Below are positions 1 to 64,000 of a stretch of 64,000 nt of DNA, piece after piece. The notes beneath the pieces were generated by a model, which worked only from the letters and a program-made list of their open reading frames with translations, did not search any database and was not told the origin of the DNA. The DNA lies in the NCBI GenBank assembly GCA_021904315.1, contig CM038921.1, forward strand, positions 9,330,146-9,394,145. The letters run 5' to 3'. The stretch is from Sphagnum magellanicum. Taxonomy: Eukaryota; Streptophyta; Sphagnopsida; Sphagnales; Sphagnaceae. How positions within the stretch are numbered: the stretch's first letter is position 1; every line of letters begins with the position of its first letter. The position numbers were made by a program, and so were the translations under genes.

Positions 1-2940
1 TCAAAATGCCCCCTGAGAGATTTGACACATCCTGCACAAAATTCTGCATTGCTCAAAAGGTCACAGCCCTTTTGAGTTTGGAAACCTTAAGTTTTTTTGT
101 GGCAAGATGATTTACCTAGTGATTTTAGTGGGATCGGCTTCGTGTTGTTATTCTTGAACCATTTCTGATTGATAAGAAATGGTGCGCAGATGGTCAATTT
201 TTCCTTGAAACATTCTTAACGGCAAAAATCTCATGTGCAATGTTGTAGACACCCCCCTTATGTTATTCCAGTGAAACTTAGTGAAACTTTGTAGGAATTG
301 ATCAGCAGCATAATAAACTACAATCACCTAAAAGATGGACAATTGCTCCAACATCTAGCAGAAGGTACCTTCTTTTCATGGGGCAGTGCTTAGAAAAAAC
401 ATACCTAACAATCAGTTCGTCAGCCATCCATCCCCAAAACAGAACAGAAAGAAAACTTCTTGCATGACTAGGTCATGCAAAAAGCTTCTTCCACCCAGAA
501 TTGCCTGTCTCTCAAGAGGACTTCCTTTCAGTAGACTCAAGCAGCAGCCACCTTCACCACGACAGAGCACAAACCAACACAAATCCAGAGTCACACTTCA
601 TGTACTGTTGCTGCTCAACACCCTCTAATAAGTAGTATTGAGAGAGATCATTCAGAGCTGATAGAGAAAGCTCTGTCCATTTCTCAGAACCATCATCATC
701 AAGGAGCAAACTAGGTCAATCAATTACTTTCCATGCTTCTTTCAGTGTCAGAAGTACACATCCCAGATACATGCCTGGTTAATCAATCATGATTCCATGG
801 TATCAGGCTGTTATCCCTTTTCCTCTATCCCAGAAGAAACTCCCAACATCGTCAAACAACTTTTGAAATAACAACAGCAATTCCAATGAAGCTCATCACA
901 ACCAGTACAACATAGTACTCTGCAGGAAAGCCGATATTTGCTTTGTTCCAGTACAAAGTGATCAGTCCCATTTGAAGCTCTCTGTAGCAAAATTTTCCAA
1001 AGGCCACTCACCAGTACATAAATCAATCAAGGACCACACTTGTAATGAAACCAGGTTCAGATTTTTTACTTAGCCTTCTATTTTGTATCCAATAGATTTA
1101 CACAAGCGAAATTGGGTTTGGCCCCAAGTGCTTGACTTTAAAAGCCTTTCCCTATGGAGGACTAATCCCACTTTACTTATCATCTGCTCATCAGCTACCA
1201 AAAGATTTAATGTTAACAATCTGGCACCAATACAAATACCATGCTGATAGCTGATTAGTGTAATCTGAGGTATTGGAAACAGGGCATCCAAACATTGAAC
1301 AATGGAAAAATGTTTGGATACACCAACAGACTTCTAGCAGTCCTACCAGGGGTGAGATAATGGCTGCACAATTGTCTCCTTCCTCAACCAGTAGAAAGTC
1401 CCTAGACACCCACAAGCCTCATGACATTGAACATTGACTTACTACTAAACTACCTTGTAAAATTGTAGGTAGCATACACCAATCTGATAACAAAGCTCTG
1501 TGTCAAGAGTCTCCTGACTTGCTTCAGTTGATCTCATTTACTGCAAGCTTCTGCACTAAATTAGAAGGCCTTATGATAAAGCACTAACTCTAGGATTTCA
1601 ATTGAATGATAGGATCAGAATACTTGATGAACTAAACCCCTAAATATAATCCTTGTACATAACAACTTGGATACTAGATGTTGATCTCTGAGAACACCTC
1701 TCAGCAACCCTCTCAGATTTTCAGTAGATAGGTGGTTGTAGTACCTTCTGTAGCACCAGGTTAACCACTTTACTGTCATGGAGGTTCTGATACATCAGAA
1801 GACAACTGCACTTCCTGAAGTCTCAAGCAGAGATATCAAATGTCAGATCTAAGTACAGTCTTTGCACAAATGAAATGAAAGTAACTAGGTGTGGCCCAAA
1901 CAGGAGATCAATATGATGATTCATCAAGAAAAGCTAGTCCCCCATGCAACTCATCATACTCTTCTGTTTTCTTCACAGTATCAAGAGTCAGATCTCTGCA
2001 AGTTCAAGAACCTCAAGATGCAAAATACAGTACCTTGCAAAGGTCTACAATGTGCTCTTATCTTCTGCATAGCTGCCGAAATAACTTGGAGACCTCTTGC
2101 TAGGCATTTCTACAAGAAATGATTCTTTCATTTCTGGAGATCCCACTGAATCTATTCTTTGTGTTCTCATCCCATCACCTAGCTCCAGCAATACTCAAAA
2201 GTACCAGCACATTTCTCCTCATTAGCTATTGATTGGGTTAACTGAAACAAATCCATGTTGTTCCGACTTCACACTACAACAGGAAACAAGAATAGGTCAT
2301 ATAGTTCTTGACCTAACCATATGCCAGGCTATCAACCCAACTTTATTAAAGTGTAAGCAGTTTGGCATAACTTTGTGATAGCAAATACTACATTGCCATT
2401 GAGTGAAAGTTAAATGTCCACCAGCATACCCAATCCTCCTCGCAGATAGTATTGTGAACAGAACTTCTGGATGTGTACATGTTAAGGAACTTCAGACCAA
2501 CAACTACATGTGAAGAACAACTGAAGTGACATCCCACCAGAATCAGAAGTTGGAACAACCCACATGAGATATGTAGTTACAGCCTACCTTGGCTTTGGGA
2601 CTAATATGAGAACATCCACTTTCCAGTTATTTTATACAGAGTCTGCCCTGCAGCTGTAGACCACATCAGATTGCTGGAGATCAATCAGAGATACCTGAAT
2701 GGCAGATGGATGGGAATAGGCCGTTGGTGGAAGATCTTGGAAAGCACAAGAAAAATTCCCTCAATTCAACTCCTTGAATTGTTGGTTAGGAATCATAAAA
2801 TAGCTTGACAATTGAAACACTTCAGACAACCATGCAATTAGCATGTCTCAATGAAGATGATATCCGAAAAGTCAGCATTATGCATCAGCACAGAGGTATA
2901 AGAAACACAGAGAGGAAGAGAGACAAAGAGATCATGTGAC
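1..2940. other. Non-coding flank downstream of the CW-MBD gene
   Basis: I find no convincing coding exon here on either strand; open frames are short, lack family features and shadow one another. The stretch lies immediately 3' of the minus-strand CW-MBD stop codon and probably contains its 3' UTR. A minus-strand AATAAA (seen as TTTATT at 2342-2347) is a possible poly(A) signal about 600 bases past the stop, but such hexamers are common in AT-rich DNA. Base composition is less AT-extreme than the transposon-rich parts of the window, consistent with genic or transcribed DNA. Confidence 0.4.
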
Positions 2941-5900
2941 TCATGGTTGCTTTGGGGGTGAATCAAGCCTTGTGCTTGAGTTGCAAAATGGCATAACAGG
3001 AGGCAATGCAGCCTCCCGTCCCCAACTTGTGGACAGAAAAGGTGACAATGGATGTGGAGGAGATAACAGTGGGAGCAACTGTTGAGAACCAAAGTGATGA
3101 TGCAACTGGCTCATATTAGGAGGGTATATTGGGCATACCAGCCAGGGAGCTCCAAATGGATAAGGCAAACAAGGGACCCCACTCATACCTCCATACAGGG
3201 AATCTCCATTGGCTTGAGAGGTGGAGCTTGGTGATGAAATCGGGATTTGTTCCCTTAGAATCGTGCCTGGAGGAGGAAATATTTCTGGCACTTGCAGTTG
3301 AGGAACACCTCCCATAGGGTCCACAACAGCCAATGGAATAGGGAACAACGGTGGGTAGTGAGCTGGAAACTGGATTGCTGCTGGAGTTGATGAAAGACAA
3401 GGCTTTTTAGGCTTCTTACTTCCTGCTGATGATTGAAAAACCCGTTTTTGGATGCCAGGTCCTGGTTTGGGTCTTGTAAAACTGAACTGTGAAAGTTTTA
3501 TACCTTTTGAAACCATGTCTGGTCGACCATCTAAGAACCTGCATGCAACCAGTGAATCAATCACTCCAAGATACATGTCAGAGAGAATGCTAAAGTGCTC
3601 CCTGAAATATACATATCATACATGACACATGACTTGTTCATTAGGAGCAACAGTGTCTGCACAAACATAGCTTGTATGTGTAATGCAAGTGCTTGTTTGC
3701 CAACACAAAAATGTACACTTTTGAGTGCAAAAGCACAGCATAGGATGTAAGCGGAAAGAAAATACTGAAGTTGCTGATTTACAGAATGCTTCTTGCAATA
3801 TTTACATACTTACTGACCTCTGGACATCAGCCATAGAGCGCAGTGTTTGGCCACAGGGACTCTTGTAATAGCTGCCCACACCAAGCACATAAACCAAGGA
3901 TCATACATCAGTGGCAAAGACATATCAATGGAAGCTGCAAGCTAGCACTGGCTATTCTTACAATCTGGCCAGGTGATTTGGTCAAAAAGCAGGAAAAATC
4001 TTGAGAAAGATATGCAATGAGGGACAAAGATTTAGCACTTACACATCAGCAAAATTTCTGGATAGCTCCCCTCTGAGGACAACTTTGCGGTTAAATCCTG
4101 GAGGGGGCTTTGGAATGTTGTGCTTATCAACAGCCCACAAAATGGATGGCTCATCTTCAGAAATATCGGATGGATCCCTGCATGAAGCACCTTCTCTCCA
4201 AGCTTTCCCTTCCTCACAAACCCATGGATGCTGAAGGATTCTCTCCCCAATAGCTTCATACTGCTCCTTTGTGGGTATAATTCTCCACTTCCCACACAAA
4301 TTGCATTGAACTGTGAAAGTACCAATCGTAGTAGCAGACCATCTGCACCAGCTTAATTGAGCAGAACATTTAGAAAGCTGATTGTGGTAAACAGTGAAGA
4401 ATAAAAGTGTCTTTGGATGACCTATTCCTTGAATGAAGAAACGAAGGAAGTCCCACAAGAATACACATATGACATAAAATTGGTGAAATTGTGTACAGAA
4501 AGGACATGAGTTGAATCTTCTACAAACCAGTGTGGATCTCTAAGCCTTTGAAACTCTGGGACTTGTTGAATTGATCCCATCCAACACCTTCATCCTCTCA
4601 TATGAAGGCAAATACATACAAAGCACATGTGGTAAGCTTATATGATGGATTTCAGATTGAGCTGCTCAAGGCAGTCCTTCAGAATCAGAGGAAACTGAAC
4701 ATTTGACTTAGTCTTCACCTGGGAGTCTCTGGAACTGGGTCTGCTGACAGAACAATACTAGTACCCTTCCCTTGGTCTTCATCAGCCAGAGCTGTCAATG
4801 GACAATGTGATGGTGTGACAGCCAGACCTCTTAGAGAAAACATTTCACCACCTTCTATTCGAACATCAGGAACTTCCTGGGGAATGGCAAAAGGTGCAAC
4901 TGCTCCATTCCTCCCTATTTGGAGTGTTGTGGAGAGTAACTTGTCTGCAGAGGACTCATGCAGGATTTCCACTTCATCATCATCTTCATCATCCGTCAGA
5001 TATATAACCACTTGGGCATTGGTACCTACAGAGTTTAACTCAGAATGTTACAAAAGTTTGCAAAGCAATTAACCTCCCAGAACTTGACAGCAAATCAGTT
5101 CTAACAAGGACATTGTTCAGTGTACCTAATGACACTCCTCACTGTGAGCCAAAGCCATGTATCAAGATGAAATATCTGAAAGAAAAGATATTTTCAGACT
5201 CAGATACACACCATGAGTGAACTAGGTTCATCCTTCATAATCATGAAAGTTCTGCAGAATCAGCAAGAAAAGGATCAAACATGATGACCAATATTGGAAT
5301 TCAGGAGAATCCTGCAAAGTGAATTGTGTTAAGCAACAACAACATGCTCAGTGAGGGCATAGTGATCTTGTTTCTTGAGACAGAAACAAGATCACCCAGT
5401 TTAGGAGCATTGCTCTTCACAGGGGCAGATAATCACATTTTTTATTAGAGGGATAGAGAAGTACCTGACCCTCGTATATTTGTGTCTGCTACAGAGGGAA
5501 TGAATCCTTTGGTCCTTGGAAGAACTGAACCTTTGGTCTCAGTAACGGTAGGCCCTGGAACATCAGCCTCAACAACATCTGCCTCAGCACCATATTGCTC
5601 CAGAATCCTGTCCTTGGGAAACACCACTGCCATAACATTGCTATCCAGGTCATTGACTTTGGCCTCCAATGGACTAACCTCTGGCACATTGGATTTGTTA
5701 TCCAGGTCATTGACTTTGGCCTCCAATAGACTAAACTCTGGCACATTGGATTTGCTATCCAGGTCATAGATTTTGACCTCCAACAGACTAACCTCTGACA
5801 CCTTGGATTTTGCAGCACTTGCCTCCAGAACATCATTCTGCTGTTCAGCTTTGTTTTCAGGGATACTGGCCTCTGGAACATAGATGACCTCCTCTGGTGA

Positions 5901-5977
5901 CTTTGCCTTTGGCACGTCCTCTTGCAACTCAGCTCTAGTCACCTCCTCATGAGCCTCAGCCTTTGGCACCAGCATGT
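2941..5977 (-). CDS. CW-type zinc finger and methyl-CpG-binding domain (MBD) protein, multi-exon
   Basis: Five coding exons are supported by splice phase: about 5977-5465, 5025-4719, 4342-4043, 3871-3814 (or 3818) and 3601/3597-2941, ending in TGA. Starting at the ATG at 5975 they give about 610 residues. The third exon encodes a CW finger (TVQCNLCGKWRIIPT, then two further Cys around WREGASC) and runs into an MBD (PPPGFNRKVVLRGE...NFADV) completed by the next exon (YYKSPCGQTLRSMADVQR). This order matches plant MBD1/2/4-class proteins, nuclear factors thought to bind DNA at methylated or related CpG sites; the CW module usually reads histone H3 K4 methylation. The N-terminal exon is acidic with a 19-residue repeat. 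The second exon has an acidic run (LTDDEDDDEVEI). The C terminus is rich in Pro, Ser and Leu. The exon 4 donor is ambiguous: strong GTAAGT after 3814, or weaker GTCAGT after 3818; both keep frame with matching acceptors. The true start may lie in a further 5' exon. Domain assignment is firm; the N-terminal model is less so. Confidence 0.88.
5641..5811 (-). repeat. Three 57-bp in-frame tandem repeats in the CW-MBD gene
   Basis: Three copies start at 5641, 5698 and 5755 with an exact 57-bp period. On the minus strand they encode 19-residue repeats of the type SLLEAKVNDLDNKSNVPE. Because 57 is a multiple of three, copy-number changes would keep the frame. The repeats lie in the N-terminal exon, well before the CW and MBD domains. 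Confidence 0.85.
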
Positions 5978-5979
5978 CT

Positions 5980-6990
5980 AGATTGCATTTAGTCAGAGTT
6001 CATATATTTCAGCAGCTGCAGACTCCCCTGACTGCAGAGAATTTCATGCAAACCAACCTTTGTAAGAGCTGGAATGGTGGCATTGTACAGTAGATGTTGC
6101 ATCTTATATCCATGTAGTTTTCCTTGGCATATTTCACCAATGACAATCTCGTCACCAAAACACAGGCAGATTTCATGGCTCCTAAACTTAAACCCTAAAA
6201 AACTACTAGACTTTAGAATAGCAAACAATGCTGCTAGATTGCATTTAATCAGAGCTCATATATTTTGGTTGCAAGACTCTGCTGACTGCAGAACATTATT
6301 TCATACAATCCAACATCTGTGAGAACTGCACATATGCCATTGTACAGTAGATGTTGGCATCTAGCCATGTAGTTTTTCATTAGCAATTTCACCCATCACA
6401 ATCTCATCACCAAAAAGCCAAGCAGACTTCATGGCTCCTAAACTCAAACCCTAAAACTAACTAGACTTTAGAAAAGCAAACAATGCTGCTGGATTGCATT
6501 TAGTCAGAGCTCATACATTTTGGTCACTACACCGAGTTGACTGCAAAGCATTATTTCATGCAAACCAACATTTGTGAGAACTGCAATACCATTGTGCAGT
6601 AGATATTGGCATTCTAGCCATGCAGTTTTTCCCTTCACAATTTTTACCAATCACAATCTCATCACCAAAAAGGCAAGCAGATTTCATGGCTCCTAAACTC
6701 AAACCCTAAAACTAACTAGACTTTAGAACAGCAAACAATGCTGCTAGATTGCATCTAGTCAGAACTCATATATTAAAGGTCACTACACTCCACTGACTAC
6801 AGAGGATTTTATACAGACCAACATTTGTGAGAGCTGCAATGCCATTGTACAGTAGATGTTGGCATCTAGCCATGTAGCTTTTTCCTTAGCAATTTTCACC
6901 AATCACAATCTCATCGCCAAAAGAGGCAAGCAGATTTCATGGCTACTAAACTCAAACCCTAAGACTAATTAAACTTCAGAATTGTGAGCA
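5980..6990. repeat. Four tandem units of about 255 bp beside the first coding exon
   Basis: Units begin with GATTGCATTTAGTCAGAG-like sequence near 5981, 6237, 6493 and 6747. They share later blocks such as CAATGCTGCTAGATTGCAT and TTCATGGCTCCTAAACT. Copies differ by scattered substitutions and small indels. The array sits in what is probably the intron just upstream of the exon ending at 5977, and the first unit abuts that exon's presumed acceptor, so each unit carries a related copy of the acceptor-proximal sequence. Confidence 0.8.
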
Positions 6991-8230
6991 ATGCTGCTCA
7001 AACTTACTTGCAGGGCATGTCCCCCACCCGCCTCTTCCAAAGACTAAAACAAGGTGATGTAGAAGATAAGAACAAATCACAGAAAAATGTTATAAATGTA
7101 GATTTACCTTGCAGTATAAGGCCGGCCTTACAATCAGTATGGCAAGCAAGACATGGCAGCAATTCTCACCATAGCTCTAAGGTGTAGACAAACATATGTC
7201 TAGATTGCACAGCGGCCTACATTATTATTATTCTTCTGTTACACAACTGCCTGCAAATGTCAGACGGAAACCGATATTCAGACGAAGTACTATTTTTCTT
7301 TCGACAGTGGAAGCAATTCTCAAAAGCCTCTCTCTCCCCACCAGATTCAAAACATATTTTCGCGGATGAAGATTATATCAGCAGGTTCTATAAAAAGGAA
7401 CCCCTGGATGATAAGACTAGAATGAACAAAGGTTTTCCCCGAAATCTCAGGTCCGACACAAGGTTATAAAGAAAGCGAGAGTCTCGCAGGAAATCCTACC
7501 TTGCTGCTGCTAATAATCCAGCCAATTCGGACACAAAACCCGCAGGAATCCAAATTGACGGACCAACACAGCAACAAAAAAAAAGGACTGACTTACGGCA
7601 GCAAGTACTAAGGAAATACAAGGCAAGATTAATAAGAAAAGAATCTCATCTCCAATAGTAATAATACATACATACATACATCCATACATACCTGATGAGC
7701 AAGATGGAAAGACAAGGAAGTAATAAGAGCCGATCTCGCGTTCCTGATGCTGCCAAATTAAAAGGGAAATTATGCTCCACAAACGACAAAACCGAGCCAG
7801 AAAAAAAAAACACACACAACAATAAGAGCGACCGATTGGCCGTTCATGCGCCTGTCCCCCCCCCCCCCCCTCCTCCGACTCAACCGCTTGCAAAGAGGCA
7901 CTAACTGCTTACAAAACAGCAACTGCCTCTTAAAAATTCTTATGAGATTTGCCGCTCATCCGCATACGCCCTTGTTCTTTCACGAGGCAGAGAGAGAGAG
8001 AGAGAGAAAAATCGTCGCCCTCTCTCTCGCTCGCTCGCGGAGATCGTCGTGCACGCGGAGATGGTCGAAGTGCGCTCCTGCGCGCGGCCGCTGTGTCAGA
8101 AAAGCTTCGTCTCATTTGTGATTGGACGATTTGCTGAAAAAAGAGGCGAAGTACCCTCACGGAGATAGGGGAAAGAAAAGAAAGGGAGAGAAGAAAAGGG
8201 GCCCCCAAAAAAAAAAAAAAAAAAAAAAAC
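6990..8230 (-). promoter_or_regulatory. Likely 5' UTR exons and promoter of the CW-MBD gene
   Basis: The sequence becomes GC-richer near 8020-8100 and contains simple tracts: a CATA microsatellite near 7668-7690, a 15-base C run at 7856-7870, a GA run at 7989-8006 and a poly-A at about 8206-8229. Read on the minus strand there are several donor-like sites, including CATCAG|GTATGT (exon end 7692), CTGCC|GTAAGT near 7595 and CTGCAA|GTAAGT near 7005. This suggests alternatively spliced leader exons. No start codon in this part can be tied confidently to the downstream frame. It is inferred to be a promoter from position and composition only. Confidence 0.4.
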
Positions 8231-8379
8231 AAATGTGGAAAAATGAGAAGATTGGGGTGGAAACTTTAGTATACTAAATTTTTTTGAAAACCAAAGGAAT
8301 TTAATTTTTTCAAAAAAGCTTATTTTATTTCCACACAACACAAATATGTACTAGTAACTAGGTAGTAAAAATTATGAGG

Positions 8380-8575
8380 TTATTATGTGTCTACCTACCT
8401 GGTACTACCGAGGTTATATGTACCTACCTACCTAGTACTACTGAGGTTATTATGTACCTACCTACCTGGTACTACCGAGGTTATTATGTACCTACCTAGC
8501 TAGTAATACCGAGGTTATTATGTACCTACCTACCTGGTACTACCTACTAGGTATCTAGTGAGGTACTCAAATGTA
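8380..8575. repeat. Short tandem array, GAGGTTATTATGTACCTACC units
   Basis: About five copies of a 34-38 bp unit with the core TACCTACCTGGTACTACCGAGGTTATTATG, differing by single bases, run between 8380 and 8575. The internal TACC/GGTA motifs make each unit partly palindromic. No gene is visible in it. Confidence 0.8.
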
Positions 8576-8639
8576 CAAATTTAATAAATGTGGGTTGTGT
8601 TCGTGTACACAATTTTGTACCAATCATTAAGGTTTTGAT

Positions 8640-9180
8640 ACTGTGTTTGGAGCAGGGTTTTTTTTTAAAAGGATTTTGTGATGTAGCCAAGGTGGCGACC
8701 ATCCAGAAACTATTTTAGCCAATTCTGGCTACATGCCAGATATGAAAGTAGAAAAAAAAACTAGGATCCTTCTATATTCTTGGCTACCTACAGGACCTTA
8801 TTGTAGAAATCTGGCAATTTGAATTTTTTTTTTAATTTTCGAAATTTGGCCAATTTGGACCATTTTTCCCATGAAAAATCCTTTACATTGGTCAAAATCA
8901 TTATTTTCAGGTCCAATTTTTGCGAAAAAAATTCGCCAATAAAAAAAACACTGGAACTTTGGAGAGATGTTTGAACTTTTGATCATTGTGTTTTTTTTGG
9001 GGGGGGGGAGAAAGGATTTTTTGTTTGTAGCCAAAGTGGCAATCATCCATAGGAAAATGTAGAAGAAATGGCGAGCATTCCTAGAAAGAAAGATTTAGCC
9101 AAATCTGGCTATAAACCATAAATAAAGTACAAATCTTTAATCATTCTTCTAGTATATTCCTGGATATACAATGAAAACCA
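8640..9180. repeat. Dispersed repeat with TAGCCAAATCTGGCTA palindromes; second copy inverted at 52640-52800
   Basis: Two related blocks (GTAGCCAAGGTGGCGACCATCC near 8682, and GTAGCCAAAGTGGCAATCATCC near 9028) are each followed by a palindromic TTTAGCCAAWTCTGGCTA. The reverse complement of the second block recurs near 52720-52765 (TATAGCCAAGTTTGGCTAAATCTTCC...GATGATCATCA). It is therefore a genome-dispersed repeat, probably a mobile-element remnant. I recognise no coding sequence in it. Confidence 0.5.
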
Positions 9181-10690
9181 ATATATGAATCGGGTGATTT
9201 AAAACAATTTTTTTTTCCTTTTTTCTGATGACTGAAAACCTGAAAAAACACTTCTTTTTTTTCTTTTTTTTTTAAAATTTCGCCAAAAAATGAAAGGCTG
9301 CTTTTGATATACATGGCTATTAGCTAGTGATTTATTAGTTTGATGCTGTTTTGAGGATAGGTGAGGGTACTAGGTAGTAGTACTAGGTACCCATTGAGCA
9401 TTGATTGTATCATTGGTTTCTTTCTCTAGGGTAAAGCCTTAATTGGTGACTAGGTAATTGATGCTTTGGGCATTACCCATTGCATTGAGCTTTAGATGGA
9501 CTTTGACTTCTTTAGCTTACCTTTTGTTTTTGGGTAATGCATTAGATGCCACCATGTGGCTTTTCAAATGATGTTGTTTTGTGTGTATGTATTAAAGAGA
9601 AACATGATTTAATTCCAATGATATTTTGAGGATGGTTTTGTTGATGCAATAGAGGTCTTTTTTGGGTTTGCCATACATAACCCTAACCTTCATTTCCAAC
9701 AAACTATCTAACCATTATGTGTTATATTTGATCCAAACTATAGAACATTTCATTGGATGTGTGCAAGTGGTGTCTATGGAGCCCACTAATTTGTTGGAGA
9801 AAGGAGGTGTGTTATGTGTGTGTTCCCCCCTTTGATCCCCCAAAACAAAGAACCATTCTCAAGGTTAATTGACCAACTAACTAAAGTGGTCATCCATTGT
9901 GGTTGAAAAACTGATCATGGCATGAATTAAAGTATATCCTTTGCTTACCCTAAAATCATGGATGAAAGGAGTCTTGAGTGCATTATGATCATGGCATACT
10001 ACCAATTTATGTAAAATTATATTGTTCATTTAGGTTAATCTTTTGACTAGTTGTAAACATGTACCACAAATGACTCCATGACTATGTAACCTCTTCAAGG
10101 GCAAACAAGTCCATGACAATAAAGCTCAATTGCAAAAAATATATTTTAAAGTTTAAATTTATTTGAAATGACAAAATTTATTCAAAATTCAATATCTTCC
10201 CCATATTAGGTCTAAAAATTAAAAATTTGACTTCAAGAAATCATCAAAGGTTTTCCAAAAGTACCAAAATTTCACCATAATTTTTCTTTTTTCTTTTTTT
10301 TAATAATTTTGTTAGATTTTACTTTTTTTAATTGTTCAATATTCAATAACTCTTACATTGTAAGTCTAAACATTATGAAACCACCATGGTGCACCTTTTC
10401 TCATTACAAGCTTTCCAACATTACCAAGAGCACAATAGAAGGCACTATGGTTTGGGAGATCTCAACATGACAAACAAAACAAACAAACAATTCAAGGAAG
10501 GGGACACGTGCATAGTATCCATGAGCTTTTCATGGCACCAAGTTGGTAGGTATAAGAAAACATGGGACAATATTCATGTCTTTATTACTATGTCATGTCA
10601 ATGTTTTGTTTTTAATTGCACCTTACTACCATAGGGGACCAGCATCCATGCAATGGGTGTACATTTTGAAGTTTTACCTTAAAATGCTAT
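9180..10690. other. AT-rich intergenic DNA, no gene seen
   Basis: Both strands are dense in stop codons and homopolymer A/T runs. The only longer open frame (near 10386) has no recognisable domain and sits in sequence with no other sign of coding. I see nothing else to annotate. Confidence 0.5.
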
Positions 10691-10731
10691 ATTTAATGGC
10701 AAATTGAGTGATCCAACACCCACCAATGCAC

Positions 10732-10766
10732 CATCCAAAAAATCTTGTTTACAGATTTTTTGGATG
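10732..10766. repeat. Perfect 14-bp hairpin with 7-base loop
   Basis: CATCCAAAAAATCT (10732-10745) and AGATTTTTTGGATG (10753-10766) are exact reverse complements separated by TGTTTAC. It lies near the left edge of the Mutator-related element. Confidence 0.85.
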
Positions 10767-11763
10767 GGATGAAACCCAACCTAAACCTCAAGACAAGGTC
10801 TTGCTTGGGGTGAAGTTGTGATTTTTTTCCCATGCCCCCAACCCCAACAATTTTATTATTTTTTTGTTTCCCACACCCCTTAAACCCCCTTCTTACCTAC
10901 CCCTTACCTCCCTCCTTTTCTCCTCCCTCTTGTTTCCCCTTTTCCATTCATCATTTTCTCTCACTTTCTTGTATTCTTCCACTTTTCATTTCACCATTTT
11001 CTCATGTTCTTGTTTTCTTCCTCTTTCCATTTGTATTGTGTTTACTTTTTTTGTTTTTTGTGTTTTTTTTTTTTGTGTTTGGTTTTCATATGTGTGTGAA
11101 GGAGGAGGAGCTCTATAGCAATAAGAACTTTTTAGGTCACATAGTGTTTTTACTCTTGGTAAGTCATAGAGGAAAAAAGTTCAATAATAACAAAGGTTGT
11201 TAGCTTGTAGAAATGTGAATTGTGTGCATGGAGTATAGTGGAGAGGAGTGAAGTGTGTGTGGACTCAACAAGTAGTAGAAAGGAAATCAATCTCAACATG
11301 ATGAGGATATTGTTTGCACACTAGACCAACTTCAGTTTTTTTGCCATTTTTTTATAGTTTTTGTTTGTTTTTTTCTCCTTCTTAAATTTTTTTTTTGTTT
11401 AATATTTGGTTTCTCTACTTTTTCAAAAAAAATAAATCATTTTTTGTGTTTTTTTTCCTTTTTGTGTTTTTTTAAATTTATCTTTTTTTTAAAAAAGTAA
11501 TCTTTATGTTTCCATGTTTATGTGTGGTTTTATTATTTTGTTTTTTTTATTTTGTCCTAATTTGTTGGTTTTTTGTGTTTATTTTGTTTCTCCACCTCAT
11601 TTGCTTGTATTGTCCTCCTCAACTATAAGCCTTAATATGAACAATTAAATTTTACATTTTTTTTGTAATGCATTGTGTTTAGGATTACAATGGGTATTGT
11701 TTTTGTTGAATTTGGTTATTGTCATTGTTGTTGAATTTGTTAATTGTTGTTAAATTGATTAGA

Positions 11764-12078
11764 ATGGCACCTCACACAAGGTTGGAAAAGATTCAACCTC
11801 CACCAACCATGGATGGGATAATTTTGGTGACAATTGATGGACTAGTGCATGGTGCAACAAATGAATTAATGACATCTATGTTAGAGGATCAAGTTGAATC
11901 AAATGTTGGTTCATAAAAAAAATTGCTCCAATTCAAACACTAGATGAGGAATTGCAATTAGCTATATTATTTGTTCCTCCCCAAAGTGACAATTTAACTA
12001 TTTCCTTTTTGAACCTTCCCCACCTTCCTAAGAAGGTTAATGGGGTTTTTTTTTCAAATTTTTTTGGTGTTTGATGCC
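11764..12078 (+). pseudogene. Short decayed coding segment in the Mutator-related element
   Basis: From the ATG at 11764 the frame reads MAPHTRLEKIQPPPTMDG and stays open to a TAA followed by a run of A at about 11914. Shifting frame across that A run gives a further coherent stretch (IAPIQTLDEELQL...LAILFVPPQSDN) to about 12078. A homopolymer indel in an old gene is the simplest explanation. The composition (Pro, acidic residues) looks protein-like, but I do not recognise a family. Its position inside the element suggests a transposon-encoded accessory exon. Confidence 0.35.
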
Positions 12079-13319
12079 CTAGTTATTTGGGATTTTAATT
12101 TTATTCTTGAATTAACAATACCTTCATACACCCATGTTTCTAACTATTAGTTTGTAGGAAATACTATGATCTTAATCCTCCCAACCTTCATCATTGTGTG
12201 CAATACTCTCATCATGTTGAACATCATTCACATTTCAATACCAAGGGTTTACTGTATAGGCAATACCCTCATTATTATCCACCCAAAGCTTAATAATTTT
12301 GTGCCATACCCTTATCATGTTGACATTGATTCTATCCAACACCAAAGGTCTTGTGTGTAAGTAATACCTTCATCATGTTGACCATAGAGTTAAACAACAT
12401 AAATAATTATATGAACATAATATTTATAGATCTAATCCACATTGTTTAAATTACACCACTAAAATAAGCAAATCAAATTTACTAAATCTAGACCTAGTAG
12501 TTTAATTGAACTAAATACAACATGCATTATATGCACCAAAGTTGAGGTGAAATTCTATGTTCCTTGGACATCTACATTAAATTTGCAATACCTTCATAAT
12601 AATGAAAAACATCCTTTGACAATTTAATTCACATGATCTAGATTTTTAAAACTTTATGTACTACCTTCAAAACACCCTAAAACATAATCTTTCAAATCAA
12701 TGTATATCTACAATACCCTTATACATGCAATCACAAATATTTTATTCATGCCTTTAAATATTGTTTCAATGAACAAGTTCAAGCTTTATGCAATACCTTC
12801 ATTTATTTTTCTTCATTGTTTTGGCAATTGTGAGGTCTATTGGAATGGCAATCATATAGGTCGGTGCAACCAAGTAGGTGGGGTTTGGTAGGTACTTACC
12901 TAAAAAGGTAATAATATGCAAGAAGGTGGAAAGGTAGGTAAATAAATATATGGGTGGGTAGGTAGGTAAATAAATGGGTTGAGGAGGTAAGTAGGTGGGG
13001 ATAAAAGTGTCACATTTTAAATATATAGGTGAATAAGCAGGTGTGAAAGAATTTATTTTGAATTTAAATGTATAAGTGAGTAGGTAGGTGGGGGTGAATG
13101 GGATAGGTAAGTGAGAATAGGTGGGTGCGGGACAAGTTTCAAAAGGAAAAAATAATTGGATGGGGGGTGGGGGAAAAAAAAAAATCCAAATCAAAAACTG
13201 AAATCAAGGCTAAAAAGGGAAAGAAAATGAAGTTAACTTTCCAACCACCTTGGTGAACACATGGACCAAAAAAATCCCATCAATGCACCATTCATCCATG
13301 ACAATGCACTAATGAGTGG

Positions 13320-14085
13320 TAGTTCATTACAACCATATTTAACATTGTGACATATTAAGGTTTTGTTGAAAAAGTTGTGTTTCACACTATTGGAAATGGT
13401 TAACAATGGAACTATTTACACAAGCTGAAGTGGTTTGGGTTTTGAACTATTCATATTAAAATATGCGGTTCAATGTTGAATTGGAATTTGATTTGGAGTT
13501 TTGGCTTGGGGTGAGGGTTGGGGTTTTGGTGGGTCTATTATTTTCAAGTTGGGTAGGATTTCCAAAATGATTAAAAGAATGGTGGTGTGTTTTTATCATA
13601 TAATTAATTAAGACAATTTTAAATTTGATTTAGTTACTTAATAGTTTTGTGTTTATTTTGTCATTTACTTCAATTTTTTCTAGTGATATATATAGATATA
13701 TATTGTTGAAAACATTTTGTGTTTAGTTTGGTTGGATTTGTAAGTAGTGGTAGTGGATGAATGTAAAGTTAGTAATGATTTTTGAAAGTTGTAGGTGTTG
13801 CAAATTGCACAACACCAAAATGTGGTTTTTATGACTATGACATCTTGCGACTAATGTCCAAACATAGTCATGTAGTCATATGTAGTTTTAATCACTACCA
13901 TTTTAATGACTTTGTTCAAAATTATGATTACATGATTATACATACAACTATAATTGGGACTAAAAGTAATTATGACTAAGAATATGACTACACAACTAAT
14001 GTATTCATATTGAAACAATATTTGAATTAAAAATAGAATAACCAAATTCAATTTAATTTGAAATGAACAAACAAATGCTTAAGTA
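13320..14085. other. AT-rich spacer, no gene seen
   Basis: This joins the Mutator-related element to the 10-bp array. It contains a G/T-rich patch (13490-13560) and short repeats of TATGACTA-type sequence near 13830-13990. Open frames on both strands there are low-complexity and carry no domain. Confidence 0.4.
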
Positions 14086-16270
14086 ATGTAATTTAGTTTA
14101 CCATAACTTTTATTGACCTACTTTAACACAATTTAACTTACTTTAATTTAATTTAGTTTAATTTAGCATAAATTACATAGTTTAGTTTAATTTAACCTAA
14201 TGTGGCCCAATTTAACATAATTTAATATAATTTATCTTAATTTAAATATCTCAATTTTAACCTAGCAACTTAGTTTAGCTTGGTTTAACCAATTTTAACT
14301 AGTTTCCAAAAAAAAACCAAATTAACCAAATTGAAGCAAATTTAACTAAAACTAAATTTAATTTAGCCATGTTTTACCATATTTTGCCAAATATATTCAA
14401 GTTTAAACCTAAGTAACCATGTTAACCAAATTTAGCCAAGTTTAACATCAATATCCTATTTTAGCCTAATTTATTTAAATTTTGACAAGTTTAGCCAAGT
14501 TTAATTTAAAAATAATCATGTTTAATCAAATATAGCCTCAATACCTAATTTAACGTAATATTCCCAAGTTTTTTTTATTTTAGTTAATTTAAAATTACAT
14601 AACCATGTTTACCCAAATTTAGCCTCAATACCCTAATTTAATGTAATTTTTCCAAGTTTTGCCAATTTTAGTTAATTTAAAACTACGTAACCATGTTTAC
14701 CCAAATTTAGCCTCAATATCTTAATTTAGGCTAATTTATTTAAGTTTTTCCAAGTCTAACCAAATTTAATCTAAATAGCCATGTTTAATCATGTTTAGCC
14801 ACAATACTTTAGTTTAACTTAATTCATCCAAATTTTGCCAAGTCTAATTAAGTTTAACTTAAATAGCGACGTTTAACCAAATTTTTGCCAAGTTTTGCCT
14901 CAATACCCTAATTTAATTTAGGTCAGTTTTGCCAAACCTAACCATGTTTTGCCAAGTTTTGGCTCAATATTGTAATTTAACATAATTAAAATTTTGCTAA
15001 GATTTGCCAAGATTAACTAAGTTTAACATAAATAACCATATTTAACCATGTTTAACCAAATTTTGTTAAGTTTTGCCAAGTTTAACATAAATAACCATGT
15101 TTAACCATGTTTAACCAAATTTTGTTAAATTTTGCCAAGTTTAACATAAATAACCATGTTTAACCAAATTTTGCAAAGTTTAACCAAATTTAACCTAAAT
15201 AGCCATGTTTTGTCAAGTTTTGCCAAGTTTAATTTGAATAGCCATGTTTAGCCAAATTTTGCCAAGTTTAACCAAGTTTAACCTAAATAACCATGTTTTG
15301 CCATGTTTTGCCAAGTTTAGCCAAGTTTAATCTAAATAATCATGTTTTGCCAAGTTTAACCAAATTTAACCTAAATAGCCAAGTTTTGATAAGTTAACCC
15401 AAATAACAATGTTTAGCCATGTTTTGCTATGTTTAGTCAAATTTAACCTAAATAGCCATGTTTTGACAAGTTTTGCCAAGTTTAACTTAAATAGCCAAGT
15501 TTTGCCATGTATAGCCAAATTTAACCTAAATAGCCATGTTTAATCAAATTTTTGCTAAGTTTAGCCGAATTTAACGTAAATAGCCATGATTAACCAAATT
15601 TAACATAGATAACGAACTTTTGCCGAGTTTTGCCAATTTAAACCAAATTTAAACCTAAATAGCCATATTTTGCCATGTTTTGCCAAGTTATGTCAAGATC
15701 TAAATAGCCAAATTTTGTCAAATTTTGCCAAGTTTAACCCAAATAAGCAAGCTTTGCCAAGCTTTGCTAAGTTTTGCCTCAATATCTTAGTTTAGCCTAC
15801 TTTATTTAAGTTTTCTTAAATTTTGCCAAGTTTAACCAAGTTTAACTTAAATAGTCATGTTTAGCCAAGTTTTGTTAAGTTTAATCTAAATAGCCATGTT
15901 TTGCAAAGTTTATCTTCAATATTCTAATTTAGTTTAAATTTATCCAAGTTTATTTTCAATATTCTAATTTAACTTAAATTTATCCAAGTTTATCTTCAAT
16001 ATTCTAATTTAGCTTAAATTTATTCAAGTTTATTTTCAATATTCTAATTTAGCTGAAATTTATCCAAATTTAGCCTAAACAATTGTGTTTAGCTTAATTT
16101 AATTAAGTTTAGCCTACTATACTCTAATATAAGTCTATGTTAGTTTATGGTAAATATGCCTACATTTAGGTTAAGAATGCTTAAGTTAGTATAGGTTAAC
16201 CTATGTTAGCAAAGGCTAGACCTAAATTAACTTAGGTCAACCTGGGGTGAGTTAGGTTAAGTTGGGTTTA
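14086..16270. repeat. 2.2 kb degenerate array of roughly 10-bp units (TTTAACCAAG / TTTTGCCAAG / AAATAGCCATG)
   Basis: Nearly the whole interval is built from units such as TTTAACCAAG, TTTTGCCAAG, TTTAACCTAA and AAATAGCCATG, spaced about 10-11 bases apart. They are organised into looser higher-order groups of about 30 bases. One strand is markedly poor in G relative to C. Towards the 3' end the units drift into TTTATCTTCAATATTCTAATT repeats (15900-16070) and then GTTAGGTTAAG-type sequence. There is no open frame of note. Confidence 0.85.
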
Positions 16271-18467
16271 AAACATTATTGTTTACAGATTAATGGTAGA
16301 TAGATTTCATTATAAATAACAATGTGGTGCCTCCTGCTTGCAAACCTTGACACCTAGGCATCTGTACACCTAAACACTTAAATGCCTAGATGCATAAACA
16401 CCTAGTCAAAATAACTTTTGATAGTCAAAATGTCCACTTCTTGATTAAACAAAAACCCCCTTTTCAAGTTAGCCATGTCAAAATCGATATGTCCAAAATG
16501 TCACTTTGATAAAGTGACCATTGCTCAAAATTGTTATTTTTTAAACCAATTTCATTGGTTAATAAAAAAGAATTGTGGTAGTGCTTAAAAATGTTGTGTT
16601 TCAACAAAGCTTTTATGTGCATTGTTTATAGGATCGTGGCAGAGGCATTAGAGGTTTTTGTTTTAGAAAAAGATATTTGTTTTAAAGTGACAAAGTGACC
16701 ATTGCTCAAAATTGTTATTTTTTGACCAATTTCATTGGTTAAAGAAAAAGAATTATGGTAGTGCTTAAAAATGTTGTGTTTCAACAAAGTTTTTATGTGC
16801 ATTGTTTATAGGATCATGGCAAAGGCATTAGAGGTTTTTGTTTTAAAAAAAGATATTTGTTTTTGAATGATGGGAATACTAAGATTTAACAATATTGATT
16901 GTGCATATGCAAAATGGTTGTGATGGAATCAAATTTTTTTTTAATCTTTCTTTTTTCGAACAATTGTCATACTAGGCTTTTGATGAAACATTGAATTTCC
17001 ATGTATTTTGTTATGGTGACTGTAGTGTTCACATCGAAGGTTTTTTTAATTTGTTTTGTTTCTAAATGATGGTTATGCCAAGTCTTCAAAAAAGCAACAA
17101 TGGTGTTAGAAATATTTTTTGGGGTTTTTTTCTTCTTTTTTTTGAAGAATAACCATCGAGTTTATATGTGCATTATTTGCAAGATGGTAAAAATGGCAAC
17201 AACAATGTGCCATTGGTTATTTTTAAATTAATGAATGAGTGCACCAAGTTGGTGTTTTCATTAGTTTGGGCAACAATTGTAGCAAAGGTGCTTCCTTGTG
17301 TGTTTTTTTTGAGTGATTGGAATGGTCAATGTTGGTGAAAAAGCGATGGCAAAGGTGAGCACGTGAAGGTTTGTGTGTGCATGCATGTGTTTAATCATCA
17401 GTTTTTTTATGTTGATTTGTTTAGGCGATGGTAACGATTGAGTCAAAAATAAATAAAATTTGTTATAAGAATTTTTTTTAAATTTAAATTTTAATGTTTT
17501 TTTTATGTGTTTTTAATTTTACTTATGTTCTTGAGCTTTATTTGTTGAAAAAGTAGCAATAAAGTTGGAATAGGAGCAAGAACAATAATGATTTTGCATT
17601 TGTAAAATGTCAAGTTTGAATATGTTGAAGAATGAAATGATATAGGTTGAAGAGTTTTTATTGGAGGAGGTTGATTTGTTAATTTGTAAATGTTTTGGTT
17701 TATTTACTTTTAAAGTAAAAGTTGGTATAAATGAAACTTGATTTGTTAATTTGGTTCAATGTTTGGTTGATTTAACATTGTTTTGGTATTTACAATATTT
17801 ATAAAAGAAATGATAGGTTGCATTTATAGATCTTTAGGTGTTTTCTTTTGGTTAAATATTTTGTTACATGTGTGTTAATTTGTGTGACTTTTTACACGTT
17901 TAATTTAGGACCTAACTTATAATTTTAAATTTATTCATATTTATAGGTTATTATTTAATGTAATACGAACACAATGTTGATGATACTTATGTGTCATTAT
18001 TTTATTTTATTTGCAAATGAATTGTTAAGTGTAATTAAGTTGTAACTATATGTGTGTTTAACATTGGAACTTTAACCTTAAAATTTACACATAAAACGTA
18101 GTATATACCAATAATAAATCTTAACCTCTCTAAGGTTTGTGATTTATACTTTAAAGTTCATAACCTATAATTGTTTAACTTAAAATTTATAACCTAATAC
18201 TTAATCTATCATTTTAATTATATTTCTAAGTCATTACTTAAATCAACATGGACATTAAATGTTAAGTGTACTTAAGTTATAATTAGTTATGTATTACAAA
18301 TTGGAACTTTAAACCTTAAAATCTAAACAAAACCTAATGTAAAACCTAAAATAATCCTATTGTAAATCCTAACCTATTTAATACTTATAATCTATATTTT
18401 AAAGCCTATAATTTAACCCATACCCTAAACTTAAATCCTAATATCTAATTAAATATTAGGTACTTCA
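16270..18467. other. AT-rich spacer before the retrotransposon, no gene seen
   Basis: Apart from the direct duplication at 16511-16872 this is T-rich DNA on the plus strand, with repeated AACCTAAA/TAACCTA motifs at 18060-18450. The longest open frame (minus strand, near 17261) has no recognisable features. Confidence 0.4.
16511..16872. repeat. Direct tandem duplication, unit about 181 bp
   Basis: AAAGTGACCATTGCTCAAAA begins at 16511 and again at 16692. The copies remain closely similar through TTATAGGATCRTGGCARAGG and GATATTTGTTTT. The few differences are single bases plus small indels in A/T runs, so the duplication is more recent than most repeats around it. Confidence 0.85.
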
Positions 18468-18760
18468 TGTCATGCCCGTACATGGCCTCATACATGATGG
18501 CTAGTTACGGGCATGCCCATGTGCGTTTTTCGGGTTAACATACGGTCTTAGGCGACTATACGTTATTCGATACTTAGGGTTTTAGTTGTTTGGCAATAGT
18601 ATAAAAGGCTAAGCCTTTTTTTTTCTCCCTTTAATTTTTCTAGAATTCCTTTGTCAAGAGAGTTCCTCCATAATAAGCTAAGATTTTTAAATGCTCATGG
18701 TGGCCATTGCACGGCCACCGTTTACATACATTTCATTTCCTTCTTTCTTTGCAACTCAAT
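18468..18760 (+). repeat. 5' LTR (aligned part), with TATA box
   Basis: It begins TGTCATGCCCGTACATGG and aligns with 29359-29650 up to CTTTGYAACTCAAT. By eye there are about 30 substitutions over 293 bases, of which only about three are transversions. A TATAAAA box lies at 18600-18606, followed by a T/C-rich stretch. A 10-bp inverted repeat (CATGCCCGTA at 18471, TACGGGCATG at 18506) lies at the U3 start. The LTR may extend to a GTTACA near 18922, which would make it about as long as the 3' copy, but that part does not match the 3' end. No standard initiator-tRNA primer-binding site is recognisable. Confidence 0.75.
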
Positions 18761-19139
18761 TCTAGAAAAACTTCACTTTTTGTGCTTCATGTTGAAAGTC
18801 ACAGATTTCTTTTGCTTGTAAGTTCTTGAGTTATTGTTGTTGTTACTACTGTTGCCGGAAGGTGTTGGTGCTGTTGCAACCCGAGGGAGCTTGCGTTAAT
18901 ACTGGAGGGAGCTTGGGTGTTACATTCTTACAACCAACAAAAGTCGGAACACTAGACAACAGGTTTTAAAACTTCTCTCTTTCTCCCATTCTTTTTCTCT
19001 CGAAGTTTTCGAATAAAAAAAACAAAACAAAATGCTACAACGTAACGTTGGCCAGGGTTGTAGCGCGCTGCCGACCTCGCCGCAACATTGCGTTGCTAGG
19101 AACTGTAATGCAGCGCCGCCACTTGCCATTGCAGCAACA

Positions 19140-19610
19140 ATGGTTGAGCTCTGCCCGTTCGACGTTCGTCGAACTTTCGTCGAACTTCCGTTGGACTTTT
19201 GTCAGACGTTCGTTCGACATTTGTTAGACTGTTGTCGGACTATCGTCGAACTTTTGTCAGACTTTCGTCAAACTTCCGTCTGATGTTCATCGGACTTCTA
19301 TTCGACTCCTGTCCAACGTCTGTCCGACGTCCATTGGACTTCCATCCGATGTCCGTCAGACTTTCATCGAACTTTCGTCTGACTTCCGTCCGATGTCCAA
19401 TTGACATCTGACCGACGACTGACCGATATTTGTCGAACTTCCATCTAACTTTCGTTGGACGTCAGTCTTGTGTCCTTCGTCTTGTGCCCTGCACTCTACC
19501 ATCCTGCCACCTTAACGTCCTTCACCCTGCTGTCCTGCACTTTGTCGTCTTGTCGTTTGATGTCCTACGCCCTACTATGCTACGCTCTACCATCCTGCCG
19601 TTTGACGCAC
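19140..19610. repeat. Leader minisatellite, 11-12 bp GTCGGACTTCC-like units
   Basis: From 19155 to 19460 the sequence is a degenerate repeat of TTCGTCGAACT / TTCCGTCGGACT units. It grades into CGTCCTGCGCCCT-like units to 19610. The same two kinds of unit resume at about 20605-20800, after the GC-rich insertion. The array lies in the leader between the 5' LTR and gag, and the long open frames through it are repeat-driven. Confidence 0.75.
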
Positions 19611-20604
19611 CCCCAACTCCTCAAGGGACTCAAATGTGAGCCCAAGTAGAAAGCAGCGGAATAAGGAGGAGTCGGGGCACGCTCCCTAGCTCACAACCCT
19701 TTGAGGGGTAGAGGGGCGGGTTGGAGCTCCGGGATGGGACTAGGAAGAGTTGACAAGCTTTAGTCACTCACACGGGCCTGCACACAACCCACACAAAGTG
19801 GTTAGTGCAAAGTTAGAGCACACTTGGTGCTAGGACGAGCCACGGGCAACACGGACACACAAGACTCACCATGGCCCGGACTTGGGGGGGAAGCCACCAC
19901 CTTCCCCCTTATAGTATACTCTGTAGCTCTCCACGGAGGCTACATCCAAATGGCTATTTTTCCCGGGACTCCCAAGTGGGAGTCCCGAAATCGCGCCAAA
20001 TGGGACTCCTGGGACTTTGGAGCCCCATAACTTTGCGAGCAGACCTCAGATCGCGATGAGGTCTGAAGCAAAGTTGTAGGTCTCGTCGAGACCTTTTCCA
20101 ATGGTATGTCGCACGTTCTCTGCAGCCAAGTATTTCGGGTCGATTCCCGACTTTTAGTCGTCGGGAGTCAAAACTGGCAGACTCCCGGGAATTCGACTCC
20201 CGACCCTTCTTTTGGCCATAACTTGTGTTTCAGATGTCCAAATGAGCAATGCGAGCCCATTTTAGATATCTACGCTTCATGAGCTTTCCAATGATATAAA
20301 GAACGCCACAATCCATTGAGGTTTGACCCCTGCAATCGCTCTCTGAAGTTTTGGGAGTCCACCGGGACTCCATCTCCCAAAGTGGGAGTTTGCCTTGGGA
20401 GTGTGAGGGTTCACTCCCTCACACTTTCTAACACTTTCTCACACTCCCTAGCACTTTCTTGCACTCCCGGGAGTATGTGATGTGACTCCCGGGCTTCCTT
20501 TCGCCTTGACTCCCGGGCTTCCTCTTGGCTTAACTCCCGGGCTTCCTCTTTGGCCCGCACCCTTGTAATTCCCTTTGCCTTGGTCGTGAGCCCAAAGCTA
20601 GGGT
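19611..20604 (+). mobile_element. GC-rich nested insertion, copy A
   Basis: This block interrupts the leader minisatellite. It is far richer in G and C than its surroundings and full of CGGGACTCCC/GGGAGTC palindromes. Its 19640-20400 part matches the reverse complement of 23330-24045 in order: the CACGCTCCC block, the TAGGACGAG block, ACTCACCATGGCCCGGACT, CCTTCCCCCTTATAGTA, GGCTACATCCAAATGG, GGTCTCGTCGAGAC and TGACTCCCGACTTTTAG-type segments. It has no coding domain I recognise and is probably a non-autonomous element or solo LTR. Ends and target duplications are not resolved. Confidence 0.65.
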
Positions 20605-21016
20605 TGCGACACCGTTGGACATCCTGCGCCTTGTTGTCTTGCGTTCTATCATCCTACGTTGTGCTGTCATGTCGCCTTGACGTCTTGCGCCCTATTTTTT
20701 TTATCGTCCTACCTTTTCATCCGACGTCTGTTTGACTTTTGTCCAACCTTCGTCTAACCTTCGTCCAACCTTCATTGGACATTCATTGGATTTCTATACG
20801 ACGTTTGTTTATCATGGGTCATTCCCAACAACGCACTGTATTTTTCAAACTGTACATTGTGTTAAAATTTTGTAGTTAGTGTTGTGTGCTAGCACAAAAT
20901 TTTGGGGCATGGGACAACACCGTGTCCTCGAATGATGAGAGCACTATCGCTCAGCCAAAGCCCAGGTATCAGCTACGAAGTAATTCACAATCCTTTGAGC
21001 CAATTTCTTTAAGCTC
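20604..21016 (+). other. Retrotransposon leader, second part of minisatellite and pre-gag region
   Basis: CGTCCTGCGCC- and CCAACCTTCGTC-type units continue to about 20800. They are followed by unique sequence with AAAATTTTGTAG and its near reverse complement CACAAAATTTTGG around 20860-20910, which could form a stem. The gag frame follows. I found no convincing primer-binding site. Confidence 0.4.
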
Positions 21017-23419
21017 ATGATCTTCACGACGATACCATCAAGTGTCTACAGCACCACCGTCATCCAGTACAACTCATACCAGGAATTCAGGTTCAGGTTA
21101 TACTACATGAACGATACATCAGAATCCATTTGGAGGGGTTTATCAATGGGGTACACATGTTGCGGCACCTACTTTCACACCATCACCGTATATTCCGTTG
21201 CAAGCTGTGACCTCAATACCCATATACACCATGGTGGTCAACAGTTCCTTTGGCAAGGTACTATTTCTTTGAGGGAGTTCAAGGCAACTTTCTCAACTGT
21301 GGTTTGTGAATTGGAGCTCAAATATGGTGTTAATTACACCGAAGCGGTTGCATTCAATCAATTGGCCCGTTATGTGCACTATGAGGCATTGGATGTTTAC
21401 GAGCAACATTCTGCAAGGATTTTGGTCGTCACCTAAATTTCCAATCCAACTTACGCCATAGCCATAGCCACCGCTTCTCAAGCAGCATTACAAGCTACAA
21501 TTGCACATCATGGGACTATGCCTAATAATCCAGACCCGGTACTTACCTCAGTAAACCTTTCTCCTCAACAACTCATTGTTGCTACCGCAAACATTCCTCC
21601 CACCACTGATGTGCCCGCTTTTGCTGATCCAGTGGCGGAATTCTTTCGAATTTTTGAGCTGGAATTTCCAATCAAAAGTTCTGAAAAAATTCTGCAGCTC
21701 GCCACCTTCTTTTGGTAGAAGGATGAAACCCTCAAAATGTTCTACAGGAGGCTTTTCAAACTCAAAGAGGATACCCAAAGCATCACAGACCTGGAAGCTG
21801 CCCATCGGTATGTTCGTTCGTTAGAAAGTACTCCAACACTCCACGCGTAGGTTTTGCAACGAGTCTTTGCAAAATTTGGAGACTCGTACACTTTGCTGGA
21901 TGTGTACAACATTTTCGAAAAGCTAGAACTGGTTCATGCACATTATGAGGCCATTACTATGAGGCCTCCATCACGTTCAAGGCTTCAACCTACACTTGCT
22001 CTGCTAACTAAATCATCACATTCTTCTTTAAGGACTAAAGCGATGCACTCAGCTACACCCATCCTACCTTCTTGCAACTACTATGGCAATCATGCCCACA
22101 AAGCTAGTGAGTGCAACATTCCTTCCAAGGATCTCTTTTGTGATTATTGTGGGAAAGAGGGACATTAGGAATATGTCTGTTTTGCCAAGTTCCCAGAGCG
22201 GAAGAAACTCTAATTACAACGGCAAAATCTACTAGCATCTTCTGTTGTCCCTCAACCAAAAGCCAAGGCACTTCAACCTTCCACTCAGGCTTTACCCACC
22301 AAGGGTAATTCCAACAAGAATGCTAAGAAGAAGGAACACAATGTTAACAAGAGGGAGGTGCTTCAAGCCCATGCAATTCAAGTTCAGACTTTACAAAATG
22401 AACTCGAATCATTGAGGGCTCAACTTGCTAATCTAAAAGGCAAGTCCTCCCAACCAGCTAGTCATGCTCAACCTGTACAAGGTTCAGGATCACGAGAGGG
22501 ACCTCCTAGGTCGTTCTATGGCCTTCCACAGGATGCCATGGTTGGGGAATATGTTCTTTCCACTCCACACAATTCTAATCTCACACCAGAATTTGCTACT
22601 TCTTTTTGCCCTTCCTATGTCGCGACACAAGAAGCTAGTGTGGCACCCAGAGTTTCTGCCACTAGGCAGGTAATTCAAACTCATGGACTCGCATTTGGTT
22701 CAAGTCCTATTACCAGGGCTAGAGGAGCTCGAGTAGTCATGCCACAATCTTTTCGTCCTCTCAACATGGAAGAAGAACGCACCTTGTTGGCGAAGGGGGA
22801 GGAGACTATTACACCACAAGCTGTTAGGGCATCAAATTCTCGTGTCCCAAGAGTACATGTACATCATGAAAACACACAATTTTCCACTGATCAACTTATG
22901 GAATGCCAACTTCAAATGCATGAAGTGGCGCAAAAGCTTGTGAGTACACCATTGTTTAGTTTTCAAGATTTGAAGTTAAGCACTAAGGACATAATTGCAA
23001 TCTTAGAGGATACCTTGAACACTACATCAAGTCCTCTACTAATCCCTGATCCACATGCTACAGAGGTCCCATCCAACACCTTGGAGAGACATTCGATGGG
23101 CTCACGTGTTGTAGATGGTGTTCATAATTTGGTCACTAGTTCTAGCATGGCTAAACTAGTGGGCTTTCCTACCTCTGATTCTACATTCACATATCAGAAG
23201 GGAGTTCAGAACACCTCATTTATGGATTTGTTACTCAGCAAAGGTGTTGTGGATAGCCATTGTCGTAACCCCACTTTGGCCAAGTGTGGGGGTGAAGCCC
23301 AACACTTGGAAAAGTTGGAGGTTGGGAGTCTCCCGGGACTCCCGAATGTTCAGAGCTCGACAGCAAGGGGGAAAACACCTCGCATTGGGGTGTTCTTAGT
23401 GTCATGGGAAAGGTCTTGA
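21017..23419 (+). pseudogene. gag: capsid-like region, two zinc knuckles, coiled coil
   Basis: One reading frame runs through the interval with in-frame stops at 21434, 21716, 21848, 22166 and 22211. The middle part has the look of a Ty3 capsid C-terminal region (FYRRLFKLKEDTQSITDLEA). Around 22070-22170 two retroviral-type zinc knuckles follow: CNYYGNHAHKASEC, with its second Cys replaced by Tyr, and CDYCGKEGH, with the last Cys six codons on. From 22358 a Gln/Leu-rich heptad-like stretch (QVQTLQNELESLRAQLANLK) suggests a coiled coil. A Ser/Thr/Pro-rich tail follows. The frame enters the nested GC-rich insertion at about 23330, so the last residues before 23419 are not native. Gag forms the particle that packages element RNA. 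The segment before 21430 matches nothing I know. Confidence 0.75.
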
Positions 23420-24047
23420 AACGTAAATATCGAAAATGCCCTCGCATTGGCAATTCGGACATCTACAGCCCAAGTTATGGGCAAAAGAAGGGCCGAGAGT
23501 CAAACTGGCAGTTTGACTCCCGACCACTAAAAGTCGGGAATCGACCTCTTCCCGACGTCCGATTTGAATGTGCGACATGGCGTTGAAAAGATCTCGACGA
23601 GGGCTACAACTTTGGTTTAGACCTCGTCGCGATCCAACTCTGAAGTCGGGAGTTGTGGCGGTTCAAAGTTCCGGGAGTCCTGTCGAGACAATTTCGGGAC
23701 TCCATTTCGGGAGTCCTGGGAGTTTGTGCCATTCGGATGTAGCCTCCGCGACCAACCGCAGAGAATACTATATGGGGGAAGGTGGTGGCTTCCCCCGAGT
23801 CCGGGCCGTGGTGAGTCTTGTGTGTCCAAGTGCCCGTGGCAAGTCCCAACACCAAAGGGTGTCCCGAATGCTAAACTAACCCGATTTGGTTGGTTTTTGG
23901 ATGCAGATTCACACGAACTAATCTAGTCCCTCGTCCTAGTCTAATCCCGAGGCTCCCAACTCGACCCTCTACCACTTTCTAGAGTTGGAAGCCGGGAGCG
24001 TGCTACCAAGTTCAACTTTCCACAACTTGACTTTGTGAAACCCTCAA
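23325..24047 (-). mobile_element. GC-rich nested insertion, copy B (inverted relative to copy A)
   Basis: It is the reverse complement of much of copy A (19640-20400) and has the same CTCCCGGGACTCCCG palindromes, GTCTCGACGAG-like and CCCGAGTCCGGGCC segments. It separates the gag frame from the protease frame and causes a change of reading frame across the junction. The two copies differ noticeably, so they are not recent duplicates of one another. Confidence 0.65.
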
Positions 24048-24887
24048 GTGGGTTCCACCCCCGTGACTTGGGAGCGCATCAGCCATTCTTTCCACAAAGT
24101 CTTTCACTCATTTCCGAAGGTGGTGCCTAGTGAGAAAACTTCCATCGCCATTGGAGTTACCATTGTCGATAATACTGGGTCAACAATCCAAATGGGAGGA
24201 CATACACCTAAAGTGGTACTTCTTGACACAGGTGCCCAACCAGTGATTCTTGGAGTTCAATTCGCCAAGAAGATGGGCATGCTTGACTCCAAACTACGAA
24301 AACCTATGTGGTAGATTCACACCATTAGTAGGAGCGTAGAGGAGGTACTTAGGGAAAGTTCGGACTTGATTGCACTTAAGTTCAATGAAGGTACAGATCA
24401 AGAGCTTTGTTTATAGGTCAGATGTTTAGTCACCAATGCCACCAGTTATGATGTGCTCATTGGGCAAGAGGCCCTGTTTCCACTAGGTTTCATAATTAAC
24501 AACTGGTTCGAACATGCGTATTACCGAGTGGATTGGGAGACTGATGGCCACCACCTGGAATACATACCCCTTGATTTACATGGGAACCATAGTCCTATGG
24601 CTCACCATTGTATGCTCAAGGGAGCACACACCATTTCCTACATTCAACAAACTAGCCACGAATGGATAGAGGGAGATGAAGAGGAGATAGCTTACGTTCA
24701 AGTTATTGAAAGCTTGAGGGTGGTTCCTACTGACATTCAACATGGACCAGAGGTTTTACAGAGGTTCAAAGTAGCCCAGAAGCCCTTGGTCAAAGCTTTG
24801 TCTAGTTTTGAGAACATGGAGAGCCATGGCGAACCGATTAAGCCATTACTTCGTCAACTAATCACCTAGACACCACCTAAGGAAAGG
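24048..24887 (+). pseudogene. Retropepsin-like aspartic protease and linker
   Basis: The frame reads VVLLDTGAQPVILGVQFAKK, containing the D-T-G active-site triad of retroviral aspartic proteases with the usual hydrophobic residues in front. A later LIGQEALFPLGF segment resembles the conserved C-terminal ILG-type loop. Stops at 24312, 24414 and 24867 interrupt it. In Ty3 elements this enzyme cleaves the Gag-Pol polyprotein. A long linker of about 130 residues, rich in His and acidic residues, leads without a frame change into the methyltransferase domain, so both were made as one polyprotein. Confidence 0.75.
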
Positions 24888-25918
24888 ATTACATTACTAG
24901 AGCTCTTTGGTGGTATTAGTACAAGTCTCGAAGCCCTATTATAGTCAAGGATGGTGGTTCGGAGGTATTTTTACGTAGACATTGATCCTATTGCAAGGCA
25001 AGTGGCGGCATCAAGAATGAGGGAGTTCACAACAAGATTTCCACAACAGTTTGCAACCACCGCATGGAAGGCTAGTTTCACATTTTTGCCCTCTGACATA
25101 CAATTAATTCAGAGGAAGCATATGGAATTATTTGGCCCCGTCGACCTCATCATTTCAGGTTGGGAGTGTCAAGGATTTTCAGCGGCTAGATTTGGAGAAG
25201 GCTTGAGTGACACAAGATTTAGTCTTTTCACGGACATGATACGATTGATCACCTGGGCTCAATCCATTTCTCCTACACTTGGTTATGTAATTGAGAACAC
25301 CCCATTTCAGCTTGATCAGAGGGAGAAAGTCCAGGAGCACTACACATTGGTCAAGCATTACCTTGGAGAGCCGCTCTTACTAGATGCGGCACAATGTGGT
25401 TCTTATGCGCACTGGTTGCGCAACTAGTGGACCAACCTGGACCACTTTCAATTCTGCAGCTAGCTCTGAAATACACTACCAGAGATCCGAACCTGCAAGT
25501 TTCTCACATATTGGATGATCAAAGTTCTTGCCAACCAGTTACAAGGCAAGAGAAACCTCCTTGGATTCTTGCAAACACAATAGGAAAACCAAGAGGTGTT
25601 TGGCCCACCTTTGTCTCCTTCCCAGGAGCACATGCCTTTCAGGGAGATGGGCCAGGCCTGGTGTATCATCATGCTTCAGCCACTTGGGATGAACCAAGCC
25701 CAGAAGAAAGAGAAAGGGCTATGGGGTTCCAAACTGGCACTACTAGTCACACTAAGGTGACTAAATTAGAGCGTAACGCTCTACTGGGGAGAGGCATGGA
25801 CCTGAACTCCCTTACATGGTTGTTGGTAACTTGTGTACTCTTTCAAATGTACACAATACTAACATTGATTCAACCAACTTGCAATTTTGGTGATGCGACC
25901 ACATGGCACCCCGACTAA
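24888..25918 (+). pseudogene. C5 cytosine DNA methyltransferase domain inside the pol frame
   Basis: The motifs run in the canonical order. Motif I is ITLLELFGGISTSLEAL (24888 on). A VDIDP segment binds the cofactor ribose. Motif IV is VDLIISGWECQGFS with the catalytic Cys. Motif VI is YVIENTPF, and motif VIII lies near SYAHWLRN. A target-recognition-like region follows, then the motif IX/X zone EERERAMGF and ERNALLGRGMDLNSL. The full size, about 320 residues, fits a stand-alone DNMT catalytic domain, closer in order to DNMT3-type than to the permuted DRM type. It would transfer a methyl group from S-adenosylmethionine to cytosine C5. Stops at 24942, 25425 and 25916 and a frame change between about 25428 and 25460 kill this copy. 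The residue before the catalytic Cys is Glu rather than the usual Pro. It lies between protease and reverse transcriptase, with no introns visible, as expected for a polyprotein module. Confidence 0.85.
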
Positions 25919-26266
25919 GTACACTTGCCTATCTTCAACACTCTACATTTCACTCTTAGTGTTGGGGGGGAAGATGTACCATGTAATTTGACTCAAGTTG
26001 TGCCTAATACACTTGGAGGTACATCGGCTTCTGGAGAAACAATTACAACCTTTTATGAATCTGCGCAGTTGGATAGTGGAGAACCCAATACACCAGGTTC
26101 TTCAAACACACTTTCCAACTCCATTCCATGTGTTTCCAACTACCCTTTCGTTATGGGGAACCAACTCACCAAGAAGGAAAAAGACCAGGTCACAAATTTG
26201 CTAATTAAGTATGAGAATGTGTTCGCATTTTCAATGAAAGACTTAGGTAGGTGTAAGACCATGTAA
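25919..26266 (+). pseudogene. Linker between methyltransferase and reverse transcriptase
   Basis: The same frame as RT continues here, with a TAA at 26264. It has no domain until the sequence NQLTKKEKDQVTNLLIKYEN...VFAFSMKDLG, which is the conserved lead-in to Ty3-type reverse transcriptases. A run of seven G followed by GAAGATG at about 25964-25975 resembles a polypurine tract inside the coding region. Confidence 0.6.
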
Positions 26267-27550
26267 TTTTCTATAGACCTTATAGATGAGACACTCGTCT
26301 ATCGGAGGAGGCATAGGTTGAGCAAGCATGAATGGGAACTGGTAGATGAAAGATGCAAAGAGCTCCATGAGGCTGGTTTCATTCAGCCATCAAATTCTGA
26401 TTTCATAGCCGCTATAGTAATGCTAGCAAAGAAAGATTCAATTGGATTATGGACTGAGAAAAAGATGTGCGGGGATTATAGGCCTTTGAACCTAGTTACA
26501 CCTCAGGATAGGTACCCCATGCCCATCCCTGAAGAATTGTTTGATAACATTAGAGATTCAAACATCTTCACAATTGTGGATTTGAAGCAAGGCTTCAACC
26601 AGATTGTGCTCGCTGCGAAGGATCGCAAGAAAATAACATTCCATGGAAGCAACAAGTTATGGGAATGGCTTGTGATGCCTTCTGGACTAAAGAATGCACC
26701 TGTCTTCTTTCAACGAGTCATGGACCAGGTTCTCAAAGGGGCAGATTTCTTGAAGTGCTACATAGATGACGTCCTAGTGCATAACAAGGGACTCCTGCAA
26801 CGGTTGGCTCATCTTGAAGAGTTATTCAAGAGGTTCCACGAAATCAATATGAAGATCCATCCTAAAAAGTGTGAATTTGTTGTCACCTCAATAATCTACC
26901 TTGGACATAGAATTTTGCCAAATGGTATTATGGCTCATTAGGCCAAAGTAGTAGCCATTTTGGAGATGCCCAATCCTACTGATATTCACACGTTGAAGAG
27001 CCTCATCGGAGTATGTAATTACTACAGAATTTATGTCCAAGATTTTAGTACTATTGCTCATCCTTTCTATGCATTGTTAAAGAAGGATGTTGCTTGGACA
27101 TGGAGTGATGAGACTCAGGAAGCTTTCAACACACTCAAGGAAAAACTTTCAAAGTTCCCCATTCTAAAAAGACCTGATTTCAACAAGGTCTTCATTCTAC
27201 ACACTGACTGGAGTGCTCTTGGTATTGGAGCTATTTTTGGCCAACTTGATGAGGAAGGTAAGGAATATGTTATCGCCTATGCATCTCGAAGCAACAACAA
27301 GGCTAAGAGTAACTATTCTTCATACGAGGGGGAGTGCCTTGCTGTTATATGGGCTGTCATACATTTCAGGCCCTATCTTTATGGCACCAATTTCACTTTG
27401 TATTCCAACCACCAGCCTATCAAGTGGTTGATGACCAACAATAAGCTTACTGGTAAGTTAGCTCGTTGGGCACTTATACTTCAAGAGTATGAGTTCAAGG
27501 TTATTCACCAACCTCGTATTACACATCAGAATGCGGATACCATGTCGTGA
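26267..27550 (+). pseudogene. Reverse transcriptase and RNase H
   Basis: The RT fingers/palm motifs are clear: KKMCGDYRPLN, FTIVDLKQGFNQI, MPSGLKNAPVFFQRVMD and the catalytic YIDD at 26759-26770, followed by HPKKCEFVV and YLGH. After a stop at 26939 the same frame continues through the connection domain (SLIGVCNYYRIYVQDFSTIA) into RNase H: HTDWSALGIGA, YASRSNNKAKSNYSSYEGECLAVIWA and LYSNHQPIKWL. In the last motif the expected catalytic Asp reads Asn, a single G-to-A change. The frame ends at a TGA at 27548 in the NADTMS-stop-RP segment where family members have Arg. It converts element RNA into DNA. Confidence 0.93.
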
Positions 27551-28738
27551 AGACCCCTCATTACCTCTGAAGATTTTTTAGAAACCAGGCAAGATTTTGA
27601 CCAGATTCTAGTAGTACATGTATTTGAGGCATCTAGTTATCTTACATTACTGCAATGTAACTTGGTTGAACATCCCATTTTGGATATATGGGAGGATTTG
27701 GACACTCTAAGGTTTCTTCAACATGGGGAATACCCTCCCCAAGTTACATCAAGTCAATGGGATCGCATACAACAGCGGTCCAAACACTATTCATGGAAGG
27801 ACAATCACCTCGTCCAATGCTTACCACAAGGCGATAGAGTGGTTCCACCACCACATGAACGACCTGGTCTTATTCAAAAGGTACATTCGGAGCTTGGACA
27901 CTTTGGAGTTAAGCGTACTTATAGCCTTCTCGCTCCTCATTACCATTGGAGAGGTATGTATGTTGAAGTCCGAGACATCATTGCTAGGTGTGAACAATGT
28001 GATAGAGTGAGAACTTCTTTCTCCTCTCGACAGCTCACGCTTTCTCCACTCCCTATTCAAGGCATGTTCTATCGTTGGTCATGTGATTTAGTTGGAGAAT
28101 TACCACAAACCTCTAGGGGTAATGTTTACATCATGATTATGATTGAGCATTTTTCAAAGTGGGTTGAGCTTGTTGCACTACCGAACAAGTCATCACAGAG
28201 CACCAGCTATGTTTTTTTACAACAGGTTCTAAGTAGGTTTGGGGCTTGTGCTAAATGCTTTATTGATCAAGGGTCAGAATTTAGGGGAGAATTCCAAGAC
28301 CTATTTGACCATGCTTTCATTGACCATCGTCGGACTTCAAGAGATCATCCCCAAGCTGATGGCCTTACAGAAAGGATGGTTCAAACGTGCAAGAAGGGAC
28401 TTTGGAAGATTTGCCTCACTAAGAACAAAGAGGATTGGGACCTGGCCCTCCCATACATTGCCATGGGTTACATGATGTCCAAACACGCCTTTTTATCTCA
28501 TTCTCTCCTTACTTTTTACTTTTTGGGAGACATCCCATTCCACCCTCTTCCATTGCTGCTCAAATGGACTAGGTTGTGGACTTGGACTCCCCAGCCACTT
28601 GGGTTAAGGTCATTGCAGAAAGGGCTGTTCTATTCAAGAGGGTTATGCCCATGGCCATGGAGAATTTGTCCATTGCACAACATCGAGACACCTTACGGTA
28701 TGCACACACACGAGGTGGCAGTTACAAACCTAAGGTGA
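27551..28738 (+). pseudogene. Integrase
   Basis: An H2C2 zinc-binding module is present (HSELGHFGVKRT ... RCEQC). The catalytic core follows with the first Asp in WSCDLVGELP, the second in FIDQGSEFRGEF and the Glu in DGLTERMVQ, i.e. a D,D,E triad. The reading frame shifts by one near a T run at about 28505-28525, after which the coding sequence continues in another frame (LFGRHPIPPSS, then a TAG at 28570). The enzyme inserts element DNA into host DNA. The core is followed by a basic linker and a GPY/F-like module in the next feature. Confidence 0.9.
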
Positions 28739-29130
28739 GACAATTTGATGTTGGTGATTTTGTATATCTCTAATGGCAACCAAATGATACTCTAGACACT
28801 TCTTCCGGTCGCACTATTTTAAGGATTAAGGCGATCAGGCCTTTAGGTGTGTTGGAGCTGCAAGGAGTTAATGGACGCACAATTCAAGATCATTCCAAAA
28901 ATTATGCGCCTTGCCACCTGCCGAACTTGGATCCTACCATCATCACGTCGACTTGGATTCCTCCACTTGATTATCCATGTCAGGTATGTCAAAGGACGGA
29001 TGATGCTGATCAGATGCTATTTTGTGACAACTGTAATGGTGGATACCATCTTTTCTGCCTCAAGCCGGAGCTCACTCAAGTTCTCGCCGACAATTGGTAC
29101 TGTTCATCATGTTCTCCTACAACACTTTGA
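28739..29130 (+). pseudogene. Integrase C-terminal GPY/F-like module fused to a PHD finger
   Basis: After VRQFDVGDFVYL and a stop at 28771, the frame reads RPLGVLELQGVNGRTIQDHS, which occupies the place of the GPY/F module of Ty3-type integrases. It then continues straight into a complete C4HC3 PHD finger at 28978-29115: CQVC, CDNC, the HLFC pair and the final CSSC. The conserved Trp lies two residues before the last Cys pair (NWYCSSC). The open frame ends with TGA at 29128. PHD fingers usually bind the histone H3 tail, so this module could steer integration or tether the complex to particular chromatin. All eight metal ligands are intact in this otherwise broken copy. Chromoviruses instead carry a chromodomain at this position. 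Confidence 0.9.
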
Positions 29131-29179
29131 TTCTTACTCAGACCATGCCACACTTTTCTTGGCTAAGGTCTGGGGGGGG

Positions 29180-29358
29180 ATACATGAAAATTTCATCTCA
29201 GCCTCCCTTGTGCATTGTATATATATATATGTGCATGCATCTCTGTTTGGTTGATTAATTTATACCTTTAACTGGCTTTAGTCTTTTTGTTTAGTAGAAT
29301 TTACTATGGATTTACACCCTTACAACACTATACGTCACAACACACATGTCACGACAGC
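29180..29358 (+). repeat. Pre-LTR segment repeated after the 3' LTR (copy 1)
   Basis: This 179-bp segment starts ATACATGAAAATTTCATCT directly after a G-run (CTGGGGGGGG, 29170-29179) that resembles a polypurine tract. It recurs at 29651-29826 with moderate divergence, including the TATATATATGTGC and TTTACACCCTTA blocks. It ends GTCACGACAGC immediately before the 3' LTR start. Confidence 0.8.
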
Positions 29359-29826
29359 TGTCATGCCCGTACATGGCTTCATACATGATGGCCAGTTATG
29401 GGCATGCCCATGTGCACTTTTAGGGTTAATGTACGGTCTTAGGCGACTATAGGTTATTAGGTACTTAGGGTTTCAGTTGTTTGGTAGTAGTATAAAAAGC
29501 CAAGTCTTTTCTTTCTCCCTTTAGTTTTTCTAGAATTCCTTTGTCAGGAGAGTTCCTCCATAATAAGCTAGGATTTCTAGATGCTCACGACGGCCATTGC
29601 ACGGCCACCATCTACATACATTTCATTTCCTTCTTTCTTTGTAACTCAATATACATGAAAATTTCATCTTAGCCTCCCTTGTGCATTGTATATATATATG
29701 TGCGTGCATCTCTTTTTGGTTGATTAGTTTATACCTTTAACTAATTTTAGTCTTTTTATTTAGTAAAATTTACTACGAATTTACACCCTTATAACACCGT
29801 ACGTCATGACACTACACGTCATGACA
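29359..29826 (+). repeat. 3' LTR: LTR-homologous half plus second copy of the pre-LTR segment
   Basis: 29359-29650 matches the 5' LTR, including a TATAAAA box at 29491-29497. It then switches at ACTCAAT to 29651-29826, a copy of 29180-29358, and ends CATGACA, the exact reverse complement of the LTR start TGTCATG. The 5' LTR is not followed by this segment. The 3' end is therefore either rearranged or the product of template switching between element copies. Confidence 0.7.
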
Positions 29827-32800
29827 TTAATTAGAAATGAATATTTATGTAACAAGGATATTAAATTTTAAACACTAGTTATCTTTTTTTCATTAGCCTT
29901 AAATTTTTCAATGTCTAAAAGTGGTACCTACTTGCAAGTCTTAATGTGATATATATTGTAATTATATATACAATAATGTTAGTGTTGCATTTGATTTTTT
30001 TAAATTGTAGTAGTACTGTTTGATTTTTTTTTAGCCTTGAACTATGAATTGTAGTAGTACTGTTTGATTTTTTTTTAGCCTTGAACTATGCATTTTTTTT
30101 TATGTTTATTATATAGAATTTTTTTGAAAACTAACAAGTTTTGAATTGTTTTCATTTCTGATTTTTATGTATTTTCATTTATCCATGCATTGGGGTGAAA
30201 ACACAGTCAAAGGAACTAGGGGCGCCAAGGTAAAATTCTTTTCCAAGCATTACACATGACATGTGTCATTTTTGAATTGGTTTATAATTTATAATTTAGT
30301 ATTTTAAACATCTAATTTCACATTTCATGTTAGATATAAATATGTTTTGATTACAATTGATTTTATATCATATATATTATGCATTCATGCCCTTTATCAC
30401 ATAAATATGAACAACTTTTTTTAAGGCCACATTTTCAAAATCCATAATTTTCAGGGTCAAAAGCACGTTTGAACCAAATGTGCTCAAATTGGTTATATAA
30501 AAAAAAATTAGTAATTCAAGTCCTTTTGCCCTTATAATCATCAATGTTAAAATCCTCTCCAATTTTCAAAATGAATAGTGCACATTTGGTAAGAAAAAAG
30601 GACATTTGAAAAAAATAAGGATTGTCCACTCTCAAGGTTTGAGTGCTTTGAACATGCAAACTTTGCAATTAATGAAAAATATTCCAAAAAAAATCATGAT
30701 AATCCAAACTATTATGCTTCCCTTCATATCTTTCAAACATACAAAAATGTAGTTTTAAGGAGTGTCCACTCACTTGGGTGGCTTCTTTGATTGTGTTTTT
30801 ACCCATTGTGTTCCTATGTCTCTATTGTTTAATACACATTCATATATAAATTTTTTAAAGGATCAACATTTTGTTTACTTTTTTGTAAATCTCTTTTTTA
30901 TTTGCTTTTATCAACTATATTTAATAACATAATGGCTCTTGTTTGTGGTCCAAGTAAGAAAAGGCTTACATATGTGAACATTTTGTTTATTACTAAAATT
31001 TAGCAAATGATGTTGGGTGTTTTTTTTAAAGGTTTGGTTTTCAATTAATATGACTTTTATGATGTGGTGGGAAGTGTTTACAAATACGTACATTGTGATG
31101 AATGTTTTGAAATATTTCACAATCATTTGACTATGGGATTTACATTTGTGAGCACATTTTTTCATCCTTTTAAATACATGGCATATATTAAAGTCTCAAC
31201 ATTTGGAGTGATGTTCAAGAACAAGTTTGAAAAAGGAGTCTCGAATTTTGAGTTGAAGGTTGAGGCATTCAAAGTGATATAAAATATTGAACCTTTTCCT
31301 ATCTACCTAAAATTTGTGTGTGTACACGTACCATAATTTGGAACTTCGTTGATAAAAATGATATTGATGAATTAGGTACCATTGATATGGAGTTTGTGCC
31401 AAAAATCTATGTCAAATCTTTTATCTTTTGACGTTCAATGGTTTGGAGGCTAAAAGTATTTAAATGTTAGTTTTATCATAAACTCTATTTGTAGGACATG
31501 TAGCTTGCCCAAATTTATCACACATGGAAACCTATTATTGTGTTATCAATGAAAAATGTTGGGAGTTTTACTTTTGGTGAACACCAATTTTTGGCAAATT
31601 ATTTATCCATATTTGTGATGCCAATTGTGAAGAAATTGAATGAAGTTAAAAAAAAAAGGATAGAGCAGAAATTTAATTTAACACCACTTTTGAAATTCTA
31701 GTATAAGACTTCCTATTTTGAAAATGTATTTTATGGCAATTGTCATATATGCTAGATCTTTGACCAACGAATATTCTTGATAATATTTTTACACATACAA
31801 ATGTACAATACCAATCAATAAAACCCATGTTATTTGTAAGCTCAAGTAAAAATGTGGAAAAAATACAATTGTATTTTGAGTGGTCCATGGATTCAATATG
31901 TTTTAGTTGTAATTTCCCAATTCAAAAGAATTAAAAACAAACTAGGGTTTATACATGAGTTTTTTAGGACAAACAACTTGTGGGCAAATTTAGTGTGAGT
32001 TTAATAGTAAGGATTATTGTCCTAATTTTCAAAAAATAAGTCTATGAATGTTATGTGACATTTAGTTTTTGTACATAAATTTTATGTAAATTGATATTAT
32101 GTATTGGTTGTGAATCATATTATATCATTTTGGATATCGAATAACATATAGTAAGCATAAAGGTATCATTTCTTGGGACATGATTGTTTGGATGGGTTTT
32201 TGAAGGGTTTGAAATCTAACACACAATGTACAATATATGGTTGTTTAATGTTGTATTTTTTTCAATTAATTTGATCATGTAATCTTATTGCATTTTTTAT
32301 AACACTTTTTAATATACTAATTTGGGTGGGGCCACACTTGGAAGTATAACACACTTAAGGACCAGAGTTTGGAAAAGTTAAATTTAACCCTATGTCCACA
32401 CATGCAGAAATAGTTACATCCAAATCATATGTGGATGCCCATGTGGCAAAGGAAGTTAACTTAGAGGTAGCTAACCTAATTGTTACCTCTAAATCTACAA
32501 AAATCCTAGATTTTCTTTCAAAAATCCAGAGGTAACTAACTTTTCAAAAAACGTCCAACTAAGTCCACGCTAACTTAGTGGTCCCGCCTATGACCTTCAC
32601 ATGCTCAAAAATTTGTCATTCAAACAATAACACAACATTTTACCAAGTGCAACAATGTTATCCCAAGTGCAACAACATTTTCCTTTAGCGTAGCAAGGTG
32701 ATTACACATTAATGTGGACTAAAAGTGGCAGATTTTGGAGTCCACATTTTCCTTTTTCATAACTTTTAATGAAAATATTTGATCTTTTGGGAATGAAAAT

Positions 32801-34838
32801 TAATCCATTTGAAGGTAGGAAGTAAGAAAATACCTACACCCTAAACTTACAAGTTTTCAAATTATGACATGTGCTCTGATTTGATTAGCTAGGGGAAAAG
32901 TTGGAAGCAAAAACATAGATTTTTGAATTTTCATAATTGGCAGATGTAATGTTGGGTATTAATGTCACTTTTTACAAAACAACATTTATCAAATTTTCCA
33001 TTTCAATAAATTATGGACTTTCTAAACTATTGGTAATATTATAAAATATTAATAAATTAAAATTTAAAATTTTGATTGGAAACCCTTATTTTAATATTAG
33101 AATAGCCTCACAATCATATTAAGGGGAAAAAATCAACAATTAAAAAATGTTTACTATGTAATAAAAGTCCATAACACTTTTATGATCATCACATCTTGTA
33201 TCATTTGAAAAATCCACCTTGTAATGAAATGATGGCATTTTATTTTCAATTTTTAAAATTTGATTCTTCAAGTGTTATAGTTTAATTAAATGGGTCCCTT
33301 TTAGAAGTTTCAATCAAACCTCAACACATATTATACCAAACTTCAAAGTAACCCTGTAAAAATTGCCCTTATTTGTCCATAAAATGGATTGTCTACTCTC
33401 CAATTACCCTATAAGCAAGCTCGATTTCTAGGTTCCTTTGCATTCTTTCAATAGGTTTGGCATCACAACAATAATAAGCATAGACAAGGTGTCTGGTGTC
33501 ATAACAAGAACAAACTAAACCAAATGTTTGGGGTCGCAACAATAATAAACAGAACATGGATGGCAATGAAAATCCAAGGTTTGAATGCAAAAAGTGAAGT
33601 TGTGATGGAGAAGAGAGCAAGGCTATAGAAGTTTGAAGGTAATGGTGATGGAAAAGCTTCATAGCATCATCAAAAGAGGTGTGGCCAATATTTTGACTAA
33701 AAGTGAAAAAGGTAAGCTAACCTTTAGTGGGTTTCAATGTTGCTAGCCTTTTTTAAAAAATAATTAATGATTCAAAACACTAATGAAGTGAAAGGTATCA
33801 GTTCATGGCTCCTAATGTAAACTTTCAACAATTCAGTGGTTTTCTCAAAACCCTATTTGGTGAGTAGAGTTTTGAGATATCTAATGCAATCTTTTCAAGT
33901 TTTTCATTCTCTTTCATCTCCACAAGGTGAAAATGTAAATGATTTTTAACTATTCAAATATTGATAACAAAATTACTAGTCTAAAGTTTTTTCATTACCC
34001 CAATTTACTTCCAACAACACTTCATTCGACAAAAAAACTTTGTAATAAGAATGGTTTGTGACTTCAAGGGTTTTGAATATGCACATGAAACAACAATTGA
34101 ATCACCATGGAAAATACGTGTTTCATTTCTATTTATTGTGTGATTTCTATTAAAGCAAATGTTGTGATGTTTCTTGTAAACTCAAATTTGATGGGGGCTT
34201 AAATTGGTAGGATCAATACCTTTGATTGGATTGTTTATAAGAGGGATGTTCATTGGGTAATTACAAGATAGGGTGGTTCAATTTTTGTGCCAAATTAAAC
34301 TTTCTATAAAATGTATTTTATTCAAATGCCACAAATGTATGTCAAAATATCAATGTGACAAAAAAATAATGAATTAATATGTTCAACTTGAATAAGAATA
34401 TGTATGTAATGATGAAATTTAATAAACATACAACCAACACATAATAATGGACTTTTGAAATGCAATTATGGATTACAATAGTTTTGAATTTACATGAAGA
34501 TTCAAATGCATTTTTCAATATCATTTCAATACAAGATGTTTTATAAGGATTTGATATGTGATACATGTTTTAAAACAAAAACATGAATTCCAAAAAACAT
34601 TACAAAAACTTAAACCAACAATTAGTTATGAACTTTTGAATGATTAGATTGGAACCTTATTTCAAAAGTCATTATTTCAATCATTTTTTGTTGGATTAAT
34701 TTTTTTTTTCTAAAAATGTATATGTAATAATTATTTAGCATGGCTTTTGTTTATCTAAATTTTGTAAGTTCATTAATCACCACATAATCTACATTTGACA
34801 TATATGTATATTTTAAGGTTTTTTCCATGTGTTAAAAT
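29827..34838. other. AT-rich DNA, no gene recognised
   Basis: The only clear structure is a 44-bp perfect or near-perfect direct duplication at 30004-30091 (ATTGTAGTAGTACTGTTTGA units). Short open frames on both strands (for example near 31064 plus and 33393 minus) carry no domain I know and lie in homopolymer-rich sequence. Part of this stretch may be old transposon sequence too eroded to classify. Confidence 0.4.
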
Positions 34839-35230
34839 ATGAACTTGTGGGAGTGTTGCAAAAATGAACCACCTTATCTTACAACCACCCCAATTCTACA
34901 CATGGAAAAGGAACATCATCAACTATTAAGAATAGAAGTTAACTATAAGTTGCCACCCTCTTCTTCACATAATTTGGTGAATACTGAATATAGGGAATCA
35001 CAATTAATGAAATATGAAAAATGGAATGACCAAACATTTTGATGTACTTTTGGAATGGTTGGAACATTCAAGAAATTATGCTCAGTTCATAAATTTAGAA
35101 AAAAGGGAAAAAATGGTTATATTGCAACATCTAGGCAATCCAAGGTGTTTGTTTACATGGTCGTTTTAGAATTTCTTACACAACATGGGATTGTGAAAAG
35201 TAACTAGCAAATTATGTACAAATTCAAACA
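34839..35230 (+). pseudogene. Unclassified decayed coding segment
   Basis: A frame from 34839 stays open for 67 codons, and after one TGA at about 35040 continues in the same frame for a further 50 or so codons (KKLCSVHKFRKKGKNGYIATS...FVYMVVLEFLTQHG) before the next stop. Mixed polar and hydrophobic composition over about 120 codons is unusual for this AT-rich stretch and suggests an old gene or element protein. I recognise no motif and assign no function. Confidence 0.25.
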
Positions 35231-37950
35231 TCTAGAGAGCAATAATAGGAAGGCAACAAATTTTCTTTGGAACTAAAGTGAAAGGGTTTCAAGATAATGA
35301 TGAGGAAATGTGCATAAAGTTTATTAATGATAAGGTCTTTAGTATTTGTCCTTTTTGGGACATAATTAATATTTCATGTATGATAAAATGTCAACCAATC
35401 ATCTTTTTTTGGGTGATTGAATTGAAAAAAATTATGTTCAAACCATGTTATTTGATTTTTAGATTAATGGTGGTATGTTATATGAATAGGATGAGCTTCT
35501 TGATGTTGAAAAGGACTTTGAAAAAGTCCAATAAATTAGTGATGGCAATAATTATGTAAAGGTTTATCCAGACCTAATTTTTACATGTGCAATCATCAAA
35601 CCTAATACCTTTTTTACACTCAAGATAGAAACATCAATATTACCAACTCAAACATGGTACATTATAAAGTGAAAGATTTTTGGAATTAAAAAGAAGAAGT
35701 GTAATGAAAAGGACCATAGGTGAAGAAAGGAAAAAATTGAAGGCCTTTGTGGATGCCCTAATAAAAAATTAGAAAAAAAAATGGAATTAAAGATTTTTTG
35801 ACAATAGAAAAAATTTCAAGTACATAATAGGAAACTCAATTTCCAAGGAAAGAAATTTGACCTTGAAAGGGAAGAAATGACAATGTGCAAGGCTAGGGCT
35901 AAAACTTGGAAGTTGTAGCTTGAATTGGAACTTCAACATTTGAGAACTTCAATTAAGCATTCTTGATAAATTGACGAAGACATAAAATGACTTATCCTTT
36001 ACAATTCTTCCTTGCAAAGGTGGAAAAAAATTTAAGATTTATTTAATTCATCAAAATAGGATGTTTTATGGACCTTCATGTAAGAGCAACTTGATGCAAA
36101 TTTTCTCAAATCCAAAAACCTGTTGTTTTCAAACATTATGTTGTTAGTAGAGTTGGGCCACTTGCATTATGCAATATGCAACACTTTGAATTTTTTGTGG
36201 TGAATTTTGCACATAAAAACTACATCAAACTAAAGTTTCACTTCAAGATTGTTCAGTCTATGTTAAGCTCTATGCCTATAAAAGGCTTGGTGTTGTGTCT
36301 TGAATCCTTTACATTTTGCATGTTTTCAAACAAAACTTCAAAGACATTAACACCCCTTTTATCATAGTTGTTCATGATGATCTCATTGCTAGTTACATAA
36401 GGCTTGCTCAGTTTGTCATGTTTTCTTAACAAATTTGATAAATTATTTTCAATTATTTTCTTCTTTTTTTTCAAATTTCACCTCTAAAATACCAAAATGT
36501 TATCAATAAAAGACCCATGTACCAATTTTTTTGGACACTTGAAAATTATTTTTGTATGATATATGTGACTACTATTTTTTTGTTGAAAATTGCAAAATTT
36601 GGGATTCTAAAGAAGTCTTTATTATGATTGCAATTTTAAAGACCCATTTTTGGATGGGTGGACTTGTGGGTTTTATCCCACAAATTAGTTGCTACTTTTA
36701 TTTGTCCCAATTAGTCTCTTCCTTTCACCACACAATATGGAAAAGATATTTATTGGACAACTATATTCAATAAATATATCAATGAAAAGAGTGGCAACCC
36801 ATGTCCCCCTATGCGTTGTTTAGAAGTGAAGTTCCTTAGCCCTTCATTTCTTACAACTATGACTTCATCTAACACCACCAAATCTTGTGGATGTAATGTA
36901 TTTTTGACATGACATAGAGGTGTTTGCACAATGGACAATTGAACATGTGAATGTGCAACTTGTTTCATTCCTTGGCCCCAACTCCAATATTCATGTGACC
37001 TTGGACCTAATGTTTTGGTTCTTGTCACCCCTCTTGATTATGCATTGAAATGTGAGTTTGTCAAAGGTGTTAATTGAAAAACTTCACTCCTTCACCTCCT
37101 TTCACTTCTAGGTTTTGACAATTTTGCCAATGTTCTAGTGCAAACATTAGGTCCTTCACACCCAACTCTAGTTGTGTCGCTTGGCTAGTGACCTTTTAAC
37201 CTAATTCTAATGCACTAATTCTAAACCCAATCTCTTTTACTTCATTGAAGTCCATGCGACTTGAATGATGTGCTCCATTACAAGTTCAATGATAATGAAT
37301 TAACACTAGAAATACAATGAATAAGGTTTATAATATTTTATTCAATTTTTAAACTAGCTAGGTTTTCTCATGTCTTAGATTGAATTACCTTTGTTGCAAC
37401 ATTGACATTATTGGCTCTTTGTGCCTAGATCTTATCACAAAGTTTCTTGTGATTACTTTTTCATGTCAACATTTAAGTTATGGTCAACTTAACCTTGGTT
37501 GCACCCTTTTTTAAAAACGCTAATGCTCTCTTTATTCAACTAATTCATAGAATACTAACTCTAATTAATTTTTAACTTTTTCACTTAACAACCCTAATCA
37601 AAGTTTTGATAACCATGTCCAAGCACAAAATGATACAAATCTTAACTTTGCCTAGCCATCTATAACTTTCAATTGAGAAGGTAGAGTTAAGGTTTTACCC
37701 AAGATTGGACAAGTCTACCAATTTTAGAATAAGAGTAATTCTAAAATCTACGCTTGGGCAAATTTTATAAATTAAAATTTTCAAAATATATATTTTTAAA
37801 TTTTAAATTAAAATTAAGATTAGATGAATAACACCTAATGGATGATTCCTTGTCGATGGATGTAAGTTGAATGAAGTTTGTCGACAGATGAGGAGGATGC
37901 ACCACTGTGGATGAAATCCGATGGATAATGATAGTCGTGGATGAAGTCTA
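35231..37950. other. AT-rich DNA, no gene recognised
   Basis: Scattered lysine-rich open stretches at 35278-35980 may continue the decayed segment to the left, but frames shift repeatedly and no motif is visible. The rest shows only short frames in both directions. Confidence 0.35.
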
Positions 37951-38960
37951 TTGTTAATAATCCCAACGATGATGATGGATGTCGAGCCTTTGCACACGCC
38001 GCGGATGAAAAATCGGAAGTTCATTGTCTTCTTGGCGATGGCGGAGCTTGGCGTGGCAGGAGGTCTTGGAGCAATGCTCGCCGTGGAGCTTGCGAGCTTG
38101 GCGATGGTAGAGGCGGAGCTTGGCGTGGCAGGAGGTCTTGTCAAGGGAGATCATGACCACGATTGTAAACTTCTACTCAAGCTCGCCTTTGTGAGGCTCT
38201 TCCAACAAGACTTTCAAAAGAAAAATCTGGCCACTAATGAGGTGCTCTACTTTACAGCGATGGAGATCGCAAGCGAGAATGTGTGCTTAATATTCTAAGC
38301 ACGTCTCTGATCAACGATTTGGGAACACACTTCCAAGGAAATCTCAATAAAACTGGAAATTCTAGAAAACGACCAAGGTTTGGAAATAACAACTTATCTT
38401 CCTCTTCCTTGGCAACACTGGAACTTCTCCCTTTTGTGAAAGAGACAGTGACGCGATTCTCCCTTAATCGCCTCTGTTAGCAACAGTCTAAGATCGCCTT
38501 AAAATTGCGCCTCCAACGAGTTTGGTTGCAACATGCGTGCGCGACTAATAACTCCTCTTCTCAACACAGGGCCTCATTTTCCAAGCGTTTTGGGTTTCTG
38601 GAGCTTCCAAAAATTATAACCGTATGCATGCAATGCAACAGGGTCGACCACAGTGGACAACGCGTTGCTATCTGGAGCAGTAGACACACTTGTCAAATGG
38701 TTTGCACTGTAGCAACTAAGGGAGAATTTGAGCTTAGCTACAAGAAGACGAACAGCTCTTGTACACCATGGTTGCGCTAAAGAAGATCCCATATCCTCGA
38801 TGTCTCGATCCAGGTTCACGCAAGTTCTTTCATGGGGAAGAAGCTTCATCAATACCATTCACAACCTTAAGTTATCAGGACCCAGCTCAACTGGAGCCTT
38901 TCCCTTCCTTTCCCTTCCCTACTAGAGAGCTATGAAAGCACAATGTGATCAGAGTACAAA
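37951..38960. other. GC-richer island with a 28-bp direct repeat, function unknown
   Basis: Composition changes sharply from the AT-rich flanks. A 28-bp sequence (GCGGAGCTTGGCGTGGCAGG...) occurs identically at 38041 and 38113, 72 bp apart. Frames on both strands are open here for about 60-115 codons, but their residue make-up follows the repeat and no family is recognisable. It could be part of a non-autonomous LTR element or an old gene fragment. Confidence 0.3.
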
Positions 38961-38974
38961 TCTAGAAGCAAACA

Positions 38975-39540
38975 CTTTTTTGTGCTCTTCAACAATTCCC
39001 TGCTATGTGCTTTTGGTGTTTATTTGACATCTCTTTGTTGTGCGATTTTGATGTTATTCGGTGCCTCCTTGCTATGTATTTCTAGTGTTCTTCAACATTT
39101 CTTTGTTGTCACTAGTAGAAATTTTGTCTTTTGCAACTTGTCTTATGTAACTAAAAAATGTCGCATGCAACTGCACATGTTGCATGCAACTCCAAAATAG
39201 TTGCATGTGAGATTTTTTAGTTGCATAAGACAAGTTGCAAAAGACAAAATTTCTAATAGTGTGTGTGTTCGTAGTGTTTTTTTTATGTTTCTTTGTTATG
39301 CGTTCATAGTACTTGTGTTTATTTGGTGCCTTCTTGTTGTGCACTTTTGATGCTATTCGACACCTTCTCATTGTGTATTCTTGGTGGTTTTTAGGTGTCT
39401 CCTTGTTGTGCGCTTCTATTGTTCTTTCAACACCTCCTTGCTATGTGATCCTGCTCTTCATCAATTAAGTACCTTTTTGAACTCTTAGTGTTTTCGTTAA
39501 CTCCTTATTATGTGTTTGTGATGTTCTTTGGTCCTTTTTC
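38975..39540. repeat. Degenerate minisatellite, about 32-bp units (CTCCTTGTTGTGCGCTTTTGATGTT)
   Basis: Phrases of the type 'CCTCCTTGCTATGTGYTTTTGRTGTTMTTCGGTG' recur about a dozen times with many substitutions. The array is interrupted by the foldback element at 39110-39261 and resumes on the other side. Confidence 0.65.
39110..39261. mobile_element. CACTA-type foldback MITE, 152 bp, with 3-bp target duplication
   Basis: The ends are CACTAGTAGAAATTTTGTC and the near-perfect inverse GACAAAATTTCTAATAGTG. The inverted arms extend about 55 bases inwards (through CTTTTGCAACTTGTCTTATG), so the element is almost all arm with a short loop around 39170-39185. It starts CACTA, as the CMC (CACTA) superfamily does. 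It is flanked by TGT on both sides (39107-39109 and 39262-39264), the 3-bp duplication typical of that superfamily. It has no coding capacity. Confidence 0.85.
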
Positions 39541-40329
39541 AAATTGGTAATTCTCCACTTTGTGCATTTGTGGAAGAATTGATTTTTTAAAGATTAACTA
39601 GTAGCCTAAAGGTATTTATTTTGTTTTTCTTTTGTAATTTTTTTCCCTTTAAATAAATTTTTTTAATTTATTATTATTATTATTCTCATCGTGTGTTTTT
39701 CCATTGCATTTTTTGCTTCCATTTTCTTTGATAAGGTGGGTTTTCATTTTATTTTGTGTTTTTTTTATATTTCATTATGCTTTTTTTTTCTTTTTTTCTT
39801 TTTTTGCAATCTATGTTTTTAATTAGACATTTGCTAACTATTTGACTTGTTGTGTCATGTGTAGGACCAAAACCCCACTTGCACAAAAACTTATCACACA
39901 TTGTAACATTCATTAATTTTTTCACATTTTTGACATGATGAAGAGAGGAAGGAAAAAAAATCTCAGTGATTTTGCTTTGTAAATGCTTATAATTGCTTTG
40001 ATAGCTTTAATTTGATATTCATAACATATATTAAACAACTAAAATCTAAACTCACAATTTTGGTAAAATTTATACTTGTTTTTTGTTTTTCCTCCATTTT
40101 TATGTAATATTATTTGATCATGAAAATGAAATATTTCTCAATGAATATAATATGAAAAGTGAAATTTTGAATGAAAGTTTTCAAATAGAACAAAACACAA
40201 CAAAAATAAAAGGAAAAATAAAAACAAATGAAAAAAAACAATTCAAACAAACCTTCAAAACTTGCAAGTTTAAAAAAAAATTGGATAGGTCATAATATGA
40301 TTGAAATTTGTTGGGTTTTTTTTGTGTGA
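39541..40329. other. T-rich spacer, no gene recognised
   Basis: Dominated by T runs and AT-rich sequence. A lysine/asparagine-rich frame at 40083-40295 may be the eroded N-terminal part of the adjacent hAT transposase but shows no motif of its own. Confidence 0.35.
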
Positions 40330-42650
40330 ACGTCAAACAATGAGAAAAATGTTGATGCTCAAAATCCTCAAGTCATGAAATGTTTGTTTTGTTACATTGG
40401 TTATTTTGTGCATGTTTCTAATCTAAGCACAAAAGAAAGAAAATGTTTTATAACATATTATAAAACATATGGAATAACAACTTTGAAAAAACATGTGGAT
40501 ATAGATCATGTTTTAATTGTCAAAAGTTTGAAGAGGAGGTGAATGGTTTAATAAGAGAAACTTTCGAAAGACAACTAGTCAAGAAAAGGCTTAATGTGTC
40601 AAGTAGTGCAATATTGAAGGTTTTTGTTGTCAAAGATCCTTTCATAAAGGATGATGAGCCAAAAAAAAAACAATTGTGAAACTTTGGCCTTATAATTGTG
40701 AAAAATCAATTGTCATTGTAATTTTTGGAAAGTCTTTGGTTTAAACATTTGGTTTTACATTTGTATCCTTGAATTGTCTTCCCTTCCAAAAACCATTTTT
40801 CACATGAGATATTGTTTAAATTGGTGGAGAAAACAAAACAAGTATGTGTTTGACCAAAATTGACAAATTATATATCTACTATATCAAGTATTGATTTATG
40901 GATGTTCAAAGGGGCACATGATATATTTGCTTTTGTCATTATTTTTTGGGATCTAATTGGTAGCTTAAATAAATGGCTATTGGTTTGTTTGAGGTATTAG
41001 AAATTATTAATCAAGCTTTGGTCAAATTTTTGAAATAATACTTTTATTACCATGTCTTTCAGCTACTTTATCACCCATTTGTATTTTTCGTTTTTGTAAA
41101 ATATAAACACGTACCTATTTTTCATGATTAATAGAAGTATTTTTCTGATAAATCCATTTCACATCAATGACTTGGCCTTTTCCACCCCAAAGGGTAAATT
41201 ATTACAAGTTATATTTGGTATTTATTTCAAGGTAGTTGTCATTGCATTCAAATTTAACCCCTCTTTTTAAAAATATGCAATAATTTTTTTCTTCAATCCT
41301 TAGTGATCAAGCAATTATGAAATGATAAATTCCACATTTCGATGAAAGTTTTGAAAGTACTTGTTTTGGTCATGATTTTTGTAAGGCTTGTTAGTATGCT
41401 ATAACTAATGAAAAGGTTTGCAAAAGCCTTATATATGTGTTCATCAAGTCTACCAAGTCAAATTTGTAGAAATGTATAACTTGGCCTAAAAAATATGGGA
41501 AGGGTAGACAATAATGGAACAAGACATGTTTAAATTTGAACATTCACTTTAAAATTAAATACTCTAATGGAAACAAGGTGAAATTTTAATCTTTTAAATT
41601 TATTTATTTTTCCAATCTAAGTTTTTTTTTCTTTTTTATTCAATTATGCTAATTGATATATATTAACATTTCATGTGTAATTCTTGTTGCAAGTTTGCTA
41701 GTAAAATCATTATGTTCCAATAGGCCTTACAATTCAAGGATGCAATTATCCTTTGTTACATTAAGGAAAATATTGTTAAAATCATTGGGAGGTTACCACC
41801 TCTTCTTACTTGGCACATTTCTCAAATAATTTTGAATGTTTTTTCTCCTATTGGGAGTGTGTGTGTTTTGAACCAATTTAGTGGTAACCACTAGTCATTG
41901 TTTGATGCATTGCAACATGCCATTACCATGTGCTTGAAATATAGGGAAGAAGTTACAAACCCACCTACCCAAGTGAATTTGATTGATGATGATTATGGGA
42001 CTGTTTTTGAGTTGTATTTGTTTGTAAGGGAAGTTTATGGTGTTTTGGAATATTTCCTTTCTTTCTAAAGAAGATATGAAAAAAAATAAAATCACGACAT
42101 GTTATGTATGATGTTAGACCTTAGATTTAAAAACATGTCTATTATATTTTTTTATTGACTATGAAAAAAGTGTGAACATTATTAAGGAATATGGTAAATG
42201 ATCATTATATCCTATTTTTTAAAATGTTGTTGTTATTTACATCTAATGGAAAAATTTGAAATCAGATGTGCAAATAAAAAAGAAATGCAAATTCCAATTT
42301 GGATAGTTTTGAACAAACTTCTAACACAAGTGAGCAAAAAAACTTGTCATTCAAAATTTGTTATTTTTTAGATGTTACCAAGTAGATGCCAAGGAAATCA
42401 AATGTCATCTTCAATGGTGGGGTAAATATGAAGCCATGTTTTCTATTGTTGGTTCTTTGGTCAGCCAAATTTTAAGGATTATAGGATCACAAATTGAAAT
42501 TGAAAGGATCATTTTTTTAACATACATATTTATAAACCTAAGGAGATGTTTACAATTAAACAATTTTTAAAAATTGATTTTTATGAACAAAAATTGACCA
42601 AGTAATCTTCAAATTGATTATAAACCACCTTCCAATTTGGTGGAAATATT
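40330..42650 (+). pseudogene. hAT-family transposase, decayed
   Basis: Three parts of a hAT transposase lie in order on one strand. First, a BED-type zinc finger at 40330-40542: VMKCLFCYIGYFVHV ... YYKTYGITTLKKHVDIDH, with a C-x2-C and an H-x4-H pair. Second, a broken catalytic region, with DLWMFKGAHDIF near 40895 and KCITWPKKYGKGRQ near 41470. Third, the C-terminal dimerisation (hATC) segment near 42400-42550: LQWWGKYEAMFSIVG and ILRIIGSQIEIERI, matching the WW...A...S...ER pattern. Many stops and shifts separate them. hAT enzymes cut and paste DNA elements with 8-bp target duplications. Element ends were not found. Confidence 0.7.
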
Positions 42651-43673
42651 GAGAAGGATTAAAAAATTTAAAAAGAATTCAAAATTTTTGAAGATTCTTC
42701 TAAATAGGGTGAACTTATAGACATATAAAATGTTAGAGGATTTTTTTTCATTTTTAAAATTTTAATGTTTGAAATATTAACTTTTGATAACTAATGTGTG
42801 AAAATTTCCTTTGAAAACTTATTGGGACGAATTGTTTGAGACTCAATGGTTTGAAACCCAAGTGAAATTATTTTTTGCAATATTTTGAAACCATCCCTAT
42901 GTTTGTTGAAAAAAAAAATTAGAAAAAAAAATCAAATCAAATTTGATAAAATATTCTAAAACCCAAACTAGACGAATTTTTGAAAAAAAAAAAGCACTAT
43001 CAAACATTACTATTTTCATTAACCCCCAAATATATTTTTAGCATTAATTTTTGTAACAATATAAGCCTACAAAACTTTCATTACATGTGAAATTTTCATT
43101 CAACATCACTCATGACAAATGGACATAAATCATAGTTGATTATTTCATTTGCTTCATGTGCATTGGGTTTAAAGTTTAGGTAGTAGACCCTAAACTTTTA
43201 CCAAGCTCCATTTCCAAAGCCCTACACCCCAAAATAATTTACTTGTTAATAATATGGCATGGAGTATAGTCAATCTAGTAATACCATGGATTATACCCAC
43301 AAGTGGTGGTTGATATCCTTATTTAAATCACCCATACGATTAATAATTTGGGTCAAACCACCAATTTGAAAATCATCTTTCGTCATCCATATGACAACCC
43401 CATTTTTCAAATGGGTTATCTAATCTAAGACCCTTGACATTAATTACATCCACTTAATTTGGTTCCTCAAATAATCATAGTGATGCATGACTTCAACTTT
43501 ATAATCACCAAATTATTTTTCTAGGTGCCTACTTAAAATCAACATCTTTTTCAACTAAGAAAAATACAACCTGTTATTACCATATGAAGATTTGAACTAA
43601 CATTTATTCCTTACTTGAAGTAATGTGAACACATGATGTTTAAAATTTTATGTAGGTAGGAAAACAAGCCCTT

Positions 43674-43715
<42 letters not shown>

Positions 43716-45983
43716 ACATGAGGTTCAATTTGAAAAAGATGGGTCTTTTGATATACTCCAAGAATTTATACAAAAAATTTCATAGCTAAAAATAACTTAA
43801 GCATTAACAATTAATCATATGTGAATGAAAAACTTCATCCTAGATGTCATCTATCCTTTGACAAGATGTGTCATGGTTCATAATCATATTTCCACTTCAA
43901 TTTAAAAACTAAAAGTTTGATATGCTGCAAGAATACCCACAAAGGAAGATGCATCTCAAAAGAAATCAAGTTTTTTTAGCTGTAACATTCACTTCTACAT
44001 AGATTGGTTCCCATGTTGGTACTCACGATTCAATTTTTAAAAATGCCCAAACACCCAATTGGATTGGAACATTAGCTATAATGGGACCTTCCAAGATACC
44101 AATTATCTTCTCCCATTGTAAATCACAAAGCTTCTATAAAACTCAATCCACCAATAACTAGTTTATCAAGCAATTTATTTTTCTCTAGATAAAAATCAAT
44201 CATTTATCATTCCGTTAAACTTTTTAAAAAATATGTTATGGGAGAAGAAAATAACATTACAATTTGTGACAATTTTGGCAATATGATGTGAACTTGAAAT
44301 TCATACAAACCACTTAATCAAGTCTTCACAATCCAATTGTATTGAAACAATTGCCAAAAGATACATGAAATAATGTTGAAATTACATTTGAGGTTATCCA
44401 TTTTAATTACATATCTAGAAATCCCCATGGTGGTGCAACACAAGATTATTGATGTATTCTCTTTTTTACTTAACTCTATTTTGTCTTGCCATGCTTAATC
44501 TTTTAAACGTTGTATGTTCAACATTGTCCTCATCCAAATTGATGCCATGTGCATCATTCCACTCAATATCATAAAAGTTTTCAACAAAAGGTTGTGCAAA
44601 ACTACACATGCATGAACCAACATGACCAATTTCATGTGGTCATATCTTGTCATGATTTGAGCTCAAACACCTTTCAAGCTTTCAACTTCACTTGCATTGA
44701 CCCAAGGTGGATATTGAATAGAAAATTGTTTCATCGAGATGCTACAAGTTGTTTATAAGTTGGAATTGGAATTTTAAATAAAAGAAGGTTGAGTTTGCAA
44801 GTAAATATTCAACTCCTTCAAAGAATTCTTCAAATTTTAATCATAATTTTGAGTTTGTAAATACAAGGTGTTATGGAAAGATCCCAAAAACCCACATTGA
44901 ATGTGAATGATTTTTCCAACAGGATCAAAAATAATAATAATTGAAATTGAGTAGAACATTTTCCTATATTGCTAGTTATCCCCATTTTGGTGGGCTTGTA
45001 TGTTAAAATGATGAATGCTTCATCTATTATGCTTAACATGAAAAGAAAACTTGATGTTTTTTAAATTTCTATTTTGATTACTTGTTTCATATGCATTTAG
45101 CCAACATCCAATACTTTTTCAAAGGAAAGAATAGCCACAATTGACCTATTTGTGTACAAGTCAACAATACCTTCAAAAATCCCAAAAACATCAACGATGT
45201 TTGTCATGAAGCCCCATTGCCAAGACAACTAAATCTAAAGAACATCATCACAAATTGAAGTCTTGATGGAGCATGATTCAACAAGGACATGTTTTGAAAT
45301 ATTACATGTCCTCAAACCATTCCAAGAACTTGTTCAAATGTTATTAGTGACATACTTAGTTTTCATTGAAAGAGCTTATCATCTAATCTTTGCACACAAC
45401 TATTCAAATGCTTGGAGCTTCATGGAATGTTCTCTCTCACTCATGGAGATTTCGACAACATCTTACAAGAAGTTGAGCATACAAAAGAAATTCAAACCAA
45501 TTTTCCTCTTCATCTTGATTCAATTGTGAATTGAAGTTCACATCAATATCATTCCTTTCTAAATCGCACTCAACAAATCTGATAATAACTTTGCACTCAT
45601 ATGACTCTCAAAGAACATCGAGTATTTCTTGTTTCTCATCTTGTGAAGCATCTTCAAAAGGAGACGATTTCCATAAACGAGAGATGCTTTGAAATAGACA
45701 AGATGTTAACAAGGGCGAGGAAGTAACCCTAAAGAGGAAGATGAAAGGAGATGTCCTCTAGAATGTAATTTACAAGACTTTTTGAAACCAAATTCCAGCT
45801 TGAAACCCACTTGTGTTTGTTTAGGTTTTTGCAGAATCAACGTAGTCATGCAGTCTACGAGATACAACCTCATAGAGTGTACAAGCGAGCAAAACACAAA
45901 ATACCCATAATAAACCCACGGAAGGCAATCCCGAGCATCGTCGTAAAGCATGAGACAGTGAGGAGGTTACCACCAAGCTAGAT
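42651..45983. other. AT-rich spacer up to the NSE3 promoter, no gene recognised
   Basis: No coding domain is visible on either strand. The most striking content is the homopolymer C run at 43676-43715. Short open frames near 44549, 45263 and 45706 lack any recognisable motif. The last 300 bases become GC-richer towards the NSE3 gene and probably hold its proximal promoter. Confidence 0.4.
43676..43715. repeat. Homopolymer run of 40 cytosines
   Basis: Forty consecutive C on the plus strand, directly after CTTGT and before ACATGAGG. Length in the assembly may be imprecise because such runs are hard to sequence. Confidence 0.9.
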
Positions 45984-46000
45984 AAACCCTAAACCCTAAA
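45984..46000 (+). promoter_or_regulatory. Double telo-box in the NSE3 promoter or leader
   Basis: AAACCCTAAACCCTAAA lies about 120 bases before the NSE3 start codon. AAACCCTAA telo-boxes are established plant promoter elements common upstream of genes active in dividing cells. Related motifs also occur inside introns of this gene near 46721 and 47870, so interstitial telomere-like sequence is an alternative reading. Confidence 0.55.
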
Positions 46001-46121
46001 ATCCATCGTGCTCTGTGAGACAGACGAGTAGTTCGGGGTGTTCCAAGTCTTGTGTGATCTATTCTGGACAGTGGGTGTTTGTTGCAGAGGAGGTTCATGC
46101 ACAGAAGAAGAGCTCACGGAG

Positions 46122-48094
46122 ATGGTGAGTGTTCTTTTGTGCTTCTATTTTGTGTGAATCTCGCTTGTTCTGTTTCTGGAGAGAGTGTACTAAGTAAATG
46201 ATGCTTGCGGATTGTTGATGTTGTGCGTGTGTGTGGGCGGGGCGGCGGAGCGATCATTGGTGATGTGTGCAGGATGTCACAGACAAGCTGACGGCAGAGG
46301 TGGTAAGGTACATGCTGTTCAAGGCACACAAGCAACCCGATGTACCTGTGAAGCGTGAAGAACTGACGCGCTTGGTCACAGACAATCATCCTAACCGCAG
46401 TTATCCTGGCGTTGTCATTTCCAATGCTCAGGTGAAGAAGCAGCTTCCATGGCAGAAGTAGTTCTTCCAAAGTTGATATCACACGGCAGGTCCTGCAGAC
46501 TACCTCTTTGTGTGCAAGCAAACAAGCAAGCTACCAATGATGTCTTCAGCTTCCGAGGTCACACACCTAACTTTCTGTGGAGCAATGCCCGCATGTGCAG
46601 GAGAAGCTGAAGTCCATTTTTGGTCTAGAGATGGTGGAGATTCACAGAAAGTCCAAAACTTCACGCAGCAAGGGAGCATCCTCCCAAGGTATGTATCTTC
46701 TTTGTTCCTATCTCTGTTCCTAAACCCTAAACCCGGGAAATGATTTGCAGGTTATGTCTGAGGGATGGTCCCTTGTTGCAATGGTCCCCTGCACTAGTGT
46801 GTATATGCCATGGGTGCTCTTTGTGGGTGGGGTGGGAGACAGGAACAACAACAGCCGATGTCAAGGTTTATGTGCTGAGAAGTCTTGTCTCAGAGACTCT
46901 GAGGAAGAAATTCATTGAGACAGCAGAATCCACCGCCTTCTCTGGCTTTGCACTTGTTGTGGTTGGAATTATCCAGCTTGCAGGAGGAGACAGAGTTCCT
47001 GAAGGTAATAATATGTTTTGTGCCCTCCTGAAGCACTGCTGTTTTCATGTAATTAGTCTTACCAACAAATGTAGCAGGCAATGAACATCAAGCTTCTATT
47101 TATTACTAGTCTGAAAGTCCTGCATTGTCATGTTAAGCTTTCAAAGTGTTGTTGTGGCAATTTCTCTGCAATCTCATAGACATACAAAAGCCCTGCCTCC
47201 ATCAGTAATACAGGACTGGTGGGGGACTCCTGCCTGAAACATTCGATTTTTTTCTTAAGCTTTGATTCTAGCGGTGAATTTGGTTGGAGCAAAAGTCAGG
47301 AGATATGGTGGTGTTTATGAATCAACACAGGGGCCATGGGTTTTTGTTGGGAAGAAACAGAGGTAGTATGGCAGCAGCTACGAAGGCTTGGAATTCAAGA
47401 GTCTGATGAAAATCACCAAGTATTTGGCAACATCAAACAGGCCATGGAGACACTTGCCAAGCAGCGGTAGGATTCCACACTCTGATGGGTTGTAATATGT
47501 TGGTGTTTTTATTGTAGGTTTGTGCAGTTTGAAATTTCTGTTTTGGAATATCAACTCCCATTCTTCTCAACAAATCAGGTAGGTAAGACTCAGTGGTGAT
47601 CTGTGTAGAGATGGTTTATGTCATGCATATTATCCAGCTGTTAATTGGCAGTTACATTCAAAAGGACAAAGTTGCAAGCAATGAGGGTGACTCATTTGTC
47701 TTTGAGCTGGCTGAGAGAGCAGAGGATGAAGCATTCAAGAAAAAACTGCAGGACTTTATCAAGAAGGTGAAACCACTTGCAGCCATTCTCATCATTTTGC
47801 TTTGCCTTTTTAACCAAGGGATCCAATCCAACATTTGCTTTGTGAAACAGTATAACCCAAACCCGAAACCTTAACCCTAAACCTCATGCCACTTTGATTC
47901 AGTTGTGGGCTTTCAAAGGCATCAGTCCTCTGGTGAAATCAACAGAAATTGGAATTGCTTCTGAAACAGGCCTAGTTCCTTTTTCTTTTTCCCACATGCA
48001 CATGAATGTTGTTGCACTAAAACTTGTTAATATTTTCCATTTGCTGCAGCTAGTGAGTGGTGATGTTGCAGGAGATGACCCCATCTCTCCATAA
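46122..48094 (+). CDS. NSE3: NSE3 / MAGE-domain subunit of the SMC5/6 complex
   Basis: Seven exons join in consistent phase: 46122-46124, 46273-46431, 46601-46688, 46843-47004, 47361-47466, 47652-47766 and 48050-48094, giving 225 residues and a TAA stop. All introns are GT-AG. The product is almost entirely a MAGE homology domain. It starts with LTAEVVRYMLFKAHKQPDVP and VKREELTRLV (winged helix A). Later parts are FGLEMVEIHRKSK, SGFALVVVGIIQLAGGD, VVWQQLRRLGIQESDENH, VFGNIKQAMETLAKQRYIQK and FELAERAEDEAFKKKLQDFI (winged helix B). This is the usual length for plant NSE3. With NSE1 (a RING protein) and NSE4 it binds DNA and bridges the SMC5/6 arms in genome maintenance. The first coding exon is only the ATG. 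An in-frame TAG at 46029 with no ATG between supports that start. The exon 4 acceptor could instead lie 12 bases downstream, keeping frame. The gene appears intact. Confidence 0.9.
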
Positions 48095-48572
48095 GGCACA
48101 TTTGTGGTGGTAAAGCCCTTTTTCTCAGCTTGCTGCTGTTCTCTTTCTCAAAGTTTTGCTGTATAGTAGTAAGGTTCAGTCTCTGAGTTCCACCTTAAAG
48201 CAATCCATAACAGCGTGTGTAATCTTTTAACCAACACATTGCTGTCCATTAAGAGTTTGCACTGTTTGCACCTCCCCTGTACATAGATAGGCAGACTGCA
48301 CACAACCCATCTTTCTCATTTCTCAGAGCCTTGAGTCACATTTCCAATCTATTGTCCTGCATTTTTTGGACAGATTATGTAGATAGGTATGGGAAAGAAA
48401 TGAATCTTTTTCACTTTCTTTCTCTTGTTCCTAGATTCCATGATTTCAATTCTGGAGACACCTCAATTCTTAGTCTTGAATCAAGCCTTGACTCTCAACC
48501 TACTGAAGATGTCTGTCTTCAGTATTAGGGCGTAAAATTAGAGTCTTCATTGTGCAATCTTGGATTCATTCC

Positions 48573-48578
48573 AATAAA
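48573..48578 (+). terminator. Candidate poly(A) signal of NSE3
   Basis: AATAAA about 480 bases after the stop codon, followed by T/G-rich sequence. Chosen by position only. Confidence 0.3.
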
Positions 48579-50160
48579 CAACATTGTCTTCTCAAATGGT
48601 CATATTTGTGCAGATCCTGATCTCTCTCACTATTTCATAGTACTTTTGAATTTATACAGCTTTAGATGATACTACCATATTTCTGTACATCCCAATCTCT
48701 CTCTCTCTCTCTCTATTTCATAGAACTGTTTGACTATACAGCTTTAGACTATAAGTAATTGGGGATTTTCTCTTCATCTGTTATCTTAGTTCCTAACTTT
48801 CTTGAGCTCTTATATCATCCAATGGACATACATTATCTCAAAAATTAAAAGAATATAATAGTTGAAAGGAAGTTTAGTTTTTTAAGGTGTCTGTCTGATG
48901 TTCAACTTCCATGAATTCATACATTGCCCCACTTCCTTGGATTTCATCTATTGTACACGTTTGCTAAGGTTAATCAATTTTCCATCTTTCCCATATTCAT
49001 TCATGTTCAACTTCCTCATGGGGGCCAACTTCACCAAATTCCTTCATTCATTATCTTTACTCCCTTAGATCCATCCATAGTCCAACTTTCCTTTCATCCA
49101 TTTTCCAACTTTCCTAAATTCACATGTTGTCTGACCTTCACCATAATTCATCCATTTTCCACCCTCCTCAGATATTGTTCAACTTTTGCAAAATTCATCT
49201 ATTTTTTCCAACTTTCTTGTACTGTAGAACATTCAAATTCATCCATGTTTTTGTTTAAAAAGAAAAAATTAAAAACTTTTTATGCAGGCTGGCATCCAAG
49301 GAAATTAAAACTGGTAGGAAAAGTGCTATCTATCAGATTTGAAACCACATTCCTTCCTTTAATTCAATTAGTCATATATGGTCACATACATACATGCCCT
49401 CTTATTGAAATACATTCAATTTTATGAATAAAATTTAAATATAGAAATTTCAATTTCAATTTAAATTCAATACATTGTATTTTTTGACAATTTAAAAATA
49501 ATAAAAATTGGGCACCATTATTGGACATGCCCCAACTTGATATACTACTATTTTGCATCAGAGAATGTGCTGTATTTAATTCATTGCACCTGTTTAGTGC
49601 CCATCTACCTAACTGAATGATTGGAATTTAAAGCCCATTCTGAGTGGAATCTATGCTCATCTACCTAACATTCCACCCAGGAAAACAACAGTTCCCCCCA
49701 GCTGTTGAAACATCAGTTAGGTGGGTAGGCTATCCTGGCTCCTCCCTGATTGCCACAAAATAGAATAAAATAAATAATTTAAAAAAATACAGATCAGTCC
49801 TAGTTTGGAATTTTTTTTCCGTTTGTGCCAAAAAGAATTAATTCATTAATTAATTTTTAAAAATCAGCAACATAAAGCGCAGTCCAATTCTGAACTTTTA
49901 GGAGCTTTTTTCTATGGAAAAAAAAAGTGAGAAAGAAGAAAGCCAAGAGAAACAGGGCAGGAGTGCGGCGGAGGTCGGCAGTTTTTGTGTTGTGCTCAAA
50001 GACAAATATGGAAAACAAGGGCCCCCCCAAGACAGGATGGGCAGGGGAGGGGAACTCATTCCCTGCCCATGGCACACACAATACCAAGTAGGAAGTAGCA
50101 TGTTACAAAATTCTCAACTTGCATAATTGAATGCGACTATGGCCACAAATTGTTGTTTGT
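48579..50160. other. Spacer after NSE3 with a degenerate CATCCATTTTCCAACTTTCC array
   Basis: 48895-49250 consists of loose 30-40 bp repeats around TTCATCCATTTTCCAACTTTCCTAAA, which open a long frame of no biological meaning. A CT dinucleotide run lies at about 48697-48715. A C/G-rich patch at 49950-50090 has open frames on both strands but no domain. Confidence 0.45.
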
Positions 50161-50815
50161 TTAACAAAACACATGACATTATGTAATTAACTATCAACTA
50201 TCCATCGGTTTGTTACACACACATTACATCATGTAATTAACCATAAACTATCCATTGGTTTGTTACACACACATTACATCATGTAATTAACCATCAACTA
50301 TCCATCAGTTTGTTACAAACACATTACATTATGTAATTAACTATCAACTATCCATCGATTTGTTACACACACATTACATCATGTAATTAACCATCAACTA
50401 TCCATCGGTTTGTTACAAACACATTACATCATGTAATTAACCATCAACTATCCATCGGGTTTGTTACACACACACTACATCATGTAATTAACCATCAACT
50501 ATCCATCGGTTTGTTACAAACATATTACATCATATGATTAACAATCAACTATCCATTGGTTTGTTACAAACATATTACATCATATGATTAACAATCAACT
50601 ATCCATCAGGTTGTTACAAACACATTACATCATGTAATTAACCATCAACTATCCATCGGGTTTGTTACACACACACTACATCATATGATTAACGATCAAT
50701 TATCCATCGGTTTGTTACAAACACATTACATCATGTAATGTAATTAACCATCAATATCCATCGGTTTGCGACAAACGTATTACATTGTATAATTAACCAT
50801 CAACTATCCATTGGC
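50161..50815. repeat. Tandem array of 50-bp units, about 13 copies
   Basis: The landmark ATCCATCGGTTTGTTACA recurs at almost exactly 50-base intervals (for example TCCAT at 50201, 50251, 50301, 50351, 50401 and 50451). Each unit contains CATTACATCATGTAATTAACCAT... . Copies differ by one to a few bases. A variant with CATATGATTAACAATC appears in at least three units, implying local amplification of sub-variants. Confidence 0.9.
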
Positions 50816-52085
50816 ACACCACACCACTCATCCAAATATCACTACATCATGCACAGAATTATTGGAAAATTGGTTTTTTCCATTACCACTATTTTTATAT
50901 CCATTTTACAATTGTAATAAAAAAAAATAGTCATTTCACCCACCCTACTAAAGAATTCCATGGGTCTCGAAATAGATTTCAAACTAGTGTCAAGTAAAGT
51001 TGTTGGTAAAAAAACCATTCAAGTACCATGCAAATAAATGTAACTTTTACTATTGGAATATTGACCATGATATGGTGGTGGTAGTCATGAATATATATAT
51101 CTTCTTCCTCTCATTTTATGGTAGAGTCAGTTTGTGCAAGTGACTCTTTGGAAATGAATGAATAGAAGAACTCATTAAATAACAACTATATAGTCAAATT
51201 ATCTACCCAAAAATAAATAAAATCCTAAGGACCAAATATTCTAATAAAAATGGGTGAGCTCATCCACATCACCAATGCATAATGATCAGCAAAAACACTT
51301 GAAATTGGCTGAAGGCTAATGTGCAATATTGTAGAAATAATAATCTTCATTGGAAATGAATTTTTGATTATCCCTCAAGGAGTTCCCTTTTCATCTTGAA
51401 TCCTCATGAACTTGCTGAATGGGGGGGACAACAGGCCCCTTTCTAGGACAAAACCCTAGCATAATGAGGGGGCACCTTCAATGTCTTTGTGGATCACAAG
51501 CTTTTTCAAGTCACATGGAATTCAATAATTATATGGCAAGCTCAAGCTCCGGCCAATGCCAATCGTATGTAGATGCAAGTAACTTATCATTATTAAATTA
51601 TTGAAAATTTTAAACCACGCATGATTTGTGTTCAATCTCACAATGCTCTCTTTGTGAAGGGGCAATTGGAGAGAATGAGAGCCCATTTGCCGCACACTCG
51701 CTCTCGATATATTATTGATGTTCCTACTAATACCTATACCACCCACCATCAAATACTTATTCGCAAAATATTCTAATACCCATCTTAGACATTTACTACT
51801 TTATCATCAAAGTATTGATAGCACAAAGTAGAGCACTTTGCATGCTCTTCATCTAGCCTTGTACAAAAGCCTGCCCACCATCATCAAAGCAAAACGACAC
51901 AAAGGACAATGGGGTTCTTCTCCATATCAAAATATGAATTTTGAGCATTCAATGGCAAAAGCCATAGTTGCAAACATATGCAAACTTTGTTGACCCTCTG
52001 ACCTCAGCTACTATTTGTTGTTAGGAAAGAATAGGATCAGCAGTTGAGTGTGTGTTTCCATGATAGGCCCACCCTCTTGATTGCT
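50816..52085. other. Spacer, no gene recognised
   Basis: AT-rich sequence with short frames only. A plus-strand frame at 51419-51604 and the opposite frame at 51522-51752 carry no motif. Confidence 0.4.
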
Positions 52086-52240
52086 TGAGGGGGGTGGCCA
52101 TCCAAATAGTTGGGGGTTTCACATGTGAATAGGTACCTAATGGGTCCATCCAAATAGTTGGGGGGTTCACATGTGAATAGGTACCTAATGGGTCCATCCA
52201 AATAGTTGGGGGGGGTTCACGTGTGAATAATAGGTCCACT
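52086..52240. repeat. Three tandem units of about 56 bp (CCATCCAAATAGTTGGGG)
   Basis: CCATCCAAATAGTTGGGG followed by TTCACATGTGAATAGGTACCTAATGGGT recurs three times. Each unit holds the palindrome TTCACATGTGAA. Confidence 0.85.
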
Positions 52241-55094
52241 CATAGGGAGTAAAGTTTCCTTGGAATAGTGGGCATTGTGTACCCACCCCTTCAGGAGAAG
52301 TATACTACTTATAGGCCAACAAATCATGTCTCCCTCATTGCAAAATTTATTGTTGGTGCACATTGAGGATTTCATGAAAGCTCTCACCCCATTGGAAACA
52401 AGACTATTTTACATAGGTCCACAAATTGTGTATGTATGTATGTATGGATGTATGTTGTGGAATGTATGGGGTGTGTGCATTGGAAAGCTTCAAGAATACA
52501 CACAATTTGGTAGTGTGAAGGGTTTTTTTGTTGGTGAAGTTTTGTCAAAAAGAAAAATAAATAAATGAAAATTTTCAAAATGAAGTGATTTTGGAGGGTT
52601 TCAATTGTCAAAAGTGAGAAAGAAAATAGTCAAAATAGCCAGATTTCTCTATTTGGTTTTCAATTTGCAACCGTAAATATAGAATGTCAATTAAAGATTT
52701 ATATTTCGTATTTGGTTTATAGCCAAGTTTGGCTAAATCTTCCTATGGATGATCATCATTTTCTTAACATCTTACGATGAATTGCAAGTTAGGCTACAAT
52801 TTTTTTTTAAATTAAATGCAGTGTGAAGCTTGGCATTAATCTAGACATGTCAGGAAAGGGGTAGAATATGAATGGAAAAGCCATTTCCAAAGGTGTCCCC
52901 ATGGAATTCCATGGAAGATAAAAGAAAAGCTTTGAGGGAACTGAAGATTACTAAAACACCCCCTAACAAGCACTATCCAGCACCAAAAGTCGGCTTTTAA
53001 AGTTGGTAGTTAAAGTCAGTCTGGTATATAAGCCTGCGCCTGGTATCAACAGAGGTATCAAGGACCATAACCAGGGTATTTGGACCCAGCGACCATGCTT
53101 GTACAAAAGTTTCAAAGAGGACCCACTAGCAAGACCAGACGGGTATGATTTTTTTGTTAAAGTACCAAATAGGTAACCCCCAGACAAGGCCTGGTATGTT
53201 CAAAAGTGGATGCCAGACCAACACTGCTAACTGCCTATCTTAGGTTTCATTGCATACTTAGTACTTATTAGAACTGCAAGGAACCTGCATTGATAAGATG
53301 AGATGTCTCCTTTGTGTGGTTCTACCAGCTTCTTCACACAAAAAAATTGGGGTTGTGAGTTTTGCATGAACCCAGATCAGGACTTGGTGCAGACTGCAGA
53401 CTACTTTACAGACAGATTCACTTAATAAAATATTATCACTACTACAAAATGTGAGTGCAGTTCATTAGTCTTTGTTCACTATAATCTATGAATTCACTCA
53501 AAATTCAGTGAAATGTATGTGTATTGGCCTCTTTGCTCTGTTATTGTTGTGGTCATTTCAAGCAAAAGTTATTATAAGCAGCTCACTTAGTAGGTAGGGT
53601 GTGAGGCCTCACTCTGGCCCACCTTGACAGCATAGTTTTGGCTTCTTCCAAGTGGCTGTACTTTTTCAAGCACCCAAAACCTTAATTCAACATAGTTTAT
53701 TATTCTTATTTTTTAAAATTCTAATTCAACATGATTCACACTTTCAAAATACTGAATCGGATCATATATATGTTATATTAAGATAAGTGTTTGTTTGTTT
53801 TTTTGGATGTGACAATGCCTTCAGCACCCCATCCCTAAGCCATTGGGCCCCCTCCCACTCCCCCCCTTCCCCACTACACCTTTGGTACCGTTTGAAAGCC
53901 TTTGACAAGATGGTGTGCACATTTGTTGTTTCACAATTTTTGAATGATTAAAAGCAAAAGTTATTGAATTTAGAATAATTTTCAATGTGAAAAATTAAAT
54001 TCCAACTAAAATTTAGGTAGGTTCCATGAGAATTCTGAAACTAAGCCCACTTCAATCATAATAGCATTTCATGCAAATTTATAAGTTTTTATCCATGAAA
54101 AATGCATTACAAAAAAGTACATTGTTGTATGTATGTTCTACAAAGAGGTGGACCTGATGAATTTGTTAAGGACCTTTTTCGTGACAACTAAGCAAACTTT
54201 ACAATATGATAAAAAATTCCTTTCCCCAATGATGGACACATGTGAATACCATATGAATGGCACTAAAGTAGTTGGTGCTAGAGTCCATAGCAACTGCACA
54301 AAAGTACTCAATATTATAAGATTATAACAATTCTCTTTAGTACCTAGTAAGGCCATTCTATCTCGTTTTTGACACCATATTCTTGCAGCTTTTACGAACC
54401 TTCCTTTCTTTTTACAACTGATGCCTCTCTTGCAAACTATGTGCAATGAGTTTGGCTACACCCTCATGCCAAAATAATTCGGTTTCAATATCAAAGGGAA
54501 GTTCATGAGCTATATATATATGAAGTTTCAAGGTCACACCACTAATATGCAATTAAGTGATGCACCTGCTACTACAAACATAGTGTTTGGACAAATCATG
54601 TCATTTTTCGCTTCAAATGACCTTTCTCCCCTGTTTTTTTTTCCCCCTTCTCTAGAGTGTGCAACAACAATTGCTTCCCAATATCCCAAACTTGGTGCCA
54701 ACATCAAACAACATCCGCACAACACACCAACTTGTTTCCAATAACCCTAATGAAGTACCAACCTACCAACATCATTGATGGTGTTCGGTAAGTAATTTAA
54801 TGAAGTCTCTGGGCTTCCATTGAGCATTATGATTTTTAGTCTACATGACTGTAGGATGATGTAGGGGGCCGCATTTTTTTTAAAGCATTGACATGATGTG
54901 GGTATTGTGGCTTTGAATGTGGAACCAAAACAACAAAAAAGTTTGTAAGTTAACATTTGTACATGATATGTTTGTTGAACACCTCTTTCCAATTTGATTG
55001 CGACTAGGGACCCCACCCAACTTAGCTCCGCCGTTGCATGTATGCTCACATGCATTTTAGTTGTTGATGTTAAAAAGGGCCAGAGTGAACCAGC
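52241..55094. other. Spacer, mostly unannotated; inverted copy of the 8.6-9.2 kb repeat at 52640-52800
   Basis: The repeat copy is recognised by TATAGCCAAGTTTGGCTAAATC. The rest shows short frames only. A TGGTATATAAGCC sequence at about 53022 could be a TATA element of an eroded LTR, but I cannot find a partner copy. No host gene is visible. Confidence 0.35.
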
Positions 55095-56864
55095 ACCCAC
55101 CAGTGCACCAACGTGGATGGATGGTGCACTGATAGGATGGATTCTCTTTTCTATCCCTGTGCCATCCCAGGTTCACTTTTTTTGTTTGCCCTTTCTCAGC
55201 CCTGATCTCCGTTTTTTTTTGGCAACTTTATTTTCTCCCTGCCCCCTTCCAAGTTTTTTTTTTCCCCTGATCTCTGTTTTTTTTTTTTGGAACTTTATTT
55301 TCCTCCCGCCCCCCACCTGGTTTCTTTTTTTTTTTTTTTGCTTTTGAAACTTTTCTCACCCACCCACCCACTACCCCCCCCCCCCCCCCCCCCAGAGTCC
55401 CCCACCGACCTACTCACCTATATATTTAAATTAAAAGTAGACTCTTCGCCATCTACCTACTCACCTATGAATTTAAAATGTGCTACTCTCATCCCCACCC
55501 ACCTACCCACACCCCATCTATTTTTCTACCTACCAACACTTTAGGTAGGTACCTACCAAACCGCACCTACATGGCTACACCTACCTACTTGGTTGCCACT
55601 CCAATAGACCCCCAATAGTCGAAAACAATGAAGAAATAATAAATTGAAGGTATTGCATGGAACTTGGTCTTGTTCATTGAAGCAAAATTAATAAGGACAA
55701 AATTAAAATAATTGTCACCCCTCTTTGTAAGGGTATTGTAGATAGACATTGGTTGTAAACATGATATTTTTATGTGCTCTAAGGGCATTGCATAATCTTT
55801 TGAAATTCTAGAGTATGTGAAACCCTTCAATAAAGGTATTGTAGGTTTGTTTTGGGAGTGTCTTCCACGATGGGGGGGGGGTCGACACATTTAATGCATG
55901 TTGTACACATTGGGGGGGGTGGTAGATTCAACAATAAAACTTGGATAAAACAATTTGATTTGCTTGTTTTAATGGTGCATTTAAGCAATGTGAATTAGAT
56001 TTAACAATTATTTATGTTATTTAACACTAGGGTTTTAGAATTTTGGGTTATGGAAACAACAAACATTTATGACTTTTTGCACCTTTTAAGCCTAATTAAA
56101 ATTAAACCTAATATGGATTTGGGGGGGGGGTTGGCATTTGCACATATATGACACAATACTTTTTTTTTTTCTTTTTTTTCTCTCAAAGAGAGTGGAAAAA
56201 GGCTCACAAGCAAAAACCAAACTAAGAGGTAAGAGACACACCACGACTTTTATTCATTTGTTTGTTTCATTTAAATTATTCAAATTTGAATTTAATTAGT
56301 GGTTTTAGTGAGGTTTCATTTAATTTGTGTTTGAATATTTGGCTTCAATAAATTTTTTTTTTTTTTTTTAGGGTCATGTGTAGTTGTTTGTTTAAAATTA
56401 TCATAGTTCATGGCATCCATCATTGGAACTATTTAGGGTTTAGAGTTTTTTTTTTACTGACATCCATGTTGATCTATCCATGGATGTGTTTTTATATAGG
56501 GCCAAAACCTCATTAAACATCAGTGCCATTGCCCTTGAACATCAAGAGTACAATATTCTCTCTTAATAAACTCCTTCTTCTTCTTTTTTTGCTTTTATTT
56601 AAGGTATTTTGTTCCCCCTTGCATATGGATGGTCATGGAAGTATCAATTACATGTGGGTATTGCACATCTAAATTGAAAGCCTTCCATATATTCAATTGA
56701 TTATCTCCAAGAAGATAGGGATTTGTTTTTCTTGTGTAAGTCTAGGTAGCCCATAAAATAGTCAATTGATTTTTTTCCATTTGTAAAGTATTGCTTGTTT
56801 ATGGGTTGTGGTAAAGTTCACTTGTAAGGTTTAAGGTTTTGTTGATTAAAGTTTAATGGCTTAG

Positions 56865-59452
56865 TTGATTAGGGTTATTACGATTTGTAAACTTGTGAAG
56901 GTATTCCATGGGTTTTCACAAGTTGGGGACTCCTACTACAAGGTTTTTCCTTCGATAATTCAAAGCATGGGGCAAACTCCATTGTCCCAATCCATCAAGA
57001 TCCAAAACTCAACAAAGTCACCTTTCTCAAATGTGGACTTGGTGTGGGAAAATGGGTTTAAGCATGGAGGCTAAAACAAGGTGGCAATTGAAATTGCGTA
57101 CATCCCCCATGCTTGTGTTTCTGAATTTTTGTAGGGTGAAGAAGGAAGGGGATATGCAAATTACGGTCAAATGGAACATCTCCAAGAATTTGTCCCTTTA
57201 AGAAGATGTAAAAAAACCAACAATAAAAAATCACCTTGGACATATTTGGTATGGTTTCAAAACCTAAACCCTTTCCATTGGTCATTTTTGCAAGTTTGAA
57301 GTTAGTTGTTCTTGTGTTTTTTTATTTGATTGAATGGAAACTATATTTTGTAGGTATAAATGTGTTTATGGGCTATAACACCACCATAAAGACCCCAACC
57401 ACATGAGGTCAATCAAGCACAATTGTTTGGCCCACTTTTCCATCAAGAGGCTTTACACACGGCCAAATGTGGTGGAAATCATTTTTTATCATCAAACTCA
57501 CACTTAGGCCAATGGAGATCCTACTCACAGTGCATGTAACCCAGGGTCCACATCACAAATGTCAGTGTATGCTCCACACATGTCTCACAAGTTGAAGGAG
57601 TTTATATGGACCCAATTACAGCTAAAGTACACCATGGAGCAAATTTATGACAAACACAAATAAATTTGGTGGGAATGGGTGAATGCAAGTGAACATATGA
57701 CCTAGGATGAATTCTTACAACTCTAAGATATCGCCTACTTGGACTAAAATCACAAGAGGGACACTTGGTGCTTGCATGAAAACCTGGTGCTTTCCATTCA
57801 ATCATGGGTTTGTGCTCATCCTGATGATGTTTTTCATTTTCAAGATGCAAGTGAGGTGAATGGGATTCAGGTCCCTTTCACCATAAGGATCCAGACACCT
57901 ATGCAACTTCAGGATATGCTCCAATTCAATCACAACGGTATTATTTTTATGGATGCCACGTTTGGCACCAACAATGTGAAGTACCACCTATCACATTGAT
58001 GGTGTTTGATTTTCATCACACAAAGGTGCTAGTTATTTGGGTTATCGTGAGTCGGCAAACATGTGAAGACTTGGTGGAGTGATTGAGTGCCTTGCATGCA
58101 AAATTTCTATCACATATGCCACATCGGAAACCATCATGTTTCATTGTGGATGATGCCCCACATGAACTCTGAGCATTGTAGGTTATTTTTTGTTGCATTG
58201 TTTTATGTTTTAGTACTATATTAGCATGGGGATTCCATAATATATATATTATTCATGGTAAGCACATTGATGTTGGGTGTACCATGGTAGTATTGTGTGG
58301 GGTTGAAATCATGTCCCAATTTTTTTCTACACATGGCATGTGTTGAAAACATGGTGTTTGCGCTCCATGGAGAAAATCAAGCATTCAAATGTGAGGTGTG
58401 CAGTACTTGATCACCTTCACATGGTGATGTTCATGTCCATCAACCGAAATGAAACTATTAATGATTTCAAGGCACGTGGGAGGGAATGGTGGTGGAGATT
58501 TTGATAACTTACCATTTGGTGTTGCTTGCACAAAATATTTTTGGGCTTATTATTGCCAACTCAATAAACAAAAAGTCCCCCTTCCAAGTATGGCATGTTT
58601 TAAAACCTTTTTACTATGGATGCATTACAAGTTGCATGTTCACTTTTCACACATTCGAATTACTTCATGGGTTGAAAATATTTTGTGCATGTCCATGCAT
58701 AGTTTGGATGGTTAGGTTTCATCATGTGTCACATTCGAATCAAGACACACAAGCTAGCATAGGATGTTATCACGAAGCTCTAAAACGTTGGTTCTCTCTT
58801 GAGACCAAGGGTTGAAGGGGCGTTGCATTAATTGGTTAGTGTGGAAGCTAACCAAAATAATGGCACAACATTATATGCACCAAGCCAAGATGAAAAGGCA
58901 AGGGTTCATCAAAAACAAGGTCATGGCACGACTTTGTGGTGGCAAGTGTTGACAAAACTAGTTAGATTCCACACACCGATGTGATCTCACCTACCTTTGA
59001 AGGGGATGATGGTGACGATGTTTGGCGAGTGTGAAGCCAACACTACCCTGGTGTTACTTACAAGATCCATGCCCCTTTCACCAAGTATGCAAGTGCATTT
59101 GCAAATGGGCATTATGAAGCAACTTTAGTAAATCATCAAATTGTTATTATATTAACTTGTGCCGACCTTACAATGGAAAATATCATTAAGTATCGTAGCA
59201 TATATTATGGAACTCATTGTGGTGATTTGAAATGTGTTTTTTGTTCACCCATCATACTTTTAATTGGATGATGGTGCGTCAAACGATGAGGATTACAACC
59301 AAGATCCAGTCAATGAGTTTGTCAACATTGTTAACATTAGGGGGCTTATGGCCATGGAGGAGGGTAATTGTCTTGACAATGTCAATGTGCCAAAAGGTTC
59401 ATCCACACCCATGGATCGAACCTTAACCCGTTTTGCACGAAACAATGGTTGA
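56865..59452 (+). pseudogene. Mutator-like (MULE) transposase with degenerate SWIM finger
   Basis: Coherent coding sequence runs through the interval in shifting frames with many stops. Segments in order: an N-terminal part (VWENGFKHGG, GRGYANYGQMEHLQEF), then KRLYTRPNVVEIIFYHQTHT, then LKEFIWTQLQLKYTMEQIYDKH. The catalytic core has its first Asp in IIFMDATFGTNNVKYHL (about 57952) and its second in CFIVDDA (about 58149). A Trp/His block (MACFKTF...) follows near 58590. The SWIM-type C-terminal segment near 59080-59240 keeps NHQIVIILTCADLT and YYGTHCGDL but has lost Cys ligands. A short acidic tail ends at 59452. MULE transposases cut and paste elements with roughly 9-bp target duplications. 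Family assignment rests on the ordered motifs; exon structure is not resolved. Confidence 0.78.
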
Positions 59453-59469
59453 GATCATTACAGAATGTA

Positions 59470-60330
59470 CTTTTGTCTGGTATCTCATAAATGTTTTGGG
59501 GTTAATCACATATGTTTCTACACTAAGTGGGATATTGCATAACCCTACCAAAACCTAGAGGGACATCAATACCCTAATTTGGGTATTCTGTAAAACACCA
59601 TGGGCTAAATCATCTTCCACCTAAATTATTCGGAGGGTATTGTTCATGGCCAGAAGGATGGAATTAAATTGCAATACCTTTGTTCGATATCCCATAAATG
59701 TTAAGGGGTCAATCACATATCTTTTTACACTAAGTGGGGTATTACATAACCCTACCAAAACCTAGAGGGAAATCAATACCCTAATTTGGGTATTTTATAA
59801 AACACCATGGGCTAGATCATTTTCCGCCTACACTATCAAAGGGGTATTGTTCATGGCCAAAAGGATAGACTTAAATTATAATACCTTTATCATTCATGGC
59901 CAGAAAGATAGAATGAAACTGCATTACCCCTCTCAAAACATCCCAAAAATGTTTGGGGTTAATCACATATATTTTGGCAATGAATGGGGTATTGCATAAC
60001 CCTACCAAAAATTTAGAAGGAAATCAATACCCTAATTGGGGTATTTTGTAAAACACCATGGGCTAAATCATTTTTTGCCTAAGCTATTGGAGGGGTATTA
60101 CTCATGACCAGAAGGATGGAATTACAATACCCTTGTTCGGTATCCCATAAATATTTTTGGGTGAATTACATATATTTCTACATTATGTGGGGTATTGCAT
60201 AAACCTACCAAAACCTATAATTAAAACCACATGGGTTGAATCATTTTCGCCTGATTCATGAAAGGGGTATTGCTCATGTTTGAAAAGTTTTAATTACCTT
60301 GTAATACCCCATTTGGGGTATTCCAAAATA
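59470..60330. repeat. Tandem block of about 200-240 bp units with AATACCCTAATTTGGGTATT
   Basis: Four imperfect units, each containing a ...CATAAATGTTTTGGGGTTAATCACATAT phrase, GCATAACCCTACCAAAACC, a GGGTATT palindrome and CACCATGGGCTAAATCATTTT. It begins right after the transposase coding end. Confidence 0.8.
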
Positions 60331-61059
60331 CCATACATATTGATTCAAGTAAACCAAAGTAAACCAAAGTTGGACACAATGATGGTAGAAGGTTATGGAA
60401 GAGCTTGAACAAAGTTATAAAGATTAAAAGTAAGATTTATTGTTGAATGTTAGAATTCAAGTTTTGTGGAAAATAAAAATAAATAAAAGATTTTTATTTA
60501 ATTGAATACTCTTTCCCAAAAAAATAAACTAAAACACATGATCTTCTATTTTTTTAAATTGTTCACATAATAATAAAAAGGATATCTTTTCCATATATTA
60601 ATCCTATGTATGATTGAAATTTTGTTTTATTATTTTCTAACATATAATGAATAATTTTTCACCTAAAATAAATTATGGGCAACATTTGCTCCAATATTTA
60701 CACCTATAATATGATAAGAATTCATTAAAAATATATGTATATTATATGTAAATGTAGTAATTAAATTAAATCTATATTTAATATAATGTCTTCCCATTGT
60801 TATGTATAGTGCAATTTTTTATGATGTTTTATATTTTTGTAATATTAAAAAAATCCAAAAGATAACTTATTAATGATGTATATTTAATTAATGCATGTAA
60901 TCAAATATTTATTTTATGTAAATTGAAATTTAGGGAATAACATATCAAATCATGCCACTAATGATCACTCATTTTGTCACACTTCAATTTGTATTCCCTT
61001 TTTTATTTTTTTAAATCTTTTATTAAACCTAAAACACATGTGAAATTTATTTGATAAGG
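60331..61059. other. AT-rich centre of the inverted tandem blocks
   Basis: Very AT-rich, no open frame of note and no repeat structure beyond short A/T motifs. Confidence 0.45.
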
Positions 61060-61700
61060 CTATGCTAGGTTTTGCTAGGGCTATTCGGTACCTTTCCAAA
61101 TTTCAAAAAATATGTTATGGAACCCAAAGGTTTTATGGGATACCTTGAAAGGGGTAGTGCATGTGAATTGAGTAGTTTTAGGCATGAGCAATACCCATTT
61201 GATAGCCTAAACCAAAATAATTGAGCCTATGGTGTTTGCATATTACCCCAAACATGGTGTTGTTTTTTCCTTCTAGGTTTTGGTATGAATATGCAATACC
61301 CTTCCAGGTTTCAATAAATATGTGATTGAACCCAAAGGATTTCTAATATACCCTAATAGCGGTATTGCATGTGCATTGAATAATTTTGGGCACATGCAAT
61401 ACCCCTCTAATAGCTTGGACCAAAATAATTCAATCTTTGGTGTTTACATAATACTTTCTTGAAGGCATTACTTTCCTTTTAGGTTTTGTTAAGGCTATGC
61501 AATACCCCTCTAGGATTCTTTAAATATGTTATGGAGCCAAAGGATATCTAATATACCCTAATAGGGATATTTCATGTGCATTGAATAATTATGGGCACAA
61601 ATAATACCCCTTTAATGGCTTGGACCAAAATAATTCAATCCATGGTGTTTATAGAATACCCTCATGAAGGTATTGCTTTCCTTCTAGGTTTGAATTTCTA
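61060..61700. repeat. Tandem block of about 220-bp units, inverted relative to 59470-60330
   Basis: Three units share CCTTCTAGGTTTTGGTA..ATGCAATACCC, AAATATGTTATGGA-CCAAAGG and ATACCCTAATAG, with TTGGACCAAAATAATTCAATC. The reverse complement of the left block gives the same succession (GGTTTTGGTAGGGTTATGCAATACCCCAC... and CATGGTGTTTTACA). The two blocks therefore form a large imperfect inverted repeat around 60330-61060. Confidence 0.7.
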
Positions 61701-62019
61701 AATTTTTGGGGTAATTTTTGGTTTGAATGCAAGACTAAAATCATTTTTTTGATAATTTCATCAAGCATACAAATAAGATTTTGTGAGAATGTATTTGTAA
61801 CTATTAACACATGATGGGGTAAAATGAAAGTAAAATGCCTTAAATAAAAAAAATGGGTGACATGTGTTACAAAAATGTGCAAAAAATGCCCAAGTCCAAA
61901 ATAACCCCACCCTAAAATGGGGAACATGTCATAATGGTACATATGTGATTATTTCAAAAATAAATTGTTACCCTAAATCTCAAAAACCAAAAAAACACCC
62001 TAATCAAAACTAGTATAAC

Positions 62020-63630
62020 CTATGGGCTATTGTGTCACTATTGGAAGGGGATAGGATACCATGGGCCTTCTTGTACCACGCTAATGCAACCTTTGCATCA
62101 TGGGCATGTTGTTCTGTGAATACCCCACAGTTGGCCAATATGGTGTCCACAACATTAGTCACAAACACCTCCCTAATGGTGATTCAAACCCTAAAACAAA
62201 TAACACAATACAATAAGTATTACATATGAAATCTAAAACTTGGAATTCAAATAAAATTGAATATGGCATTGTTAAAAACTTATTAACCATGAATCATTTA
62301 AATCATAATATTATGGAATAAAACTGATCTTTTTATGTTGTATCGTCTTATTGGATGCAAATTTCCAATCACGTTCCATCCAAACACTTTTGAATGCCTT
62401 TGCATATATGGCTTGAATCATTTGAATGATAATTACAATGTCCTCATTGTGCTTGAACTTGCTTTACACGTTGAAAGAAATGGACCCCACACCCCATGTA
62501 GTCATGCCAAGAAGCTGAAGAATGTGGCTAAGGTTATCTTCACAAGTGTGGGCTTAGGCACTTAATTAGGCGTGTATTGTAAATCAACTTGGAGCCTATC
62601 CCATTCTAGGAGTGTGTGCCTCTTAACCTTAGCAATAGCCTTTTGTTCATTACAATGAAACTAGGCCAAAGGGTTGCTTAAGACTCGTGCATTCATTGTT
62701 GCGTGATCTTGAACCCTTGGGCCTTGCTTTCAAGTAGATGGGCGTTCGGGCTTACTCAGCTCCATGGTAACATTGTGACATGCCTACAAATGTCACACCA
62801 AGTTGTACTTGGCCATATAGGATGCATCGCACCCATCAACGCTATAAGAAAATTTGGGCCCATCCTTTGCCCAATACACATCCTTTATGGCAACTAGGGG
62901 AGGGGCAACCACATTTAAAACAAAAAAAACAAAAACATAAAACCTAATGTCAAAATTAACAATCTAGATGAAGGTTATCCCCTACAGAATGAGGGTATTG
63001 CATTGGTAAACAAAAGATTAAAACACATGATAAAGGCATTACAAAGATTAAAAAAACACACACAAGATAAAGGTATTACTAGAACCCAAAATTCAAATTT
63101 GTAGTAAATAAGGTTAACCGTAAAAGAAAATAATCACTTACAAAGCCTTGAGGTATTGTCTATAAAATTAAACCAAAAAAAAACCCTCTCACATGGAGAA
63201 GGAAGGCAAGGCAAACATTCGATAACCACAATTACTAAAGGTATTGCAACAAGAAATTTGACCAAAAAAAACCCAACCCATCCTCTCTACTTGAAAGGAT
63301 GAATGGACAATTAATTATAACAAGTTCAACATGTCACCTATATCCATTTTAACACAAGGTTCCACATTCTCTTGCTCTGGCATTACAATACTAACTACAA
63401 TTGTTTACTCTTCTATCATGTCAATTGTTTTATGCAACTCAACCTCCATTCTATTAAAATATGCAACATTAACATCTACCACAAATGTTGCGCAAACATC
63501 AACATGGGCTTCTCCTTGTTCCTTCGTATTCTCACTCAAAGCCTATGTTGGTTGTCCAATTATCCCTATCTCCAGTTCTCCTAAAGCTTGTTGATCAAAG
63601 GTCAAAGTCCTTTTCTTCCTAGTTTCCATC
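62020..63630 (-). pseudogene. Second, unclassified decayed gene of the Mutator-like element
   Basis: On the minus strand an ATG near 63629 opens METRKKRTLTFDQQALGELE and continues to about 63330 with stops near 63548 and 63405. After a gap of about 430 bases that looks intronic, 62895-62470 reads AKDGPKFSYSVDGCDASYMA followed by KYNLV and two His. This has the layout of a C2H2 finger whose first Cys has become Tyr. A segment LLGMTTWGVGSISFNV follows near 62510-62470. Farther on, 62180-62020 reads VVDTILANCGVF and AHDAKVALAWYKKAHGILSP. It converges on the transposase. The family is unknown to me. The zinc-finger-like part suggests DNA binding, but that is inference. Confidence 0.5.
62930..63260. 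repeat. Spaced GGTATTGCA motifs in the presumed intron of the minus-strand gene
   Basis: GAGGGTATTGCATTGG, AAAGGCATTACAAAG, AAAGGTATTACTAG, GAGGTATTGTC and AAAGGTATTGCAACA occur every 40-80 bases. The same motif family appears at 12180-12800 (as CAATACC) and 55640-55860. Confidence 0.6.
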
Positions 63631-63729
63631 TACCACAAACAAGAACATAAATAAAAAAATGACGAAAACAAGTAGAAGAAAACAAAAAAAGACCACCATA
63701 GTAGCAAGCAAAATAAAGACCAAAACACC

Positions 63730-64000
63730 ATAATTAAAATGATGACAAACAGTGTAGTTATTCATCATCGTTTCTGGCACCTCTTCCTGAACATGAAGAG
63801 GACACCTCCTCCTTCACACCCACAAAACCAACAAGATGACAATGAACAATTGCGTTGTTCATCATCGTTTTTGGGCGCCAAGCTCATTGTCCTCCTTCAC
63901 ATTTACAAAACCAACAAAATGACAACAAACAACTATGTTAACTTTGGGCACCTACTTCAAAACATGAAGAGGACGACGAGCTTGGCTTGTCATTCTTTTC
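63730..64000. repeat. Tandem duplication at the window end, unit about 120 bp
   Basis: TTCATCATCGTTTYTGGC followed by CCTCCTTCACAYYYACAAAACCAACAARATGACAA occurs twice (near 63760 and 63858). A third partial copy of the TTTGGGCACCT...AACATGAAGAGGAC part runs to the end of the window. Confidence 0.7.

Follow-up and report, generated by a model that had tools for sequence, protein, structure and literature searches.

A decayed Ty3/gypsy-type retrotransposon with a DNMT3-type methyltransferase domain, a PHD finger and split terminal repeats in a bryophyte genome

The window analysed here (the whole 64-kb stretch of DNA) contains at 18468-29826 a Ty3/gypsy-type element in which a C5 DNA methyltransferase (DNMT) lies between the protease (PR) and the reverse transcriptase (RT), and a PHD finger follows the integrase (INT). 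Taken together, the evidence is in all probability best explained by a dead copy of a gag-PR-DNMT3-RT-RNase H-INT-PHD family of Ty3/gypsy type, whose DNMT would methylate the element's own DNA, whose PHD finger would serve in targeting, and whose LTR, of the composition B-GC-A, would be cut internally. DNA methylation normally silences transposons, yet this one has retained a methyltransferase under selection, and some of its copies are recent.

The window element, all of whose coding and repeat features lie on the plus strand, has the hallmarks of Ty3/gypsy elements: the order RT-RNase H-integrase and a DDE integrase. By Pfam it has an rve integrase in the place of a tyrosine recombinase, and at its C terminus a PHD finger (PF00628) and no chromodomain. 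The left end is formed by terminal repeat A1 (18468..18760), which begins TGTCATG, contains TATAAAAGG at 18600 and is 89.8% identical to A2 (29359..29650). The 5′ leader region (18836..20758) includes a GC-rich block at 19824-20371 and did not align to the leaders of the three copies of the family compared (L011, L012 and L022, from the set of retrieved copies described below). It is followed by a decayed gag region (20999..22168) with zinc-knuckle-like motifs, recognised by eye; tblastn with P0123 gave a weak match at 21332-22210 (E 0.001), and the three frame pieces searched against Pfam gave no match. Between gag and protease there is a nested insert of about 0.8 kb (23265..24080), which is not present at the equivalent site in L011, L012 or L022. 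The core of this insert is 89% identical to positions 8637-9178 of L010, where an insert is also found, and was not found in the other 19 retrieved copies, whilst the block at 19824-20371 is an inverted sequence 75% identical to 23325-23855 within the core; the GC-rich insert is seen twice in the window and once among the 20 retrieved copies. The observed/expected CG ratio is about 0.9 around both GC-rich blocks, as against 0.33 for the window.

Downstream of the insert, the aspartic protease and the linker after it (24081..24869) contain stops; the match to PF13650 (E 0.0016) is below the cut-off, and a tblastn match of P0122 starts at 24108. The DNMT, of DNMT3 type (24888..25870), is followed by the reverse transcriptase (26267..26941; PF00078, E 9e-26), RNase H (26942..27550; PF17917, E 9e-37), an integrase with H2C2 and rve parts (27551..28738; PF17921, E 7e-16, and PF00665, E 2.5e-10) and the C-terminal PHD finger (28978..29113; PF00628, E 1e-12), in which the C4HC3 ligands are present by eye and over which P0003 aligns in tblastn at 83% (28498-29124). 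A polypurine-like tract read from the sequence, CTGGGGGGGG (29170..29179), abuts terminal repeat B1 (29180..29356), which is 88.2% identical to B2; a GC dinucleotide at the B1/A2 boundary (29357..29358) is the centre of the palindrome GACAGCTGTC, and A2 is followed by B2 (29651..29826), the right end, which finishes CATGACA.

Within the window DNMT, motifs I (LLELFGGI), IV (SGWECQGFS), VI (IENT), VIII (AHWLRN) and IX-X (PEERERAMGF ... LLGRGMDLN) are found in this order. The upstream half of the domain matches PF00145 at 24945-25427 (E 1.1e-7, 32.1 bits, cut-off 22), and P0004, a related JGI protein, aligns in tblastn at 91% over 24951-25439 and at 89% over 25439-27412. An earlier note on this DNA had reported these motifs in canonical order with a reverse transcriptase after them, and both observations hold; its statement that the DNMT is in frame with the protease does not, as stops interrupt the sequence at 24942 and 25425 and the two halves of the domain lie in different frames, with the shift near 25439. 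Of the span that it had given to the domain (24888..25918), a C5 domain does occupy the greater part, but the domain ends near 25870 and the final 50 or so bases are thus linker. The internal stops and the frame change mark the window copy as dead, a decay that the earlier note did not mention, just as it did not mention the PHD finger or the A-coding-B-A-B ends. It also differs at two motifs: in motif IV, Glu replaces Pro (WECQ, not PCQ; 25161-25172), and in motif VIII, which is AHRLRN in P0004, one Arg has become Trp, a residue seen in none of the relatives with that column. Six of the seven premature stops in the blocks aligned to P0004 or P0003 are a single C-to-T or G-to-A step from the codon of the relative, and the differences within the repeat pairs of the window comprise 44 transitions and 4 transversions (48 and 12 in six younger copies); these stops and the excess of transitions would fit decay at methylated cytosines. 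Reading self-methylation from CG depletion was rejected, since the observed/expected CG ratio of the element is 0.45, compared with 0.33 for the window, and the element is therefore not more depleted than its surroundings.

Further copies of the family have been found across the genome (438,994,042 bases in 31 contigs), in which P0004, a DNMT-RT-RNase H protein, has at least 56 matches that are 85-98% identical, a lower bound with 55 of 5283 candidates scored; at least nine of the matches listed are free of stops, two of these being adjacent pieces of one locus. Twenty copies were retrieved, namely rows 1-16 and 18-20, in approximate order of match quality, plus row 25, picked as stop-free, so that the set is not random. 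The order PR-DNMT-RT-RNase H-integrase-PHD, then B, is the same in all 20, and seven are stop-free from the DNMT through RNase H, the longest open frame having 2379 codons. A chance insertion or gene fusion confined to the window copy, for which the stops and frame shift of that copy might speak, is refuted by the PR-DNMT-RT arrangement common to the 20 retrieved copies, and has a vanishingly small probability: the DNMT was also detected by profile in 42 of 142 related proteins (defined below), in 36 of which it is placed between PR and RT, to the extent that the protein includes these neighbours (all three being visible in seven). The earlier note had named multiple copies sharing this arrangement as support, and its refuting case, that no other copy has the DNMT between PR and RT, does not apply.

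Pairwise dN/dS among the copies was 0.26 for PR (13 copies in register), 0.24 for the DNMT (19 copies, 171 pairs), 0.23 for integrase (16 copies) and, with 20 of 20 copies in register, 0.38 for the linker, 0.29 for RT and 0.30 for RNase H; for the PHD finger and tail (14 copies) it was 0.11, a ratio made less certain by an odd synonymous value of 0.21 (0.05-0.08 elsewhere). In the stop-free copies alone, pN/pS for the DNMT was 0.14 (6 copies). The ratio for the DNMT is close to those for RT and integrase, which indicates that it has been conserved no less strictly than the other enzymes, and as judged from these ratios the DNMT is under purifying selection. Some copies elsewhere in the genome are recent insertions: in L013, one of six dated copies of the form A-coding-B-A-B and the one with identical repeats, A (301/301) and B (178/178) are without differences. 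In the window, the K2P distances are 0.113 for A1/A2 and 0.115 for B1/B2, and since the two pairs are equally diverged both probably derive from one insertion.

Profile comparison and the predicted fold place the DNMT of the element in the DNMT3 branch, as a non-rearranged domain, rather than with DRM. When compared with the PDB, the DNMT profile matched DNMT3A at 3.4e-28 in three collinear stretches and DNMT3B at 7e-27, followed by DRM (2e-14), HaeIII (1e-9), a DNMT2 type (2e-8) and HhaI (1e-7). Against the DNMT3A value, a DRM origin was rejected, the DRM match covering the N part only, and an origin from a bacterial or viral enzyme is not favoured given the values for HaeIII and HhaI. The sole phage-like match to the DNMT was P0156 (E 5e-9), and there was no match in viral contigs with either P0004 or the DNMT profile, nor in the genome contigs collection with the profile. 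An AlphaFold model of P0124 (mean pLDDT 74, with most DNMT blocks near 90) was used for a fold search, in which the best 50 of 216 matches (E up to 0.001) were DNMT3 structures throughout; the TM-score by target was about 0.8 for single-domain DNMT3 entries. With animal DNMT3A and DNMT3B the domain shares the order of motifs, an AHR.R motif VIII, an LLGR-like motif X and the predicted fold, but its region between motifs VIII and IX is longer, PWWP was not seen, and the histone-reading finger is at the far end of the polyprotein. Animal DNMT3 is associated with its ADD domain, and the element pairs DNMT3 with a PHD reader in much the same way. The plant DRM is likewise a C5 methyltransferase of the DNMT3 branch but is rearranged (PMC5890265), whereas the element has motifs I to X in the usual order.

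The catalytic Cys is found in 39 of the 42 relatives having the column (it is replaced in P0077, P0091 and P0057), the Glu of motif VI in 50/50 and the Arg of motif VIII in 49/51. The proline column of motif IV is more variable, with Pro in 29, Glu in 12 and Leu in one of 42 relatives, and the change between Pro and Glu requires at least four steps on the DNMT tree (42 rows with either residue, including the window and DNMT3A); in the window lineage the motif reads ECQ, and activity may therefore be altered. That the DNMT is a structural or regulatory passenger, retained without catalysis (for example as a DNA-binding part), would agree with ECQ in 12 of 42 relatives, with the three replacements of Cys and with the Klebsormidium domain having shown no activity in yeast, a result that its authors call inconclusive (PMC5890265). 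We nevertheless consider this unlikely, as almost every relative retains the Cys, the Glu and the Arg, and the dN/dS of the DNMT is as low as that of RT and INT.

Relatives were collected as 142 distinct proteins, made up of the best 120 of 439 and 24 from a second search (P0005 and P0027 being common to both). The four nearest among the best 120 of 439 are 79-89% identical; one is an RT-RH protein from Calypogeia fissa, a liverwort, and the other three are unnamed records. DNMT bearers include named records from Marchantia polymorpha (P0053, P0066, P0139) and Klebsormidium (P0076), as well as records from Closterium (for example P0086 and P0137) and Tetraselmis (P0057, P0079, P0080; the genus being taken from the record tag Tetstr1). 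A PHD finger is present in 40 of the 142 proteins, nine of which have both PHD and DNMT. An RT-RH tree was made by a quick method from 96 rows, of which 87 belong to the family (the window among them) and 9 are gypsies selected to serve as outgroup; the remaining matches were left out. In it the family, with P0076 of K. nitens, forms one clade against the 9 other gypsies (SH-aLRT 100). DNMT bearers are spread over most of the main branches, the deepest included, and two branches (10 and 13 rows) have no DNMT in their RT-bearing proteins, some of which start downstream of its place; on our reading of this tree the family would have captured its DNMT once and long ago. A second layout, RT-RH-DNMT-INT, was found in P0131, P0132, P0133, P0135, P0136 and P0138, those proteins that start late showing the DNMT before integrase. 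In a DNMT tree made by a careful method (52 rows, rooted on one long DNMT3A row as sole outgroup) these six form one clade (100/98) that has the window lineage as its neighbour (88/82) and is nested among the first-layout proteins, from which it follows that the DNMT probably moved once within the polyprotein. Four proteins (P0062, P0133, P0135 and P0079) were observed to have an extra 200-300 C-terminal residues beyond the PHD finger or the position it would occupy; this region resembles a class I methyltransferase when read by eye, and in P0133 and P0135 it has no Pfam match at E 0.01.

The nearest described element known to us is KnitGypsy-Dnmt3 of Klebsormidium nitens, in which a non-rearranged domain of DNMT3 type lies in a Gypsy Pol, and for which the legend to Fig. 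4c equates the repeat structure with that of a DIRS (PMC5890265). The window family agrees with it in both respects, and a K. nitens protein, P0076, has the order PR-DNMT-RT and belongs to the RT-RH clade of the window. This kind of element, its DIRS-like repeats included, is thus already known, and capture of a DNMT by a Ty3/gypsy element, for which the earlier note had cited de Mendoza et al. 2018, is confirmed. The suggestion of an uncharacterised lineage is right in part: the four nearest relatives are the unnamed records and the Calypogeia fissa protein, and KnitGypsy-Dnmt3 is the nearest element with a description. Unlike KnitGypsy-Dnmt3, the window family is found in a bryophyte genome and in Marchantia records, has a PHD finger and reads ECQ in motif IV; the available description of KnitGypsy-Dnmt3 is without 4-bp duplications, A-coding-B copies or cutting at a junction, and the words PHD, moss and fern do not occur in the main text of PMC5890265. 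Other retrotransposons have been shown to bear a DNMT, namely SymbioDIRS-Dnmt3 and SymbioLINE-Dnmt of Symbiodinium (PMC5890265), and DNMT3 has been reported in LTR Copia and DIRS elements of streptophytes and dinoflagellates (PMC12344493). SymbioDIRS-Dnmt3 is similar to the window family in its A-coding-B-A-B repeats and its DNMT3 domain, but the Symbiodinium elements have a tyrosine recombinase or a LINE endonuclease where the family has a DDE integrase. In searches of the open-licence literature no title or abstract dealt with elements of this kind from Marchantia, ferns or bryophytes, with a PHD in Gypsy elements, or with split direct repeats or circle junctions, and papers citing PMC5890265 likewise showed none of these features. 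As far as these searches reach, the occurrence in a bryophyte genome and in Marchantia, the PHD finger, the RT-RH-DNMT-INT layout and the ends are new.

With regard to function, the DNMT may methylate the double-stranded DNA of the element itself, before or at integration, and the PHD finger may couple the integrase to a histone state. In this way the element would enter the genome already marked like silent host chromatin, and such a premarked arrival could reduce harm to the host or allow the element to escape recognition as foreign DNA. Chromoviruses also have a chromatin-reading domain after the integrase; in the window family this is a PHD finger instead of a chromodomain, and a DNMT is added. 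DNMT3 domains elsewhere work on chromatin, which would speak for host chromatin in trans, or RNA, as the substrate rather than the element's own DNA; we think this improbable, as the position in the pol polyprotein would favour work inside the particle.

The ends of the element are unusual for a Ty3/gypsy element in that the outer ends differ, A being on the left and B on the right, without identical repeats at both ends in the window or the retrieved copies, whilst the short target duplication and RT-RNase H-integrase are as in other members of the group. A reading as paired classical LTRs was dropped once the B repeat had been recognised. In the retrieved copies, A begins TGTCATG and stops at about the start of the leader, and B finishes CGACA or close to it; a slightly varied G-rich tract lies immediately 5′ of B1 in 20/20. 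Eleven of the 20 have the form A-coding-B, with no A-B on the right (the left end of L026 not being seen), and seven, like the window, have the form A-coding-B-GC-A-B, in which B2 follows A2 (the outer left flank of L010 not being seen); the remaining two are inverted (L020) and rearranged (L025). GC is found at the B-A junction in all eight forward junctions of the retrieved copies, and the sequence before A is other than B in all 17 forward copies with the left flank read. An exact 4-bp target duplication is present in 16 of the 17 retrieved copies with both ends readable, or 16 of 18 counting the window, a count that leaves out L010, L025 and L026; the exceptions are L028 and the window (TTCA/TTAA). 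Inspection by eye of the sequence following A in two copies revealed no TGG-type tRNA primer site. DIRS elements are not known to make a target duplication: the family resembles them in its split direct repeats but differs in its 4-bp target duplications and in having an rve integrase, not a tyrosine recombinase.

This geometry is best read as that of an element with an LTR of B-GC-A, in which A|B would be the circle junction and B-GC-A the place of the cut. Reverse transcription would give (BA)-coding-(BA), and integrase would cut the palindrome GACA^GC^TGTC within the LTR of a linear or circular product, probably circular DNA, so that a product with one LTR would yield A-coding-B and a two-LTR circle A-coding-B-A-B. 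Alternatively, all copies may insert as A-coding-B-A-B, as in DIRS, the A-coding-B form then being a secondary product of recombination between B1 and B2. These are two nearly identical repeats about 490 bases from each other, and target duplications of one kind flank both forms. We find this possible but rather doubtful. Copies with no A-B on the right make up 6/10 of those closest to P0004 and 5/10 of the others, and the form is thus not commoner in more distant copies, which in this small set is mildly against later recombination. In addition, in L020 the end of B1 and the start of A2 are joined into A1 with a 4-bp duplication (TACA), the host duplication AATT lying outside; the inversion (with L037) looks like an autointegration that used ends from the internal B-GC-A junction. 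This one rearranged copy, together with the geometry, suggests integrase-like cutting at the internal B-GC-A palindrome, and the end structure makes it testable whether an integrase of retroviral type uses a site resembling a circle junction. A broader proposal, to which we give a little less than even credence, is that the integrase ignores the LTR ends and cuts linear or circular cDNA within the LTR, at the 10-bp palindrome GACAGCTGTC, leaving integrated copies circularly permuted (A-coding-B or A-coding-B-A-B), many without terminal direct repeats, and that the family, with its own DNMT3 and PHD reader, would represent a lineage long established in green algae and bryophytes that annotation based on paired LTRs would overlook.

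Several further features were observed. L038 is another rearranged copy, in which A2 is followed at 2145-2582 by about 11 leader bases and then by an inverted piece of RT. In the 64-kb window no tRNA was found, nor any Rfam family at the gathering score. On the minus strand at 2941-5999 there are three exon-like open frames, which perhaps belong to one host gene, and one of these frames has a CW zinc finger (PF07496, zf-CW) at 4039-4539, in keeping with a eukaryotic genome. Tandem repeat arrays are located at 5978-6998, 14500-16100, 50155-50811 and 59468-60217.
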